Part shown: piece by piece, positions 1 through 48,890 of the stretch
Position numbering within the stretch: the first letter of the stretch is position 1
How the letters are laid out: every line of letters starts with the position of its first letter
Virus record (IMG/VR): IMGVR_UViG_3300033999_000086
Location: 1-48,890 of that record
From: a virus
Length of the DNA: 48,890 bases
Direction: 5' to 3' (one strand)
Position numbers and translations under genes: made by a program
Notes under the pieces: model-generated
Databases searched by the model: none
Told to the model about the DNA's origin: nothing
Seen by the model: only the letters and a program-made list of their open reading frames with translations

Positions 1-126
1 AATACATCTTCAAAGCTTTATTAACTACAGCACTTAAACTTATGTCTTTTTCTTTTGCTTCATTGAATATTTTCTCTCTCATGCTTTTAGTAATTACAAT
101 CGTTAATCGGTTATCTTGTTTTTCAA
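1..126. repeat. 187-bp perfect direct repeat, copy 1 (right part)
   Basis: This is the continuation, across the circular join, of the block that begins at 48765. Positions 1-126 match 7915-8040 base for base. Beyond 126 the two copies diverge, although they still encode related protein ends. Confidence 0.9.
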
Positions 127-172
127 TAAGTGGACCTATTTTATACCCATCAGGAATTTCTATCGTTCTCAT
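1..172 (-). CDS. ribbon-helix-helix DNA-binding protein, copy 1 (split by contig ends)
   Basis: The gene starts at ATG 172-170, with GGAGGTG eight bases upstream, and runs off the left edge. Its last codons are at 48812-48890, so on the circle it is a complete 61-residue protein. It has a basic N-terminal strand (RLTIVITKSMR) followed by two helices (REKIFNEAKEKD and LSAVVNKALKMYF), the pattern of Arc/CopG ribbon-helix-helix repressors. The C-terminal two thirds is identical in DNA to the copy at 7901-8086, while the N-terminal residues differ (IEIPDGYKIGPLIEK here). A small autoregulating repressor is the likeliest role; this is inferred from the fold. A predicted plus-strand small RNA converges on its 3' end. 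Confidence 0.75.
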   Translation of the reverse strand, partial: MRTIEIPDGYKIGPLIEKQDNRLTIVITKSMREKIFNEAKEKDISLSAVVNKALKMY

Positions 173-228
173 TATTTCACCTCCTCAGGTATCATAACAC
201 ACTTTTATAGAAAAAAGCAAGTGTAAAA

Positions 229-681
229 TTAATTATTCTCATCATCTTCACGTTTTGAAGCGTCGACTTTGTCAATAATGATTTTAATTTCGTTGTTTCC
301 TTCTTCTTTGCCTTCTTCATAGATCTTTGAATATTCGTTTATAAGTGCTTCGTATATTTGTAATTTTAACTCAATTAGCTTGTCTGTTCTAACATCTGAA
401 TAATCACGCTTTTTTAACTCTTCTTCTATTTCTTTCAACTGCGTGCCTAAAAGCTTTATCCTTCCTTGTTTCATCACACTGTATTGTTCAAAAAGCTTCT
501 CAAATTGTATTTTTTCAAGTTCACCAATTTCATTTGAAAGTTCTTTATTCCAATTAACAAGTGTTTTAATTGCAACTTTTAATCGCCGTGCTATTTTTGT
601 ATAGCTGTATCCTTTAGCCCGTAGTAATATAAACTGTTCTTTTAATTCATTTTTGCCACCTTCTTTTTCTATTTCATTCAA
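229..681 (-). CDS. TerS-like / helix-turn-helix protein
   Basis: A 150-residue protein read from TTG at 681, chosen because AAGGAG lies about eight bases upstream; the GTG at 690 abuts the ribosome site. Residues about 15-50 form a helix-turn-helix (GYSYTKIARRLKVAIKTLVNW), followed by long charged helices. The acidic C-terminus carries a hydrophobic strand (IKIIIDKVDAS). The phage small terminase at 38393-38791 has the same layout: an N-terminal HTH, helices, then FKVVVEYVDKEK. The sequences are not otherwise alike. It lies downstream of integrase and excisionase, where many phage satellites carry a terS. I infer a small-terminase-like packaging adaptor. A plain HTH regulator is the main alternative. 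Confidence 0.5.
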   Translation of the reverse strand: MNEIEKEGGKNELKEQFILLRAKGYSYTKIARRLKVAIKTLVNWNKELSNEIGELEKIQFEKLFEQYSVMKQGRIKLLGTQLKEIEEELKKRDYSDVRTDKLIELKLQIYEALINEYSKIYEEGKEEGNNEIKIIIDKVDASKREDDENN

Positions 682-702
682 TCTATTCACTCCTTTTTGT
701 CT

Positions 703-850
703 TTATGTCTGTAATTGCGATTATTTGCCTTTTTTTACATTATTCAAGCCCTGTGTGAAAGTTATGCCTGCTAAACAATTGACTATATGCTTCTTCTATT
801 TATTCAATTCATATTGTTCAAGTATTAACTACTTTCTTATGTCTGTAATT
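703..850. repeat. 14-bp direct repeat pair in the intergenic region next to integrase/excisionase
   Basis: TTATGTCTGTAATT occurs at 703-716 and 837-850, 134 bp apart, in the gap between the TerS-like gene and the excisionase-like gene. No protein gene is visible in 691-872. The repeats could be arm-type sites for integrase or excisionase, or part of an attachment region. Nothing in the sequence proves either. Confidence 0.4.
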
Positions 851-872
851 CGTGCTTTATTGCCATAGAATA

Positions 873-1064
873 TTATTCTTCTTTTTTACTGTCTTCTTTT
901 AAGAATTCTATTAAGCTGTCTTCTGAAACATAATATTTCACACCAAGCTTTTTAGCTTTTAACTTGCCTTGTTTTATCCACTCCCTTAAACTTACTACAC
1001 TTATGCCTAACTTTTCTGACAATTCTTGTAAATCATACATTTTTATACTTTCTAAGTTAATCAT
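873..1064 (-). CDS. excisionase-like MerR/HTH_17 DNA-binding protein
   Basis: A 63-residue protein with AAGGAGGT seven bases before its ATG. Residues 10-57 fit the small winged-helix excisionase fold: a first helix (LQELSEKLGI), a recognition helix (VVSLREWIKQGKL), then the K(A)KKLGVKYYVSEDSLIEFL wing and closing helix. It starts 18 bp after the integrase stop and is presumably co-transcribed with it. The expected role is control of excision directionality. A general HTH regulator cannot be excluded. The phage-side gene at 11422-11658 is a related fold. Confidence 0.65.
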   Translation of the reverse strand: MINLESIKMYDLQELSEKLGISVVSLREWIKQGKLKAKKLGVKYYVSEDSLIEFLKEDSKKEE

Positions 1065-1082
1065 ACTACTACCTCCTTAAAA

Positions 1083-2018
1083 TTAAAAATCTATGTAGTT
1101 CTCAGCACCTGCTTTAATGCGTTCCAAGTTATGAAAGTAAATCATCGTTGTTTTAATGTCTCCATGCCTTGCCATCGCTTGGGCTTGCTGTATAGAAGCC
1201 CCACCCACTATTGACAACGTTATTGCTGTATGCCTCAAACTATGGGCTGTTATGCGTGAATTGTTTATACCTGCTTTTATAAAAACGTTTTTTATTATTC
1301 TTGAAATGCTTCGTGTAGTCAATGCTTCACCTTTATTTTTATTACTTAATGAAATAAATAACGGTTCACTGTCTTTTAACTGCCTGCCAGCTTCTTTTTC
1401 ACGTTCCTGAAGATAGTCTTCAATCGGCTGTAAAGTCTTTTCGTTCAATACTACAAAGTCGTCTTTTTCGTCTCTCCCCTTTCCTTGTATCCAAAGAACG
1501 GCTTGCCCTGCTTCTTGTCTTATATCCCCTATTGCCGCCCTTGCCACTTCTATTGTTCTTAAGCCCGTGCGTGCTAATAAATTGAATAAAGCATAATCAC
1601 GTTTCCCTTCTAATGTATCCGTGTTAATTACATCTAAAGATCTCCTCAATTGACTTTTGTTTAATACGTCTTTTCTGTACCCTTTTGGTTTCCTTGGACT
1701 TTTGACTTTTGCTATATTTGGGTATATCTTCATTGCTTCACTCCATTCAAAGAATTTCCTGACTGCTGTCAAATAACCTGCAACGGTCAACGATGTTTTA
1801 CCTGTATTAATTAAATATTCTCTGTAAGCTAAAATATCATCTCGATTTAAACTTTCCCCCATTCTGTTAGTATCTTTTAACCACTTGAAGAATTGTTTTA
1901 ATTGCCTGTTATACGTGCGTTTAGAAGCTTCCTTAACGTCCTGGGACTTTATAAATGCTTCAATAGCTTCTTTATCACTTGAAAAACGCTTGACTTCTAT
2001 CTCAGCCACTGCCTTCAT
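1083..2018 (-). CDS. tyrosine recombinase / integrase
   Basis: An integrase of the XerC/D and phage type, about 311 residues. Counting from an upstream GTG at 2027, residues 20-110 are a SAM-like core-binding domain (SKRTYNRQLKQFFKWL) and residues 120-314 the catalytic domain. The catalytic set is complete: R157 in ARTGLRTIE, K183 in QGKGRDEK, H262 and R265 in HSLRH, H288 in ARHGD and the nucleophile Y297. The start is uncertain. ATG 2018 directly abuts GGAGGAG, whereas GTG 2009 has better spacing. It has its own strong promoter (2114-2142) and a structured leader. It is the only integrase in the window and should catalyse site-specific integration and excision. Confidence 0.92.
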   Translation of the reverse strand: MKAVAEIEVKRFSSDKEAIEAFIKSQDVKEASKRTYNRQLKQFFKWLKDTNRMGESLNRDDILAYREYLINTGKTSLTVAGYLTAVRKFFEWSEAMKIYPNIAKVKSPRKPKGYRKDVLNKSQLRRSLDVINTDTLEGKRDYALFNLLARTGLRTIEVARAAIGDIRQEAGQAVLWIQGKGRDEKDDFVVLNEKTLQPIEDYLQEREKEAGRQLKDSEPLFISLSNKNKGEALTTRSISRIIKNVFIKAGINNSRITAHSLRHTAITLSIVGGASIQQAQAMARHGDIKTTMIYFHNLERIKAGAENYIDF

Positions 2019-2025
2019 CTCCTCC

Positions 2026-2053
2026 ACCGTTGGGGTATTTTTACCCCGACGGT
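2026..2053 (+). other. 12-bp-arm hairpin in the integrase leader
   Basis: ACCGTTGGGGTA and TACCCCGACGGT form a 12-bp stem with a TTTT loop just before the integrase start region. In plus-strand RNA the only imperfection is a U-G wobble, and ATTTTTC follows, so it resembles a plus-strand terminator. In minus-strand RNA the same position is an A-C mismatch, but the GGGGTA/TACCCC core still pairs. It may shield integrase from antisense transcription or affect its translation. Confidence 0.5.
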
Positions 2054-2113
2054 ATTTTTCTTATTTCCTTCCAGTTCCACAACTTTTTGCGTAACTGGCT
2101 TTTTCTTTATACT

Positions 2114-2142
2114 ATTATACTACTTACTTATAACTTTGTCAA
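2114..2142 (-). promoter_or_regulatory. integrase promoter
   Basis: On the minus strand TTGACA (2142-2137) is followed by a 17-base spacer and TATAAT (2119-2114), a perfect sigma-70/sigma-A consensus. Transcription would begin near 2107, leaving a leader of about 80-90 bases. The flanking ACTATTGACAAA matches the promoters at 12230 and 14332. Confidence 0.85.
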
Positions 2143-2205
2143 TAGTAAAATATAATTTCCATTAAAATTAATATACTATTTACTTGCAAGCTTTTAATAA
2201 AAAGA

Positions 2206-2234
2206 CGGTACACTTCATTTAAAGAAGCATACCG
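2206..2234 (-). terminator. terminator after the 2314-2874 gene
   Basis: In minus-strand RNA CGGUAUGCUUC pairs fully with GAAGUGUACCG, using two G-U pairs, and is followed by UCUUUUUAUU. In plus-strand RNA the two wobbles become A-C mismatches, so the minus strand is the functional one. It separates the upstream satellite operon from the integrase promoter. Confidence 0.75.
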
Positions 2235-2313
2235 CTTTTTATCCGTTGTGCAACTTTTTGCACCACCGACGTTTTAATTTCCAGTCCAGGAATTATTTCC
2301 TGATCTGGTAGTT

Positions 2314-2874
2314 TTATAAAAACTTCTGAATAACAAAGTTTAACAGTTCGTTTTTTGAAATCCCCAGTTCATTTGAAGCCTTATTTAATTTCTTTTCGCT
2401 TTCTTCTAACATTCTGAATGAATTTACTTTCTTTTCTGTGCTTCTGTACATTCTTCTAAATTCTATATCATTTCTAAAAAGTTCTTTTATATTTGCTTTT
2501 ACTTCTGTTTCACTTCGTTTGTTTTCTACTTCTACTTGCTTATTCATTTCACTTTGCAAGCTATTTGCTTCTGTTTTGCTTTCTTCTTCTTTATTTCCTT
2601 CCAATGCTTTTAATCTACTTTCTAACTGTGTAATTCTTTCACTTAGCTTTTCATATGCTTTCGTTTCAATTTCATAGCTTGACGCTTTTACATTGCTTTC
2701 TTTTGCTTCTTCTTGAATAGCTTTGTAATCCAAGCCAGTCACTTCGTTGAAATACCTTGAAATGTCGTGCCTTGTTAGTGGTAATAGCTCCCTCTCAATT
2801 CGTGACGGAGTATAACCTTGCTTCAAGTAACTAATAATCTCATCTTTGTATTTAACTACGTTATCCCTGCTCAT
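2314..2874 (-). CDS. HTH and coiled-coil protein of unknown function
   Basis: A 186-residue protein. Residues 5-45 look like a helix-turn-helix (YLKQGYTPSRIERELL, then TRHDISRYFNEV). Residues 65-130 are a highly charged coiled coil (ERITQLESRLKALEG). The C-terminus has a further helical segment (SNELGISKNELLNFVIQKF). I do not recognise a family. It is the last gene before a terminator and the integrase promoter in the satellite-like segment. That position and a DNA-binding N-terminus would suit a regulator or replication/partition accessory, but this is inference only. Confidence 0.6.
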   Translation of the reverse strand: MSRDNVVKYKDEIISYLKQGYTPSRIERELLPLTRHDISRYFNEVTGLDYKAIQEEAKESNVKASSYEIETKAYEKLSERITQLESRLKALEGNKEEESKTEANSLQSEMNKQVEVENKRSETEVKANIKELFRNDIEFRRMYRSTEKKVNSFRMLEESEKKLNKASNELGISKNELLNFVIQKFL

Positions 2875-3375
2875 TCACCTTACCCCCTTTTAATATCAAA
2901 CTAATATCATACTATCATAAAAAAAATAAAAAGTTATTCACTTGCTTTTTGAAAGCATAGTAATTACATTGTAATCTTATTTCTGAATGAATGCATATTT
3001 TAGCTTTTACCTCTTTGTATAAGCTTCCAGGACGTTCTTTATATGCCTTCCTGTGTAACTACCTTATTGACACTAAAAACTTTTAACCTGCTTTAGAATA
3101 CAAAGCCCTGGGAAGTTATTTCATGCCTTGGGAATAAAAAAAGACTGCCTAAAAATAGACAATCTTTTTAAAAAAATGAAAAACACGCTTTAGCGTTCAA
3201 AAAGTCCATAATTAAATAAGTTGTAAAGTAAATACTTGCAACCACCTCTTTGTATAAGCCCCTGTATGCGTTTCTTTTTTCTTTCACGGTAAATTATATT
3301 CAAGCCGTTTTTTCTTTTAACCTGTTTAGAAATGCAAGCTAATTTAAGCATATTTTTCACTATCTTCTATTTCTT
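2875..3375. other. 500-bp gene-poor region with decayed repeats
   Basis: I see no convincing gene here. ACCTCTTTGTATAAGC occurs at 3009-3024 and again at 3244-3259. CGTTCAAAAAGTCCAT at 3194-3209 is identical to 4680-4695, the start of the 4408-4695 gene, so a decayed copy of that gene start is present; here it opens only a 13-codon frame. The region also holds the terminator at 3143-3164. It looks like the residue of duplication and deletion. Confidence 0.5.
3143..3164 (-). terminator. terminator after the 3376-3747 gene
   Basis: Minus-strand RNA forms GAUUGUCUA / UAGGCAGUC with a UUUU loop. All nine pairs form, three of them as G-U wobbles. A-rich sequence lies upstream and UUUUUUU follows. 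It closes the small-gene operon that starts upstream of 4294. Confidence 0.7.
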
Positions 3376-3747
3376 TCAATTGTTTAAAATCAACAACGCC
3401 CTTTTTATTAGTTTAAGCCATTCATTGAAATCACAAGTATCATCCCATTTTTTGTTTTGACCCTCAAGCCATCTTCTATTATTTTTATATAATAAAAAAA
3501 GCTGTGTAATTGTCTGTTTCGTTTCTAAATCAAACGAATATAACGCCTTGCCTTCCTGTTTAAAAGCCTGCGTAAGTTCTTTATCGTGAAAAGCCCCGTC
3601 AAATTTTTCAATCCATTTATTATATTCACTTTCCTGTAATTGCTTCAAAACAGGCAAATTTAAATCAAGTAAAACATACGACTTATTAATATTACCAGCA
3701 AGCTTTTTAACTTCTTCAAGTTCTTTAATAAATTCTTTTACAGTCAT
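3376..3747 (-). CDS. hypothetical protein
   Basis: A 123-residue acidic, helix-rich protein. The start is the ATG at 3747, which follows a GGGGGG ribosome site at normal spacing; the frame stays open further upstream but without such a site. Visible segments are an N-terminal amphipathic helix (VKEFIKELEEVKKLAG) and a C-terminal WLKLIKRALLILN helix. There are no catalytic motifs or membrane segments and I recognise no family. It lies 46 bp after the 3794-4294 gene and before a terminator, so the two probably share a transcript. Confidence 0.6.
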   Translation of the reverse strand: MTVKEFIKELEEVKKLAGNINKSYVLLDLNLPVLKQLQESEYNKWIEKFDGAFHDKELTQAFKQEGKALYSFDLETKQTITQLFLLYKNNRRWLEGQNKKWDDTCDFNEWLKLIKRALLILNN

Positions 3748-3793
3748 TTTTTTACCCCCCTTTGTTTTGGTAATGCTATATAAGTTCAAGCTT

Positions 3794-4294
3794 TCAATTA
3801 TAAATTTCATAATCTTCTATTTCTTTTATTCTTTCATCTATGTAATCATCAAACCAGCTTGAATAAAAATCTATTTCGTTCTCAAAAACTACATCATCCA
3901 ACTTTTTAGAAATTTCTGACGGTAAGCTTTCAAGAAATTCATACTTGTCAAATTCTTCATGTTCTTTCTGAAATGCTTCTAATGCTTCCAAACCGCCTGG
4001 GATATATTTCAACATAATGCTAAGATCTTCTAAGTCTGTATTGTCTAAACTTTGCCCTTTTATAAAGTCCTGTGCGTTAAACCTGTGAATAGCTATCGCC
4101 CTGCCATTCCAAACATCGCCGTCCATGCTGTTTTCTGACGTATACGTTGCTATGCCAACTTTACCGTCCTGACTAAGAATAACCTCAGTAACGCCCATAT
4201 TCATTTCAAAAGCTTGCTTTAATGCTTCTTCTAACTTATCCAAAATTTCATCACGGTTCTTTTCAATTAATTTTATCCATTGCTTACTTTTCAT
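3794..4294 (-). CDS. 166-residue paralogue-family protein (satellite copy)
   Basis: A 166-residue protein that is clearly homologous along its length to the 166-residue product of 12607-13107. Shared stretches include QWIKLIEKNRDEIL, EEALKQAFE, VILSQDGKV, GDVWNGRAIAIHRFNA and VVFENEIDFYS. The start is supported by AAGGAGGT ten bases upstream. The N-terminal helix (W, then E-A-L-K-Q-A) recurs in the products of 13304-13657 and 13673-13987. The family is unknown to me, with a predicted helix, beta-hairpin and helix layout. Having one member in the satellite-like segment and three on the phage side suggests exchange between the two, or a shared target. Confidence 0.7.
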   Translation of the reverse strand: MKSKQWIKLIEKNRDEILDKLEEALKQAFEMNMGVTEVILSQDGKVGIATYTSENSMDGDVWNGRAIAIHRFNAQDFIKGQSLDNTDLEDLSIMLKYIPGGLEALEAFQKEHEEFDKYEFLESLPSEISKKLDDVVFENEIDFYSSWFDDYIDERIKEIEDYEIYN

Positions 4295-4407
4295 TTCTTT
4301 TTACCTCCTTATTTATTTATCAAACTATTTAACAAAAACAAGCCCCCACGTTAGAAAAGTCCGTATACAAAATTATGCAAATTATACAATTGTATATTAC
4401 TGCCATT

Positions 4408-4695
4408 TTATTCTTTTTCTTTTTCTTTGCCATTTGTTTCATTACAAGCATTACCATGCGTGGTATTAGTTGCAACTTCATTCTGTTTTACTATTTCCAG
4501 CCAGCTTTTGCCTTCCATTTCTTCACCCCCTTTTGAATACAACTTATAAAATTCTTTTTGTTTTTCGTTCATGTGTTTACCCCCTTTCGTTTGAAAGCCT
4601 TCTTTGTTTTCTTTTTCTTTAATATTTGTTTCATTAGAAGCATTATCATTATTGATATTATTTCCAGTTTTTTCTTTTTCGTTCAAAAAGTCCAT
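4408..4695 (-). CDS. low-complexity protein with nested in-frame starts
   Basis: A 95-codon frame starting ATGGACTTTTTGAACG. It is rich in N, E and K and contains an internal duplication: NASNETNIKEKEN is echoed by NACNETNGKEKEK. Two strong ribosome sites lie inside, AAAGGGGGTAAACAC before an in-frame ATG at about residue 42 and AAAAGGGGGTGAAGAA before one at about residue 60. It may therefore be read as three overlapping products, or be a fusion of three small genes. The function is unknown. A trace of its start lies at 3194-3209. Confidence 0.45.
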   Translation of the reverse strand: MDFLNEKEKTGNNINNDNASNETNIKEKENKEGFQTKGGKHMNEKQKEFYKLYSKGGEEMEGKSWLEIVKQNEVATNTTHGNACNETNGKEKEKE

Positions 4696-4769
4696 ATAAA
4701 AACATTTTCAAAAATAGCTTGCGTCTACACTGTCAACTTTTTTAAATTGACTTTATTGACTATTCTTTT

Positions 4770-5012
4770 TTAGCTAAACGGCTTGAATGGTAATTCACGC
4801 CTATAAATCTTCATTACCGTTTCCTTGTTTCCAACAAACTGCATTGCGTATAATTTACCGTCCCTTGTATAATACCGTGCCATCACTTTCAAGCCTTCAT
4901 TTATTGCCAGTTCTTTTATATTTGCGTTCGTTGTGTATAAAGCATAAGTATCTTTATCTAACTTCCAATAGTCTTTTTCTTCTTTATTCACAGCGTTTAT
5001 TGTTTTTACCAT
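4770..5012 (-). CDS. small hypothetical protein
   Basis: An 80-residue protein with AAGGGGAT nine bases before the ATG. It contains a central helix (ANIKELAINEGLKVMARYY) and a following beta-strand pair (GKLYAMQFVGNKETVMKIY). I recognise no family. It is the first gene on the distal side of the iteron origin, so a replication-associated role is possible but unproven. Confidence 0.55.
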   Translation of the reverse strand: MVKTINAVNKEEKDYWKLDKDTYALYTTNANIKELAINEGLKVMARYYTRDGKLYAMQFVGNKETVMKIYRRELPFKPFS

Positions 5013-5133
5013 ATTATTATCCCCTTTAGTTTTATTTTTATCATTTCCAAGAAAAAATTTCGTTGTTTATACCCGTCCATTTTTGATTAAATTTTTTTGA
5101 ATATTTATTTGCGTTCAACTTAAAAACCACTTC

Positions 5134-5542
5134 AAACATGCATGGTTATCGGACGCATCCAGGATATCCTGGATTGTATTTTTTATATCCACCATTGTCG
5201 TGTTTTGAAACATGCATGAATATTGATCGCATCCAGGATATCCACCATATCCACCTTTTTTATTATTAATTATATATATTTATTTTTTACCCCCACGCCC
5301 CTACATTTTCAATCAAAATAAGGTATATTTACTATAAATTTTTTCTACTACTTTTTAAAATAATCATGGATATCATGGATGCGTTTAGTATTAATGCGTA
5401 TTTGAAAGATCTTTTTTCAAAAAATAATCATGGATATCATGGATGCGTTTAGTATTAATCAATGTTTTAGGCATGCTAAATTTCCAATTTTTTAAAATAA
5501 TCATGGATATCATGGATGCGTTTAGTATTAATGCGTATTTGG
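5134..5542. repeat. iteron array, probable replication origin
   Basis: Three copies of a 39-bp repeat containing ATGGATATCATGGATGCG start at 5357, 5421 and 5494; the first and third extend into GCGTATTTG. Two units in the opposite sense (5134-5169 and 5208-5243) share AACATGCATG followed by CGCATCCAGGATATCC. The first of these lies within a perfect 18-bp palindrome, ATCCAGGATATCCTGGAT (5157-5174). The inverted sets flank a very AT-rich stretch (5256-5350) that could unwind. The array directly follows the primase-helicase gene. I infer a theta-type origin bound by an initiator, possibly the primase itself. The 5013-5133 part shows no gene. Confidence 0.75.
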
Positions 5543-5560
5543 TAAAATGCCATGAAATTG

Positions 5561-7615
5561 TTACTTATATTTAATCCCTATTACTGCTCTTAATAACTTT
5601 CCATCTGTCCCAACGGGTCTATAATCACGATAAGGTATATACTTAGGTAATTGTGTGAAAAACGCTTTTTGTGAAAGTGCTGGTATATTATTCTTTCTAC
5701 AATACTGTATAAAATAATTATAAAGATCTTGCTTGGATATCCAATCATCGGGGGACTCTTCTAAATGCTCCTCTTCAAAAGCATAAACGGGGTTGGACTT
5801 TCGTTTATACTTTTCTCTAATTTCTTTATCTTCTGTAAAGCCACCACGTTTTAAAACTCTTTTTAAGCCATCTAAAGCTAAATTTAAAAAGTAAGAAAGT
5901 GCTGTTTTGGTAGTCAACTTTTCAATAAGATGGGGGTCTCTTTTGTCTCCGTCAAATGTCTCTTCAAAGTCAATAATTTTCCATCTTCTAAAAAATGCGT
6001 TGGACTCGTCTTTAGCGTCGGGGACTGTATTCGTAGAAAAAATTAACTTAGCTATATTCATAAAAGAAAAAGGCTCCTGAAATTTCTTTTCACCTTTTAC
6101 AACGCCGCCCCCAGTTAACATTTTGAAACCTCCAGTGGTGGCTAACGCTTTGTTAGACAAGTCATCGGCTATATTTGCAAGCTTCCCAAAAAGTGACGCC
6201 CGTGAAAACTGTTTACTTTCAAGATCTTGCAACGTTTCTGTACTGTAGTTTCCATCGCCTATAAGTGTTTTCAAAAGATTTAAGAATGTCGTTTTGCCAT
6301 TACTGCCACCACCTACCAGCATGAAAGCTTTATTATACCTGTAATCGCTATATAGACAATAACCTGCTATCTCTTCTAAGTCTTTTCTTTTTGCTTCGTT
6401 ATAGCTTGTAATTTCATCTAAAAACTTGTCAACTGTTTCATCGTATGCCTCGGGGTTGTAGTCAACAGGTATTTTATAAGTAAAATAGACATCGGGGGTA
6501 AAGTCCATTAGTGTGAAAGTTTTTATATTAAAAAGCCCGTTGTTTAACGGTATCAACGACTTATTAGTATTAATTTCTTTTCTGTCAATGTAATTTCTGT
6601 CTTTTAAATGTTCTATAACTTCGTTCTTAACATGCGTAGAAGCTTTTTCAAGTAGTATGCTTTCAACTGCTTGCCTAATATACCCATCCCCTGGGTGGTA
6701 AATGCCGTCTTTATATACGTATATTTCTCTTGTATCTCTTGGGGTTATAAAATGCTTATTTTCAAGTTCTTTTAAGCATATACTTATTAGCCTTTCTGTC
6801 TTTGACAAGTCTTTATTTTCTTCTTGACTGCTTTTGTTTTCTTTATTCTTATTTGCAAGGGGGTTCTGTTTATAAAAAAAGCCGTACGGTTCAACGGGTC
6901 TGTAAGCACTTTCAACTATGTTCTCAACTTCTCTGTCATTCATAGGGGGGTTATTCTTTTTATTCCATTCTTTGACTAAACTTAAAGCCTCTTCTTTTGA
7001 AAGTCCCTGCTTCCTGTAAAACGTTGCTAACTTAATACCGCTGTCGTTTCTACTGCCTTCACTTACACCGTTTATAATCGTGTCTATGTCAATAGCGTTA
7101 TTTACAGTGTTTTCTGAAATTAACTTATAAATAAGATCTTGTATATTAGTTAATCTTTCATGGTTGGGTATAGTGTCACCTGTGAAAGTAAAATACCTTT
7201 TAGAAGAATAAATTTCTATACCTTTGTCAAGGTCTTTCAATGTGAAATTTCCAAGTGCATAACCTAATATATGCAAGCCTTCACCACTGGGGGATACCTC
7301 AGCATAACAGGGGTAAGTATTTAAAATTTCTTGAATTGCTGACTTAAGCTCTCCGTCAATAAAACAATCATCAAAGTCAATGCCTACAATTCCATTGCCT
7401 AAAACAAAGCCCAAGCCACTTATACCTTTCGTATTCAAATATTTTTTTGCTGTTTCAAGGTCCGTCCAGTTTTGACTTTCATTAATGCTAATGGGTCCAC
7501 CTCTTACCCAGGGGGCAACGGGTAACTTTTTGCCATCGTTATCACTCCAACATATCCATCTTTTTTGACTTGCAAGCTCGGGGGGTACTTTAATATCTCT
7601 TTCAAGTTCTTTCAT
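5561..7615 (-). CDS. P4-type primase-helicase (prim-pol, PriCT, D5 helicase)
   Basis: A 684-residue replication protein. Residues about 10-170 match a prim-pol-like domain, with GIDFDDC as the metal site and SPSGEGLHI. Residues about 180-240 fit a primase C-terminal helical domain (KLATFYRKQGLSKEEALSLVKEW). Residues about 270-680 are a D5/SF3 helicase with Walker A GGGSNGKTT (about 434-442), acidic ADD, sensor FSTNTVPD and RRWKIIDF. Such proteins combine priming and unwinding in satellites, plasmids and some phages. It sits beside the iteron array. Its codons favour CCC, GCC and GGG (for example near 5750 and 7510), unlike the structural genes, which suggests separate ancestry. AAGGAG precedes the ATG. 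Confidence 0.92.
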   Translation of the reverse strand: MKELERDIKVPPELASQKRWICWSDNDGKKLPVAPWVRGGPISINESQNWTDLETAKKYLNTKGISGLGFVLGNGIVGIDFDDCFIDGELKSAIQEILNTYPCYAEVSPSGEGLHILGYALGNFTLKDLDKGIEIYSSKRYFTFTGDTIPNHERLTNIQDLIYKLISENTVNNAIDIDTIINGVSEGSRNDSGIKLATFYRKQGLSKEEALSLVKEWNKKNNPPMNDREVENIVESAYRPVEPYGFFYKQNPLANKNKENKSSQEENKDLSKTERLISICLKELENKHFITPRDTREIYVYKDGIYHPGDGYIRQAVESILLEKASTHVKNEVIEHLKDRNYIDRKEINTNKSLIPLNNGLFNIKTFTLMDFTPDVYFTYKIPVDYNPEAYDETVDKFLDEITSYNEAKRKDLEEIAGYCLYSDYRYNKAFMLVGGGSNGKTTFLNLLKTLIGDGNYSTETLQDLESKQFSRASLFGKLANIADDLSNKALATTGGFKMLTGGGVVKGEKKFQEPFSFMNIAKLIFSTNTVPDAKDESNAFFRRWKIIDFEETFDGDKRDPHLIEKLTTKTALSYFLNLALDGLKRVLKRGGFTEDKEIREKYKRKSNPVYAFEEEHLEESPDDWISKQDLYNYFIQYCRKNNIPALSQKAFFTQLPKYIPYRDYRPVGTDGKLLRAVIGIKYK

Positions 7616-7653
7616 TTATATTCACTCCTTGTATTTTTTTAATCTTTTCAAAA

Positions 7654-7692
7654 TAAAAAAAGGCTGCAACTTTTTCAAGGCAGCCCTTTTTT
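7654..7692. terminator. bidirectional terminator upstream of the primase gene
   Basis: GGCTGC (7662-7667) pairs with GCAGCC (7680-7685), with A-rich and T-rich arms on both sides, giving a U-tract in either direction. On the minus strand it would stop the 9.8-7.9 kb operon before the primase gene. On the plus strand it lies upstream of the small-RNA promoter. Confidence 0.75.
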
Positions 7693-7757
7693 AATGCGTG
7701 TTCTATTTGTTTTTTATATGCTTTTATGCTATAATTTACTTAGAAAGAAACTTGACA

Positions 7758-7802
7758 ATACATATGTATAAACTTGACAAGCTAACATAAAAGCGTTATA
7801 AT
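7758..7802 (+). promoter_or_regulatory. small-RNA promoter with upstream palindrome (B)
   Basis: On the plus strand TTGACA (7774-7779), a 17-base spacer and TATAAT (7797-7802) form a perfect promoter. Just upstream is ATACATATGTAT (7758-7769), a perfect 12-bp palindrome between two copies of ACTTGACAA. This would suit a dimeric repressor such as the ribbon-helix-helix proteins. An additional TGCTATAAT extended -10 lies near 7727-7735. Confidence 0.8.
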
Positions 7803-7808
7803 AGAAAT

Positions 7809-7896
7809 ATAAAAGACTTATAAAACAAGTGAAATGTCTTTAAACTTTTTAGATGGAGTAAAGAAGGGCTCCCAACCAAACTTTACTCCATTTTTT
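7809..7896 (+). ncRNA. predicted small RNA B
   Basis: A transcript of about 88 nt would run from the consensus promoter at 7774-7802 to a strong terminator: TGGAGTAAAG (7854-7863) paired with CTTTACTCCA (7881-7890), then TTTTTT. No open reading frame of note lies inside. The terminator loop carries GGGCTCCC, and its CUCCC is complementary to GGGAG ribosome sites such as that of the 48467-48622 gene. A near-identical RNA is predicted at 48728-48808. It converges on the 3' end of the RHH gene at 7901. Confidence 0.6.
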
Positions 7897-8040
7897 ATTT
7901 TTATTTTTCATTAAAATACATCTTCAAAGCTTTATTAACTACAGCACTTAAACTTATGTCTTTTTCTTTTGCTTCATTGAATATTTTCTCTCTCATGCTT
8001 TTAGTAATTACAATCGTTAATCGGTTATCTTGTTTTTCAA
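7854..8040. repeat. 187-bp perfect direct repeat, copy 2
   Basis: This block equals 48765-48825 plus 1-126 across the circular join, without a mismatch. It covers the small-RNA terminator and most of the RHH gene. Upstream, 30 more bases (7821-7850 against 48732-48761) are also identical, then three bases differ. Recombination between the copies would split the circle into about 7,914 and 40,911 bp. Confidence 0.92.
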
Positions 8041-8086
8041 CAAACGGTCCTAACTTATAGCCATCGGGCACATGTATCGTTCTCAC
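7901..8086 (-). CDS. ribbon-helix-helix DNA-binding protein, copy 2
   Basis: A 61-residue Arc/CopG-type protein. I choose GTG 8086 as the start because GGGAGG sits eight bases upstream and the position matches the start of the copy at 1-172; the earlier in-frame GTG at 8095 overlaps the ribosome site. The N-terminus (IHVPDGYKLGPFVEK) differs from copy 1, and everything from KQDNRLTIVI onward is identical. Expected role: a dimeric repressor binding a short palindrome, perhaps ATACATATGTAT at 7758. It is the last gene of the 9.8-7.9 kb cluster before the terminator at 7654. Confidence 0.8.
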   Translation of the reverse strand: MRTIHVPDGYKLGPFVEKQDNRLTIVITKSMREKIFNEAKEKDISLSAVVNKALKMYFNEK

Positions 8087-8123
8087 TTTTGCCACCTCCC
8101 CTCTTTATATATTTTTTGTAAAT

Positions 8124-8558
8124 TTACTCCATTATCAAATACATTCCATATTCTCCAACGGAGAAATATACTTCTACAAGATAATTGTCAAGCCATACAA
8201 AATAAGGCTCGGCTGATCTTTTAAAAGTGGAAAAATATCTCATGTTCTCAAGCAAGCAATCAAGTAGATCGTCTTTGAACTGTCTTGAATATGGAAGTTT
8301 TTCAGTGTCTAAAAATTCGATGTAATCTTCTTTCGTTGTATCAAAGCTAAAAGTGAAACATATAGAGTCGGAGTCTTTCAAAATGCCAAGTTTTATATTT
8401 TGATTTTCTGTCAAGATTATCCAAATCGACTCTTCCAACTCTATATACTCAATATCGTTACTCTCCCAATAGTTCACCAACTCCATCTGCATTTCTTGAG
8501 AAGCAAAAATACTTGAAACTGCCAAAATTATCGTAAAAACAACTAAAAACTTTTTCAT
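8124..8558 (-). CDS. secreted hypothetical protein
   Basis: A 144-residue protein with a clear Sec signal peptide (MKKFLVVFTIILAVSSIFA, cleavage likely after ASIFA-like residues near 19-20). The mature part is acidic and rich in aromatic residues, with no cysteines suggesting a lipobox. I do not recognise a family. AAAGGAGGAG precedes the ATG, which overlaps the stop of the 8555-8722 gene. Secreted accessory proteins of temperate phages sometimes alter the host surface or block superinfection; nothing here proves that. Confidence 0.65.
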   Translation of the reverse strand: MKKFLVVFTIILAVSSIFASQEMQMELVNYWESNDIEYIELEESIWIILTENQNIKLGILKDSDSICFTFSFDTTKEDYIEFLDTEKLPYSRQFKDDLLDCLLENMRYFSTFKRSAEPYFVWLDNYLVEVYFSVGEYGMYLIME

Positions 8559-8722
8559 TTTAAATCTCCTCCTTTTGTATTTTTATATTTTATGAAATTT
8601 CTAAAGTTTTTCTGATTTTCATACTTTGTTTCTGCTTCCATCCAAGATTTATAGTTTCTACTTCCATAAAAAGCAATAGGCATATATGCTGCAAATCTTT
8701 TTACTGCTTTATTTTTGCTCAT
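8555..8722 (-). CDS. small basic hypothetical protein
   Basis: A 55-residue protein starting MSKNKAVKRFAAYMPIAFY and ending KNTKGGDLK. The ATG at 8722 has GAGAGGTG about ten bases upstream and overlaps the end of the 8709-8900 gene by 14 nt. Its TGA overlaps the next ATG as ATGA. It is strongly basic, with no recognised domain. Tight overlaps on both sides argue that it is a real, translationally coupled gene. Confidence 0.6.
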   Translation of the reverse strand: MSKNKAVKRFAAYMPIAFYGSRNYKSWMEAETKYENQKNFRNFIKYKNTKGGDLK

Positions 8723-8900
8723 ATTTATTTTTCACCTCTCTTTTTTCTTTTTGACAATTCCAGTAATCGCCTACAAGAATGAATACAATTCCAGCCCAAA
8801 GCATGTTAACGCCGATGACAACACAAATGATGTTTTCAAAAATTGCCAGTATAAAGCCTGCGATTAATAACACGATGCCTAAAACAACTATTTTACTCAC
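8709..8900 (-). CDS. small membrane protein, two transmembrane helices
   Basis: A 63-residue protein with two hydrophobic segments: IVVLGIVLLIAGFILAIF, then IICVVIGVNMLWAGIVFILVG. A charged C-terminal tail (KEKREVKNKYEQK) would lie in the cytoplasm. It overlaps both neighbours by a few bases in the accessory cluster. It could be a small holin-like or exclusion protein, but no family is recognisable, and the phage's lysis genes are elsewhere (15.1-16.4 kb). Confidence 0.6.
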   Translation of the reverse strand: MSKIVVLGIVLLIAGFILAIFENIICVVIGVNMLWAGIVFILVGDYWNCQKEKREVKNKYEQK

Positions 8901-9228
8901 CTTCTTTCTTTAATGATAATTGATAATCTGGAAAGAAGCGTTCCAATAATTTATAATTTTTGTTTAACATTAAAGTTCTTATCACTGATTCTTTGGGCAC
9001 TTCTTCTATTGAAAAAGACGGATATATTTGGTGATTATTATCATTCAATACATCGTTGCTGTAAACCCAGTAATATCTTTTTTCCTTCTCATCAACATAT
9101 AAACATTCGTCTTTTCTTTGCTTGCCTTTCTCGTAAGCAGAGCTCCAAATAAGTGTTAATTTTTTAGTGTTTAACTGTATAGGTAATGTCCTTTCAAGTT
9201 TAAATCTTGTACTAATATTATTAATCAT
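8893..9228 (-). CDS. hypothetical protein
   Basis: A 111-residue protein with AAAGGAGGTGAG seven bases before the ATG. A beta-rich first half (KLTLIWSSAYEKG, CLYVDEKEKRYYWVYS) is followed by a C-terminal helical part (NKNYKLLERFFPDY). It overlaps the membrane-protein gene by 8 nt. No family is recognised. Its ribosome site is the best antisense match (about 12 nt) to the pyrimidine-rich stretch of predicted small RNA C. Confidence 0.6.
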   Translation of the reverse strand: MINNISTRFKLERTLPIQLNTKKLTLIWSSAYEKGKQRKDECLYVDEKEKRYYWVYSNDVLNDNNHQIYPSFSIEEVPKESVIRTLMLNKNYKLLERFFPDYQLSLKKEGE

Positions 9229-9243
9229 TTTATCTCACCTCCT

Positions 9244-9666
9244 TTAAGAAAATACCTTTTCTAAAATACCATCAAAATCATCATAGCTTTCTAAAACAAC
9301 CTTGATATTTTCGGGTTCGCAGTTCTCAAATCTTATCTCGCCATACTCAAGAAAAGCAACGCAATCTTTTAAATAAAACTCACATTTATTAGCTTGAATA
9401 TATAATTGAATTTTTGCTGATACTAAATCGAATTTATCTTTTCTTCCAAAAGAAATATTTAAAAAATCATGTCCCTCATCTCTATACGCATAAGAATAAA
9501 AGTCTGTTTCTAAGTGCCAGTCGTTTGGTAAGATTATTTTTTCTAAAAACTTTCCAAATTCATCAATTAGTATGTTATGAAATTCTTTAACATATCCGTT
9601 TTTAATTTGCTCTAATAGCGGATCTAATTTTCCTTGCCTTCTCAAATGATTTAAAGCTGTTTCCAT
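9244..9666 (-). CDS. hypothetical protein, distant member of a beta-meander family
   Basis: A 140-residue protein starting METALNHLRRQ. ATG 9666 is chosen because AAGGAG lies eight bases upstream, within the end of the preceding gene. The central part (FLEKIILPNDWHLET ... AKIQLYIQANKCEFYL) has the same spacing of hydrophobic strands, W and C as the tandem paralogues at 41172-41615 and 41612-42037, and ends in the same kind of helix (YDDFDGILEKVF). The relation is distant and judged by eye. Function unknown. Confidence 0.6.
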   Translation of the reverse strand: METALNHLRRQGKLDPLLEQIKNGYVKEFHNILIDEFGKFLEKIILPNDWHLETDFYSYAYRDEGHDFLNISFGRKDKFDLVSAKIQLYIQANKCEFYLKDCVAFLEYGEIRFENCEPENIKVVLESYDDFDGILEKVFS

Positions 9667-9673
9667 GTTATAC

Positions 9674-9835
9674 TCACTCCTTTTCTTTTTCTTCAGCATG
9701 GCTCATAAACCAGTCGTCAAGTGCTTCATGCAAAATTTCAGTCATAGTTACTTCACGTTTTGCTGCTTCAACTTTTAGTCGCCTATGCCATCGTTTTCCT
9801 ATGATTATAGTGGTGTACCAACGTTCTTTGCTCAT
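9674..9835 (-). CDS. ribbon-helix-helix-like small protein
   Basis: A 53-residue protein read from ATG 9835, with GAGGAGG about ten bases upstream. It has a strand (RWYTTIIIGKRWHRR), a helix (LKVEAAKRE) and a second helix (TMTEILHEALDDWFMSH), as in MetJ/Arc proteins. It is the first gene of the 9.8-7.9 kb operon, directly behind a divergent promoter region, the usual place for an autoregulator. It is more diverged from the 61-residue pair than from the 48467-48622 protein, with which it shares T-L/M-x-x-(L/I)-x-x-E-x-(I/L)-D-(E/D)-W. Confidence 0.75.
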   Translation of the reverse strand: MSKERWYTTIIIGKRWHRRLKVEAAKREVTMTEILHEALDDWFMSHAEEKEKE

Positions 9836-9869
9836 ACTTTTATGCCTCCTCATAAATTTTTATATATCT

Positions 9870-9950
9870 ATTATAACATATAATTTCATTATTATAGCAA
9901 GCTTTCCATTAAAAATTAGCTTGACTTTTTCGATAATAAAGTGCTATAAT
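9870..9950. promoter_or_regulatory. divergent promoter region C
   Basis: Plus strand: TTGACT (9921-9926), 18 bases, then TATAAT (9945-9950) with extended TGC. Minus strand: extended TGCTATAAT (-10 at 9896-9891) and a further TATAAT at 9875-9870. CAAGCT and AGCTTG near 9897-9923 form an inverted repeat between them and could be an operator. The plus promoter is closely related to that at 48693-48721, including TATAATATAAATG after the -35. Confidence 0.7.
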
Positions 9951-9956
9951 ATAAAT

Positions 9957-10040
9957 GCAGGTATGGACTCCTCATCCACTCCTCACCTCCTTTTTAGATA
10001 GATTTGATAAATAGAACAGGCCCAAAGCGGGCCTGTTTCT
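9957..10040 (+). ncRNA. predicted small RNA C, pyrimidine-rich
   Basis: A transcript of about 80 nt would run from the plus promoter at 9921-9950 to the hairpin at 10016-10036. It contains two ACTCCTC units followed by CACCTCCTTTTT, which together are complementary to ribosome-binding sites. CUCCUCAU matches AUGAGGAG in the leader of the adjacent 9674-9835 gene. On the minus strand the same bases could serve as a ribosome site for a 19-codon peptide (MRSPYLHLYYSTLL...), which is the alternative explanation. Confidence 0.4.
10016..10036. terminator. bidirectional terminator after recT
   Basis: ACAGGCCC pairs perfectly with GGGCCTGT around a five-base loop. The tails are TTCTATTT on the minus strand and TTCTACATT on the plus strand. 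It lies just after the RecT/Bet stop and probably ends that operon and, from the other side, small RNA C. Confidence 0.75.
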
Positions 10041-10043
10041 ACA

Positions 10044-10991
10044 TTAGTCATCAAATATTTCGTTAATCTCTTTTAATCTTTCTTCTATTGTATCGACATC
10101 ATCAGGCTTTCCCAATTCCTGAGATTCTTCAGGTTGTGCAGGTTCTTCTTCTATGAAATCAGCATCCGTGTACATACTTTCTTTAATTTTCTTTGCCTCC
10201 AAGCGGTCAACAGCGTTAATAGCTTGCTTTAACTGAGGCTCAGAAAATTGCTCTATGGACTTTCCGATTTTCTTTTCTAATGTTTTACGTATATTCTTCA
10301 AACCAAATCTTTCTTCAACTTCTTCTATTCGTTTTAATAAAGCCAGTAAAGTCATATTGTTTTTTGGAAGTTCTTTCTTTACAGACTGTTTTGTAGATTC
10401 TTCTGTCTTTTCTTCATATTCAACTTCAGTAGATACATAGTTTGTATCCATTTCGTCTTCCGTATATAATCCACCTGTATCAAAAGCTCTCCTTAAAGCT
10501 CCTGCTTCAGCAACTTTCTTAATCATTGTTATTCTTTTTTCGTCCCAAATATTTTTATATCCGGGAGGCATTTTTCTGTAATATTCTTTAAGTGAGACTG
10601 CATGCATTAGTGGCTTATTCCAATCTGTTCTATAAACATAACACACAGCACCTACAATCTCGTCTTGATTGCCAATCAAAGCTGTTTTCCCATCTTTTGT
10701 AATTACATACGTTTCCATTCCTCCAAACTTTCCACTTTCATGAGCTAAGTGTAACATTCCTGCATGGCTCACCATTATTGTAGCTGGCTCATTTGGACGC
10801 TTTTTATTCTTGATTAAAAAAATCTGGCGTTTAAACGGATCTAAATTATAACGTTTTGAAAGTTCCAAAAACAATCTAAACTCTTCTTGTGTAGCGTCTG
10901 GTGCAAACATTTTTTTTATAAATTCTGTATCTTCTTTCTTTTCTATTTCACTGTTTTTCTTAGTCTCCATCTCATTCTTTCCTGCCATCAT
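10044..10991 (-). CDS. RecT/Bet single-strand annealing recombinase
   Basis: A 315-residue protein of the Bet/RecT type. The conserved core covers residues about 30-200: TQEEFRLFLELSKRYNLDPF, then QIFLIKNK, TIMVSHAGMLHLA and GGMETYVI, ending in AEAGALRRAF. The C-terminal third is acidic and coiled. It anneals complementary single strands in phage recombination and replication, normally with an exonuclease and SSB. No exonuclease is recognisable nearby. The ATG overlaps the preceding gene (ATGA). It could mediate recombination at the 187-bp repeats. Confidence 0.88.
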   Translation of the reverse strand: MMAGKNEMETKKNSEIEKKEDTEFIKKMFAPDATQEEFRLFLELSKRYNLDPFKRQIFLIKNKKRPNEPATIMVSHAGMLHLAHESGKFGGMETYVITKDGKTALIGNQDEIVGAVCYVYRTDWNKPLMHAVSLKEYYRKMPPGYKNIWDEKRITMIKKVAEAGALRRAFDTGGLYTEDEMDTNYVSTEVEYEEKTEESTKQSVKKELPKNNMTLLALLKRIEEVEERFGLKNIRKTLEKKIGKSIEQFSEPQLKQAINAVDRLEAKKIKESMYTDADFIEEEPAQPEESQELGKPDDVDTIEERLKEINEIFDD

Positions 10992-11416
10992 TCCTCGACC
11001 TCCTCTTCATTTTTCACAACCTCCAACGCCGGTTTTTCTTCAATCTCAATATCTTTTTTGATTTCATCAAAATCTTTCATCCATTCAGGAAGTTTTTCAG
11101 GTTCCGACACGACTGTTCTCTCAAGCTTTGAAATTTCAGAAATCTTCGGTTTGAATGTCATCGAGAATATTCTTCTTGAAAGATCCGGATTCCTATCAAA
11201 CCAGATTTTAGCTTGCTTCTGTGAAATTTTTGCATTCGTACGCCATACTATTTTCACGTCATCTCCAATCCAAAGCGGCTTTCCATCGATCGGCTTTTCT
11301 ACGCTTTCAAAAAGCATCTCCTCAAGTTTCTGCCTTTTTTCCTTCAGTTCTTTTTCTACATCTTTTATTTTTCTTATAGCGTCTACAAGTTCCTCCGGTG
11401 TTTTCTTCTTTTCCAT
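10988..11416 (-). CDS. RecT-associated hypothetical protein
   Basis: A 142-residue protein starting MEKKKTPEELV. ATG 11416 is preferred over GTG 11425 because AAGGAG is ten bases away. Residues 10-45 form a coiled coil (IRKIKDVEKELKEKRQKLEEML). The middle (DDVKIVWRTNAKISQKQAKIW) suggests beta strands, and the C-terminus is acidic. It sits directly upstream of and overlaps the recombinase gene, a usual position for recombination accessory proteins of the Gam, host-nuclease-inhibitor or DUF1351 kind. I cannot assign it more closely. Confidence 0.6.
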   Translation of the reverse strand: MEKKKTPEELVDAIRKIKDVEKELKEKRQKLEEMLFESVEKPIDGKPLWIGDDVKIVWRTNAKISQKQAKIWFDRNPDLSRRIFSMTFKPKISEISKLERTVVSEPEKLPEWMKDFDEIKKDIEIEEKPALEVVKNEEEVEE

Positions 11417-11421
11417 TTTCC

Positions 11422-11658
11422 TCACTCTCCTTTTTTAGTTTTTTCAGGTATGGAATCGTATCTCTTCCCTCGATTTGTACTTGTTACAATATGAGTTTCC
11501 AAAAACTTTTTTATTTCAGTTTCAGGGATAAATAGCCTTCCTGAGCTTGATTTGATAGTCTTTATATTTCCACGCATGATATTGCTATATAATCCACGAT
11601 AAGTTAGTCCCAAAATTTCCATTGTTTCTTTCATAGTATAAAACTTTGTATTGCTCAT
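11422..11658 (-). CDS. excisionase-like HTH DNA-binding protein
   Basis: A 78-residue protein with CGGAGGTG eight bases before the ATG. Residues 5-55 fit the HTH_17/MerR-like fold: TMKETMEILGLTYRGLYSNI is the helix pair, IKTIKSSSGRLFIPETEIKKFL the wing and last helix. It is the first gene of the recombination operon. It may be a regulator or an excisionase-like factor. No integrase is adjacent, and the only integrase is at 1083-2018. Confidence 0.65.
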   Translation of the reverse strand: MSNTKFYTMKETMEILGLTYRGLYSNIMRGNIKTIKSSSGRLFIPETEIKKFLETHIVTSTNRGKRYDSIPEKTKKGE

Positions 11659-11691
11659 TTTTTCACCTCCGAATTTGTTTTTTATTAGAAA

Positions 11692-11716
11692 GAGGCTATC
11701 CTTCTCGGATAACCTC
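11692..11716 (-). terminator. probable terminator between 11740-12204 and the recT operon
   Basis: GAGGTTATCC and GGATAGCCTC form a ten-base stem with one G-U pair around a five-base loop. A weak T-rich tail (TTTCTAATAAAAAAC) follows on the minus strand, so it may be partly permissive. Confidence 0.6.
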
Positions 11717-11739
11717 TAACCTGTTATTGGTTGAGATTT

Positions 11740-12204
11740 TTAAATCAGATTTAGATTTTTGAGTGCCGCTTTAAAATCCTTGAATGAAACATAAAAATTG
11801 TAATAGTCATCATTTTTAATTTCATACATCTTTTTTGTCTCATTATCATAAGCATAGTTTGTTTTGTCAATTCTTATTAAAACAAAGCGATCTTTATAAG
11901 CGTTTATGAAATTTAATTCTTCTGCTGTAAATCCACGATTTAGTACATCTTTGTGTGCGTAGTAGTAAGTGTCGGAATGTTCTAAAGCAGCGCCCCATCT
12001 AATTTCTTCACTCCATACCTTGTCTTTGACTATTAATTCGAATTCTCCTACATCAATGTCATCAGTCTTTCTTGAAAAATGTCTGTATGTTTGTATGAAA
12101 TTTTCTGCATACGGATGTCTAACAAATAGATCACGCCCGTGCCTTGTGCTGTCTTCAACTTTGAATGCCTTCTCGTTTTCATTGTAGATTATAATTGGTT
12201 TCAT
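11740..12204 (-). CDS. hypothetical protein
   Basis: A 154-residue protein rich in charged and aromatic residues. It begins MKPIIIYNENEKAFKV and ends YVSFKDFKAALKNLNLI, with a mixed alpha/beta pattern and no recognised motif. AAGGAGGTG lies about eight bases upstream. It is the only gene between its own perfect promoter (12230-12258) and a terminator (11692-11716), so it is probably expressed separately and strongly. That would suit an early effector such as an anti-host or anti-defence protein, which is inference. Confidence 0.6.
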   Translation of the reverse strand: MKPIIIYNENEKAFKVEDSTRHGRDLFVRHPYAENFIQTYRHFSRKTDDIDVGEFELIVKDKVWSEEIRWGAALEHSDTYYYAHKDVLNRGFTAEELNFINAYKDRFVLIRIDKTNYAYDNETKKMYEIKNDDYYNFYVSFKDFKAALKNLNLI

Positions 12205-12229
12205 CTGTTTTCACCTCCTTCCTAATAGT

Positions 12230-12258
12230 ATTATATCATATTTATTTTTATTTGTCAA
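12230..12258 (-). promoter_or_regulatory. early promoter for 11740-12204
   Basis: Minus-strand TTGACA (12258-12253), 17 bases, then TATAAT (12235-12230). It lies in the context AACTATTGACAAA and A-rich spacer shared with the promoter at 14332-14360. Confidence 0.85.
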
Positions 12259-12271
12259 TAGTTTTTTGCTT

Positions 12272-12592
12272 TTATTTCTTATCAAGTATTTGCTCTAATA
12301 TAGACATTTGACTTTCGTAATATCTTTCAATTTCTGCTCTTAGAATTTCCCAAGCTCCCAAATTTGATCCGACATAACGTGAAGGTGCAGAAACAGGAAT
12401 GCTCTTTTTAGATTTATGGCTCATTTCTCCCCAGTATATACCTCCTTCTTCAAAAAATTCTTTAGCTTCCTCTTTTGTCTCAAAGATTTCGATACTTTCC
12501 CCACCATCGCCATATATACCTACAGTTTTTCCCCCAATGTAAAATAAATCAGTGCTTGCTCCGTCGTCGTGATTAAAACTTCGTATTTCCAT
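12272..12592 (-). CDS. hypothetical protein
   Basis: A 106-residue acidic protein with AAAGGGGGT nine bases before the ATG. Its N-terminal half looks beta-rich (DLFYIGGKTVGIYGDGGESIEIF) and is followed by a helix (TKEEAKEFFEEGG). The C-terminus is helical (EILRAEIERYYESQMSILEQIL). I do not recognise a family. It is the last gene of the 14.3-12.3 kb operon of small proteins. Confidence 0.55.
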   Translation of the reverse strand: MEIRSFNHDDGASTDLFYIGGKTVGIYGDGGESIEIFETKEEAKEFFEEGGIYWGEMSHKSKKSIPVSAPSRYVGSNLGAWEILRAEIERYYESQMSILEQILDKK

Positions 12593-12606
12593 TTTTTATA
12601 CCCCCT

Positions 12607-13107
12607 TTAATTAAATTTTTCCTCTTCCTCAAGCTGTTCAATGTATAAATCAAGATCGACGTCAAACTCTGCTGAATACCAATCTACTTCATTCTCGAAG
12701 ACAATGTTTAAAAGTTCTTTTTTTACTTCAGAATCTAAATTGTTAAGAAATTCGTCTATATTGAATTCTTTATGCTCTTTTTGATACTTTTCGACTGTTT
12801 CTAATCCGTTTGGAATATTTTTTAACAGCCGTTCTAAATCTTCTATATCCAAATCATACACACTTTCACATTTTCTATAATCTTCTGCGTTGAATCTTCT
12901 TATTGAGATTGCTTTTCCAGTCCATACGTCCCCATCTGTAGTATTTTCTGAAACATAGTTTGCTATATCTACCTTGCCATCTTCATCGAGAATAACTTCA
13001 AATACTCCACTTTTTGCTTCAAAAGCTTGTTTCAACGCTTCTTCCATTTTTTCCAAAATCTCATCTCTGTTTTCCTCAATAAGTTTTATCCATTTTCTGT
13101 TTTCCAT
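12607..13107 (-). CDS. 166-residue paralogue-family protein (phage copy)
   Basis: A 166-residue protein of the same length as, and plainly homologous to, the product of 3794-4294. The start ATG 13107 is set by AAGGAG ten bases upstream; the GTG at 13116 is too close to it. Shared parts are RKWIKLIEENRDEILEK, EEALKQAFE, EDGKV, GDVWTGKAI, RRFNAED and VFENEVDWYS. Related shorter proteins follow at 13304-13657 and 13673-13987. The role is unknown. Small acidic, paralogous early proteins are often host-takeover or anti-defence factors; I see no direct evidence here. Confidence 0.7.
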   Translation of the reverse strand: MENRKWIKLIEENRDEILEKMEEALKQAFEAKSGVFEVILDEDGKVDIANYVSENTTDGDVWTGKAISIRRFNAEDYRKCESVYDLDIEDLERLLKNIPNGLETVEKYQKEHKEFNIDEFLNNLDSEVKKELLNIVFENEVDWYSAEFDVDLDLYIEQLEEEEKFN

Positions 13108-13237
13108 TCTTCTCACTCTCCTTGTTTTCTACATTTTCTTTTGCTTTTAATATTTCTAAAGCTCTTTTATATGATTTTGAAAGTTCATCATTCTTATTTT
13201 TATACTCTTCAATTGAATTGTCTAAATCTTCAGCCAT
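13076..13237 (-). CDS. small helical protein
   Basis: A 53-residue, entirely helical, highly charged protein (MAEDLDNSIEEYKNKNDEL, ending KQKMDKTY). AAAGGAGGA lies seven bases before ATG 13237. Its end overlaps the start of the 12607-13107 gene by 32 nt in another frame. The ribosome site and codon content make it likely real. Function unknown. Confidence 0.55.
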   Translation of the reverse strand: MAEDLDNSIEEYKNKNDELSKSYKRALEILKAKENVENKESEKNGKQKMDKTY

Positions 13238-13303
13238 TTTTATTCCTCCTTTTTTTCAGTCATCGTTTTTTTATTTAATGGAAGGGCGATCGCCCCTCCA
13301 GAG

Positions 13304-13657
13304 TTAAAATTCTTTTTCTAATCTTTCGATAAAGCTTTCATAAGCTATTTCCGGATATTTTTTAAAATTCTCCCAATCAACTTTTTCTTTTCTTCCCTCT
13401 TCTGACATAGTTCTTATTTCTGACATATCATAATCAAACGTTGCTCTTTCATCTATAACTACATATTCTCCAAGCCACCAGTTATCAATTTCAGGTTCAT
13501 TGTCTAAACGATTAAAAATCTCATGATCTTCCAACATAACAGTTTGAACTTCCAATCTTCCATCACTTTCTAAAACTAATTTTTGAGCTTCTTTTAAAGT
13601 TATTAAAATATTTTCTTTTTCCTCTTTTGCCATCTTCAGCCATTCTCTTTTATCCAT
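13304..13657 (-). CDS. paralogue-family protein (short member)
   Basis: A 117-residue acidic protein with AAAAGGAGGT about eight bases before the ATG. The N-terminus (KREWLKMAKEEKENILITLKEAQKL) has the W, I-L and E-A spacing of the 166-residue family at 12607 and 3794. It is followed by a strand region with VMLEDHEIF and a conserved-looking W-W-x-GEYVVI segment in place of VWxGKAIxI. Function unknown. Just downstream, 13281-13296 holds a GGGCGATCGCCC palindrome of unclear role. Confidence 0.6.
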   Translation of the reverse strand: MDKREWLKMAKEEKENILITLKEAQKLVLESDGRLEVQTVMLEDHEIFNRLDNEPEIDNWWLGEYVVIDERATFDYDMSEIRTMSEEGRKEKVDWENFKKYPEIAYESFIERLEKEF

Positions 13658-13672
13658 CTTTCTTACCTCCTT

Positions 13673-13987
13673 TTATCTTGCTTGCCAATTAAACCCTGAA
13701 ATTTTCATTTCTAAAAACTCATCAATATCAAAATCTTTAATCTCTTCTAAATACTCAGGATAAAATGCGTATATGTAAATAGCTTTTCTATCGTCAATTT
13801 CTTTTGGGTTTATCTCCTCCGAATGTTCTATTATAGAAATTTCCCCATCCTCGTTTAGAATAACCGATATAACATTTCCTGAGTTTCTGCCTAATTTTCT
13901 TGCTAATTCTAAAGCCTCTTTAAGTTTATCCTTAATTAAACTCCTTTTCCCGTCAATCCTGTTTGCCCATTGTTCATTAGTTAACAT
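13673..13987 (-). CDS. paralogue-family protein (short member)
   Basis: A 104-residue protein starting MLTNEQWANRIDGKR; ATG 13987 has GAGGAGGA eight bases upstream. It shares with its neighbours the N-terminal Q-W, then I-K-x-K-L-K-E-A-L-E-L-A helix and a VILNEDGEISI strand pair. It lacks the C-terminal helical domain of the 166-residue members. Its start lies inside the intergenic junction with the 13990 gene. Function unknown. Confidence 0.6.
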   Translation of the reverse strand: MLTNEQWANRIDGKRSLIKDKLKEALELARKLGRNSGNVISVILNEDGEISIIEHSEEINPKEIDDRKAIYIYAFYPEYLEEIKDFDIDEFLEMKISGFNWQAR

Positions 13988-13989
13988 TT

Positions 13990-14298
13990 TTATTCCTCCT
14001 CTTTTGATAAAATTTCGAATCCTTCTTTTTCCATCCATCTCAAAACATCCTTCAATTGCATTTCTTCATTCTTTCTGCGCTGTTTCGCATTGGTCCCTGG
14101 TCTCCAAAAATATGTATTTTGTGTCAATATATCAGGGGCATCCTTGATTAATTCTTTAATTTCTTTCTTATTTCGATTATTTACCCGTCTACCATCAATA
14201 AAATACTTCACCGTCTTATATACATTATTGCAACTCTCACTATATGAAAACCATACCTCAATTTGTTTACCATCTACTACTTTCTTGCCCTTTATCAT
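13990..14298 (-). CDS. hypothetical protein, first gene of the early operon
   Basis: A 102-residue basic protein with AAAAAGGAGGT eight bases before the ATG. It has an N-terminal beta-hairpin (KKVVDGKQIEVWFSYS), a basic middle (DGRRVNNRNKKEIKELI), WRPGTNAKQRRKNEE, and a final helix (VLRWMEKEGFEIL). Basic charge and position directly behind a strong promoter would suit a nucleic-acid-binding early protein. No family is recognised. Confidence 0.6.
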   Translation of the reverse strand: MIKGKKVVDGKQIEVWFSYSESCNNVYKTVKYFIDGRRVNNRNKKEIKELIKDAPDILTQNTYFWRPGTNAKQRRKNEEMQLKDVLRWMEKEGFEILSKEEE

Positions 14299-14331
14299 TT
14301 TCCTACCTCCTTTTTATTTATCTACATTTTT

Positions 14332-14360
14332 ATTATAACATATTTATTTTAGTTTGTCAA
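14332..14360 (-). promoter_or_regulatory. early promoter for the 14.3-12.3 kb operon
   Basis: Minus-strand TTGACA (14360-14355), 17 bases, then TATAAT (14337-14332), a perfect consensus. The surrounding AAAACTATTGACAAA and AAATAAATATG spacer are nearly identical to the 12230-12258 promoter. Confidence 0.88.
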
Positions 14361-14993
14361 TAGTTTTATATTAATATTATGTATCATTTACATATATAAT
14401 CAATAATGAAACGCTTAAATTTTGATTAAGTTCTCCGGTAAAAATTTCTTGCTGGCTCTTTGCCATCCTCACCAGATTAAAAGATTATATCCACTTATAT
14501 ATAATTACTCATAACGGAATATTGAAACTCTTATAGCTCGTTTTACACAGAGGATAAAAATAACATAAAACTATTATAAATAGTAGATTTTAGCGTTTTG
14601 AAGCTGTTTTTGGAGTGTTTTCCAGAAAAAAGTAAAATTAGAAGTCTCATTAAATGCGGATTTCAGAAGTTGAGAAAGATGGATATATATAAAAGAAAAA
14701 TAAAACTGATATAAAGATAGAAATTCTAAAATATTGAGATAGTCTCATTTTCAACCTCTTTATAAAACGCTCTACAATCAATTTTTTCTTTGCCATCAAT
14801 ATAATTATATTTAGAAATCAATACAGCTCAAAATACAACGAGGTTGTAATTCACTAATAATCAGTATTATAGAGAAGTCTCATAATTTTAGAAATTTTAT
14901 TAAAAATATAATCGCTAATATACTTATAAATAGTATGTTTTAAAAATCATAAAATATAAAAGAAATATAATGATGATATAAAATAAAAAAAAT
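14361..14993. other. 630-bp AT-rich non-coding region
   Basis: Neither strand shows a convincing gene between the late terminator and the early promoter. Short motifs recur inside it: GTCTCAT three times (near 14641, 14742, 14876) and TTATAAATAGTA twice. Several are shared with the other non-coding block at 29943-30209: CTTATAGCTCG, CAGCTCAAAATA, TATAATTATATT, and TCTCATAAnTTTnGAAA. It could be a non-coding RNA, a packaging or origin-related region, or decayed sequence. Confidence 0.5.
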
Positions 14994-15010
14994 ACCTCCA
15001 TTACGGAGGC
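14994..15010 (-). terminator. late-operon terminator
   Basis: Minus-strand GCCTCC and GGAGGT form a six-base stem, with one G-U pair, around a GTAAT loop. ATTTTTTTTATTTT follows. It lies 40 bases after the last late reading frame and ends the 25-kb late operon. Confidence 0.85.
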
Positions 15011-15049
15011 ATAATGTCTACAGGAGGTTTGAGGGGGGATTGTATGATA

Positions 15050-15316
15050 TTATTTTTTCTTGATTTCGTTCCAAGAATCAATTAATTGCTTATTCCATCG
15101 TTCGATATTTGCTTTTTCTTCAGGAGTTTGGAGTATTTGAAATATTTCCTGATTAACTTCTTCCATCTTTTCTTGTGTATCAATCTTGATTACTTGCGGA
15201 TAATGATAAAAATATATTCCATTCTTTTTAATTTCTACAGTTATATCATATTTTTTTAGAAATTCATTTATTTTGTTTTTTGTTTCTAAAATAGTTTGAG
15301 AAATCGCTATAACAGG
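15050..15316 (-). CDS. -1 frame extension of the holin-like gene, or start-less gene
   Basis: An open frame of 88 codons begins inside the end of the holin-like gene and has no ATG, GTG or TTG with a ribosome site until ATG 15166. Its frame is -1 relative to the holin frame. The holin frame contains TTTAAAAAAC (15325-15316), in which A AAA AAC is a textbook slippery heptamer placed three codons before the stop. A -1 shift would add a soluble, helical and strand-forming tail ending DSWNEIKKK. The alternatives are a 38-residue protein from ATG 15166 or a sequencing error. The terminator at 14994 follows. Confidence 0.5.
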   Translation of the reverse strand, partial: PVIAISQTILETKNKINEFLKKYDITVEIKKNGIYFYHYPQVIKIDTQEKMEEVNQEIFQILQTPEEKANIERWNKQLIDSWNEIKKK

Positions 15317-15588
15317 TTTTTTAAATCATCTTCTATCTTTTTGAGAGCTGTTTCCATTTCTTGAGTCGCTTGTGTAATGGAAGGCTTATCAGGATTCTTT
15401 TTTAAAATGTATACTGCCGTCTCTCCAAACTTGTATCCGAGATTGTTCTCGATTTGATTAGCTTGCTCTTTATTTTTTAGTTTGCTGTTTAAAATATTTA
15501 ACAGCCATCCAATTATCCATTCTGGTTTCAAGATTTGAATTAATATTGTCACTGCCAAAGTAATTATAACTGCCAAAGTTTCACTCAT
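15307..15588 (-). CDS. holin-like small membrane protein
   Basis: A 93-residue protein starting MSETLAVIITL. ATG 15588 is chosen for the GAGGTG seven bases upstream. One strong N-terminal transmembrane segment (LAVIITLAVTILIQIL) is followed by a second, weaker hydrophobic stretch (WIIGWLLNIL) and a charged cytoplasmic helix. It overlaps the lysozyme-like gene and sits at the end of the tail operon, the usual holin position. It probably permeabilises the membrane for the lytic transglycosylase. Its 3' end carries the slippery sequence described for 15050-15316. Confidence 0.7.
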   Translation of the reverse strand: MSETLAVIITLAVTILIQILKPEWIIGWLLNILNSKLKNKEQANQIENNLGYKFGETAVYILKKNPDKPSITQATQEMETALKKIEDDLKNLL

Positions 15589-16084
15589 GCTCAATCACCT
15601 CTTTTAAATTTTTCTTTGCCCAGGCGTACCAATACATCACATCTTCATTGTATTGCATTTTCTCGAATGGAATTAGCTCTGTTATTTTCTGATTATCTTG
15701 ATTTCCTTCATCAAGCCATTTCAAAATATATCCATAGCCCCAATTGTAGCACATGAGAGCAAATAACAAAGCCATGCCATTTTCATAGTCTTGACTAAGA
15801 AAATATTGATACCAGCGAGTTAAATAAAGAGCTCCGATACGAATGTTTAATAGTGGATATTTCATATCTTCTTTTGAAAATCTCATTCCAAAGTAAGAGT
15901 TCACTTCTTGACGAGCTATATCCGTTATTTGCATAAGTCCAATAGCTCCCGACTTCGATTCAGCGTCAATTATACGATTGCTTTCTGTTTCTATTATAGC
16001 ATATATCAAATATGGATCTAATCCTGTCTCTTTTCCAGCTTCAACGCAATAATCAAAGCAAGTTTTTCTATCAAGCTTTTCCAT
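15581..16084 (-). CDS. lytic transglycosylase endolysin (SLT fold)
   Basis: A 167-residue protein starting MEKLDRK; ATG 16084 has GGAGGTG seven bases upstream, inside the end of the previous gene. The soluble lytic transglycosylase motifs are all visible: catalytic E32 in IETESNR, SGAIGLMQI (about 45-53), NIRIGALYLTRW and CYNWGYG. It cleaves the glycan strands of peptidoglycan. There is no signal peptide, so export would depend on the holin. It lies between two small membrane-protein genes in a lysis cassette. A virion-associated role is possible but less likely given the position. Confidence 0.88.
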   Translation of the reverse strand: MEKLDRKTCFDYCVEAGKETGLDPYLIYAIIETESNRIIDAESKSGAIGLMQITDIARQEVNSYFGMRFSKEDMKYPLLNIRIGALYLTRWYQYFLSQDYENGMALLFALMCYNWGYGYILKWLDEGNQDNQKITELIPFEKMQYNEDVMYWYAWAKKNLKEVIEHE

Positions 16085-16085
16085 A

Positions 16086-16391
16086 CTATTCACCTCCAAG
16101 TAAAGTTATTATCAGTGTTATCAATGTTATTATATTTGCTGAAATTAATCCAATAACAAACTTTCCAAATTTCTTATTCAGCGTGTCCCCAATAATTTTA
16201 TCCATGAGTTCATCGTTTTGTTTTATCGTTTTTATTACACGCTCATCAATATAGCCATTTTTTATTAAAGAAGTTAGCTCGTTTAGCCTGCTTTCAAACT
16301 TATCCACGTTCGTTCTTAGACTGTCTATGTTTTCTTTTTGTTTTGCAACTTCAATTCTAAGCTGATTCAATATTTCGTTATCATTCTCCAT
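16086..16391 (-). CDS. XhlA-like lysis membrane protein
   Basis: A 101-residue protein. A long N-terminal coiled coil (QLRIEVAKQKENIDSLRTNV and onward, residues 8-60) is followed by one C-terminal transmembrane helix (FVIGLISANIITLITLIITLL). This is the architecture of haemolysin XhlA-type proteins, which act with the holin in Gram-positive-type lysis cassettes. AAAAGGAG lies eight bases before the ATG, and its stop overlaps the ribosome site of the endolysin gene. A second holin is an alternative. Confidence 0.72.
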   Translation of the reverse strand: MENDNEILNQLRIEVAKQKENIDSLRTNVDKFESRLNELTSLIKNGYIDERVIKTIKQNDELMDKIIGDTLNKKFGKFVIGLISANIITLITLIITLLGGE

Positions 16392-16405
16392 GCTGTTAGC
16401 TCCTT

Positions 16406-19400
16406 TTAATAACCCAAAATTACATAACCAATTGTACCATATAATGATTCATTAGAACCATTAACTGCTGTTTGCGAAACTTTTCCAAAAATATTAAGTA
16501 TAGTAGAATCTGCTTTATAAAATGGTTCAGTTTGTGAAATAGTACCATCACCCCAATCTATTTCTACCCAAACATAAGAACTCATAACATCAGGATCACC
16601 AGTATTTCTTGCACGTGCTTTAATAGTTCTGCTGCCAGGAGAATTATAAGAATAACTTCGAATTAAGTACTGATCGGATATTTTAAATTCACACTTTGCA
16701 GCTGAAGTATTTGCTGAAGTCGTAAAAAGCGAATACCATGATGACCATGCTCCACCTTGTACTGTTGGTATAGTTACATCAGTATCATTTGTATCACTCC
16801 ATATTTTACTTGGAGGTCCAAAATAACTTATTCTTAATGTATTATTATTTATTTTTTCCCAATTTATAGTAATATTTGCATTTCCATTAATTTCTTGCGG
16901 ATTGAACCATGTTGATTTTTTTATTTGAATAGAATTTAAAGTCAAAATTGCAATATAATCAGTTAAGCCATAACTTGTTAAATCAATATCTTTATATGTA
17001 ACGCTTCCATTAAATTCTACACTCCCACTTGTAACATAACTAAAAATATTATAAATATTGCTTCCAATCGTTCTAATAAGTCCTTGAGTTCCATCGAGTT
17101 TATAATTTCTGTCTGCCGTACCCGCTTGAATATATTTATTTGCAGCTAAAATAAATGTTGTAATCTTTCCACCATCAATTTCTGTATATCCATTTGCAGC
17201 CACATTATCCGCAAAGTTTCTTGCTACGTTCAAATGCTTATCAATTGCTTTATATACTCCATTAAGCTTATCATAGAAATCAGTAAATTTCTGTGTTAAT
17301 GTTGTTGAATTAACATCTGAAGTTACTGACATATCAACTAATAACGGAGAGACATAAGTATTCAAAGCATTATAAGCAGTTATTAAATTTGTTTTTGCAG
17401 TTACTATCGTTGGAATCTCATTCCCAGCATTATCTCTTATTGAATCAGCAGTCAGAACTACGTTTGTTTTTTCTTGTGTAGCTATATCGAACTCACGTTT
17501 AAGATTTATTTTTTCTGTTGGAGTTATTTTGGAATCAGAAGACATATCTGAGATATTTGAAAGAGCATTTTGAGCATTTATTGCCGCTTGATCCCAGACG
17601 TTTTTGTTTTCTTGAACTATTTGATTTGCAGTTTCCCCCTCGGATACTCTTGTATCTGCATCCGAACCTACTCGAATATAATCAGCCTGCACTGTCCCAG
17701 TTTGGATAAAGTCCCCATGTATCAGGGTAAAGCCTTTATCGATCGCAGGCATAGCAACTTCTCCAGCAACGAATCTTACAACTCCGAGTGGATAGTATGT
17801 ATAGCCTCCAATCTCGCCTTTTTCCATCTCTACGTTAAATGAGATTATATTTCCGTTGTTTAAGTTCTCAGTATCGTTTTTATCGATACGAATTGACATA
17901 AAATAATCTTTTGTTGTAGTTTCAATCTTATTTCCAGCACTTACTTTGTAAGAAATATCTTCAAAAACTTCTTGGAATCTGAACTCTGTCCAATCTATTC
18001 TTTCCAGTGTTGGAACTATCTCTAATCCATGAACTTGATAATTTCTATCTTCTGAACCGATTCTCACATACTCGTTTTCACTTCCATAAAACTGTTTTTG
18101 AACTAATAACTCATGCCTTTCTAAAGCTGTTCTCGCAGTTTGAACTGAGCCGTTTAAAAGCAAAGCTTCTTCTCTAATTTTCTTTTGTTGTTCTAAAAGT
18201 TTTACATACATTTCATCTATTATTGAGTTTACAGGAATTCTTTCAAACGTATTTGAAAACGTTATTTTATTATACATTCCAAGCTTGAGGTCGTACTCAA
18301 AATCCAATATTCTGACTTCTGTATCAATATCTTGCGATTTGTCAATTAGTCTTACAGCATCTCCGATATTGATGTTTAAATTTATTTTCTGTCTATCTTG
18401 TTCACTAAAATAAGCAAAGTTAATTGAATAAGTTATTTTAGCTTCTTTGTGCTGTTCAAGATAATTATTTGCTTCTGTTATAAGTTGATTTTTAGCTTCA
18501 TCGTATTCGTTCTGAGTTATATATCCCATTAGAATAAAAGTGCCATTTGTAAAATCAATGTTGTAAATATCTTTATTTGTTAGTTGTGGATAATAAACAA
18601 TCTGATTTGCTGTACATGAATCATATTTAATTCTAACTTCTTGAACTTGCTCAAAGCCCTTAGTCATGAATAGAGTACATTGATTTGCTTCAAGTATAGA
18701 TAAATCGATTGTTTTGTCAATATCAATGTAATTATAGTTTCCCTCATCTATTGTTATTTGCCCCCACGAAACTACGCTTCCATTTAAATTATGAACTCTA
18801 ACATCGAATTCTTTTATTTGCTCTATAACTCCATATTGCTCAATAACGCTTGAATCGATGTATAATACTGGATTATCTTCTATTTTTTTATTGACAAAAT
18901 CGTAATTTACTGGACGTAACTCATTGTAGTAATAATTTTCAAGAACATCTAAATTATCGGATTTGCCTTTTGGATACAATCTTGTAATTATATTTGACGT
19001 ATCAATTTCTTTTGTGATTGCGTTTGTATTGCCACCAGCTTGAATAAATTGCTGTGGAATATCCAGTCCCACTCGAGTTTTAATATAAATGTTGTAATCA
19101 TTGAATTCATGCTCAGCTCCAAAAGCTTCAAGAAATTTCGTTAAAGCTGATAGAACATTATCACTACTATAATCAACTGCTTTTAAATTGTCTTTCAAGC
19201 TTTCATCTAAGTTATCAATCAGATTGAATCCAAATCCAGTTAGATAACTCTCCAAAGCCGCTTTATTTGCCTCATATCCAATTATTCCAAACTGGTCAGC
19301 TCCATCGATTTCTCTCAAAAATAGCTTTTTTGATAAATCATAAATTCTATGATATGCTTTATAACTATCTTTTTCTTTTACAATATTGAAAGTGAAATCA

Positions 19401-19558
19401 GTATCGTTTATCTTAGTTTTCAAAACATCGTTTTGCTGAATGTTTTGCTGCGTTTTAAATGTCAAGAAAAATACTCCAGAGAGCGAACGTGTTAGCTTGA
19501 TTTCAGATGGAGCTAATTTCTCAATGAATTCATTATTTCTGTATATGAAAAAATCCAT
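16406..19558 (-). CDS. tail-tip / prophage tail protein (Tal-like)
   Basis: A 1,050-residue protein. Residues 1-420 have the pattern of siphovirus tail-associated (Tal/prophage tail, gp27-like hub) proteins: LTRSLSGVFFLTF, RIYDLSKKLFLREI, ALTKFLEAFGAEHEF and IDTSNIITRLYPKG. The middle contains helices and interspersed beta strands (TPTEKINLKREFDIATQEK region), as in shaft domains. The C-terminal 250 residues are beta-rich with several SxWYSLF and DWGDGTISQTEPF motifs, suggesting a carbohydrate-binding or receptor-contact domain. It follows the tape measure, Dit and DGR genes and precedes lysis, as expected for the baseplate hub. An enzymatic peptidase motif is not evident. Confidence 0.75.
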   Translation of the reverse strand: MDFFIYRNNEFIEKLAPSEIKLTRSLSGVFFLTFKTQQNIQQNDVLKTKINDTDFTFNIVKEKDSYKAYHRIYDLSKKLFLREIDGADQFGIIGYEANKAALESYLTGFGFNLIDNLDESLKDNLKAVDYSSDNVLSALTKFLEAFGAEHEFNDYNIYIKTRVGLDIPQQFIQAGGNTNAITKEIDTSNIITRLYPKGKSDNLDVLENYYYNELRPVNYDFVNKKIEDNPVLYIDSSVIEQYGVIEQIKEFDVRVHNLNGSVVSWGQITIDEGNYNYIDIDKTIDLSILEANQCTLFMTKGFEQVQEVRIKYDSCTANQIVYYPQLTNKDIYNIDFTNGTFILMGYITQNEYDEAKNQLITEANNYLEQHKEAKITYSINFAYFSEQDRQKINLNINIGDAVRLIDKSQDIDTEVRILDFEYDLKLGMYNKITFSNTFERIPVNSIIDEMYVKLLEQQKKIREEALLLNGSVQTARTALERHELLVQKQFYGSENEYVRIGSEDRNYQVHGLEIVPTLERIDWTEFRFQEVFEDISYKVSAGNKIETTTKDYFMSIRIDKNDTENLNNGNIISFNVEMEKGEIGGYTYYPLGVVRFVAGEVAMPAIDKGFTLIHGDFIQTGTVQADYIRVGSDADTRVSEGETANQIVQENKNVWDQAAINAQNALSNISDMSSDSKITPTEKINLKREFDIATQEKTNVVLTADSIRDNAGNEIPTIVTAKTNLITAYNALNTYVSPLLVDMSVTSDVNSTTLTQKFTDFYDKLNGVYKAIDKHLNVARNFADNVAANGYTEIDGGKITTFILAANKYIQAGTADRNYKLDGTQGLIRTIGSNIYNIFSYVTSGSVEFNGSVTYKDIDLTSYGLTDYIAILTLNSIQIKKSTWFNPQEINGNANITINWEKINNNTLRISYFGPPSKIWSDTNDTDVTIPTVQGGAWSSWYSLFTTSANTSAAKCEFKISDQYLIRSYSYNSPGSRTIKARARNTGDPDVMSSYVWVEIDWGDGTISQTEPFYKADSTILNIFGKVSQTAVNGSNESLYGTIGYVILGY

Positions 19559-19562
19559 GAAA

Positions 19563-20216
19563 TCATCCCTTTACATATTTTTTTCTACCTTTGATTTCAA
19601 GTGTCAAGTTTGGAGATAATTCAATATTGTTATTTCCTTCATAAATATGCAAATCTCCGAGATAAGGCAAATTAATAGTTTCAGGAGTTACTAATTGATA
19701 CAAAACAATGTACGAGCCATCAGGAATAGTTTTCTCTTCAATATTAGTTCCAGAAATCACGGATACATATACTTTATTCGTTGTAGTATCAATTAGAATA
19801 CATTTATTCTTCCCATTTTTGCTCGTTGGAGAGAAAGCAGTTGTTTTTGCTACACTTTCTTTTTCCCATTTCTTTATTTTCTTCAGCTTGCCATTTTCAG
19901 TTATTATTTCATCAGCAACTCCAAAAAGATTTATCAAATAGTTATCGATTGTTATTTGTTCAGTAACTATATCGGATACATTTTTGATTGTTATATTGCT
20001 CGTAGTTTGATTCGTTAAGCCTGCTGTTTTAAGATTTTCAATTGAAATGTATGCATAAAGTTCGCTTTTCATTTGCTCGTTTAACAAAGGTCCGTATTTG
20101 TATTTAAAATAAGCGGGTAAAACAATCGAATTGATTAGATTGACTTTTATTTGATTAATATCTAATGCATAATTGAGATAATCTCCAAACTGTTCTTTAG
20201 CAATGAATAACTGCAT
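19563..20216 (-). CDS. tail/baseplate protein of unknown function
   Basis: A 217-residue protein with AGGAGGT a few bases before its ATG. The first 60 residues look alpha/beta (MQLFIAKEQFGDYLNYALDI), and the rest is predicted beta-rich and polar (TSNITIKNVSDIVTEQITI, KCILIDTTTNKVYVSVISG). It is encoded between the retroelement and the Tal-like gene, so it is probably a component of the tail tip. A receptor-binding or accessory fibre role is plausible. No family recognised. Confidence 0.6.
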   Translation of the reverse strand: MQLFIAKEQFGDYLNYALDINQIKVNLINSIVLPAYFKYKYGPLLNEQMKSELYAYISIENLKTAGLTNQTTSNITIKNVSDIVTEQITIDNYLINLFGVADEIITENGKLKKIKKWEKESVAKTTAFSPTSKNGKNKCILIDTTTNKVYVSVISGTNIEEKTIPDGSYIVLYQLVTPETINLPYLGDLHIYEGNNNIELSPNLTLEIKGRKKYVKG

Positions 20217-20219
20217 AGT

Positions 20220-20477
20220 TTACCTCCTTTCGGATATATACTCTCCGTTAATTTGGAGAATGTAATCACTATAATTTTCAGGATTGAGAAAAATATCATC
20301 GAAATTATTTTTTACAAAATTCAAATCAGCATCTTTTAATAAAATCTCATCATAAAAATAAGCCGTATAAATTGTCTCTTCTTCAATGATTTCTTTTTCT
20401 TCAATATTTTTTCTTATCCAAATATAGTCTCCATATTGCTCAATTGTTTCTGGTTTAATTATACTATTTACTTTCAC
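20220..20477 (-). CDS. small acidic tail-region protein
   Basis: An 85-residue acidic protein. GTG 20477 is favoured because GGAG lies about nine bases upstream, while the ATG at 20486 directly abuts the ribosome site. It begins MKVNSIIKPETIEQYGDY and has strand-rich segments (YIWIRKNIEEKEIIEEETIYT), with ILQINGEYISER at the end. It overlaps the small gene at 20464-20574. It is too small and too strand-rich for the helical-bundle DGR accessory protein Avd, so I do not call it Avd. Confidence 0.55.
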   Translation of the reverse strand: MKVNSIIKPETIEQYGDYIWIRKNIEEKEIIEEETIYTAYFYDEILLKDADLNFVKNNFDDIFLNPENYSDYILQINGEYISERR

Positions 20478-20574
20478 CTTTTTCATCTCCTTTTTTAATT
20501 TCTTTGTTTGTTATCCAAATTTGTTGTTTTGTATCATCATCGAACTCGATTATTATTCTTTTTATTTTCAGCAT
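20464..20574 (-). CDS. 36-residue ORF after the reverse transcriptase
   Basis: ATG 20574 has GGAG seven bases upstream, and the frame ends at 20464 (MLKIKRIIIEFDDDTKQQI ... GDEKGESK). It overlaps the end of the reverse transcriptase by 38 nt and the next gene by about 14 nt. A beta-hairpin-like sequence with many charges. Its position next to a DGR reverse transcriptase is notable, but it is far shorter than known Avd proteins. Function unknown. Confidence 0.4.
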   Translation of the reverse strand: MLKIKRIIIEFDDDTKQQIWITNKEIKKGDEKGESK

Positions 20575-21568
20575 ATCTCATCTCCAGATTTTTAATGTGT
20601 TTCTGATACAAACGATAAGAATCACAATGTTTTAGCCACCCCTTATAGCTTTGAATACTACAATTATCTTTATATGAAATATTTTTGTGATTGCTAATAT
20701 TTTTCATTTTATGCTTCATTCGCTTTTTCGTCCCGGTTCTTAACAATGTAAAATCTTTAAAAATTCTGTATCCTAAAAAATCTATGCCTCTAACATTTGT
20801 TGGAAACACTTGCCAATTAGATTTTATTTCAACTCTTAAGTTTTCTCTAAAATACCAGTCAAAATGTCTTTTTAGCCAATGTAAATATTTTTTATTTTTA
20901 TGTAGTATAACAATATCGTCCATGTATCTAAAATAATATTTTATGTGTAAAGTCTGTTTACAATATCTATCAAATTCAGTTAAATAATAATTAGCAAAGT
21001 ATTGAGACAAATAATTTCCAATCGGAATTCCTTTATCAAATGAATCGATTATTAAATCTAACAGCCATAGCAAATCTTTATCTTTGAATTTCCTTCTCAA
21101 TTTGTCTTTTAAAATTTTATGATTTATACTTGGATAATACTGCTTTATATCCAGCTTTAAACAATACTTCGTGTTATATTCATCTTTCAAAGCTTCTTTA
21201 ACTCTTTTTAATCCAAAGTGTATTCCTCTATTTGGAATAGAGCTATATGTATCATAGATAAACATTTTTTCAAATATAGGCCCTATAATTTGCAATACTG
21301 CCCATTGAATAATTCTATCGGGATAGTAAGGTAATTTGGATATCAATCTTGTTTTGCCTTTATCGATTTTCTCAAAAACTTCATAATTAGATACTTTATA
21401 TGTTTTATTGATTAACATCTTTTGAATTTCTTGACAATAATACTTTGGATTTCCATCAACCATTTTTACTTCTTTATAAAATGTTTTGTTTTTCCTTGCA
21501 TTGGAATGTGCTAAAAGTAAATTATTAATATCAATGATTTGTTCAAATAAATTTCCGTATCTTTTCAT
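20537..21568 (-). CDS. diversity-generating retroelement reverse transcriptase
   Basis: A 343-residue reverse transcriptase. The start is ATG 21568 (MKRYGNLFEQIIDINNLLLA), with AAGGAG five bases upstream and the N-terminus typical of DGR enzymes, including AHSNARKNK. The catalytic core has KLDIKQYYPSI (D140) and YMDD (215-218). Motif 4 is GIPIGNYLSQ (180-189), the (I/L/V)GxxxSQ form characteristic of DGR enzymes, where group II intron enzymes have QGxxxSP. No maturase, endonuclease or msr/msd element is present. It copies the template-repeat RNA (21681-21792) with misincorporation at adenines, and the cDNA replaces the variable repeat in the 21856-22899 gene. Confidence 0.96.
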   Translation of the reverse strand: MKRYGNLFEQIIDINNLLLAHSNARKNKTFYKEVKMVDGNPKYYCQEIQKMLINKTYKVSNYEVFEKIDKGKTRLISKLPYYPDRIIQWAVLQIIGPIFEKMFIYDTYSSIPNRGIHFGLKRVKEALKDEYNTKYCLKLDIKQYYPSINHKILKDKLRRKFKDKDLLWLLDLIIDSFDKGIPIGNYLSQYFANYYLTEFDRYCKQTLHIKYYFRYMDDIVILHKNKKYLHWLKRHFDWYFRENLRVEIKSNWQVFPTNVRGIDFLGYRIFKDFTLLRTGTKKRMKHKMKNISNHKNISYKDNCSIQSYKGWLKHCDSYRLYQKHIKNLEMRYAENKKNNNRVR

Positions 21569-21647
21569 AAATCTCCTTGCTTGTTGTACTTTCCACAATT
21601 TCGATTTTTAAGTCTACTGTTGTGGATTTCTCAATTTTTCTGTTTGA

Positions 21648-21792
21648 CCCAGAGGTCTGGGAAGAAAAAGGCGCAAAAACAAGTAAGGTGAGAGCCGATA
21701 TTCCGATTCGAATTAGACGGAGTATTATTCAGATTCAAAGTGAACAGTCCAGCTTGCAATCCATTATTCCAATTCGTGCTCGAATGAGCGAC
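21648..21792 (-). ncRNA. DGR template repeat (TR) and spacer hairpin
   Basis: TR occupies 21681-21792 and is read on the minus strand. It aligns without gaps to the variable repeat 21873-21984. Of 112 positions, 23 differ and all 23 are A in TR; the other 82 non-A positions are identical. Nine AAT codons make it adenine-rich at the diversified codons. Homology ends at both sides shown (TR TAA against AGG upstream; GTTTTT against CTTATA downstream). In the spacer toward the reverse transcriptase, CCCAGA and TCTGGG (21661-21648) form a perfect hairpin. The transcript of this region would be the template RNA. Confidence 0.96.
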
Positions 21793-21855
21793 TTACTTTT
21801 TCTCCCCTTGTTTTTAATTCACTTTCAAAAAACTCATTGAGATTTGCAAATACCG

Positions 21856-22899
21856 TCAAATCTCAATATAAGAAGCAAGGCGAGAGCCGATACGCCGATC
21901 CGAATAAGACGGAGCAGCAGACAGACTCAAAGCGAACAGCCCAGCCAGCAATCCATAATGCCAACGCGCGCCCGAAAGAGCGACCCTTGCGCCTGTATTC
22001 ACCCATGTATAATCTGTTAAATAAGTTGATGATGAGCCATTGAAAGAATATTCAGGAATCAGCCCCCATGGAATTCTTTTATCGGTTGACTTTATATATC
22101 CATAAGTATAAACAGTAACATCTGCCCGTGGATAAAACTCTTTCATATTTGCGGGCGTTGTCACATTGTTTTCAATATCAAAATATACTCCTTCTGCAGT
22201 CTTTAAAAATCCGTCTAAAAACTCCCAAACGTTTCCCCACAAGTTTTCTATCCAGAGGAATCTAAACGGATAAGTCACAGTTTGCCCTGTTTGAAAAGTA
22301 GCTCCGTTTTCAAGTGTAGTTAGTGTAACTTCTCCATCAGATTGAGAACCTAAACTCAAAGTATGACCAGTATTTTGACTGTGATTGACCGTTCCAGAAT
22401 TTAAATTTGTTATTCCTTGACTAAGAGATGATTGCGAGTTTAAATTTCCATATTTCAGAGCAAATAATAATCCGAGTAGTCCATAGTCGTATCCGTTTTT
22501 CAATCCATAATAGGTTCCAGCGTTTGGAGTTCTATTTTTTGCAGCAGTTCTAAACTGATCGATAGTTTTCAAAGTTGTAGGTTGAACAAAAGGAATCGAA
22601 CGTAATCTATTGTCAATATCTACATATCCTTCAAAAGCTCCCAATCTTCTTTTGCAAACTTTTCCATTGTAAATAAAAGCAGGATGGAGTTCATAGCCAA
22701 TTTTGTAGTCCCAACTTAGCCATGTTTTCCAAGTGTTGCCTTCCAAAGCCACTTTGTAATAAATTGGTGGAATTTCTACTTTATAATCTACAACGTCGTT
22801 ATCGGCACTCGTTATCGTTGACGTATTCGAGTATTCACCAACTTTTGCACCTGTAATCTTGTCTACACTAATAAACTTTATTCTACTGAAATCAAACAT
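21856..22899 (-). CDS. DGR target: C-type-lectin-like variable tail protein
   Basis: A 347-residue protein. The N-terminal 100 residues are beta-rich (VEIPPIYYKVALEGNTWKTW). The remainder has C-type-lectin-fold marks seen in DGR targets: YDYGLLGLLFALKYG, then RFLWIENLWGNVWEFLDGF. The C-terminal variable segment at residues 306-342 includes RWHYGLLAGLFALS and RRIGSRLA. Twenty VR codons contain a template adenine and 17 residues differ from the TR-encoded version. Codons in VR are GC-rich compared with the rest of the gene, as expected after A replacement. It overlaps the Dit gene by 8 nt, so it is probably a receptor-binding protein at the tail tip whose ligand specificity is diversified. Confidence 0.93.
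   Translation of the reverse strand: MFDFSRIKFISVDKITGAKVGEYSNTSTITSADNDVVDYKVEIPPIYYKVALEGNTWKTWLSWDYKIGYELHPAFIYNGKVCKRRLGAFEGYVDIDNRLRSIPFVQPTTLKTIDQFRTAAKNRTPNAGTYYGLKNGYDYGLLGLLFALKYGNLNSQSSLSQGITNLNSGTVNHSQNTGHTLSLGSQSDGEVTLTTLENGATFQTGQTVTYPFRFLWIENLWGNVWEFLDGFLKTAEGVYFDIENNVTTPANMKEFYPRADVTVYTYGYIKSTDKRIPWGLIPEYSFNGSSSTYLTDYTWVNTGARVALSGARWHYGLLAGLFALSLSAAPSYSDRRIGSRLASYIEI
21873..21984 (-). repeat. DGR variable repeat (VR)
   Basis: A 112-bp segment at the 3' end of the lectin-like gene, offset 192 bp from its template repeat at 21681-21792. It ends 17 bases before the stop codon. Changes from the template are A to G, C or T on the coding strand only. The invariant ATCGGCTCT near its 3' end would be part of the initiation (IMH-like) region. 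Confidence 0.96.
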
Positions 22900-23950
22900 T
22901 TTGCACCTCCAAAGTTGTATTTAAATTTTCTGTTTTCCAAATGAAATAGCCTTCCAAAGCTTCATGAGTGACGACACTCAAACTTGTTGCAGGATTTTCA
23001 GTTAAATCTTCAGTTACTTCCATCAGAGTTGTACTCGGATTTGTATATTCCCATGCAAAGCCAGTTCCCGCTCCATCGATATACAATAGCCATTCAAATC
23101 CTTCACCTCCAAAGCCATCATAATTATTTATTATAAAATCTGTTTTTGCTACATATGGAGTATCAATGATTACAAATCCGTTGCTATCAATCAGTTTCCA
23201 TTCATCGTTTGTATTAGCACTCGTAATAGCTATGGAGCTAATATCTTCAGACATAAACGGAGTAATCAACGGATATGATACATCACTTTCAATTACTTTT
23301 GTATTTAAAATAGCTCCGTCAAGTGCCCAATCCTCGCCATAAAAATATGGATCATGAGCTACAAAGTTCAAAGTGATTTTTTGAGCAGAAGCTTTAAAAG
23401 TTGCTCCAGCAAAGACACTTGAAATAAACGGAGTAGTTCCACGTTTCACAAATATAGATCTATTCGTATCCGGAAAAAATAATTCTTTTGGAGTTTTTGC
23501 TGTTGCTGTGCTAACTAATTCAGATAGCTTGCTTGAGTTATTCATGCAAACAGAATAATCCATCAGTATAGCTTCTACATTTGTGAATGTTTCATTAAAA
23601 ACATTTTCAATTTCCAATAAAGTATCAGATACTATTTTAGCAACTTTGTAAATTTTGTTATTAATTTTTAAATCATTTCCAATTCTTAAATTTGTGAATT
23701 TCGTTCCAGAGCCATAAAGCTCATAACTTCCACTATTTGCTGAAACTAAGCCAGCTAGTTTTGTATTTTCACCAAACACAAAGCCCTCGATTGTTATATT
23801 TCTTGAGACTAATCTTTCGCTGAGAGAAATAGCTCCATTCATTCCGTCAATTTCAAGAATTTTCTCATCATACTCAGCACTTCTACTATCTGACGTTACA
23901 TAAAAATTCAAGCTATGCAAATCGATTCCATCAAATATCAAACCTGACAT
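22892..23950 (-). CDS. distal tail protein (Dit-like)
   Basis: A 352-residue protein. The N-terminal part (LIFDGIDLHSLNFYVTSDSR, GAISLSERLVSRNITIEGFV) resembles the N-terminal ring domain of siphovirus distal tail proteins. The middle contains NFVAHDPYFYGED, a signature seen in many Dit proteins just before the C-terminal domain. The C-terminal domain (about 210-352) is beta-sandwich-like. It follows the tape-measure gene, the canonical place. It would form the hub linking the tail tube to the lectin-like and Tal-like proteins. Confidence 0.85.
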   Translation of the reverse strand: MSGLIFDGIDLHSLNFYVTSDSRSAEYDEKILEIDGMNGAISLSERLVSRNITIEGFVFGENTKLAGLVSANSGSYELYGSGTKFTNLRIGNDLKINNKIYKVAKIVSDTLLEIENVFNETFTNVEAILMDYSVCMNNSSKLSELVSTATAKTPKELFFPDTNRSIFVKRGTTPFISSVFAGATFKASAQKITLNFVAHDPYFYGEDWALDGAILNTKVIESDVSYPLITPFMSEDISSIAITSANTNDEWKLIDSNGFVIIDTPYVAKTDFIINNYDGFGGEGFEWLLYIDGAGTGFAWEYTNPSTTLMEVTEDLTENPATSLSVVTHEALEGYFIWKTENLNTTLEVQNV

Positions 23951-23968
23951 ATTTTCACCTCTTTTCTA

Positions 23969-26900
23969 TTATGTGCCTTGAGCTTGCTTAATCTCTTCAA
24001 TAGTTATTCCGATTGATTCTTGGATACTGACTTTTATAATTCCGTTCTTCAAAACATTTGCAGTTTCATAAGTATTTTTTTCTATGTTTTGCAAATGAAT
24101 AAGAAACGTTGTAAGATAATCTATCATTCTATTTGCTGTTTCTTCTGTTATCGTTCTCGAGATTCCTGCAGCTCCTGAATATTCTCCTTGCCCTCCGCCA
24201 GTTTCTCCTAAATCAAATCCCAAAGCTTTTATGTCTTCATAAACGCTTTCGGATTGCGAGATTAAAGCTTCATACATGGCTCGGATAGCTTCCAACTCTT
24301 CTTGTGTGAGTTCAGCGTCGGAGTAGCTTTCAGAAATCATTTGAACAAGAGCATCGATTTGTTGTTGCAGAGCTTTTGCGACCATTGCTTTTATTATAGC
24401 ATTTCGCAAACTCTCTTCCATACTTTGAGAAAAGTTTTGTACAAAATCTTCATATGTATTCGTTCCAGAAAGAGCATTTTCCAAAGCCGATATAATATCA
24501 CTTTCGATATCTTCAGCTCCAACGCCCAAAGCAGAAGCAAACTCTCCAGACGTAATTAATTCGTTTTTCAATTCTTCTATTTTTCTTTTTTGTTCTTCTA
24601 TTTTTTCATCAAGCTGAGCAGCTTCATTTTCAAGCTGTTCTACTCTTTCTTCATCTGTGCCCCACCACAAAAAATCCCATTTGTCTTCTTCTTCTTTTGC
24701 TTCTTGAAGAACTTTCTTTCTTTTCTCCATCATTTTTGTCAATTCATCTTCAGCTTTTTCAATTTCAGCAACTGTTTTTTGATTGTTTTGATATTGATTC
24801 CAAACTCTTTGCAAACTCGTTTCTTCTACTCGATTTAAATCGATTTTTTCTCTCACATATTCGTTTATTTCTCTTTGTTGCTTGGCTATGGCTCTTGAAA
24901 GTTGTTCTGATTTCAATGAGCCGCTATTCCAGATATTCACAAGAGAAATAACTCTTTCGAGTAAATCAATAACCAAAACAATCCAACCGACTGGATTTGA
25001 AATATTCATCAGCTCTTGAGCTATTCTAATTTGTTCTAGATATCGTGGAATTTCTCGAAGTATGTCTGCGAAGAAACTCCAATCTTGACCTAAAGTTTCC
25101 CCAATTGAAACCAAAAGATCTCCGACTTCTTGTAAACCTTTTTCTAATTGCTTTTTAACTAAATCTTCAAGCTCTTGGTTAATTTCGGCGATTCTATTTT
25201 GAGTCTCTTCAAGCTTTTCATTTAAATCTTCTATAAAATTGTCAATTTCAGAAGTATCTAATTCTTGGCTTTCAAGTTCATTCCTTATTTTGTTAAGCTC
25301 TTCTAAAGCTATTTTTATTTTTGTTATTTGGATTTCAAGTTCTTCGATAGCTTCGGGGTGTTCTTCAAGAACTCCCAAAAGACTTTTTGCTTGCTCGATG
25401 TAGCTTTCTTCCATATTTTCCAAGCTCTCTAAATATGTTTCATATTGACTTACATAATTCATCAAGCGATTAAATTCTGCTTCATCGATTAGATTTAGTT
25501 TGGCTTGGCGGTTATAATAGCTCTGCAATTCTTCAGCAATAAGTTTTTTTCGTTCGCCTGTTGCTTTCTCAAATTCTGATTCAAGTGTTTTTACTCTTCG
25601 GAGCTCAGTATCCGACAATTCTTCGATTGTATCTTCTAAACTTTTCAGCGTAGCATCATATTCGTAGTAAATAGCTATTGCTGCTTCTTCACTTTCAGCA
25701 GCTTCCATCTCGGCATCTCTTAACCGTCCATATAGGCCAATCATTTGATTTAATATGTCAATTCTTTGCCTATCAGTTTCGGCCTGAGACAATAGAAGTT
25801 CTTGAGCCTTTATTTCTTCTTTAATTGTATCAATATTTCTTGCTTCAAGTTGTTGAAGCTTTTCCAATTGTTTTTCATATTCTCTTATTTGCTCGTTTCT
25901 CATTTGCCAATTTTCAAAAGATTTTTGCGAATCTTCTATTATTTTATCTTCTTCATCTTTCAATCGTCGAGTCAGAGAAATTAAATTGTTTGTTGCATCT
26001 ATTTGATCTTCGATGCTCTCAGCATTTTTTAACCTGCTCTCCCATTTTTCTATATCTGCTTTTATACTATCTATCGTGCTTTTCGTTTCTGCCTCTTCAA
26101 CTTTTTGCAATTCTTGCAATTCACTTCTTAGCGGTTTTAAAATGTTTTCATATTTATCCCATATTTCACCTTGTTCTTCTAATGATTCAGCATTCTTCAA
26201 TTCTTCTTCTCTCATTTGCTGATTTAGTGATATTATTTCGTTTAAATAATTAATTTGATCTTCTTCTTGAGTATAAATTCGTTTATTTCTTTCCATAAGA
26301 GCGATACGCTTATTGAGCTGTTCTATTCGTTGATTTTCTAGAACAATTTCTTCTTCTGTTAAAGCTTTTATATCGTTTTCAAATTTTTCAATTGCGTTTT
26401 GTGATTGCTCCCATATTTGGAATCTTTCTTCTTGCGTTGTTGCTAAATCCATTTCTAAATCCATTCTATTTTTTGTCAGTGAAATCATTTCATTCAGCAG
26501 GTCAACTCTGCGCTCGGAAATTTCTTCTCTATCTAAAAGTGCTTGAGTGTCTTCAATTTCTTTTTCAATTTCTCTCAAAGATTTTTTTGTTGCAACTCCA
26601 AGATTTTCTACCTGTTTCTGGTAATCTTCTAAAATTGGATCAAAAGACTGGTATAAATCTATTTGTTCATCAATAGATTTATTCTGCTCTCTCAGCTGTT
26701 TTACTTGCTCATCTCTCAAATTTTCTGTCAATTTGATTAAATCTTGCAAAGCTTGAGCTTGTTTTTCTTCATTATATTCGTATCTCTTTGCAAGTTCTTT
26801 TTGATATTCAATATCTTTTTTCAATTGCTCAATTCGTTCGTTTTCTGCTTTCACAGTTTCATAAACCGCTTCTGATACATCTTTTGTAGTTTGTTCTAAT

Positions 26901-29137
26901 GATTTTATATTATTTTCAAGCCCAGCTATTCCAATTTCTAACAATTTAATTTCTGCTTCTTGAGCTGCAAATTCATTCAAAGCTTCTTTACTTGAAAAAA
27001 TCTGCTTCTCTAAATCCATTTGCTTTTGAATTAGCTCATCAGTAAAAACTCTAACTACTTCACCAATACTAACAGTTCCGCTTTCAACTTTTTTCATTGT
27101 ATCTTCAATATCTATTCCCCACTCTTGAGCTAATTTCTCTATTTCTTTAAGCAACGGAGAAGCTTCTCCAAGCATATCTAAATAAGACATTCCACTAGAA
27201 AGTTGTAATAGCTCATTGAAAGAACTGCCTACTTTATCAATATCCTGTTTTAATTGATTTAAAGCGTTTTCAGTTACTTTTAGATTTTCTTCAATGCCTT
27301 TTCTTTGGCTTTGATAATATTCTGAATTCATTTGCCAAACAAGCATTTCTCTTCTATTTTTCAATGCTTCTAATTGAGCTTCCAATCGCTGTTTTTCTAA
27401 CTCCAAAATATTTTGCAACTCTTCTTTTTGGATAGTATATCTATCGTTCACGATTTCAACGGCTTTTTGCAACGACGGATAAGTATAGAGTATATCTTCA
27501 ATTCGTTGTTTGGATTCGTCTAAGTTCCCAGTTCCATTTTCTAGAGCTCTGTTATAATCGATAATAGCACCTTGAAGATTTTTTAATGCATTATCTAAAT
27601 TTTTTGCTTCTCTTCTTGCTCTTTCAATTTCTGAACTTATAGCTCTCATTTCGTTTGATACGTCTGATACAGCTTTTGAATCGAACTTAAATGAATCCGT
27701 AAAATCTTCTGCACTTTTTGCCGTACTTGAAGTAGTTTGTTCAAGTTTTTCCATTTCATCATTTATACCTTTTATTGTCGTTACCGCAATTGTAACTCCA
27801 GCAATGGCTTGAAGAGCTCCAACCCATCCCATTGTTGCCGTTCTTGCCAGCGTTATCCAAGTATACATTTGTTTGATCAACGGTATAATCACAATCAAAG
27901 CTCCAGATACTCCAAGAATAGCTTTCTCGCTATCATTCATATTCTGAATCCATTCAAGAAATCCAATTGTTATATTAGCCACATTTTCTATAAAAGGTGC
28001 AAAAGTTCTAGCCGCTTCAATTTTCATAACATCGATTAAGCCTGTAAGTCTATCTAATGTATCTTTTAATCCTGTCTCCATTTTTGCAACTGCTTCATCT
28101 GTTGCACCTACACTAACTCCCATTTCTGAGAGAATATTTTCAAAATCTTCTACACCTTTTCCTGTGAGAGCTAGAACTCCATTCAAAGCTTCAACTTCTC
28201 CAAAAAGCATAGCCATTTTTGCAGAATCGCCTTCAGTGGCTTCAGCTATATCATTCAAAACTCCTTGAAGTCCCTTTGATTTCAAAGCCGTAACGTCAAA
28301 TTGTATTCCTAACTCTTCAGCCATTTTCTTAGCTTGTTCGGAAGGTTTGGTCATAGATGAAAAAATTCCTCTTAATTGAGTCATAGCTTCAGCAGTAGAA
28401 GAGCCTTGTAACGTTAGAGCTGCAACTGCTGTCAAAACTTCATCAATTCCTACTCCAGCCTGAGCTGCTAACGGAGCGACTCTGCCTATACTGCCAGCTA
28501 TTTCATCGACCGTTGTTTTCCCCATTCTCACAGCTGTAAAAAGCAAATCGTTAGTTTTTGCCAAATCGTCAATCGAAAGTTTCCAAGCATTGTACATAGA
28601 AGTCAATCCATCGACGGATTGAAATAAATCTGCATTACCTCCGATAGCAGCTTTGTTAGCTTCTTGTAAGACTGCCATTGCTTCAGTTGTATCTCCGACA
28701 GCAGAAAGAGCTTGATAATATGCGTTTGCTAATTCAGTAGCCGAGAAATCTCCGGCTTTTGCTATTTCCAGCAAAGTATCTTCAACTTGTCTCAATTCTT
28801 CATCAGAAGCATCTGATAAAGTAGCAACTTGCTTCATAGCTTCCTCAAAGCTTGTGAAAGAGTTTACAGCGTCTTTCATTTGAGACGCTATTCCAGCTCC
28901 AATAACTATACTTCCAGCCATTTTTATTATATTTTTTGTAAAATCTTTGAATTTATTTTCAGCATTTTGTAAAGATTTATGGAAAGGATCAGTATCAGCA
29001 TTGACTTTGAGCTTGTCTCCAGATTGCTCTACTGTTTTTTGAAATTGTTTAAAGTTTATTTCAGCGGCTTCCAAAGCTCTTTTAAAATCTTTTTCGTCAA
29101 TGCCAAGTTCATATATGAGAGTATCTATTTTAGCCAT
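23969..29137 (-). CDS. tail tape measure protein (TP901 family)
   Basis: A 1,722-residue protein. Residues about 85-340 match the TP901-type core (SFEEAMKQVATLSDASDEEL, GKTTVDEIAGSIGRVAPLAA). Hydrophobic segments occur near 400-450 (AILGVSGALIVIIPLI). A long coiled-coil zone contains five tandem repeats of about 83 residues starting near 792, 874, 958, 1041 and 1124, each with a (V/I)-x-x-L-N-x-(M/I)-I-x-L core. At about 0.15 nm per residue, a family rule of thumb, the tail would be roughly 250 nm. The C-terminus has further coiled coil and a helical domain (ALENALSGTNTYEDF). Confidence 0.95.
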   Translation of the reverse strand: MAKIDTLIYELGIDEKDFKRALEAAEINFKQFQKTVEQSGDKLKVNADTDPFHKSLQNAENKFKDFTKNIIKMAGSIVIGAGIASQMKDAVNSFTSFEEAMKQVATLSDASDEELRQVEDTLLEIAKAGDFSATELANAYYQALSAVGDTTEAMAVLQEANKAAIGGNADLFQSVDGLTSMYNAWKLSIDDLAKTNDLLFTAVRMGKTTVDEIAGSIGRVAPLAAQAGVGIDEVLTAVAALTLQGSSTAEAMTQLRGIFSSMTKPSEQAKKMAEELGIQFDVTALKSKGLQGVLNDIAEATEGDSAKMAMLFGEVEALNGVLALTGKGVEDFENILSEMGVSVGATDEAVAKMETGLKDTLDRLTGLIDVMKIEAARTFAPFIENVANITIGFLEWIQNMNDSEKAILGVSGALIVIIPLIKQMYTWITLARTATMGWVGALQAIAGVTIAVTTIKGINDEMEKLEQTTSSTAKSAEDFTDSFKFDSKAVSDVSNEMRAISSEIERARREAKNLDNALKNLQGAIIDYNRALENGTGNLDESKQRIEDILYTYPSLQKAVEIVNDRYTIQKEELQNILELEKQRLEAQLEALKNRREMLVWQMNSEYYQSQRKGIEENLKVTENALNQLKQDIDKVGSSFNELLQLSSGMSYLDMLGEASPLLKEIEKLAQEWGIDIEDTMKKVESGTVSIGEVVRVFTDELIQKQMDLEKQIFSSKEALNEFAAQEAEIKLLEIGIAGLENNIKSLEQTTKDVSEAVYETVKAENERIEQLKKDIEYQKELAKRYEYNEEKQAQALQDLIKLTENLRDEQVKQLREQNKSIDEQIDLYQSFDPILEDYQKQVENLGVATKKSLREIEKEIEDTQALLDREEISERRVDLLNEMISLTKNRMDLEMDLATTQEERFQIWEQSQNAIEKFENDIKALTEEEIVLENQRIEQLNKRIALMERNKRIYTQEEDQINYLNEIISLNQQMREEELKNAESLEEQGEIWDKYENILKPLRSELQELQKVEEAETKSTIDSIKADIEKWESRLKNAESIEDQIDATNNLISLTRRLKDEEDKIIEDSQKSFENWQMRNEQIREYEKQLEKLQQLEARNIDTIKEEIKAQELLLSQAETDRQRIDILNQMIGLYGRLRDAEMEAAESEEAAIAIYYEYDATLKSLEDTIEELSDTELRRVKTLESEFEKATGERKKLIAEELQSYYNRQAKLNLIDEAEFNRLMNYVSQYETYLESLENMEESYIEQAKSLLGVLEEHPEAIEELEIQITKIKIALEELNKIRNELESQELDTSEIDNFIEDLNEKLEETQNRIAEINQELEDLVKKQLEKGLQEVGDLLVSIGETLGQDWSFFADILREIPRYLEQIRIAQELMNISNPVGWIVLVIDLLERVISLVNIWNSGSLKSEQLSRAIAKQQREINEYVREKIDLNRVEETSLQRVWNQYQNNQKTVAEIEKAEDELTKMMEKRKKVLQEAKEEEDKWDFLWWGTDEERVEQLENEAAQLDEKIEEQKRKIEELKNELITSGEFASALGVGAEDIESDIISALENALSGTNTYEDFVQNFSQSMEESLRNAIIKAMVAKALQQQIDALVQMISESYSDAELTQEELEAIRAMYEALISQSESVYEDIKALGFDLGETGGGQGEYSGAAGISRTITEETANRMIDYLTTFLIHLQNIEKNTYETANVLKNGIIKVSIQESIGITIEEIKQAQGT

Positions 29138-29148
29138 ACAATCACTTC

Positions 29149-29334
29149 CTACATTTTAATAGGTCCAAAAATAGATTGCATCGTGCTTTTTATATCTTCT
29201 TTAGTTTGTGGAATTTCCTCATCATCTTCGTTATCAATATTGAAAACTTCTCCATATGCAACCAGCATAACAGGATTTGTTTTTGCAAGAAATTCAGACG
29301 GCAATATTTGGAACGCTTGGCAATAGCTCTTCAT
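29149..29334 (-). CDS. tail assembly chaperone, second frame (gpT-like)
   Basis: A 61-residue frame whose ATG overlaps the stop of the preceding gene (TAATG) and which has no ribosome site. It is open upstream in the -1 frame for at least 13 codons, through CTC AAA AAA C. In long-tailed phages the two chaperone frames before the tape measure are often joined by a -1 frameshift, so it may be made mainly as an extension of 29334-29942. The sequence is SYCQAFQILPSEFLAKTN and then an acidic stretch. Confidence 0.6.
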   Translation of the reverse strand: MKSYCQAFQILPSEFLAKTNPVMLVAYGEVFNIDNEDDEEIPQTKEDIKSTMQSIFGPIKM

Positions 29335-29942
29335 TACTTTGTAGAAGAATTTGTTTGTTTTTTGAGCTCCCCTGTTAGATCTTTCATTTCGAGTGCCGCT
29401 TTGAGCGGTCGTATAAAATTTATGTAATCAGACATCTCCAGCACTTTCCAAGCTAAATTAAAGAAATCTTTTCCTGTATATTTCATTTTTATATCATCGA
29501 GACTTATCTGTTCTTTTGCTAAAGCTTTATCAGGATTGTCTAAATCAAATCTGTCTAACTCGCTTTTTCTCACAGGTCTTTGATTAATCAATAAATAAAT
29601 AATTTCACAGAATAAATTCGTCACTTCCACCATATCAGTTTTCTTTACTCCATAGAGAAAGTTCAAAACTGCCTCATCAAACTTTTTATAATCGCTTGGA
29701 TCATAATTTAGTAAATTCATTATTTTAGCGACTTTTTCAGTAACTAAAGCTTTTATCAGCCAAGAAGCTTCTTTTATTTGAAATTTCTTATCCCCGATAA
29801 TTACTTCTTCAGGAGCGTTCGACAAAACTTTCACAGGATCAGGCTTGAGTAGTTCTTCTAACTGTTTAACTTTATTTAGCATATCAGCGTTGTTTTCTTT
29901 CTCAAAGTATTCTTCTATTTGTTTTAGCAAAGCACCTTTCAT
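29334..29942 (-). CDS. tail assembly chaperone, first frame (gpG-like)
   Basis: A 202-residue protein. It contains the beta-rich VIIGDKKFQIKEASWLIKAL and helical ATEKVAKIMNLLNYD-like segments typical of phage tail assembly chaperones, and sits between the major tail protein and the tape measure. An AGGAGGTT site precedes the ATG. It is expected to hold the tape measure in an assembly-ready state. The 29149-29334 frame follows with a one-base overlap. Confidence 0.7.
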   Translation of the reverse strand: MKGALLKQIEEYFEKENNADMLNKVKQLEELLKPDPVKVLSNAPEEVIIGDKKFQIKEASWLIKALVTEKVAKIMNLLNYDPSDYKKFDEAVLNFLYGVKKTDMVEVTNLFCEIIYLLINQRPVRKSELDRFDLDNPDKALAKEQISLDDIKMKYTGKDFFNLAWKVLEMSDYINFIRPLKAALEMKDLTGELKKQTNSSTK

Positions 29943-30209
29943 TTTTTTAACCTCCTAAATTTTATCCAAAAATAATAATTCTTATTTTATATCAGTTTTA
30001 TCATTCTTTTATATCTCATAACTTTTGAAAGCCGTTATTTATAATAGTTTTAGCAATTGCGTTTTTGTCAAAAATATCGAAATCTCTGTAATGCTTATTA
30101 ATAGTGGATTTGCACCTCGTTATATACGGCTCATATTCAAAGTCCATATATAATTATATTCAGCTCAAAATAAAATCGCTTATAGCTCGGAATATAAAGA
30201 GGTTCAAAT
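29943..30209. other. 267-bp AT-rich non-coding block inside the tail operon
   Basis: No gene is visible. The block shares short motifs with the non-coding region at 14361-14993: CTTATAGCTCG, CAGCTCAAAATA, TATAATTATATT, and TCTCATAA-like sequence. A gap this long within the late operon is unusual. It may hold a processed or regulatory RNA, or be left from an insertion that also brought the RusA gene. Confidence 0.5.
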
Positions 30210-30611
30210 TTAATCTACATAAGGGATTCGGATAACAATAGTAAAATGTTCTTTATTTGCAAATTTAGCTTCCATATCTCTTGTTAAAGCCCATTTATCG
30301 TTTTCATATATTATTCCTTCCAATGCGTCTAAAACTATTTTGTGAGAATTATTCGGATCAATAAATTTTTTCTTGGATTTGAAAATATAGTATAAATCTA
30401 CAAAGAAAAATCTTTCTTCAGTAAAAAGTTTCCATTTATTTTTAACTGCTGTTTCTTTTGCTTTCCATGCCAACATTTCTTTGAATTCTTTTGCTCTTTT
30501 AGTCATAAACATGCCTTGCTTTCCAGAACTTAGTTTTGCTCTTTTATATAACGCATTGACCGATACAGGAATTCTATCAATATCGATTCGTAGTTCTCTT
30601 TCATAATCCAT
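30210..30611 (-). CDS. RusA-family Holliday junction resolvase
   Basis: A 133-residue protein matching the RusA fold: RIPVSVNALYKRAK at the N-terminus, then DPNNSHKIVLDALEGIIYENDKW with the acidic residues that bind the metal ions. RusA enzymes cut Holliday junctions to resolve branched replication and packaging DNA. Its place between the major tail protein and the chaperone genes is odd, since rusA is usually among early genes. It is flanked by a hairpin and by a non-coding block, suggesting it was inserted as a moron. Confidence 0.82.
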   Translation of the reverse strand: MDYERELRIDIDRIPVSVNALYKRAKLSSGKQGMFMTKRAKEFKEMLAWKAKETAVKNKWKLFTEERFFFVDLYYIFKSKKKFIDPNNSHKIVLDALEGIIYENDKWALTRDMEAKFANKEHFTIVIRIPYVD

Positions 30612-30649
30612 AGTTTAGACTCCTTCTATGAGTAATCAGTAAGAATAAT

Positions 30650-30670
30650 GGGGGATATGAAAATCCCCCC
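30650..30670 (-). terminator. hairpin after the major tail protein gene
   Basis: GGGGGAT and ATCCCCC form a seven-base stem (30650-30670). The T-rich tail is weak (ATTATTCTTAC), so it is probably an attenuator or mRNA-stabilising element that keeps tail-tube protein levels high relative to downstream genes. Confidence 0.6.
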
Positions 30671-30677
30671 TTATCTA

Positions 30678-31202
30678 CTAAATAGCTTCATAGTATCCCC
30701 ATTTATATCCATTGCTATCACTGAGTACGTCTAATGTGAATGGGACAACTGTCTCAGCGTCAGCTAATTCAAGATCTGCCTCGCAAGTGAATTCAACGTT
30801 TGGATATACTATGTACATTTTATCTCCAGTTTGAATATCTTGCGTTGTAAATCTCACTGCTTTCTTAGTTGATACTGGCTGTTTGTTGACTATAAATCCG
30901 GTTGTAGTTGTTGTAGTAGCTGCTTCTCCTCCGAATATCGTCATGAGCTTTTCTTTATCAACTTCTAACAAATTCACTGTTAAAGTGCTTCCAATTATTT
31001 CACGATATTTGTAAACGGGCTCTCTTGAATCATCTGCTATTATTTCAGTTGTTTCGATTGGCTGAGATAACGTAACGCCGCCTTGTGTACGTCCCCAGAC
31101 TTCAGCTGCTGCCCAAGCTGTATCTTCCAATATCGTGTTTATATCTGTTGCTGGTTCTATAACTTCCATTTTTAACGGCCTAAATAATATTTTACCTGCC
31201 AC
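30678..31202 (-). CDS. major tail protein
   Basis: A 174-residue protein with a tail-tube-like beta pattern: EIIGSTLTVNLLEVDKEKL, then FTCEADLELADAETVVPFTL and DVLSDSNGYKWGYYEA at the end. A TTTTTT threonine run sits in a loop. It lies between the tail terminator and chaperone genes and is followed by a hairpin. It would polymerise into the tail tube around the tape measure. Confidence 0.82.
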   Translation of the reverse strand: MAGKILFRPLKMEVIEPATDINTILEDTAWAAAEVWGRTQGGVTLSQPIETTEIIADDSREPVYKYREIIGSTLTVNLLEVDKEKLMTIFGGEAATTTTTTGFIVNKQPVSTKKAVRFTTQDIQTGDKMYIVYPNVEFTCEADLELADAETVVPFTLDVLSDSNGYKWGYYEAI

Positions 31203-31220
31203 TTTTAATCACTCCTTTTT

Positions 31221-31649
31221 CTAAATTATATTTGTTAATACTTTGTATTTCAATACATAACATAACTCATCAGGCTTATCTGGATCAACGAATGGATCTG
31301 ACAATTGCCCAGTAAAATCAATATCGATGAAAACTCCATTTGATAAAATTATTCCAGCGTCTAACAATTGATTTAATAGATTTTTAATCGCAAAGCATCG
31401 TTGATAATTTCTATAAGTTTGATTGTTGTAAACTAAGTGTGGAACGTAAATATTTAGCCAAATATCGTTATGCTGTATTTTTACTGGCTTATCTACATTT
31501 TTGTTGAGAATTACTATTCTTTCTCCAGTTCCAGTCGTTTCATATTTTTTAATCTGTATATTTTCATATCCGGCTATATCGTTTATATCTTTCAAACATT
31601 GATAAATCCCTGTTATAATCTCATCATCAAGCATATTTTCAATCATCAA
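31221..31649 (-). CDS. tail terminator / tail completion protein
   Basis: A 142-residue protein encoded immediately before the major tail protein and overlapping the gp10-like gene by 4 nt (ATGA). The small alpha/beta sequence (IYQCLKDINDIAGYENIQI, IWLNIYVPHLV, KNLLNQLLDAGI) and the order of genes fit a tail terminator of the gpU/gp17 kind, which caps the tail tube and joins it to the head. The family match is by position more than by motif. Confidence 0.62.
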   Translation of the reverse strand: MMIENMLDDEIITGIYQCLKDINDIAGYENIQIKKYETTGTGERIVILNKNVDKPVKIQHNDIWLNIYVPHLVYNNQTYRNYQRCFAIKNLLNQLLDAGIILSNGVFIDIDFTGQLSDPFVDPDKPDELCYVLKYKVLTNII

Positions 31650-32053
31650 AATCGCCTCACAGCATTTCCTAAAGCTTCTATTAATAATTTTGAAGTCTCC
31701 GACGCTTCTAAAGCTCCGCTTAAAACAACATACCCACGAGCTTCTACATATATTCCGTAGTACATTCCAGCATAAACTATAAGCGTGTATCCATTTACTT
31801 TCTGGATTTCATTTGTTATATACGATACTTGCTCAGAAGTTAGATTGCCATGATCAAAATATAATTTTCCATCTTTGAAAATAGCGTAATCAACTGAATT
31901 TCTTAAATTGCTAGTTCTATCAGTATAATTGCCGTTCTGTCTTGCCCAGTTTACTGCCTCAACTCCAATTCTATTTAAAACAGCTATTAAGCCTTGTTCT
32001 TTTCTTTGCTCAAGCATCGATCTTAAATTTAAACTTTTCTTATTGAACGGCAA
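31646..32053 (-). CDS. HK97 gp10-like neck protein
   Basis: A 135-residue protein showing the HK97 gp10 pattern: GNYTDRTSNLRNSVDY, then VYAGMYYGIYVEARGYVVL near the C-terminus. This family joins head and tail (head closure or tail-joining). It overlaps both neighbours, as connector genes usually do. Confidence 0.8.
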   Translation of the reverse strand: MPFNKKSLNLRSMLEQRKEQGLIAVLNRIGVEAVNWARQNGNYTDRTSNLRNSVDYAIFKDGKLYFDHGNLTSEQVSYITNEIQKVNGYTLIVYAGMYYGIYVEARGYVVLSGALEASETSKLLIEALGNAVRRF

Positions 32054-32372
32054 GTAATATCACTTCTTTATGATCTTCCTGATCGTAATTCTTTCTGACT
32101 ATTTTATACTGCTTTCCATCAACATTAATCGTATTACCAACTTCCATGTAATTAAATAAAGCTTGATTTTCTACAAATAAAATTGAATAATCATGAATTA
32201 TTTCTCCAGTATCTTCTATTTTTATATACTCTCCACTGCTTGCTTTTTGAAAATTCTCATCTTCTATCTCAAAAGTTAACTCTATAACAGTTGGATCGGG
32301 CACGATTAAATTTCCATTTTCATCATAATACGGCTCTTGTGTACTTTTTTGAAAGACTTTTAAAATTCTCAT
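32040..32372 (-). CDS. head closure protein
   Basis: A 110-residue, beta-rich protein (GEIIHDYSILFVENQALFNY, VDGKQYKIVRKNYDQEDH). The size, strand content and location between the connector and gp10-like genes are those of SPP1 gp16-like head closure proteins. The assignment rests mainly on order. Confidence 0.6.
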   Translation of the reverse strand: MRILKVFQKSTQEPYYDENGNLIVPDPTVIELTFEIEDENFQKASSGEYIKIEDTGEIIHDYSILFVENQALFNYMEVGNTINVDGKQYKIVRKNYDQEDHKEVILLAVQ

Positions 32373-32373
32373 T

Positions 32374-32673
32374 TTATTTCACTATCCTGTATCTCATTCT
32401 TATTTTTCTTGCATGCTCTTTCCAATCTGTCTCAAGAAAAGTCTTTGAGATTTGCCCTTTCGTATACGAACGTACTAATTGATGTTTTTTTCTATCAATA
32501 GCGTCGCAAACATCAGCAAGGCAAAGCATTATGTCAGTTTGTTTATCGTTTTCATATAAATCATCAGCGTTTAAATTGCCTATTGATAAAAACGCTTTAT
32601 ATTGCTCATCAGTAAAAAGTTCGTTATTTATGTCTGGTACTAAATTCTTAAGCATCTCCAGATTCGTCATCAT
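32374..32673 (-). CDS. head-tail connector (adaptor) protein
   Basis: A 99-residue helical protein (LVPDINNELFTDEQYKAFL, DADDLY-like acidic region, MLCLADVCDAIDRKK). It matches the helical pattern of SPP1 gp15/HK97 gp6-type adaptors, which form a ring under the portal. It overlaps the preceding gene by 26 nt, and the ribosome site GAAGGTG lies in that overlap. Confidence 0.65.
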   Translation of the reverse strand: MMTNLEMLKNLVPDINNELFTDEQYKAFLSIGNLNADDLYENDKQTDIMLCLADVCDAIDRKKHQLVRSYTKGQISKTFLETDWKEHARKIRMRYRIVK

Positions 32674-32917
32674 TTACACCTTCTAACAACGCTATTAATT
32701 CATTTTTTCTTACATTAGAAGGATATTCTATATTTTTGCTTTCTGCTAAATCTTTCAATTCTTTTAAACTTAAATCAGAGAGTTCTTTTTGCTCAGCTTC
32801 CATTTTCTCAACAACATCTTTCATAACTTTGTAGTCTTTATCATCTATCTCAAAAACTTGATTCGTGAAATAATATTTATCTTTGTATTTAGTTCCCATT
32901 ATTGCTTTAACTTTCAT
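32648..32917 (-). CDS. HeH/LEM-domain small virion protein
   Basis: An 89-residue protein. The C-terminal half (LKELKDLAESKNIEYPSNVR, then KNELIALLEG) is a helix-extended-loop-helix (HeH/LEM or Rho-N like) motif common in small phage head-tail proteins. The N-terminal half is beta-rich (VKAIMGTKYKDKYYFTNQVF). It is encoded directly after the major capsid gene and its hairpin. Its role in the connector is unknown. Confidence 0.65.
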   Translation of the reverse strand: MKVKAIMGTKYKDKYYFTNQVFEIDDKDYKVMKDVVEKMEAEQKELSDLSLKELKDLAESKNIEYPSNVRKNELIALLEGVNDDESGDA

Positions 32918-32940
32918 ATTTCACCTCCAAAAAGCAATAT

Positions 32941-32960
32941 AGGGGGCTCAACGTCCCCCT
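32941..32960 (-). terminator. hairpin after the major capsid gene
   Basis: AGGGGG and CCCCCT pair around an eight-base loop, followed on the minus strand by ATATTGCTTTTTGG. It is probably an attenuator downstream of the most highly expressed gene. Confidence 0.65.
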
Positions 32961-32964
32961 ATTA

Positions 32965-33984
32965 CTAATAACTTATAATTGCCCATTTATCCATCGTTTC
33001 AGCAGAAGGAAGCCCAATCATCGATACAATCGTTTTAACGTTTACAGGAGACTCTTTCTTATATTGAACAGAAACAGCTATACCTTCATCAACGAGTTCA
33101 ACTTGAGAATCAACTTTGCCCATCAAATCAGCTTCTTCCGGAGTAGTTCCATAATAGAAGTTTCCTAAGTCGCCTTCAGGTATCAAAGTCATTCTGTTAT
33201 CAGGATAGAACTTGCCAGTAGCGTGTCTCTTGTTATAAATAGCAATTGATAATCCGAGCTCGTTCAGCATAAATTCAGACAAGTTATTTGTACTTGGATA
33301 CAATTGCATAGAAGATAAAGCAGTTCTTATTTTCTCATTTTGTAAAATATCGTTGAATGTTTTTTGAGTACAAATAGCTCTCGTTGGTCTTTCTCCAGTG
33401 TCTTCTTCAACTTTATCTTGCATTGTTCTTATATCTTCTAACGGATTTGAGTTCACAAAGTCCGTCCATGCAGCTGTTCCAGTGAGCCCAAGTTTATGGC
33501 TTGTATCAAAGCTATAATCGTAACTTATCGGAGATCCTTCAAAATTCATTGTTATAGTTCCATATCCCAACAATTGCATGATCATTCTTTCTTTTGTAAC
33601 ATAAGCAGATCTCAACAAAGAAGTTGCATCGTCATATATCTTATTGACAACAGCATCGATTAACACTTGATTTCCAGTATCCAAAACTTTTAATAACTCT
33701 TGTCTATCTTTTTCGCCAATCATCAAACCTTCTCTAAAGAACGGCATTTCACTCTCAATCTTTGTTAAACCCTGTCTTTCTCTCAATGGAACTTCTGAGT
33801 CAAATGCTGAACTTTTTAGAGCAACCGGTAATCCTGAATTGCCTTTCAAGAATGATAACGTCAAGCCCATTTGTTTCATGGATGGGAATAAAGCAAATCC
33901 CAAATAGTCAACGTTGTCATATCCGGCATTTGTCCAATAGTCTTTTATGTACCTCGGAGTTACTAAATCAAATATTGTAGCCAT
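32965..33984 (-). CDS. major capsid protein (lambda gpE-like family)
   Basis: A 339-residue HK97-fold protein of the gpE family: RYIKDYWTNAGYDNVDYLGF, RERQGLTKIESEMPFFREGL, then ALSSMQLYPSTNNLSEFMLN and the C-terminal TIVSMIGLPSAETMDKWAII, all typical of that family. AAGGAGGT lies about eight bases before the ATG. It follows scaffold and decoration genes and precedes the connector genes. No protease gene is recognisable, in line with gpE-type capsids matured without an HK97-type protease fusion. Confidence 0.9.
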   Translation of the reverse strand: MATIFDLVTPRYIKDYWTNAGYDNVDYLGFALFPSMKQMGLTLSFLKGNSGLPVALKSSAFDSEVPLRERQGLTKIESEMPFFREGLMIGEKDRQELLKVLDTGNQVLIDAVVNKIYDDATSLLRSAYVTKERMIMQLLGYGTITMNFEGSPISYDYSFDTSHKLGLTGTAAWTDFVNSNPLEDIRTMQDKVEEDTGERPTRAICTQKTFNDILQNEKIRTALSSMQLYPSTNNLSEFMLNELGLSIAIYNKRHATGKFYPDNRMTLIPEGDLGNFYYGTTPEEADLMGKVDSQVELVDEGIAVSVQYKKESPVNVKTIVSMIGLPSAETMDKWAIISY

Positions 33985-33985
33985 C

Positions 33986-34384
33986 TTATACTACCTCCTT
34001 CGCTTCTGCTACGAATGTAATATCTTTCAACACAGCGATAGCATCTGCACATGGAGCTTCTGGGAGTCGATCTAATAATACAAATCCATGAATAAGCATA
34101 GCTCCAGTGTTAGCCCCATGAGTTACATCAACATCATATAGCAATACACCTTCAGCTGCAGATCCGTCAACAGCTTGAGTATTCTTTTTTACAACAGGCT
34201 CGCCGCGATTTGCTAAAACTGGCTTTGTACTTCCACCGACAATCGTTCCGGCAGGCACTATTTTCTTGCCATCACTATTTGCTACTACTCCACTATCTGA
34301 CACTAAAACATTTATTGCTACTTTGTGGTCGCAGAGTAAAATCTGCTTTGTGTTTGAATAGCTTGTTTCTGCATAAAAACTCAT
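33986..34384 (-). CDS. head decoration protein
   Basis: A 132-residue protein. ATG 34384 is chosen since AGGAGG is nine bases upstream. The sequence (KIVPAGTIVGGSTKPVLANR, EGVLLYDVDVTHGANTGAML, HGFVLLDRLPEAPCA) has the PAGTivG and GVLLyDVdVt pattern of phage decoration proteins that sit on gpE-like capsids. Encoded between scaffold and capsid genes. Confidence 0.8.
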   Translation of the reverse strand: MSFYAETSYSNTKQILLCDHKVAINVLVSDSGVVANSDGKKIVPAGTIVGGSTKPVLANRGEPVVKKNTQAVDGSAAEGVLLYDVDVTHGANTGAMLIHGFVLLDRLPEAPCADAIAVLKDITFVAEAKEVV

Positions 34385-34386
34385 TA

Positions 34387-35037
34387 TCAAATGCCTCCTC
34401 TAAAATATTTTTTTATGATACTTTCCGTTTCTTTTGTCTTTTGTTTCTTTTTTGCCAGTCTCTCTCCAATTGTTTCTTTTTTCTCTTCATTGTTTTTTGT
34501 TCTATACGTAGTTGTACTTGTTTTTTGTTTATTCTCTTGGTCTTTTTCAGAATAGATATTGAAATCTTGAATAACTTCGTCAATCTTCTTTTCTACTTCA
34601 TCGAGATCTTTTATTTCATCTTTTTTCAAGTATTTTAGCACTTTCTCAGCTTGTTCTTCTGTTAAGCCTTTTTTTAAAATTATAACTTCAATTCTGTGAT
34701 TTAATCTTTCTTTGAATAATTCTTGTTCTTTTTGTTGTTCTAATTCTTTTCTTTTCTCTTCAAAATATTTTTTTATTTCGTCTTTTTCTTTTTCTTTGAA
34801 TACTTTTTCTTCTTCTTCTTTTTCTTTTTTTAGTTTTTCTTCTTCTGCTTTCTTTTTTTCTTCATATTCTTTTATTAGTCTCTCGACTTCATCTTTGCTA
34901 AATCTCTTCTCTTCTTTCATACTTGTTTTATTTGTCTCATTTGAATTTTCCGTTTTACTCTGATTATCATCTCCCTTATTTGCATTTTCTGAATTTTCAT
35001 TCTCGGCAAACATTTGCAAATCATATTTTAAATCCAT
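34387..35037 (-). CDS. capsid scaffolding protein
   Basis: A 216-residue, extremely charged protein. It begins MDLKYDLQMFAENENSENAN, the usual start of DUF4355-type scaffolds, and continues as a long E/K-rich coiled coil (residues 45-165). The C-terminus is basic (KYFRGGI) and would contact the capsid protein. It is placed just before the decoration and capsid genes. Confidence 0.8.
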   Translation of the reverse strand: MDLKYDLQMFAENENSENANKGDDNQSKTENSNETNKTSMKEEKRFSKDEVERLIKEYEEKKKAEEEKLKKEKEEEEKVFKEKEKDEIKKYFEEKRKELEQQKEQELFKERLNHRIEVIILKKGLTEEQAEKVLKYLKKDEIKDLDEVEKKIDEVIQDFNIYSEKDQENKQKTSTTTYRTKNNEEKKETIGERLAKKKQKTKETESIIKKYFRGGI

Positions 35038-35048
35038 TTTTCAACCTC

Positions 35049-36020
35049 CTAACTTTTTCTATATTCATTTTCAATCCATTTTTCAACAGGCGATAAAATC
35101 ATCGTTATATTGCATAAACAATTCGGATGAGCACTTAATCCGTTATGTGGAACTGCGTTTTTTGGATATACACCAGCTCCCAATCCGTACAAATCCTGAC
35201 TCGCATATGTTTCACAATTACATGGCTCTTTATGACTTCGTGACAAGTTCCATTTCACGTTTTCCACAAAATCCAATTGATCCATTTTCTCTTTATAACT
35301 TCCCTTCCAAGCGTTGTTTATTTCTGTTCTCGCAACTCGCATTGCGTTATAGTGCAAAGTCTTTTTTACATAATCGTCTATAACGGATTTAGCTATATTT
35401 GTATCTTTCAAAAGATCTATTTGTTTTTGTAAATATTTTGGAATCTTTATTACTTGTTCACTCGTTGTTTGTATTTGTTTAGCTGTGCTCAATGCTGAGT
35501 TTCCAAGTCTCAAATTCAAAGCTATTTGATTTTGTATTTTTTGAGCTGCTTCATCAGCATGTTTCCAAACTCTATCTGAGAGAGACAATCCATCGTTATA
35601 ATATTTTCTTGTATACCACTTTGAAGCAAACTCATTTAATATTATAGCACTTTTCCATCTACTTCCAACTTTTTTCAACAAAGTATAATCTTGAAATCGA
35701 TACTCCGTGTATTTATGTCTAAATTGTTTCGGCAAAAGTTTTCTCAATTCTCTTTGAAAAGCATCCAATACTTCTTTATCAGCTTTGCTTAAATATTCCA
35801 AAAATAACTTTTCAGTGCCTTTGCCCCAGCCTTGAGTGAGTAGTTTTAATTCTTTTCTAAAATCATTTGAGAATATTACACTCGAATCTGCTCGTACAAA
35901 TTTATCAAAGTTTGTACTCAATATTAATTTTCTTATTTCATTCTCAAATGGAAGCTCAATATATTTCGTATAAGCCTTCTCAAAATCATCGATGAATTCT
36001 TTTTCTCTTTTTATATCCAT
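35049..36020 (-). CDS. minor head protein (Mu F / SPP1 gp7-like)
   Basis: A 323-residue protein with the phage Mu F-like head morphogenesis domain at residues about 200-310: ARTEINNAWKGSYKEKMDQL, WNLSRSHKEPCNCETYA, then HNGLSAHPNCLCNITMIL with its C-x-C and H-P-x-C residues. This family binds the portal and affects DNA ejection. It follows the portal gene as in SPP1. The metal-binding look of the Cys/His residues is common to the family. Confidence 0.85.
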   Translation of the reverse strand: MDIKREKEFIDDFEKAYTKYIELPFENEIRKLILSTNFDKFVRADSSVIFSNDFRKELKLLTQGWGKGTEKLFLEYLSKADKEVLDAFQRELRKLLPKQFRHKYTEYRFQDYTLLKKVGSRWKSAIILNEFASKWYTRKYYNDGLSLSDRVWKHADEAAQKIQNQIALNLRLGNSALSTAKQIQTTSEQVIKIPKYLQKQIDLLKDTNIAKSVIDDYVKKTLHYNAMRVARTEINNAWKGSYKEKMDQLDFVENVKWNLSRSHKEPCNCETYASQDLYGLGAGVYPKNAVPHNGLSAHPNCLCNITMILSPVEKWIENEYRKS

Positions 36021-36037
36021 TTTTTAGAACTCCTCTA

Positions 36038-37210
36038 TTATTGTACTTCTTGTCTCATTCTTATATCGAGTTCGTCTATATCATTTCTTAAAGATTCTTT
36101 TATTCTTGTTAGCAACTCTTCACTCCAGCCCTTCAATTCAGCTATTTGCTCAATTGCTATCTCATTTGAAATTAATCCACTTTGATACAATGTTATCGTT
36201 TCTGTTATTTCCTCTTTCTGATTTTGAGGAATAATTTCATATACTTCAACTTCTATTTGAGTTTGCAGTCTCAACATTTCTTGAATGTAATTGAATAGCT
36301 TTCTTATGCCTTTTGCAAAATTATCTCTGTACAATTCTATTATTGAGATTAAACTTAACAACTTCAAAGAGATAGCATATCCACTTTCTCCGCTTCCTTG
36401 AATTGCTTCCTGTATTTTCAATTCGGGATATTGCTCTTTTACTTGCCTTTTAAGTTCTTCAATTTTTTCTTTGAGTATACTGACTACATTTCCTTGCATC
36501 TCCAAATATTTTATCTCTCCACCTTCCTCAACCTGCAAGTGTTCAATCTCATTGTCTTCAATATCCGACGCCGATCTTTGTATTTTCATTTGCCCCCAAG
36601 TTGGAGCGTCTGCGTGTTTTGTGAATATAACTTCCATATCCGCCTCGTATTTGTTTATGAGATCTAGCAAATCAGGCAAGTTTTCAATTCTTGATATAGT
36701 CTCCGTTCCACCTTCTTCATCTTTTCCGGAGATTTCAAAGATGGGGAAGATCATATTTTCATAAAGTATCGGTGTAGCTTGCTCTTCTCCAATTCTCATC
36801 CATCTTTTGTTATCTTTGTCAATGAAATATTCTTTATGCTTGAACGGACTTTCTCTATTTATTTTAGCATTGATAATATTTCCTTGTGAATCGTATTCAC
36901 AAGAAATCTGATCCGATGAGTAGATAAAAATAACAGGCTTATTATTAATGACTTCAATGTCAACAAAAGCCCGATCGTATAGTTGTTCTTTGATTATTTT
37001 TGATTTTATGTAATTCCAGTCTATTTGAGAAGTGATTTCATCTGCTCTAACTTTCACCGAATTTCGTATAAGAGAAACATCTGTATCAATGATAACAGGC
37101 ACAGGATTGTATATTTGTTTTACACGAGGCAAAAGTCCACGTAGATTTTTATATATCTCATCGTATGCTTCACCTTTCGTTAGTTTTTCAAATATAACTC
37201 TGTTCATCAT
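36038..37210 (-). CDS. portal protein (SPP1 gp6-like)
   Basis: A 390-residue portal of the SPP1 family: DVSLIRNSVKVRADEITSQI, IFPIFEISGKDEEGGTETIS, ENLPDLLDLINKYEADMEVI and SGYAISLKLLSLISIIELY. AAGGAG lies six bases before ATGATG, and the gene abuts the large terminase stop. It forms the ring through which DNA is packaged and ejected. It is somewhat shorter than SPP1 gp6 (about 500 residues), as in related prophages. Confidence 0.85.
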   Translation of the reverse strand: MMNRVIFEKLTKGEAYDEIYKNLRGLLPRVKQIYNPVPVIIDTDVSLIRNSVKVRADEITSQIDWNYIKSKIIKEQLYDRAFVDIEVINNKPVIFIYSSDQISCEYDSQGNIINAKINRESPFKHKEYFIDKDNKRWMRIGEEQATPILYENMIFPIFEISGKDEEGGTETISRIENLPDLLDLINKYEADMEVIFTKHADAPTWGQMKIQRSASDIEDNEIEHLQVEEGGEIKYLEMQGNVVSILKEKIEELKRQVKEQYPELKIQEAIQGSGESGYAISLKLLSLISIIELYRDNFAKGIRKLFNYIQEMLRLQTQIEVEVYEIIPQNQKEEITETITLYQSGLISNEIAIEQIAELKGWSEELLTRIKESLRNDIDELDIRMRQEVQ

Positions 37211-38409
37211 CAGACGCTCCTTTTTATTTTAATCTTGATATTCCTTGCCGTTTCATCGTATCCCATGAAGTACTCACAAGCATATCTCATAGCGTCCATA
37301 GCATGGTCATTGAATTTCACGGGTTCGTCAAGTATTTCTCCATCTTTCTTTTCCTTCCATTTATACGACTGAATTTCTTTTATAGTATTCGCACATGTTT
37401 CATGAATATAAATCTTCTTTCTTTTAAGCAAGTCTATTCCATTTGCGACTTTTTGCTTTGCTTTTTTTGCAGCTCGAATATTGAAACCTGCTCGTTCTAT
37501 TTCTTTTATCCTGTCTGGCTCTGTATCAGAATATATTTCATCATATCTATTGTCTACAAAATTTTTCAGTTTCTCGATTAAATCTTCATTCGTCAAATGA
37601 GTTTCGTATAGCTCATCAAGAATATAGATATCATCGTCTTTTATGCCAATCTTCAAACAAGCTGTCGGATTGTTATATCCAAAGTCCAATCCGTAGACTA
37701 TCTCATCAAATTTTTCTGGTAGCTTTGAAACGACTTTGTAATTGCTATAAATTTTATTCTTTAGTATTGCAAACTGTCCAAGAGTGTATATTTGATAGTA
37801 GGTCTCATCTTGTTCTTTGAGATACTCCAACATCTTTGTATATTCAACATCCAGGAACGGATTGTCAATGTACGTTGAATGCAAAATCGCAACATCATCA
37901 CTTTCTTGTTCAAAGAACTGTTTCTGTGTCCAGCCTGCGACGGGGTTAAAAGTCAAAAACATTTGATTGACTGAATTTGTCGACCTTCTCAATCTCAATT
38001 TCAACTGCAAATAGTCCTCGTAGTCAAATTCCGTTGCTTCCTCCATCCAAACATAGTTGAACTCCGAAGACTTGATTTTTTCTGCGTCATCCAACCCCCT
38101 AAAATAAATCTCGTTTCTCCTGGGTAACTGCAAGACTTGCTCAGATTTATTTTCAACATAAGGAACCTCTAACTCGTTCAAAATTTCATGCACTAATTGC
38201 CATGTAGTAACTTTTAGTGAGGGATTATATTTTCTGGTAATTAAAAGCCTTTTGTTCCTATTACTCAACAACTTTTCGATTAATAAAAATTGAGCAACAG
38301 TATAAGACTTCCCACTTCCTGCTCCACCATATACTATGATTTCTTTCTGCTTTTGGCTTTCTTGAAGAAACGCATATATTTTCTTTATTACCTTAACTCT
38401 CGCTTCCAT
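37210..38409 (-). CDS. terminase large subunit
   Basis: A 399-residue packaging motor and nuclease. Walker A is GGAGSGKS (28-35), Walker B lies in YVWMEEATEF, and the coupling motif in MFLTFNPVAGWTQ. The nuclease domain has VYGLDFGYNNPTA, SDTEPDRIKEIERAGF and FNDHAMDAMRYACEYF, the RNase H-like acidic residues of the terminase_3 (PBSX/SPP1) group. It overlaps the small terminase gene by 17 nt. Related enzymes in this group mostly use headful (pac) packaging, which a satellite TerS could redirect. Confidence 0.95.
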   Translation of the reverse strand: MEARVKVIKKIYAFLQESQKQKEIIVYGGAGSGKSYTVAQFLLIEKLLSNRNKRLLITRKYNPSLKVTTWQLVHEILNELEVPYVENKSEQVLQLPRRNEIYFRGLDDAEKIKSSEFNYVWMEEATEFDYEDYLQLKLRLRRSTNSVNQMFLTFNPVAGWTQKQFFEQESDDVAILHSTYIDNPFLDVEYTKMLEYLKEQDETYYQIYTLGQFAILKNKIYSNYKVVSKLPEKFDEIVYGLDFGYNNPTACLKIGIKDDDIYILDELYETHLTNEDLIEKLKNFVDNRYDEIYSDTEPDRIKEIERAGFNIRAAKKAKQKVANGIDLLKRKKIYIHETCANTIKEIQSYKWKEKKDGEILDEPVKFNDHAMDAMRYACEYFMGYDETARNIKIKIKRSV

Positions 38410-38791
38410 CTTGCTTTTCCTTGTCGACGTATTCTACAACTACCTTGAATCCATCTTTATCAGCCGACAAATCGACTTTGTCTTTCCTTCCCCAATCTTC
38501 AAAATACTTCCTTTCTAACCACCACGCTGCTGCTTGCCAATTCCCTTCTTGCGCTGCACGTTGAATCAATGCGACATTTCTTGCAATTGCGTCTTTTTCT
38601 GCCTTTTTCACAGTCTCGTAAAATTCTCTTTTCATGCCGCTTTTAGCTTTCTCACCTTCGTTTAACCAGCGAAACCACGTCGAATCATCTATTCCGAGGA
38701 TAGGGGGTATATCTTTTATATAATTTCCTGCAGAAACCAGTTTAAACGCTTCTTTGATAAGTTCTTTTGTTAATTTCGATTTTCTCGGCAT
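38393..38791 (-). CDS. terminase small subunit
   Basis: A 132-residue protein starting MPRKSKLTKELIKEAFKLV. An N-terminal helix-turn-helix (AGNYIKDIPPILGIDDSTWF, then RWLNEG) is followed by oligomerisation helices (AIARNVALIQRAAQEGNWQA). The C-terminal strand FKVVVEYVDKEK contacts the large subunit in this family. It recognises the packaging site. The satellite-side protein at 229-681 shares this order of parts. Confidence 0.88.
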   Translation of the reverse strand: MPRKSKLTKELIKEAFKLVSAGNYIKDIPPILGIDDSTWFRWLNEGEKAKSGMKREFYETVKKAEKDAIARNVALIQRAAQEGNWQAAAWWLERKYFEDWGRKDKVDLSADKDGFKVVVEYVDKEKQDGSES

Positions 38792-38797
38792 TTCTTT

Positions 38798-39667
38798 TCA
38801 CCTCTTCTTATATCTTCCAGAAACAATCTTCGGAACGCAATGTTCCCAATCTATAACATGATGTAATCGATAGTATACATTCCCCATCGCATCTATTTTA
38901 ACACACGACGGCGCAAGCATAACTGTATAAAAGCTCTTCACATACGTTCCTAAATCCTTGTACGCCTCTGTCAACCCGCCTGCATTTGTCTGTGTAGGCA
39001 ATTGCGCAACAGTCACGAACGCAACACTAAAAATCAACTCTCCCCTAATCCCATGAAACACATACGCATTCACATCTTCATTGATTCGCCCCATGAACTC
39101 CATCTTTCTATACGTTCTGAAAAAGAAAGAATTCATCGCTTTTCTTTTGAAACCCTTCAGCATAAATCCATCAATACCCCCGATAAAATCTCCCGTCTGC
39201 GCATATGCAATTGTCAAAGCTCCAGTTTCATCCAAAACATCAAATGTTGCTTCAAATAACTTATCTAAACTTTTCACTTGACGTCTTTTTCGAATCACCG
39301 TTTCACTTTCGCCTACAATAAATAACTTTTCATAATTGATACTTTGATAATCATCATCCAAAACAACAAAATGTGTCAATCCTAAATCTTCAGCAATCTT
39401 GAAAATATAGTTTCTCGCATATACAACAACATTTCTTTCATTCAGATTGTCCATCATATCAAACATTTCTTTTGCTTCATCTTTTGAAAACACAATCACT
39501 TTATTTTTGAATCTCTCTTTGTATTGCTCTAACGTTTCATCCTCATCATCACAAACAATATACCAGTCACCAGTATATCTCCCTTTTTTCAACATATTGA
39601 CTGTCTTGACTCTATCAGGCCTCCCATGCGAAAGAATGAAAACCGCACTTTTCCTATTCTTCTTCAT
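38798..39667 (-). CDS. glycosyltransferase-like protein (TAGT/GREB type)
   Basis: A 289-residue protein starting MKKNRKSAVFILSHGRPDR. ATG 39667 is the likeliest start, within the end of the ParB-like gene. Features of the TET-associated-glycosyltransferase-like group are visible: FILSHGRPDRVKT, DWYIVCDDEDETLEQY, VIVFSK, ARNYIFKIAEDLG, then FVVLDDDYQ as the metal-binding DxD. Such phage proteins sit beside ParB-like genes and often act in DNA base hypermodification. No TET oxygenase or pyrimidine-hydroxymethylating enzyme is recognisable here, so substrate and role are open. Confidence 0.65.
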   Translation of the reverse strand: MKKNRKSAVFILSHGRPDRVKTVNMLKKGRYTGDWYIVCDDEDETLEQYKERFKNKVIVFSKDEAKEMFDMMDNLNERNVVVYARNYIFKIAEDLGLTHFVVLDDDYQSINYEKLFIVGESETVIRKRRQVKSLDKLFEATFDVLDETGALTIAYAQTGDFIGGIDGFMLKGFKRKAMNSFFFRTYRKMEFMGRINEDVNAYVFHGIRGELIFSVAFVTVAQLPTQTNAGGLTEAYKDLGTYVKSFYTVMLAPSCVKIDAMGNVYYRLHHVIDWEHCVPKIVSGRYKKR

Positions 39668-40409
39668 AATCTTCACCGTACAACTCCGCAACTCTTTTTG
39701 AAAACCTCACAAATCCCTTCGCAATCGCATCTTCAAAATCTACAATAACAAGCGCAAGTTCTTCAAACATTTCTTGTGTTTCTAGACTTGCAAAAGCATA
39801 ATAATCTGCAATCTTTGCAAAATTGAACTTCAAAAATCGACTCGCAGCTAATTTCAAAAATTCTTTGACTTTATCATCACAATTTGATTTTTCTATCTTC
39901 TCCAAAAGCTCAAAATATTTTTCTTTCTCAACAAGTTCTTCAAGCTTCACTCCTTCTTTCGGCTCATATTGAACCGCATCCACTTTGTACGTATACGGGT
40001 TCATCTTTTCTGCGTCTACTCCTACAAGCATTTTGCTAACTTCATCCATATCAAAACCTGTCAATTCTATTTCTTCCGAGTCCAAATCAAACTCTTTCAA
40101 CAATTCTTTCAATTTTTCCTCATCCCAATCCCCGGTAATTTTGTTCAACGCAATATTCAAAGCCTTTTCTTTCTTTTCATCCAAATTAACAATCACCGCA
40201 TCCACTTCTTCTATTCCTAGATCTTTCAATGCTTTTGCTCTCTGATTACCCCCAACAACGTGCATATTTCTTTTATTGATTATAATAGGTTCTACATAAC
40301 CAAACTCTTCTAAACTTTTTTTAAGCTTTTTGAAAGTTGACTCATCTATTTTTCGAGGATTATAATCAGGCAACTTAATCTCGCTTATATTTATTTTTTC
40401 TATTTCCAT
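39654..40409 (-). CDS. ParB/Srx-fold phage protein
   Basis: A 251-residue protein. The N-terminal ParB domain reads INISEIKLPDYNPRKID, ESLEEFGYVEPIIINKRN-like strands, then VVGGNQRAKALKDLGI, the CTP-binding or nuclease GxxR region. It is followed by a helical domain (KALNIALNKITGDWDEEKLK) as in phage ParB-methylase-type proteins and an acidic C-terminus. It heads the late operon in front of the glycosyltransferase-like and terminase genes. It may serve in DNA modification or packaging-site handling; partitioning is less likely without ParA. Confidence 0.8.
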   Translation of the reverse strand: MEIEKINISEIKLPDYNPRKIDESTFKKLKKSLEEFGYVEPIIINKRNMHVVGGNQRAKALKDLGIEEVDAVIVNLDEKKEKALNIALNKITGDWDEEKLKELLKEFDLDSEEIELTGFDMDEVSKMLVGVDAEKMNPYTYKVDAVQYEPKEGVKLEELVEKEKYFELLEKIEKSNCDDKVKEFLKLAASRFLKFNFAKIADYYAFASLETQEMFEELALVIVDFEDAIAKGFVRFSKRVAELYGEDYEEE

Positions 40410-40430
40410 AATTTACCCCCTTTTTTAAAA

Positions 40431-40471
40431 AAAGACGCTTCCCTTCTTTCCTTAAGGTTTTTTGCGTCTTT
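40431..40471 (-). terminator. terminator between the short and full ParB genes
   Basis: AAAGACGC and GCGTCTTT form an eight-base stem with a 25-base loop, followed by TTTTTT on the minus strand. It lies between the late promoters and the main late operon, so late transcription must read through it, or start inside it, or be antiterminated. Confidence 0.72.
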
Positions 40472-40474
40472 GTG

Positions 40475-40633
40475 TTATAGTCTGACAATATTGTTCTCAT
40501 CAATGATTACAGGATCGATAAATCCGTGTTTTTTCAATACTTTAGCAAGCCTCTCAGCTGCTTCATCATTGAAACGTAGATTCTTCTCCCATAGCCTTAA
40601 TTTATCAATATCCATTTTTTCAATGAATTGCAT
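40475..40633 (-). CDS. truncated ParB-like N-terminal domain
   Basis: A 52-residue protein starting MQFIEKMDIDKLRLWEKNLR; ATG 40633 has AAGGGG nine bases upstream. It matches the start of a ParB domain (KLRLWEKNLRFNDEAAERLA, then KHGFIDPVIIDENN) but stops before the GGNQR-like motif present in the 39654 protein. It could be a regulatory fragment, a decayed copy, or a small DNA-binding protein on its own. It is the first gene behind the presumed late promoters. Confidence 0.6.
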   Translation of the reverse strand: MQFIEKMDIDKLRLWEKNLRFNDEAAERLAKVLKKHGFIDPVIIDENNIVRL

Positions 40634-40655
40634 AATATTATCCCCTTTTGTTAAT

Positions 40656-40727
40656 ATTATATCATTTTTTTTACACGTCAACGATGTCAAAAAATTTATT
40701 CAATTTCTTATATCTTATACAATTATA
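40656..40727 (-). promoter_or_regulatory. probable late promoter region
   Basis: Two extended -10 boxes of the form TGATATAAT lie on the minus strand, with TATAAT at 40727-40722 and 40661-40656. Neither has a well-spaced TTGACA. Upstream of the second one are TTGACA and TTGACG nine bases apart, 23 and 14 bases from the -10, which could be activator sites. The first overlaps a TTGCATTTGCAA palindrome. The pattern fits a regulated late promoter needing an activator. Confidence 0.55.
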
Positions 40728-40763
40728 TCACATTTTTTGCAAATGCAAGTATTATATAAAAAA

Positions 40764-40787
40764 AGAAGAGACTTTTACATCTCTTCT
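40764..40787 (-). terminator. early-operon terminator
   Basis: AGAAGAGA and TCTCTTCT form a perfect eight-base stem around an eight-base loop, with TTTTTT following on the minus strand. It ends the replication operon just after the 40804-40950 gene. Confidence 0.88.
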
Positions 40788-40803
40788 CTTTTATAATTGT
40801 TTT

Positions 40804-40950
40804 TTAGTTTTTCTCTTGAGCCCATATTGAATAACATACTGCTATTCTTTGCTCTTGAGTTTTAAACTCTTTATTGATATTTGGATCTCGTAAACATCTT
40901 GAAATAAATTCTTTTTTGCTCTCCGTTGGTCTCGGCTTTGGTAAAGGCAT
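40804..40950 (-). CDS. 48-residue conserved phage protein (MPLPKP type)
   Basis: A 48-residue protein starting MPLPKPRPTESKKEFISRCL, with EQRIAVCYSIWAQEKN at the end and two cysteines (19 and 39). ATG 40950 has GGGAGGTG six bases upstream. I recognise the MPxPKPxxxExxxEFISRC ... QRxAVCYSxW pattern, which recurs in phage genomes either alone or fused to head genes. Its function is unknown to me. It is the last gene of the early operon, immediately before a terminator. Confidence 0.75.
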   Translation of the reverse strand: MPLPKPRPTESKKEFISRCLRDPNINKEFKTQEQRIAVCYSIWAQEKN

Positions 40951-40965
40951 ACTTTCACCTCCCAG

Positions 40966-41175
40966 TTATTCACTCATTGATGCTATTATAGCAGTTTTCA
41001 ATTCTTCAATATAATTATATGCCATTTGCAACTCTGTTATTTCTTTTTTCAATTCATAATCGAGCTCTTTTGAATAAAAATATGTTCTCATAAGTTCAAG
41101 CTCCTTGAATTTATATTTTAGTTTATCATTCAATGTTTGTAAAATCAAATCTAATATTTTTATTTCCTCTCTCAT
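40966..41175 (-). CDS. small helical hypothetical protein
   Basis: A 69-residue protein that is one long pair of amphipathic helices (ILDLILQTLNDKLKYKFKEL, then ELQMAYNYIEELKTAIIASM). It overlaps the upstream gene by 4 nt (ATGA), indicating translational coupling. No family recognised. Confidence 0.6.
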   Translation of the reverse strand: MREEIKILDLILQTLNDKLKYKFKELELMRTYFYSKELDYELKKEITELQMAYNYIEELKTAIIASMSE

Positions 41176-41615
41176 TTTACAGCCCCCTCAAAGATTTTAT
41201 TTAGCTCTTCATACTTTGATAAAAGCTCTGTAAAATCTGCTCTTTCCTCAACTTTCTCTAAAAAAGTGGCTTCTATATCAATATTGTAAAAATCAAAGTA
41301 CATCACTATTTGATCGACTTCAAGTTCACATTTATTCCCAAATGTATTTAACTCAATTGTAAGAAAAAGAATTCTATCATCTCTTTCATCTTTTATAACA
41401 ACATCAACAAACATATCGTAATAATATTCATCATCGTTTGTATCGCCCCAAATTTCCGCATTCCAATTTTCTTTTATTTGTATTCTTTCAAGAAATTTCC
41501 TCATATTGCTTAAATGTCCTTCTTGTACTTCTTTGTGTGTATATTGATTTTTAACTTCTTGTTGAAATTTCTCCCACTGCCTGTTTTCTTTAATAATCTC
41601 GAATACACTTTTCAT
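41172..41615 (-). CDS. beta-meander family protein, tandem paralogue 1
   Basis: A 147-residue acidic protein clearly homologous to its neighbour at 41612-42037. Both have VQExHLxNxxKFLxxIxIxENWN, a run of strands with FxxxIELxTxGNxC, and a C-terminal helix (YEELNKIFEG). The 9244-9666 protein is a more distant relative. The fold looks like a helix, a beta meander and a helix; no enzyme motifs appear. It is part of a chain of overlapping small genes. Confidence 0.65.
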   Translation of the reverse strand: MKSVFEIIKENRQWEKFQQEVKNQYTHKEVQEGHLSNMRKFLERIQIKENWNAEIWGDTNDDEYYYDMFVDVVIKDERDDRILFLTIELNTFGNKCELEVDQIVMYFDFYNIDIEATFLEKVEERADFTELLSKYEELNKIFEGAVK

Positions 41616-42037
41616 TCCTTCACCTCCTCAAATATTTTGCTAAGTTCGTTATATTTTTTAAAAAGTTTGCTAAAATTTGTTTCTTCTAAAGCATCTCCGT
41701 CTATACTTATATTGTAATCACCGGCATAAATTGTAATATCATAAATTGTAAAACGACAGTCATTTCCATATGTATCTAACTCTATTACAAAACAAAAAAT
41801 GTTCTCACGTTTCTCATTTTTGATAAAAATATAAAAATACATATCACTGTAAAATCCTTCATCATAACCACTGTATTCTACGTTCCAATTCTCTGATATT
41901 TCTATCTCACTTAAAAACTTTTGTATATTTTCTAAATGTCTCTCTTGAACGTCTTTAGATTCATAAATTTTCTTAATCTCTCTTTTTAATCTCTGCCATT
42001 CACATCTTTCTTCCATGATTTCATACATATTTTTCAT
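41612..42037 (-). CDS. beta-meander family protein, tandem paralogue 2
   Basis: A 141-residue protein starting MKNMYEIMEERCEWQRLKRE, the tandem duplicate of 41172-41615. The paired segments are VQERHLENIQKFLSEIEISE, FCFVIELDTYGNDCRF and KKYNELSKIFEEV. It overlaps both neighbours by 4 nt. The function is unknown. Duplication in an early operon suggests selection for dosage or divergence. Confidence 0.65.
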   Translation of the reverse strand: MKNMYEIMEERCEWQRLKREIKKIYESKDVQERHLENIQKFLSEIEISENWNVEYSGYDEGFYSDMYFYIFIKNEKRENIFCFVIELDTYGNDCRFTIYDITIYAGDYNISIDGDALEETNFSKLFKKYNELSKIFEEVKE

Positions 42038-42426
42038 TTCCCCACCTCCAATAATTTTTTAAATTCTTTTCCAAGATTTTCTATTTTATCTATCTTTTCC
42101 AAAATATTTGCAAGCTGTTCTATATTCATTTTTTCATCTTCAATATATCCATGAAATCTATAATTTGCCATAAGACTATAAGAATCGTTTCTATCCCACG
42201 TTTCTACAAAGCAACTGTTAAAAATCGGCTCTTCGTTTATTTTTCCATAAAATCCGACATAATAATCAGGATAACCTGTGTTTTTGTTTACAACTTTTTC
42301 AAATATTATCGTTATTTCATTCTCATCTAATTTACTTGCCCCTTTTCTAAATTTCCAGCCATCAAGTTTCTTTTCTAATTTTTCAACTTCTTCAATTATT
42401 TGTTTCCTCTTTTCCTCAATATTCAT
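42034..42426 (-). CDS. hypothetical protein
   Basis: A 130-residue protein. An N-terminal helix (KRKQIIEEVEKLEKKLDGWK) is followed by a run of beta strands (EITIIFEKVVN, DYYVGFYGKIN, CFVETWD) and a final helix (IEQLANILEKIDKIENLGKE). The layout recalls the neighbouring paralogues and the 43229-43609 product, though sequence identity is low. Four-base overlap with the next gene. Confidence 0.6.
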   Translation of the reverse strand: MNIEEKRKQIIEEVEKLEKKLDGWKFRKGASKLDENEITIIFEKVVNKNTGYPDYYVGFYGKINEEPIFNSCFVETWDRNDSYSLMANYRFHGYIEDEKMNIEQLANILEKIDKIENLGKEFKKLLEVGK

Positions 42427-42450
42427 ACTTTCTCACCTCCATCATTATTT

Positions 42451-42765
42451 TCATTTATTTTCTTGAATAATCTTCCTATAGTCCAAATCATAATTTTCTT
42501 TTGATAGTACCAGCCACATGATTGAATATCCAGCTATATCCTTCAATGTATCATCCAATGACTCGTTGTTTAACTCTGAATTATTTAGTATATGATTTTT
42601 CAAACGTTCCAATTTATCTGACAATCTTATAAGAATTCCTAAATTCCCAAAAGTCAACAAATTTTTAGTCCCATAGTCTTTATTCTTCTTTTTCAACAAT
42701 TGCTCAATCTCACTAATAATTGCATGTAAAATTTCTTCAAATTCTTTGTTCTCATTACTTTCCAT
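42451..42765 (-). CDS. DUF1599/Nmad1-like (MazG-type) small protein
   Basis: A 104-residue helical protein. The segment EILHAIISEIEQLLKKKNKD, YGTKNLLTFGNLGILIRLSD, KLERLKNHIL and DTLKDIAGYSIMWLVLS has the K-N-x-D-Y-G, K-x-x-R-L and D-x-x-x-Y elements of the DUF1599/nucleotide-modification-associated family, which resembles MazG-type nucleotide pyrophosphatases. In other phages such proteins occur with DNA-modification genes. With the glycosyltransferase-like gene at 38798 this hints at modified nucleotides. The substrate is unknown. Confidence 0.65.
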   Translation of the reverse strand: MESNENKEFEEILHAIISEIEQLLKKKNKDYGTKNLLTFGNLGILIRLSDKLERLKNHILNNSELNNESLDDTLKDIAGYSIMWLVLSKENYDLDYRKIIQENK

Positions 42766-42786
42766 ATTCTCAGCTCCCTTTTCTAT

Positions 42787-43236
42787 TTAAATTTTATTCC
42801 AAGTTATATCTTTCAATTTATCTGTTTCCTTCAACTTCTCATCTAACTCAATGTTCTGTAATAATAATTCTTTGTTTTGCTTTTTCAACTTTTCTACTTC
42901 TTCAACTAACGCTTTATTACTTTCCATTAGCTTTAAATTTTGCTCTTGATAAAATAGTATATTTTTGTCTGCCTCGTTTAAAATATTTTTCTGATACCGC
43001 TCTATTAGTTTTTCTCTGAGATCATTACACAAATCTTGGAAGTATTCTTTTTCTTGACGTAAATTTTTATTTTCTTCTAACAGAGCTTTGTTTTTCTCTA
43101 TAATTTCATGATTAGTCTGTTCTAACTCTTTGATTTCTTCTTCTATTTTTCCATTCTTTGACTTTTCTACCAACTTATCAGCTAACATCTCCGCAAACTC
43201 ATCTAAAAATTCATTAAAATCTTTGCCATTACTCAT
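42787..43236 (-). CDS. coiled-coil protein
   Basis: A 149-residue protein starting MSNGKDFNEFLDEFAEMLAD; ATG 43236 has GGGGAG nine bases upstream. From residue 25 to the end it is one continuous coiled coil rich in E, K, N and L. Such proteins are common in phage early operons and are hard to assign. The 44114-44656 protein is similar in character. Confidence 0.6.
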   Translation of the reverse strand: MSNGKDFNEFLDEFAEMLADKLVEKSKNGKIEEEIKELEQTNHEIIEKNKALLEENKNLRQEKEYFQDLCNDLREKLIERYQKNILNEADKNILFYQEQNLKLMESNKALVEEVEKLKKQNKELLLQNIELDEKLKETDKLKDITWNKI

Positions 43237-43609
43237 TTTTCTCACTCCCCTTTATTATCTTTTCAAACTTGCCACTTAGTTTGTCTACATCGCATAAACT
43301 TTCTAAAATAGCTCCAATCTTCTCAAATGCTATTTTGCCATCGTATTTAAATTCATAACTTCCACCTCCATTATAATTTATCTTGATTTTACAGCTTTTA
43401 AAATTATGTATTAGTTTATAATTTCCATAAAAGATTATATAATTTTTCATATTCGATTTTCTGTTAAACTCAATCCAATACTCTCCTGTTCTAAAATCGT
43501 TTAAATATTTTTCAATTATAATCCAATCTTCATCGATTGTCTTATAAATCTCTTCTAATCTTTGTTCAATGAATTCTTTTGCTCTTTTGATTTGTATATT
43601 GCTCATCAT
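43229..43609 (-). CDS. hypothetical protein
   Basis: A 126-residue protein. A helix (KRAKEFIEQRLEEIYKTIDE) and beta strands (YIIFYGNYKLI, CKIKINYNGGGSYEFKYDG) are followed by a closing helix (GAILESLCDVDKLSGKFEKI). The general plan resembles the 42034-42426 product. The ATGATG start is preceded by GGAGG. Function unknown. Confidence 0.55.
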   Translation of the reverse strand: MMSNIQIKRAKEFIEQRLEEIYKTIDEDWIIIEKYLNDFRTGEYWIEFNRKSNMKNYIIFYGNYKLIHNFKSCKIKINYNGGGSYEFKYDGKIAFEKIGAILESLCDVDKLSGKFEKIIKGSEKNE

Positions 43610-43612
43610 TCC

Positions 43613-44089
43613 TCAATACCTCCTTATTTCTTTGCAATTTCCTCTTAATAGTTTTTTGAAATTTTCTAAAAATGAGACTGGATGACTATTAAAAAACTCT
43701 CTATCCCATTTTTGTTCATTCGTTGGATCTTCAACTAAATAATAAGGTCTTGACTTTTCAAATCCATATCCTCTCGCTAATTCCGGATAATAATCTAAAT
43801 ATCCTTCTTGACAAGAAAATCCAAATACTATATTTCCAGTCTTTTTAAATTCCTGATAATCTTCAAGAGTTAAACAATCATGTTCAGGATTATATCTTTC
43901 AATTGTATGAAGTAATTTTTTCTGCTCTCTTGTAATTAGCCACCCATTAGTTTCAATTATAGAAGTTATATTTTCAAAATATCCGTTTAAATCGAATTTT
44001 TTTAAATCTTTGATAGACACTTCTATTTGAAAGTATGGATCTCCTCTACATTTCTCTTCTAAAAATTTCATAAACTTTGTTCTTGTCAT
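43613..44089 (-). CDS. hypothetical protein
   Basis: A 158-residue protein starting MTRTKFMKFLEEKCR; ATG 44089 is better spaced from AAAAGGGAG than the ATG at 44098. It has mixed alpha/beta content, with aromatic-rich EGYLDYYPELARGYGFEKSR and HPVSFLENFKKLL. I recognise no family and see no catalytic motif. Confidence 0.55.
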   Translation of the reverse strand: MTRTKFMKFLEEKCRGDPYFQIEVSIKDLKKFDLNGYFENITSIIETNGWLITREQKKLLHTIERYNPEHDCLTLEDYQEFKKTGNIVFGFSCQEGYLDYYPELARGYGFEKSRPYYLVEDPTNEQKWDREFFNSHPVSFLENFKKLLRGNCKEIRRY

Positions 44090-44113
44090 CGCCCTCATCT
44101 CCCTTTTGATTTT

Positions 44114-44656
44114 CTAAATCCATTCAATCCCCTTTTCTTTTAATCTTTCTTTCATTCTCCTATTTTCTAATTTGTATCTTTGACTATTATCTTCAAGATA
44201 ACTATTCTCATTTAATAATGTATCATTCAGTTTTTTTAATCTCTTTATTTCTTGTTCTTGCTCTTGATTTTCTTTCATCAATTCTAGATTTTGATTTTCA
44301 TACTGCATAATAACATCGTTTAATTTCTTCTTTTCTGCTTCCAAAGAATCTATTATTTTTCCGTAATGCTCATTTCCGCTTTTTAATTCTTCGATTTTTC
44401 TATGCATTGCTTTGTTTTCTCTTTCTAAAATTTTGTTTACTTCAATTAACTCCCATAATTCATCAAAGCACTTCTTTTTTTCTTTTTCTTTATCGTCAAT
44501 TGTTATAATATCGCCTTCTATTTCTTCTTTTAATAGCTCATTTTCTTTAATTTCCTTTGCTAATTTTTTTCTTAAGTCATAGATTATCGTTTTCATGTTA
44601 TAACAAGCTTTTTTATATCTTTTCAATTCTCTATCTTCATTCTTCACTACTTGCAT
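44114..44656 (-). CDS. coiled-coil protein
   Basis: A 180-residue protein that is almost wholly coiled coil (DLRKKLAKEIKENELLKEEI, then SLEAEKKKLNDVIMQYENQN and onward), ending KERLKEKGIEWI. It lies just after the SSB gene in the replication operon. A structural or scaffold role in replication complexes is a guess only. Confidence 0.6.
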   Translation of the reverse strand: MQVVKNEDRELKRYKKACYNMKTIIYDLRKKLAKEIKENELLKEEIEGDIITIDDKEKEKKKCFDELWELIEVNKILERENKAMHRKIEELKSGNEHYGKIIDSLEAEKKKLNDVIMQYENQNLELMKENQEQEQEIKRLKKLNDTLLNENSYLEDNSQRYKLENRRMKERLKEKGIEWI

Positions 44657-44677
44657 TTCCCTTCACCTCCTTATTTT

Positions 44678-45139
44678 TTATCTCAACGGCGATTCATCAT
44701 CTAAATCATCCAACAATCCCTCAAAAAGTGGATCGTTTTCAAACTCGTTTTCTTTTTCAACTACTTTGTTTTTAGTTTTTATTTCTTCATTTTGCTTTTC
44801 TTCTGCGTATTCTTCTGTGTTTTCTTTTTTCTTAGTTTCAAAGTTCTTTACTACATTTGCGATTATCTTTGGCTTGGAATGATTTACTCCGTTTCTATCT
44901 TGCCATTTATCTATTTGTAAACTCCCTTCAACTAACACTAAATAACCTTTGTGAACATAACTTAAAATATAATCAACTGTATTTCCAAAACATACACAAT
45001 CGAAAAAGTCAGTTTCGTTCGACTTGTAGTTCCTGTTCACTGCTAACGTGAAATTCACAAATGTTTTCCCTTCACCTGAAACTCTTCTTTCTGGTTCTTT
45101 TGTCAGCCTGCCTGCCATAATAACTTTATTGAAACTCAT
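44678..45139 (-). CDS. ssb: single-stranded DNA-binding protein
   Basis: A 153-residue SSB. The OB fold starts MSFNKVIMAGRLTKEPERRV and contains FVNFTLAVNRNY, DFFDCVCFGNTVDYILSYVH, KGYLVLVEGSL and NVVKNFETKK. The linker is acidic and the C-terminus (GLLDDLDDESPLR) is an acidic tip, although the final DDIPF-like motif is replaced. It coats single strands during phage replication and would act with the DnaB helicase and RecT/Bet. It overlaps the upstream gene by 4 nt. Confidence 0.92.
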   Translation of the reverse strand: MSFNKVIMAGRLTKEPERRVSGEGKTFVNFTLAVNRNYKSNETDFFDCVCFGNTVDYILSYVHKGYLVLVEGSLQIDKWQDRNGVNHSKPKIIANVVKNFETKKKENTEEYAEEKQNEEIKTKNKVVEKENEFENDPLFEGLLDDLDDESPLR

Positions 45140-45471
45140 AATTCCACCTCCTCATTATTTTCATTGCTTTTAGAAAGCTCATTTTCTAAATCCTGTATTT
45201 GCTTCCTTAATCCCTTATTTTCATCTTTTAGTTTCCAAAACTCTTCCTGACTTATTTCAAGTGCCCTTTCTGCTTCCTTCAAATTGTTTTTTAACATTTC
45301 GATTTTATTTCCGTCATCATATTCAACAAGTAGAAGGCATCTATAATTTCCTTTGTATTCAAAAGCATTTGCATATTTAACATCTTTAACATTGCCTTTT
45401 CCTACAATTTCGTTTATTTGTTTTTCCAATTCATCCCACCAATATGCATGCAAAGAGTAAAATTTAAACAT
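45136..45471 (-). CDS. hypothetical protein with C-terminal coiled coil
   Basis: A 111-residue protein between the helicase and SSB genes. The N-terminal half (SLHAYWWDELEKQINEIVGK, YRCLLLVEYDDGNKIEML) looks alpha/beta, and the C-terminal half is coiled coil (LKEAERALEISQEEFWKLKD). The ATG abuts the helicase stop. It could be a helicase-loader-like or accessory protein judging by position. No family recognised. Confidence 0.6.
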   Translation of the reverse strand: MFKFYSLHAYWWDELEKQINEIVGKGNVKDVKYANAFEYKGNYRCLLLVEYDDGNKIEMLKNNLKEAERALEISQEEFWKLKDENKGLRKQIQDLENELSKSNENNEEVEL

Positions 45472-46763
45472 CAGATTTTTCCCTCCTCTAAAAATTCAAG
45501 TGTGTTTTTCCTAAATACCAAATTTACCAGCCCTGTAGGCCCGTTTCTGTGTTTTGCTATACTTAGTTCTGTTTTGCTATCATTTTTATCTTCCTCCCCT
45601 TTCTGTTCTAAGTAATAGCCTTCCCTGTACAAGAACCAGACGTTATCGGCGTTTTGCTCAATTTCTCCTGAGTCTCTTAAATCGGCTAAATTTGGTCTTT
45701 TATTCGTTCTATGCTCAACTTCTCTGTTTAATTGAGCAATAGCCACGACTGCAACGTCCAGTTCTTTTGCAAGTATTTTCAAGTTTCTACTAATTTCCCC
45801 CATTTCAATTGCACGATTTTTATAAACGCTATCTGTATTCAACAGCTGCAAATAGTCAATATATATAACTTGAATGCCTTTATTCTTCATCGATTTTGCT
45901 TCTACGATCATGTCATTTATAGTTATACTTGACTTATCAATTATAAATAGTTTGTCACGTTTCTTTTCTAAAAAGTCCGCAGCTGCTATTATTTTTTTTA
46001 TTTCACTTTCGTTTAATTGCCCCTTATTAATTTTTGACGCTTCTACACCGCTGTATATTGAAAAAAGACGTTTATAAAGTGAATTTTTTGACATTTCTAA
46101 AGAAAAAATTAACACTGGTATGTCTTCTTTTAACTGTCTAAGCGCAAAATTTAACATTGCCGCGGTCTTCCCAACAGCTGGCCTGGCCGCTAATATAGTT
46201 AGTTCTGTCTTATGAAAGCCGTCCGTAAGCCAATTTAAAGAATTATATCCAGTTGTGATTTCAATCAAGTTTTCTCCGTTTTCTACTTTCTGTTTTTTCT
46301 CAAGAATATTGTCAACAAGCTCTGTTATATCGTTTCTCTCTTCATTTTCGACGTCAACGATACTTCCAAGTTTTTCACTATATAAACTTGCAAGCTGTTC
46401 AGGTTTGAATTCGTTTCTACTTAGCATGTAATTCATTTCTGCAACTGCACTTTCCAGTTTCCTTTTTTTGCTAAACTCACGAAGTTGCTCTAAAGATAAA
46501 GCAAAATCCAAATATAGTGGCGTGACTTCCATCAATTGTATAAAATACTCTTGACTTACCCCCTTCGTTCGTGTTATAATATTCATAAAAGAAGGCTGCT
46601 TTCCGTCAAGAAAAGCCCCATTCATCGCTTGGAATATCTCCTGATTTTTTCTATCAATGAAATCATCGGGAGATATTTTTTTGATCGCTTCATCAAAAAG
46701 TTCAGGCTTTGCTAATATGGAAGCTATTATTATTTGCTCTGCTTTTTGCTCTATAATATTCAA
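45471..46763 (-). CDS. dnaB: replicative DnaB-type helicase
   Basis: A 430-residue hexameric helicase. The N-terminal DnaB domain begins EQKAEQIIIASILAKPELF, and the RecA core has Walker A RPAVGKTA (about 197-204), VLIFSLEMSKNSLYKR, VIYIDYLQLLN (Walker B), IAQLNREVEHR and the arginine-finger region ADLRDSGEIEQNADNVWFL. It unwinds the fork for phage replication. It follows and overlaps the initiator gene. With the P4-type protein at 5561-7615, the circle has two full helicase systems. Confidence 0.95.
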   Translation of the reverse strand: MNIIEQKAEQIIIASILAKPELFDEAIKKISPDDFIDRKNQEIFQAMNGAFLDGKQPSFMNIITRTKGVSQEYFIQLMEVTPLYLDFALSLEQLREFSKKRKLESAVAEMNYMLSRNEFKPEQLASLYSEKLGSIVDVENEERNDITELVDNILEKKQKVENGENLIEITTGYNSLNWLTDGFHKTELTILAARPAVGKTAAMLNFALRQLKEDIPVLIFSLEMSKNSLYKRLFSIYSGVEASKINKGQLNESEIKKIIAAADFLEKKRDKLFIIDKSSITINDMIVEAKSMKNKGIQVIYIDYLQLLNTDSVYKNRAIEMGEISRNLKILAKELDVAVVAIAQLNREVEHRTNKRPNLADLRDSGEIEQNADNVWFLYREGYYLEQKGEEDKNDSKTELSIAKHRNGPTGLVNLVFRKNTLEFLEEGKI

Positions 46764-47797
46764 ACTTTTTCACCGTCCCTTAGTTTTCTACACCAAGAGC
46801 TAAATTCTTTAAATAGCATCTGTGAATCTTTATCAACTCCATATTTTTCAGCGTATTCATTGAATCTCTTTTTTGCCATATATTCATTTCCAGTAAGTTC
46901 AATAATGTAGTCAATTTCAAGGTCATCAAAGAATTCTTGAATATTATACTCTTCTTTCTGTTTTTCTTTTTTCTTTATGTACTTAATAACATTTGGATCT
47001 TCGTTTAAGTAGCTTTCAAACTTAGTTCCAAAAAGCGTTACAGGTCGTAGGTAAATTTCTTCTTTTTCACCTTTCCATAATAGCGTTTTATTGTCAATTA
47101 CTTTCTTAAAATCTTCCAATCTAAATCCTTCATTCCATCGTGCTCTAATCAACTCTCTTGTTTTTGGAGTAGTATCTCTGTATTGTTTTCCAGTCTTTTC
47201 GTTCAAGTATTCGATTATTTCTTTGTAAGGAATTTGCTCTGTTTTTTGATTTTTCTCGTTCTTGACTATATATGTATTATTATTTCTATTATTATTATCT
47301 CTATTATTAATTACATTGGAGTTTTTAATGTTCAAGTTCTCTAATTTCTTATGATCCAGTTCTTTATTTTTTAAAGAACTAGGATTTAAGTACTTTGGTT
47401 CATTTTCTTCTGAATTAATTTGCTTCAAATACTCTCGCCTATTAGCTTTCCCTTTTTCAAGTATATTTCTAATTAAATTCTCATCGCTTGTTATTCTAAA
47501 AAATTTCTTAGCAGGAACTCCATTAATAGACGTTTCTATCAGTTTTAAATCAGATAGAATTTGCAATGATTTTTTTTGTTGAAAATAAGAGTATCCTGTG
47601 TTTAGTTCAATCATTTTAGAAGTTTCGTAAAACCAGCCATCATTAGTTTGCCCAAGTTCTTCAAAATAACTTTGTTTTGAGATTAGTTCTCCAAATATAA
47701 GAGCTGTTTGAGGTCCCAAAGCATTTATAAGATATTTATTCACTACTATACTTCCACCATCACTTTTTAATAGATCTGCTAAAATACTCAGTGACAT
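46760..47797 (-). CDS. replication initiator (winged helix, Phg_2220_C-like)
   Basis: A 345-residue protein. Residues 20-105 are a winged-helix domain (ETSKMIELNTGYSYFQQKKS, LQILSDLKLIETSINGVPAK). A polar, Asn-rich linker (NVINNRDNNNRNNNTYIV) is followed by a conserved phage C-terminal domain (EIIEYLNEKTGKQYRDTTPK, ELIRARWNEGFRLEDFKKVI, LRPVTLFGTKFESYLNE). It resembles DnaD/O-type initiators that load DnaB. The linker is encoded by an ATT/AAT-rich tract near 47275-47320 that could be an origin unwinding site, as in lambda O. The 47799 gene encodes a related winged-helix domain. Confidence 0.82.
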   Translation of the reverse strand: MSLSILADLLKSDGGSIVVNKYLINALGPQTALIFGELISKQSYFEELGQTNDGWFYETSKMIELNTGYSYFQQKKSLQILSDLKLIETSINGVPAKKFFRITSDENLIRNILEKGKANRREYLKQINSEENEPKYLNPSSLKNKELDHKKLENLNIKNSNVINNRDNNNRNNNTYIVKNEKNQKTEQIPYKEIIEYLNEKTGKQYRDTTPKTRELIRARWNEGFRLEDFKKVIDNKTLLWKGEKEEIYLRPVTLFGTKFESYLNEDPNVIKYIKKKEKQKEEYNIQEFFDDLEIDYIIELTGNEYMAKKRFNEYAEKYGVDKDSQMLFKEFSSWCRKLRDGEKV

Positions 47798-47798
47798 T

Positions 47799-48134
47799 TT
47801 ATTTCATCTCCTCAAGAAATTTTTTTAGATTTTCATGTTTAATTCTAAAATAACGTCTTCTTGGTATGCCCATATTTTTCTGCTCTAATATTCCATTTTC
47901 GATTAACTTTTTTATACATCTTTCTTGTTTTTTTCGTTGTAATCCAGTCATTTCTTCAACTGTTTCAATTGTTTGAAAAAACCAGCCATTATCATCTGAA
48001 AAAGCTATTTCTGCTTCTGCAAAAGAAGATAGTAGTAAAGCAGTATCAGCATCAAACTTTTTTACAATTTTTTTATTCATAACAAAAAAACTATTTGAAA
48101 TTAGAATTTCTTTTACTAAATGTTTGACTGCCAT
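47799..48134 (-). CDS. winged-helix protein related to the initiator N-terminus
   Basis: A 111-residue protein starting MAVKHLVKEILISNSFFVMN; ATG 48134 has GGAGGT eight bases upstream. It aligns by eye with the N-terminal domain of the next gene: (A/T)-L-(L/I)-x-x-(S/E), DNGWFFQTIETVEEMTG, KKLIENGILEQKNMGIPRRR, YFRI. It lacks the C-terminal domain. It may regulate initiation or help bind the origin. Confidence 0.68.
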   Translation of the reverse strand: MAVKHLVKEILISNSFFVMNKKIVKKFDADTALLLSSFAEAEIAFSDDNGWFFQTIETVEEMTGLQRKKQERCIKKLIENGILEQKNMGIPRRRYFRIKHENLKKFLEEMK

Positions 48135-48153
48135 TTTTCTACCTCCATTATTT

Positions 48154-48438
48154 TTAATTTTCAAATGTTTGCCCATAATAAATATGTAATGGATCAAATC
48201 CCATTTTTGCAAGTTGATTTAATTCATTTGGATAATGATCACACATACATTCTTCAAGGTCCAAGCGAAGTTTAGCAAGATCTTCAAGAATATGATTAAA
48301 TTCTTTAGAAATATTACTAGTTTTGCCTTCTGAATTAGATATTTCAACATAAAGTTTAGTAAGTATTTCATGAATAAAATTTAGATATGCTCCTATTTTT
48401 ATATGTCTTTCCAGTATTAATCCCTCTTTCTTGCTCAT
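48154..48438 (-). CDS. hypothetical protein
   Basis: A 94-residue mostly helical protein with GGGAGGT eight bases before the ATG. It contains an amphipathic helix (AYLNFIHEILTKLYVEISNS), a second (FNHILEDLAKLRLDLEECMC), then DHYPNELNQLAKMGFDPLHI. No recognised family. It is the second gene of the early operon. Confidence 0.6.
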   Translation of the reverse strand: MSKKEGLILERHIKIGAYLNFIHEILTKLYVEISNSEGKTSNISKEFNHILEDLAKLRLDLEECMCDHYPNELNQLAKMGFDPLHIYYGQTFEN

Positions 48439-48466
48439 TCTGTTTACCTCCCATTTTATAAATAGT

Positions 48467-48622
48467 TTATTTTTCTTCTAAAGAAACATGATTTTCAATC
48501 CATTCATCAATAATTTCTCTTGTAAGCTGCCCCAGTGTTTTGTCTTTTTCTAATGCAATTTTCTTCAACTCTTTGAGCCATTCTTTATTTCCGTCAATCG
48601 CTATAAAAACTTTTTCTTTCAT
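48467..48622 (-). CDS. ribbon-helix-helix repressor-like protein
   Basis: A 51-residue protein read from ATG 48622, with GGGAGGTG seven bases upstream. The strand (EKVFIAIDGNKEWL) is followed by helix 1 (ELKKIALEKD) and helix 2 (TLGQLTREIIDEWIENH), the Arc/MetJ pattern. It is the first gene behind a perfect early promoter (48646-48673), divergent from the plus-strand small-RNA promoter, which fits an autoregulated switch protein. It is related in pattern to the 9674-9835 protein. Confidence 0.75.
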   Translation of the reverse strand: MKEKVFIAIDGNKEWLKELKKIALEKDKTLGQLTREIIDEWIENHVSLEEK

Positions 48623-48645
48623 TTTAGCACCTCCCTTCTATAAAT

Positions 48646-48673
48646 ATTATAACATTTTAATGTTTAATGTCAA
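48646..48673 (-). promoter_or_regulatory. early replication-operon promoter
   Basis: Minus-strand TTGACA (48673-48668), 16 bases, then TATAAT (48651-48646). TCAAG and CTTGA nine bases apart (48670-48688) overlap the -35 and could be an operator for a ribbon-helix-helix protein. It faces away from the small-RNA promoter at 48693-48721. Confidence 0.85.
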
Positions 48674-48692
48674 GTTATTTTTTCTTGAATAT

Positions 48693-48721
48693 TTGACTTT
48701 TGCATTATTTTGTGCTATAAT
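48693..48721 (+). promoter_or_regulatory. small-RNA promoter (A)
   Basis: Plus-strand TTGACT (48693-48698), 17 bases, TATAAT (48716-48721) with extended TGC. The -10 and following TATAAATG match the plus promoter at 9921-9950. Confidence 0.8.
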
Positions 48722-48727
48722 ATAAAT

Positions 48728-48808
48728 GTAGTAAAACAAGTGAAATGTCTTTAAACTTTTTGAATGGAGTAAAGAAGGGCTCCCAACCAAACTTTACTCC
48801 ATTTTTTA
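48728..48808 (+). ncRNA. predicted small RNA A
   Basis: A transcript of about 80 nt from the promoter at 48693-48721 to a perfect ten-base hairpin terminator (48765-48774 with 48792-48801, then TTTTTT). From 48732 it is nearly identical to small RNA B (7821 on): 30 identical bases, three substitutions (GAA against AGA region), then identity through the terminator. It converges on the 3' end of the RHH gene that crosses the contig join. Confidence 0.6.
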
Positions 48809-48890
48809 TTTTTATTTTTCATTAAAATACATCTTCAAAGCTTTATTAACTACAGCACTTAAACTTATGTCTTTTTCTTTTGCTTCATTG
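48765..48890. repeat. 187-bp perfect direct repeat, copy 1 (left part) and 65-base terminal redundancy
   Basis: 48765-48825 matches 7854-7914. The last 65 bases (48826-48890) equal positions 1-65 exactly, so the repeat continues at the window start when the contig is closed. The 65-base redundancy is the kind left by a circular assembly. Confidence 0.9.
48812..48890 (-). CDS. ribbon-helix-helix protein, copy 1 (C-terminal part)
   Basis: The stop codon lies at 48814-48812, and the frame continues to the right edge, encoding the end of the protein whose start is at 172. The last 65 bases duplicate positions 1-65, so only 48812-48825 add new sequence. Same product as described for 1-172. Confidence 0.75.
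   Translation of the reverse strand, partial: NEAKEKDISLSAVVNKALKMYFNEK

Follow-up and report, generated by a model that had tools for sequence, protein, structure and literature searches.

The IMG/VR record IMGVR_UViG_3300033999_000086 (48,890 nucleotides, the whole of which constitutes the window analysed here) joins a 7.9-kb segment to a tailed phage of about 40.9 kb, and raises the question of what the segment is: a satellite parasitizing this phage, as proposed in a sequence-only reading, a part of the phage itself, or an element of another origin. The ends of the record overlap by 65 bases, which yields a nominal circle of 48,825 bp, and almost all of its genes lie on the minus strand. 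The segment is bounded on both sides by direct copies of a 188-bp exact repeat, hereafter R, which consists of the 3' part of a ribbon-helix-helix (RHH) gene and a hairpin. One copy is located at 7853-8040, while the second spans the origin of the record (48764-48825 joined to 1-126). Cutting the circle at R gives two molecules of 7,914 bp and 40,911 bp, and the true limits of the segment are 1-7914. Two RHH genes flank the segment in the same reading direction: RHH-A on the segment, or plasmid, side (61 aa; minus strand, 5' part at 1-172 and 3' end at 48812 across the origin) and RHH-B on the phage side (64 aa; 7901-8095, minus strand). Their last 126 bases and the hairpin that follows are identical, 188 bp in all, whereas the gene starts have diverged (34 of 47 bases identical); overall, the two proteins share 90% amino-acid identity. 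When R was searched as a sequence pattern, no match was obtained. Both the direct RHH repeat and the location of the contig ends inside R had been overlooked in the earlier reading.

The position of the contig ends bears directly on whether the 48.8-kb circle is real. The contig opens on the final 126 bases of R and closes on the first 127 (48764-48890), the last 65 of which repeat window positions 1-65. De Bruijn assembly with k=127 leaves contigs with such overlaps, within one base, at an unresolved branch node, and the 127-bp terminal repeat of a sibling phage record (G004, described below) fits the same k. The contig corresponds to the path plasmid-R-phage, and the 65-bp overlap of its ends is entirely contained in R. 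Because the ends lie inside a repeat that recurs internally, two separate circles explain the contig equally well as one large circle, and the assertion that segment and phage are carried in the same circle loses its necessity. The assembler did traverse plasmid-R-phage at 7853-8040; this internal join could stem from a choice of the assembler or from a cointegrate that really exists, and the passage may reflect real joining read pairs. We consider it likely that the record combines two elements, a cryptic plasmid of 7,914 bp and a complete phage of 40,911 bp, which are linked at R either by the assembly path or by a recombination cointegrate. The composite nature of the record, two elements of different origin, is supported by the comparisons described below. 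The separate existence of the plasmid is what we infer, a free circle of 7,914 bp being compatible with the contig ends and relatives of the same family existing free.

In transcription order, the segment comprises a primase-helicase gene, a cluster of iterons, an 80-aa ORF, a pair of genes for 166- and 144-aa proteins, and genes for a 186-aa protein, a tyrosine recombinase, a 63-aa HTH_17 protein and a 153-aa HTH protein. Most of the functions initially read from the sequence were borne out. The 684-aa primase-helicase (5561-7615, minus strand; PriCT_1, D5_N, DUF5906 and Pox_D5) matches TIGR01613 with 202.9 bits (5.2e-60; cut-off 108.7) and is therefore of the P4-family (alpha-type) found in P4-like satellites. 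Its gene adjoins the iteron cluster, a probable origin (5131-5541) organised around GGATATC..GGATGCG, in which three direct 53-nt copies at 5352, 5416 and 5489 (85-100% identical) are accompanied by two related, opposed copies at 5131 and 5205. The recombinase is a plasmid-type, XerC/D-like tyrosine integrase of 314 aa (1083-2027, minus strand; PF00589 1.2e-24) and represents the sole PF00589 match in the whole record. The excisionase announced next to it corresponds to the 63-aa HTH_17/excisionase-type DNA-binding protein (873-1064, minus strand; PF12728 1.1e-12, phrog_66 4e-8), which scores slightly below the cut-off of TIGR01764. As for the smaller genes, all on the minus strand, the 80-aa ORF (4770-5012) has no family match, the 186-aa protein (2314-2874) has a weak RHH-like C-terminus (phrog_582, Arc-like, 0.0013), and the 144-aa protein (3376-3810) has a weak homologue in a related phage, L039 (32%, E=1e-4). 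The 166-aa protein (3794-4294) is 58% identical to the product of a phage gene at 12607-13116; this resemblance points to a gene pool common to plasmid and phage, or to an exchange of genes between them. As had been stated, no capsid or tail gene was recognised in 1-7914. ParA was found neither among the ORFs of the segment nor among its family matches, PADLOC returned no convincing defence gene and Rfam gave no match.

The 153-aa protein, which we call HTH153 (229-690, minus strand; HTH and helical), had been described as TerS-like, a description that the searches did not bear out: no TerS family was matched in profile searches and no match was obtained among 50,697 phage records. Its only terminase-type match is a weak one to TerL (phrog_3746, 0.005), and its AlphaFold model, predicted for the protein alone, has a mean pLDDT of 59.6, which is too low to support a fold search. 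The TerS of the phage is encoded elsewhere (38393-38791; phrog_4102 4.7e-28). Homologues of HTH153 are instead carried by plasmids p29887, pLRI05 and pCYLB55-1, as well as by circular IMG/VR records. Both pLRI05 and pCYLB55-1 also encode an integrase homologue, HTH_17 homologues lie near the integrase on plasmids, and p29887 assembles homologues of integrase, HTH_17 and HTH153 in the order seen in the segment. Profile scans of IMG/VR recovered this same order in small records (L048, L050, L051, L052, L054 and L059), several of which have the terminal repeats of circles; in L059, the cassette spans the ends of the record. The segment thus shares these three genes, in this order, with the p29887 kind of plasmid. 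Judged from these sequence comparisons, HTH153 is best classed as a plasmid backbone gene which, with the integrase and HTH_17 genes, forms a cassette of small free-standing plasmids.

Of the matches listed for the integrase, the nearest (41-46% identical) belong to plasmids, many of them small and non-mobilizable. Plasmids p29887 (10.8 kb), pLRI05 (14.1 kb), pSMQ-316 (6.7 kb) and pSh1187-2 (7.4 kb) are small non-mobilizable Firmicutes plasmids that share with the segment the integrase and HTH_17 and/or HTH153 homologues, in the same order and co-directional, together with a helicase- or primase-type replication gene upstream; several have an RHH-like gene after parA. They differ in the nature of the replication gene, which is CHC2/DnaB-like, AEP-primase or RepB in these plasmids and a P4-type primase-helicase in the segment, and in ParA, which several of them, and most of the relatives overall, carry and the segment lacks. 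The RHH gene of R is matched by the RHH gene that follows parA in L054 and by a profile of six plasmid RHH genes following parA (E=1.4e-5), and the NCBIfam model nearest to RHH-A is NF041793, 'ORF56 plasmid copy control' (7.9e-5, below cut-off). Since it resembles both the gene after parA and a plasmid copy-control model, R is plasmid-type DNA, and the phage, whose siblings lack the RHH gene, probably took up its copy from such a plasmid. A relative of exactly this plasmid on its own was not found in viral or genome contigs: exact-peptide-pattern searches of viral contigs revealed no close relative of the primase, integrase or RHH protein, and a DNA search of plasmids and phages gave no match. 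Taken together, these data indicate that the segment is probably a cryptic plasmid with a P4-type primase, which belongs to a known kind of plasmid and is found in an informative, possibly artefactual, junction with a phage.

The rest of the record (8096-48763; closure on R gives 40,911 bp) is a complete tailed phage. It encodes TerS and TerL of its own, a portal, a major head protein, a tape measure, a replication initiator, DnaB, SSB and RecT, the last being a RecT/Bet-like single-strand annealing protein (10044-10991, minus strand; phrog_2780 1.3e-35). Its TerL is nearest, among phage records, to that of a Thermoanaerobacterium phage (48.5%), and the best PDB matches of its SSB include 1z9f, which we take to be a Thermotoga structure. 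The sibling G004 (IMGVR_UViG_3300034685_000103; TerL 92%) gives a circle of 40,823 bp when closed through its terminal repeat and follows window positions 8287-47930 collinearly, in blocks of 82-98% identity; at the position of the segment it has 511 bp, without segment, RHH genes or R. As the phage part of the record and G004 differ in length by 88 bp, the phage appears to be complete on its own. Three more phages with related initiators and DnaB (L039, L040 and L041) also lack the segment and the RHH gene and repeat at that place. The two parts are thus not always joined in related phages: of the separate occurrences sought, the phage without the segment was found in G004 and L039-L041, and the exact segment alone in none of the contigs searched.

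Composition was also compared. The GC contents of segment and phage are similar (32.3% and 31.9%). The claim that the codon choice of the primase sets it apart held for CCC, which accounts for 18 of 28 proline codons against 17 of 227 in phage genes; it did not hold for GCC (3/31 against 26/604) or GGG (7/46 against 68/544), which differ little. None of the 45 contiguous phage blocks (maximum 4.67) reaches the codon distance of the whole segment from the phage, 5.52, whereas the primase alone, at 5.78, is no further away than some single phage genes (up to 6.11). The proposal that the first 7.9 kb has an origin distinct from that of the 40.9-kb phage is supported, the phage occurring without it.

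A first alternative is that the segment is stably inserted into the RHH gene of the phage, by its own integrase or by homologous recombination, and that this 48.8-kb molecule predominates. Direct repeats do flank the segment, and R lies near the integrase and HTH_17 genes; however, each RHH copy is a full-length gene with a start of its own, whereas att sites usually carry truncated gene-end copies. Similarly, the contig crosses one junction and the record contains no integrase other than that of the segment, but the closure of the circle lies wholly within R. In addition, a 48.8-kb molecule amounts to 120% of the 40.8 kb of the sibling and would be hard to fit into the same head. We therefore regard a stable insertion as unlikely.

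Still less probable is that the segment is a dedicated PICI- or P4-like satellite redirecting the packaging of this phage. It has in common with such satellites the P4-family primase-helicase, an integrase, a small HTH regulator of the excisionase type and the lack of virion genes, and its replication gene with an adjacent iteron origin is as in PICIs; moreover, it lies in the same record as a complete phage with which it shares one gene at 58% identity. However, the integrase, the HTH_17 gene and the supposed TerS gene are those of the plasmid cassette, and the relatives of this backbone are ordinary plasmids. No TerS, Ppi, Rpp, capsid-remodelling or other packaging or interference gene was recognised in the segment, which includes ORFs without assigned function, and there was no family match to the capsid-size redirecting proteins Sid or Psu. 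As to an island form, none was found in one scan of genome contigs with the primase, which returned two distant and uninformative archaeal matches. P4-like satellites share cos or pac with their helper; here, no exact word longer than 18 bp (thus no common DNA of at least 19 bp) other than R is common to segment and phage. R was considered as a conserved pac/cos site of the phage and rejected, as the sibling phages do not have it. The Marinitoga piezophila plasmid pMP1, packaged by phage MPV1 without TerS or capsid genes, shows that packaging of such a plasmid is possible (PMC11921389). In both cases, a complete tailed phage is accompanied by a small plasmid that has neither virion genes nor TerS; for pMP1, a short shared sequence, a 28-bp candidate site as compared with 188 exact bp in the present case, was proposed as the basis of packaging (PMC11921389). 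The packaging of pMP1 (13.3 kb) has been demonstrated (PMC11921389), whereas the pair described here, compared with pMP1 by description, is known from its sequence. The segment may, all the same, parasitize this phage.

That the segment is a native lysogeny or replication module of the phage, lost in its relatives, is very improbable and disfavoured, for although it shares strand and GC content with the phage, the latter already has an initiator, DnaB and SSB, four related phages are missing the segment, its codon use is unlike that of every phage block and its backbone is that of a plasmid.

Retaining a cryptic plasmid and a complete phage as the best explanation, how would the two elements come to be joined? 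The plasmid would probably replicate from its iterons via the P4-type primase-helicase. A cointegrate, if real, would arise by homologous recombination between the R copies, for which the RecT-like protein of the phage is a candidate agent, and recombination at R could put plasmid DNA into phage concatemers and particles. Plasmid transduction by SPP1 is increased 100-1000-fold by homology; homologous segments of more than 50 bp suffice, pac is unnecessary and the process requires the annealing protein G35P (PMC5615212). As in the SPP1 system (PMC5615212), the present pair combines a RecT/Beta-type annealing protein (10044-10991) with a plasmid whose homology to the phage exceeds 50 bp, here 188 bp exact. 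In the SPP1 work the homology was introduced by cloning, whereas in the present pair it would be of natural origin and part of a plasmid-type gene that the phage carries. By analogy, we tentatively propose homology-facilitated transduction, in which the plasmid would enter phage concatemers and particles. More speculatively, the plasmid may be a hitch-hiker: an identical plasmid-type RHH stretch would be kept so that the phage recombinase fuses and carries the plasmid, homology replacing packaging genes. In staphylococci, non-conjugative plasmids are moved by phages and PICIs through generalized transduction (PMC8494744).

These results show that a public catalogue can present two elements with less than 200 bp in common as a single circular 'complete virus'; the warning sign is a terminal overlap that falls within a repeat also present internally, the contig ends reaching k bases into this repeat. 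If real, the cointegrate would provide a naturally occurring example of homology-facilitated plasmid transduction, and a possible route of spread for many plasmids without transfer genes.

The phage part of the window encodes a diversity-generating retroelement (20537-21984, minus strand), comprising a reverse transcriptase (20537-21598, minus strand; phrog_1423, 2.3e-123), a template repeat (21678-21792, minus strand) and a variable repeat (21870-21984, minus strand) that sits in the 3' end of a tail gene (21856-22899). When the template and variable repeats were compared, 23 of the 24 mismatches fell on template adenines. At 38798-40409 (minus strand), a protein matching beta-glucosyl-HMC-alpha-glucosyltransferase (phrog_842, 7.7e-61) adjoins a ParB-like/DNA methyltransferase-associated protein; the phage DNA may be modified.

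A third RHH gene, differing from the other two, adjoins the phage-side repeat (48467-48622, minus strand). The sibling phage G004 (IMGVR_UViG_3300034685_000103) lacks the stretch separating its homologues of window 47799-48212 and 8124-8558. In the related phage contig L039, dnaB and ssb flank a 431-aa ORF (L039:4614-5909, plus strand) that, judged on its N-terminal sequence only, looks like an IscB-type nuclease.

One uncharacterised protein family has several copies across the window's phage (12607-13116; 13673-14038) and related phages (L040:4255-4587; L041:3678-4043), and a single copy on the plasmid (3794-4294). The plasmid's integrase type is also encoded by several small IMG/VR 'virus' records (L048, L050, L051, L054 and L059), which carry ParA-like and plasmid-type replication genes and look like plasmids.

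Follow-up and report, generated by a model that had tools for sequence, protein, structure and literature searches.

A candidate chimeric small-terminase-like protein in an integrase-bearing element found with a tailed phage

Satellites that carry their own small terminase (TerS) have been described (PMC6739421, PMC8494744). The TerS-S proteins of SaPIs and PICIs are satellite-borne and small-terminase-like, as is the product of the open reading frame considered here (the ORF), for which recruitment of a helper's large terminase (TerL) can likewise be proposed (PMC6739421, PMC8494744). However, SaPI TerS is described there as a homologue of phage TerS, whereas in the ORF only the tail appears TerS-like and the body comes from a plasmid helix-turn-helix (HTH) family; the packaging role of the ORF is moreover a proposal. 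Rpp of the Escherichia coli PICIs is also a satellite protein made of an HTH and helices, and it redirects packaging, as is proposed for the ORF. It does so by binding phage TerS and borrowing its TerL-binding end, while the ORF appears to have a TerS-type tail of its own (PMC6739421). Helper-embedded PICIs (HE-PICIs) resemble the element described below in their integrase, HTH_17/AlpA-type gene and primase, and in being lodged in a helper genome. They lie in late genes and bring no sequence to replace the gene they interrupt, and terS is missing from 11capE (PMC10111431). The present element differs on both counts: the RHH gene at its site is found in complete form on either side, and the element has a TerS-like gene. 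A mobile genome inside a phage genome is also seen in SpaA1 and BceA1, which carry MZTP02; this is described as a phage, whereas the inner element here is small and contains no recognised virion genes (PMC3398947). The HTH protein of p29887 and pLRI05, together with its relatives, is homologous to the ORF in the HTH and hairpin over about 105-120 residues and has the same integrase and HTH_17 neighbours. These proteins have another C-terminus with no TerS tail, and are annotated only as helix-turn-helix proteins. Both small terminases of satellites and satellites embedded in their helpers are already known; a literature search covering mostly papers outside subscription journals found no published satellite TerS that combines a plasmid HTH body with a phage-type tail.

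The element and the phage it was found with

The stretch of DNA analyzed here (the window) comprises a whole IMG/VR virus record, 48,890 bases long. It begins and ends with the same 65 bases, so that a circle of 48,825 bases is probable. Among its genes are those of a tailed phage: TerL, TerS, a major head protein, a scaffold, tail proteins, DnaB, and a replication initiator. The nearest named relative of TerL is that of Thermoanaerobacterium phage THSA-485A (48.5%), and the only matches of the resident TerS are to viruses of Methanobacteriales, which are methanogens, at 33-38% (3 of 50,697 phage records). The two proteins therefore give no common indication of the host. The phage also carries a diversity-generating retroelement (window 20537-21598, 21678-21792, 21870-21984, and 21856-22899), with a reverse transcriptase beside a tail protein gene. 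Its template and variable repeats are 79% identical, and 23 of their 24 differences fall at template adenines.

Table 1. Positions in the window of the ORF, its parts, and the element and phage features discussed in the text
Feature	Position	Strand	Basis or remark
ORF, candidate chimeric small-terminase-like protein	229..681	-	TTG start, 150 aa; GTG at 690, 153 aa
TerS-type C-terminal tail, residues 130-153, EGNNEIKIIIDKVDASKREDDENN	232..303	-	sequence comparisons
HTH + helical hairpin domain, residues 11-120, plasmid-family homologue	331..660	-	tblastn, alignments, AF2
HTH_17 excisionase-like gene	873..1064	-	HTH_17 E 1.1e-12; excisionase PHROG E 4e-8; plasmid homologues
Tyrosine integrase	1083..2027	-	PF00589 E 1.2e-24; 40-42% identical to family plasmids' integrases
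186-aa coiled-coil protein, possible regulator	2314..2874	-	weak Arc-like and scaffold-like matches
Element gene	3794..4294	-	relatives: phage gene 12607-13116 (67.8% over 385 nt); a sister-phage gene
P4-type (D5/DUF5906) primase-helicase	5561..7615	-	TIGR01613 E 5.2e-60; DUF5906 E 1.4e-20
188-bp perfect direct repeat, first copy, candidate att core	7853..8040	.	lies in RHH gene A and the hairpin that follows
188-bp repeat, second copy	1..126 + 48764-48825, across circular join	.	
RHH (Arc-like) gene A, phage side	7901..8095	-	
RHH gene B, element side, 61 aa	172 down to 1, on to 48812, across circular join	-	
Phage TerL, presumed target of the ORF tail	37210..38409	-	Terminase_3 E 4.2e-43
Phage TerS, natural TerL partner	38393..38791	-	phrog_4102 E 4.7e-28; model matches Sf6 TerS

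The ORF lies in a 7,914-bp element with an integrase, an HTH_17 gene, and a P4-type primase (Table 1). The gene set of a PICI is thus found in a small element, and so are flanking repeats of the attachment type: the two copies of the 188-bp perfect direct repeat, a putative att, are 7,914 bp apart, and the core spans the 3' parts of RHH genes A and B together with the hairpin that follows. Both RHH genes are complete, and they are unlike at their 5' ends. The initial annotation had placed the ORF downstream of an excisionase, and the strong profile match of the HTH_17 gene bears this out. No virion structural gene was recognised among the element ORFs read (six ORFs searched against Pfam and PHROGs). 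In tetranucleotide composition the element lies at a distance of 0.294 from the phage, whose own segments of the same size (33 compared) lie at 0.120-0.204. A collinear sister record of 40,950 bases, whose TerL is 92% identical, does not have the element region, and the window circle minus the element (48,825 - 7,914 = 40,911 bases) is close to it in length; as the RHH genes are also absent from the sister, this record cannot serve as a clean empty site. The likeness between the element gene at 3794-4294 and the phage gene at 12607-13116 is a trace of exchange between element and phage. No pac or cos site was found. Two 14-bp repeats at 703 and 837, in the gap between the ORF and the HTH_17 gene, were considered as a binding site and set aside as near chance, 38 of 100 shuffles giving at least as many matches.

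By analogy with helper-embedded PICIs, such a layout is consistent with a satellite inserted into its helper. The same picture would result if the assembler had merged two separate circles at the repeat they share. The element, whether integrated or assembler-joined, is a distinct unit found with this phage.

A plasmid-type body and a TerS-type tail

The ORF is read from the minus strand, and the TTG start first proposed for it holds: a ribosome-binding site, AAAGGAG, lies 8 nt upstream of the TTG at 681 and is overlapped by the GTG at 690, so that TTG is the likely and better start. Residue numbers given here follow the 153-aa GTG form, those of the AF2 model being one less. An N-terminal HTH and long helices had also been foreseen, and both appear in the prediction. 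The HTH has sub-threshold Pfam HTH matches and a block pLDDT of 86-94 over model residues 11-60, and the modeled helices span 51-93 and 101-121. Past residue 60 the block pLDDT of this single-chain model is 71-79, and overall the mean pLDDT is 74.8 and the pTM 0.47, with a low-confidence tail. The C-terminal IKIIIDKVDAS is present at residues 135-145. AF2 draws the tail as a helix, which carries little weight because the input alignment pairs it with unrelated plasmid C-termini.

TerS proteins are laid out with an N-terminal HTH that binds DNA and a helical hairpin that oligomerises; in lambda and P22, TerL is bound by the C-terminal region of TerS (PMC9611059). The predicted order of parts in the ORF, an HTH, a helical hairpin, and a C-terminal tail, is that same layout. 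An N-terminal HTH of the DNA-binding kind is thus predicted for the ORF, and its last residues are, on comparison, of the TerL-binding kind. Among the PHROG profiles, the TerS family phrog_4102 matches residues 14-55 only, at E 0.07; there is no whole-protein match, and none at all in NCBIfam. Alignment of the ORF with the TerS alignment by hhalign is confined to 49 columns around the HTH (probability 82.6). The ORF model superposes on 2ao9, which we take to be TerS-like, with Z 5.7 and rmsd 2.9 over 65 aligned residues, and on 6ejq (G20c TerS) with Z 5.5 and rmsd 2.7 over 47, both scores being tied with those of many HTH proteins. Fold searches with this model gave no match at E <= 0.001, and the PDB entries among the matches shown are nearly all HTH proteins. 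For the resident TerS, the model fits Sf6 TerS with Z 8.7 and rmsd 5.6 over 94 aligned residues.

Judged by sequence comparison, the N-terminal 120 residues of the ORF belong to a rare HTH/helical-hairpin family of small Bacillota plasmids. Three such plasmids match residues 15-120 at E 3e-13 to 2e-11 (tblastn, 72,556 plasmid records), the best being a Streptococcus plasmid at E 3e-13 and 38.7%; one further match is at chance level. The homology with proteins of the p29887 type covers the HTH and the helical hairpin, where conserved columns are common to 12 sequences. A firm assignment to some unrelated family of HTH regulators would speak against the ORF being a small terminase, and this was half found: the match is confident, but the plasmid family is uncharacterised. 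There are 14 other family loci, including the L026 fragment, eleven of them on records of 4-14 kb and three on plasmids of 16.9, 27.7, and 38 kb. Terminal repeats occur in L028 (66 bases), L031 (55), and L044 (46). The usual plasmid order, established from annotations, Rep3 and HTH_17 searches, and reading of the loci, is primase/helicase, tyrosine integrase, ParA, RHH, HTH_17, family member, a 480-610 aa unknown protein, and a Rep3-type initiator. The window integrase is 40-42% identical to integrases at 9 of the 14 loci, and its HTH_17 gene matches too. The exceptions for the integrase are L027 (other tyrosine and serine recombinases), L032 (a serine recombinase), L025, L026, and L033, whose contig begins near the family gene.

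The plasmid homologues have a different C-terminus without a TerS-type tail. The C-terminal helical region of their longer members is missing from the ORF, where the TerS-type tail stands in its place; the Priestia family member is also short. That C-terminal region has no credible TerS match in PHROGs or Pfam, the only one being to a Burkholderia phage protein (30%, E 9). Across the 14 loci, no terminase or capsid gene was seen on the family records. Since the plasmid relatives are without the tail and their replicons without visible packaging genes, the family's ancestral role was, as far as these loci indicate, not packaging. Single-sequence pattern scans of viral and genome contigs returned no relatives of the ORF, and a pattern scan of viral contigs returned none of the window integrase or primase. 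With three family members as tblastn queries there was no match in the 50,697 phage records, a weak absence given that the resident TerS itself matches only 3 of them. In two genome sets the family was found in 1 of 398 and 1 of 291 genomes, each time the centre genome itself, at a cut-off of 1e-8; either the family is rare or this cut-off is strict.

By the same kind of comparison, the last 20 or so residues of the ORF, EGNNEIKIIIDKVDASKRED, form a TerS-type tail. The initial annotation had drawn a parallel between this end and the resident TerS, which is modest (4 of 14 residues identical) and becomes closer when the TerS proteins of related phages are considered (9 of 14 for L006 and L058, 8 of 14 for L063). 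The ORF tail reads EIKIIIDKVDASKR, those of L006 and L058 GIKIVIEEVDASVR, that of L063 GTEIIIRKVDASEK, and that of the resident TerS GFKVVVEYVDKEKQ. In single BLASTP comparisons, the ORF tail gives 13 identities in 20 residues with the L058 TerS (E 1e-5), from a relative whose TerL is 62% identical to the window's, and 12 in 19 with the L006 TerS (E 6e-5). A recent copy of the tail at the DNA level is ruled out: identity to TerS DNA is only 50-57% over 42 nt in the four TerS genes compared, and no recent transfer of the tail is therefore visible.

The TerS genes were collected beside related TerL genes, which gave 62 distinct proteins labelled TerS by position, some of these labels being surely wrong; 14 tails were chosen by eye as alignable. 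These lists, and the DNA pattern described below, were made after the ORF tail had been seen, which weakens the exact numbers that follow. When C-terminal 40-mers were compared without gaps (BLOSUM62) with 18 TerS tails, the ORF scored 65 and ranked second of 2,448 among the ORFs not labelled TerS; shuffling its last 40 residues reached that score in none of 1,500 trials. Rank 1 (L084_2508, score 159) went to a homologue of TerS that lacks the label and lies immediately upstream of a TerL truncated where the contig ends, and rank 3 (L071_320, score 60) looks like a TerS, judging by its tail. The next score, 47, was judged a chance match. With a PSSM made from 13 tails the ORF scored 21.0; none of the 2,447 other non-TerS ORFs reached it, the nearest scoring 19.2, and 4 of 20,000 shuffles did. 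Eight members of the plasmid family were named for this scoring, and the six listed under that name scored at most 2.3, the other two being absent from the ORF list and unscored. A degenerate DNA pattern for IK[I][IV]Ix[KE]VDA has three matches in all IMG/VR contigs, against a chance expectation estimated at about 0.25. One was read directly and is a TerS adjoining TerL, and the other two fall in the L006 and L058 records, whose TerS proteins carry the motif. All three are thus in TerS-bearing records of this phage group, where the motif appears to be specific to TerS. That the other holders of the motif are TerS is a finding that the post hoc choice of the pattern does not weaken.

A proposed packaging adaptor and its alternatives

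The homology of body and tail and the setting of the gene are observations, from which we infer a redirecting of packaging. On balance we favor, with moderate confidence, an ORF that encodes a chimeric, satellite-type small-terminase-like packaging adaptor, able to recruit the helper's TerL and carried by an element lodged in, or assembled with, its helper phage. The HTH would bind a site on the element and so mark its DNA, the helical hairpin would oligomerise, and the tail would dock on the helper's TerL, as is described for SaPI TerS (PMC6739421, PMC8494744). Excised element DNA could thereby be loaded into helper capsids. The "second small terminase" of the initial annotation stands as regards the C-terminus and the satellite-like setting, but not as regards the N-terminal 120 residues, which are those of a plasmid HTH family and resemble TerS at the HTH only.

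The same body is found on plasmids without packaging genes, so a non-packaging role is possible for it. The ORF might then be a DNA-binding accessory or regulator of the integrase and replication module, as on the plasmids, the likeness of its tail being due to chance or to some other contact. The family homology over 120 residues agrees with this, as do the conserved neighbours, a window-type integrase at 9 of 14 other loci, the plasmids' lack of visible packaging genes, and, weakly, the absence of relatives from the phage records. Yet the tail is the sole part that is not common to the plasmid family, and it is this part whose motif appears specific to TerS in the phage group, which leaves such a regulator a real but small chance. 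A TerS-like tail could also bind TerL as a decoy, blocking the helper while the element is not itself packaged. A protein with a TerL-docking tail but no body recognisable as TerS would be a competitor of the phage TerS, and satellites are described as interfering with helper packaging through Ppi and Rpp (PMC6739421). However, the HTH and the hairpin are kept in a predicted architecture that is TerS-like, and a decoy would have no need of an HTH; we consider it quite unlikely.

The region could finally be the phage's own lysogeny module, with no separate satellite, the ORF being a second TerS in the service of the phage or a regulator. Phage and region were indeed assembled as one circle, and one gene family is common to both. 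But the region is absent from the sister phage, its composition is outside the phage's own range, it has its own primase although the phage possesses DnaB and a replication initiator, and the perfect repeats look like att, all of which makes this explanation very improbable.

If the ORF is an adaptor for the helper's TerL, a satellite would have gained its packaging protein without copying a phage TerS in full, through the fusion of a short tail that docks on TerL with an unrelated DNA-binding protein of plasmids, and the recruitment of TerL through a short tail would be directly testable. It also raises the question of whether non-mobilisable plasmids of one family travel in phage heads by design. 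A broader reading can be put forward, which we think unlikely: the whole plasmid family would consist of small-terminase-like adaptors with an interchangeable tail, the plasmids (mostly 11-14 kb and non-mobilisable) and related elements being loadable by any phage at hand, and the window element would be a member refitted with the tail of the local helper.

Among the family loci, L022, L023, L024, L028, L031, L034, and L044 make up a family of Bacillota plasmids, mostly of 11-14 kb, with integrase, ParA, RHH, HTH_17, the family member, the 480-610 aa protein, and a Rep3-type initiator. Two of the 480-610 aa proteins were searched against Pfam and PHROGs, with no credible match. In L027, a metagenome contig, the family member comes after a tyrosine recombinase and before two genes that look by eye like a Dcm-type methylase and a Vsr-type endonuclease (2275-4009, 4034-5218).

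Follow-up and report, generated by a model that had tools for sequence, protein, structure and literature searches.

Two near-identical modules, each consisting of a predicted small RNA unit on the plus strand facing the 3′ end of a ribbon-helix-helix (RHH) gene, are present in IMG/VR virus record IMGVR_UViG_3300033999_000086, the whole of which (48,890 nt) was analysed and is referred to here as the window. Copy 1 probably controls the replication of a small PrimPol replicon resembling a plasmid or satellite, working by attenuation through its small RNA (sRNA1), and copy 2 could act on it in trans. The best reading of the sequence would be a plasmid copy-control system of altered make-up, common to a phage and to an element that is either fused to the phage or was co-assembled with it.

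Control of copy number by antisense RNA has been studied in depth in a few plasmid families of Gram-positive bacteria. If the proposed reading is correct, its logic would extend to the PrimPol/P4 replicon type of many satellites and archaeal plasmids, and the second copy, on the phage side, would offer a concrete test of whether a phage governs the replication of a parasite via the parasite's own incompatibility RNA.

Predicted small RNA units of the plus strand

The predicted small RNA units and the repeat that they share are as follows.

7774–7802, plus strand: promoter P1 of sRNA1 (TTGACA-17-TATAAT, 12/12)
7809–7897, plus strand: sRNA1, predicted countertranscript RNA of ~89 nt, with an A/U-rich 5′ part followed by a terminator hairpin
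48693–48721, plus strand: promoter P2 of sRNA2 (TTGACT-17-TATAAT, 11/12, TG before the −10 box)
48728–48808, plus strand: sRNA2, predicted RNA of ~80 nt with body and loop as in sRNA1, from promoter, terminator and repeat
7821–8040, unstranded: near-identical repeat (2 mismatches), sRNA body plus the C-terminal two thirds of the RHH gene; exact over 188 nt (7853–8040)

Both terminators (approximately 7853–7896 and 48763–48808) have a perfect stem of 11–12 bp, a 17 nt loop and a T-run, and the loop of sRNA1 contains AAGGGCUCCC. No other perfect hairpin on the plus strand has a stem of 10 bp or more followed by T5, and 60 dinucleotide shuffles of the window yielded such hairpins at a mean of 0.017 per shuffle. 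The combination of a promoter (at least 11/12) and a terminator of this kind was produced by none of the 60 dinucleotide-preserving shuffles. Predicted folding energies are −22.0 kcal/mol for sRNA1 (z −4.45 against shuffled sequence) and −18.3 kcal/mol for sRNA2 (z −2.39), and the two bodies are 97.8% identical over 89 nt. The original prediction of short plus-strand RNAs with consensus promoters and strong terminators, two of them nearly identical, is well supported by these values. Its further statement, that each RNA runs head-on into the 3′ end of an RHH gene, is correct for both copies, with the qualification that copy 2 is interrupted by the record ends. A frame of 26 codons within the sRNA extends across the T-run of the terminator, with only 2 base differences between the copies.

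In low-threshold Rfam searches, ctRNA_pT181 (RF00242) gave the top bit score at both sRNA loci, on the same strand and over the full model length: 27.8 bits at 7809–7905 (gathering threshold 56; E 0.12 in 511 nt, 0.029 in 126 nt) and 28.6 bits at 48720–48816 (gathering threshold 56; E 0.021). The family was absent from the whole-window search at E ≤ 10, and in the 511 nt search lower E-values were obtained for Thr_leader, on the leader terminator described below (0.01), and for GcvB (0.042). These scores support a resemblance to ctRNA_pT181, rather than membership of the family. Elsewhere in the window, an Rfam RT-17 RNA was indicated at 21577–21662 (minus strand) at a sub-threshold score (34.3 bits against a gathering threshold of 40.4; E 0.007 window-wide).

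The two units are not the only plus-strand candidates. A third well-formed unit (9921–10040, plus strand) lies between another RHH gene (9674–9853) and recT (10044–10991), and consists of a promoter (9921–9950, TTGACT-18-TATAAT), the block CUCACCUCCUUUU and then a hairpin. It is retained among the related viruses, which were taken as five of the six loci from a DnaB search of viral_contigs (whole records G001–G005; L009, at 27% identity, was left out), four of the five conserving the DNA of this unit at 86–94%. The block resembles the 3′ end of 16S rRNA. Two readings are possible: a small RNA of anti-Shine-Dalgarno type, or a minus-strand Shine-Dalgarno sequence and start codon of which the block is the reverse complement. 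One further contig (L058), found by the anti-Shine-Dalgarno pattern, was rejected as a chance match to an ordinary Shine-Dalgarno sequence and start codon.

RHH genes

The RHH genes and a candidate operator map as follows.

7901–8086, minus strand: RHH gene copy 1, CopG/ORF56-like; 61 aa from GTG 8086, 64 aa from GTG 8095
48812–48890, minus strand: RHH gene copy 2, 3′ part, truncated at the end of the contig
1–172, minus strand: RHH gene copy 2, 5′ part, truncated at the start of the contig
7748–7780, unstranded: candidate operator, with AAACTTGACAA as a direct repeat (7748, 7770) around the palindrome ATACATATGTAT

When its parts are joined, copy 2 specifies 61 aa and has the same residue as copy 1 at 55 of the 60 codons after the start. 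Ten codons differ (five of them synonymously), all within the N-terminal third, and the predicted strand (residues 25–28) and both helices are identical. The protein matches the NCBIfam ORF56 plasmid copy control family at E 7.8e-5, below the cut-off, and among PDB sequences its weak matches are led by CopG (E 0.05), then ORF56 (E 0.22). A structural model (pLDDT 71.6) has the predicted beta-alpha-alpha fold, and a Foldseek search with it placed CopG first (E 0.22, probability 0.91) and ORF56 seventh, at E-values that are weak. Weak Pfam matches are to CcdA and CopG_antitoxin. The RHH and Rfam signals are each weak alone, yet they agree. A sequence of 10 bp, TTTACTCCAT, occurs at 7881–7890, in the sRNA terminator, and at 8123–8132 (plus strand), at the end of gene 8124–8558; this direct repeat brackets the RHH gene and is a possible trace of the arrival of the module.

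A plasmid- or satellite-like segment between the copies

The DNA between the two copies carries the following features.

1–7914, unstranded: plasmid/satellite-like segment between the copies, missing from the closest relative
5561–7615, minus strand: PrimPol/P4-family primase-helicase, predicted replication protein (profile and PDB matches)
5352–5541, unstranded: three 53 nt iteron-like repeats, each containing ATCATGGATATCATGGATGCG, just past the primase stop; candidate origin
1083–2027, minus strand: XerC/D-like tyrosine recombinase of the element
873–1064, minus strand: excisionase-like HTH protein of the element

The primase-helicase scores 202.9 bits against TIGR01613 (cut-off 108.7), has a P4-family C-terminal domain and a PriCT_1 domain, and matches PDB entries 6a9w/7rr3 at its N-terminus and 7ola at its C-terminus. 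Integrase, excisionase and primase-rep genes are all present in the segment, as in PICIs and phage satellites. An HTH protein (229–690) was considered as a possible TerS, but this identity found no support, the protein having no TerS family match (model pLDDT 59.7). A search for a tRNA gene as integration site found none. The leader of the tyrosine recombinase gene contains a 12 bp hairpin (2026–2053), ~60 nt downstream of a 12/12 promoter (2142–2114), which is possibly a second attenuator-like leader.

Between 8287 and 47930, most of the window is matched in collinear order by the closest relative (G001, 40,950 nt), which lacks the stretch from ~47,930 through the ends to ~8,287, having only some 500 nt there instead. 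Just one of the nine element proteins (3794–4294) has relatives in the phage part or in the five related records; it and the phage gene 12607–13116 (minus strand) are paralogues with 58% protein identity. The 7.9 kb segment looks like a small replicon of the plasmid or satellite kind, in line with the earlier suggestion of a role in copy number. The description of the module as mobile holds only insofar as the nearest relatives lack the segment.

Relatives of the module were sought more widely. Comparison of 7650–8130 with the five related records gave matches in two, both trivial (~30 nt). No relative of the RHH protein was confirmed in viral_contigs or genome_contigs, a 20-mer of the sRNA was absent from viral_contigs, and the RHH gene was found in none of four MAGs. 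The proposed search for the RNA-RHH pair in other phages and plasmids likewise returned no matches to the module DNA. Primase and integrase searches of viral_contigs found none. Primase relatives were present in 2 of 103 genomes from the phylum of a Mesoaciditoga MAG (E ≤ 1e-20) and in 3 of 398 from that of a Bacillota MAG (E ≤ 1e-60), and the five distant primase loci had no clear RHH gene directly upstream. Terminase relatives were found on a Bacillota MAG contig (85%) and in unclassified, Thermotogae and Mesoaciditoga MAGs (56%), and a portal search was positive in 5/103 and 0/4.

The primase leader

The order of features at copy 1 is RHH gene, antisense RNA, leader terminator, primase-helicase and iteron-like repeats. 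This corresponds to plasmid copy control placed before a primase-helicase, and agrees with the earlier view of the module as a functional unit of RNA plus repressor that may control copy number. Two features lie between the RHH and primase genes.

7616–7900, minus strand: leader of 285 nt from RHH stop to primase start, holding the full antisense target of sRNA1
7655–7695, minus strand: intrinsic terminator in the primase leader (−19.2 kcal/mol, z −3.62)

Since sRNA1 lies inside the leader on the opposite strand, the leader RNA contains its perfect complement. The terminator follows the antisense target, 40 nt short of the primase start. Its 5′ arm, AAGGGCUGCC (7688–7679), equals the sRNA loop sequence at 9 of 10 nt, and the pattern AAGGGCTSCC, with at most one mismatch, is found in the window only at the two sRNA loops and at this arm. 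The arm thus mimics the sRNA loop, so that the leader loop recognised by the sRNA would also be able to pair with the arm. Pairing of this leader loop (GGGAGCCCUU) with the arm is predicted at −18.3 kcal/mol. Controls attained this value in 7 of 1000 cases for shuffled leaders, in 11 of 976 for random segments of the window, in 3 of 984 for random 20-mers and in 30 of 1000 for shuffled arms.

A probable course of events is that the RHH protein (CopG/ORF56-like) represses an operon of its own gene and the downstream primase-helicase, while sRNA1, expressed from a promoter inside the leader, is transcribed against the operon as a countertranscript RNA. The hairpin loop of sRNA1 would pair with the loop complementary to it in the newly made leader. 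In the absence of sRNA, the leader loop would pair with the 5′ arm of the terminator and hinder termination; when sRNA is bound, the arm would be free, the terminator would form, primase would not be made and replication would be held down. Antisense-driven attenuation at the leader terminator is likely on this evidence, and more likely than other modes of copy control. In pseudoknot-free folding, the antiterminator costs 3.7–5.8 kcal/mol as long as the 3′ arm has yet to be transcribed and ~11–13 kcal/mol thereafter, and the terminator has a probability above 0.999 with the antisense region either blocked or free; attenuation would therefore need a loop–arm pseudoknot or kinetic control. A 9/12 promoter-like match (7678–7650), of a quality found at chance density, overlaps the leader terminator and could bypass it.

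The second copy

P2 has no clear homology to P1 beyond the −10 box, and resembles the promoter at 9921 (82% over 40 nt), which four of the five relatives conserve. The predicted transcription start precedes the repeat by a few bases, so that the same RNA body stands under two different promoters. Copy 2 would thus provide the same RNA and repressor from the phage side of the join, under a phage-type promoter. The next gene on the minus strand encodes an RHH-like protein of 51 residues and has its own promoter. Directly beside copy 2 there is neither a terminator or attenuator nor a rep gene, and sRNA2 could therefore act only in trans. Predicted pairing with the copy 1 leader is −122.9 kcal/mol for sRNA2, whose complement there is near-perfect, against −145.1 kcal/mol for sRNA1. 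If expressed, sRNA2 and its RHH protein could repress the element in trans, acting on its leader and operators like an incompatibility determinant. Satellite–helper cross-talk, which had been suggested in the original prediction, is plausible because the sRNA loop and the predicted DNA-binding segment of the RHH protein are common to both.

One step further would be that the phage has captured the copy-control unit (countertranscript and RHH gene) of a plasmid or satellite that shares its host, and uses it under its own promoter to shut down replication of the competitor in trans. This is doubtful; if true, the unit would serve as an incompatibility weapon carried by the phage, or, where phage and element are fused, as a built-in governor.

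Another promoter-like sequence in the phage part (46551–46580, plus strand, TTGACT-18-TATAAT) lies inside, and antisense to, dnaB. A −35/−10 pair of like form occurs in the dnaB of G001, with the same spacer, and of G002, G003 and G004, with a different spacer.

Ends of the record and alternative explanations

The last 127 nt of the record are those of 7853–7979 and the first 126 nt those of 7915–8040, so that 127 and 126 nt of the exact 188 nt repeat sit at the contig ends; the terminal repeat (1–65 = 48826–48890) is 65 nt, or 127 + 126 − 188. No 127-mer of the window is repeated apart from the one at 7853/48764. Terminal repeats of 127 nt are also found at the ends of two relatives, which points to an assembler with k = 127. 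Given these overlaps with the 188 nt repeat, the contig ends are assembly breaks (k = 127) inside the repeat and not natural termini, and the 65 nt terminal repeat accordingly does not independently prove that the genome is a complete circle. The record interrupts copy 2, and we infer that its parts join across the record ends. The module has two different upstream and two different downstream flanks and must therefore exist in two versions; the pairing of upstream with downstream flanks in the cell would be, as assembled, a candidate arrangement. The record may instead represent two circles that share the repeat, a 40.9 kb phage and a 7.9 kb plasmid or satellite, in which case the presence of both copies in one molecule would be due to the assembly or to free and fused forms occurring together. 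The two-circle reading is a serious possibility, falling somewhat short of an even chance, and it is compatible with the copy-control reading. It would account for contig ends that lie 127 and 126 nt inside a 188 nt repeat node with a sole repeated 127-mer, and it fits the size of G001, which has a 127 nt terminal repeat and is without the 7.9 kb segment. However, the assembler crossed from element through repeat to phage at 7821–8040, a step for which read-pair support would normally be needed, the GC content is alike on both sides (0.323 and 0.320), and the element bears the paralogue of a phage gene mentioned above.

With regard to the mode of action, the countertranscript could act as in pMV158 or pSK41, blocking primase translation or leading to RNase-dependent decay, with the leader terminator constitutive and merely lowering expression. 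The formation of the terminator in both states in pseudoknot-free folding is consistent with this, and a single hairpin with an A/U-rich 5′ part is also how pMV158 RNAII appears in the available text of PMC4485353. It is nonetheless rather unlikely, as the antisense target is ~200 nt upstream of the primase start and far from the ribosome site, a strong terminator stands between the two, and the terminator arm mimics the sRNA loop. Attenuation remains the preferred reading, and two proposals that dispense with copy control altogether have much lower probability. The original prediction had raised immunity, and a small structured RNA beside a repressor in a phage, with a P4-family primase downstream, does recall a P4/P1-c4-like immunity RNA, or a trans-acting sRNA directed at phage or host mRNAs. 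Either is very unlikely: Rfam gave no c4, P4/P1-type or other immunity-RNA match, and the sRNA is antisense to the operon. The P4 CI RNA derives from the operon leader itself. The sRNA has no significant target among the 71 translation start regions in the window, its best interaction being no better than that of shuffled RNA (83 of 100 for the whole RNA, 33 of 100 for the loop and 48 of 100 for the sRNA2 5′ tail). There is equally little to be expected of the idea that the RHH protein acts as an antitoxin-like orphan regulator, next to a plus-strand unit that would be no more than a convergent terminator at a gene boundary with a fortuitous promoter. RHH families do include antitoxins, among them those of the weak Pfam matches, but no toxin family match was obtained in the scanned neighbours of either copy, and −35/−10 promoters occur at both copies despite differing upstream DNA.

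Comparison with known systems

In the literature covered (titles and abstracts, with few subscription papers), there was no RHH and countertranscript unit on a PrimPol replicon, nor phage capture of such a unit. Elements that live within a phage or at its expense have precedents, as far as the accessible text of the sources goes, in the helper-embedded PICIs, satellites with their own replication (PMC10111431), and in the plasmid–phage pair pMP1/MPV1, a case of plasmid piracy (PMC11921389). In the present case, by contrast, what is shared is the copy-control unit, and the element yielded no TerS. The asRNA1/Slr7037 locus of pSYSA has a small-protein gene and a cis antisense RNA just before the primase-helicase Rep (PMC9978351, accessible part). 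It differs from copy 1 in that the antisense RNA covers coding sequence, within a model of RNase E and priming (PMC9978351), and the small protein is given no RHH description in the accessible part of that paper.

The plasmid pRN1 has an RHH repressor before its primase-helicase and an essential structure after it (PMC4234260, accessible part). Copy 1 is like ORF56/ORF904 in having a predicted RHH copy-control gene directly before a P4-family primase-helicase, and in a downstream element, which in pRN1 is essential according to that text. Unlike copy 1, pRN1 is archaeal, and ORF56 and ORF904 overlap in the annotation, leaving no leader room for an antisense RNA; the word 'antisense' does not occur in three papers on pRN1.

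In pIP501, according to the accessible part of PMC4981023, CopR is accompanied by RNAIII, which attenuates repR in its leader, and oriR is downstream of repR. The RNAI of pT181 has a length of 87 nt, and staphylococcal plasmids of the pIP501 type are classed with the PriCT_1 plasmids (PMC5703833, accessible part). As these partial accounts describe them, pIP501 and pT181 share with copy 1 a countertranscript (predicted here) in the rep leader and an intrinsic terminator between antisense target and rep gene, and pIP501 also shares an initiator with PriCT_1 and an origin (here a candidate) downstream of rep. Copy 1 differs in that its predicted repressor is RHH and not of the HTH type described for CopR, its antiterminator is disfavoured by simple folding, and its match to Rfam ctRNA_pT181 is sub-threshold.

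In pMV158, RNAII is countertranscribed in the copG–repB intergenic region and has an A-U rich 5′ tail followed by a terminator hairpin (PMC4485353, accessible part). The differences are that the target here is a PrimPol-helicase and not an HUH rolling-circle RepB, the sRNA is ~89 nt compared to the 48 nt given in that text, a leader terminator lies in between, and the similarity of the RHH protein to CopG is weak. Like the CopG/RNAII system as presented there, copy 1 has a predicted RHH gene, a predicted intergenic countertranscript directed towards it and then a replication gene, and its predicted countertranscript would likewise sit in the cop–rep gap with its own promoter and terminator and an A/U-rich 5′ part.
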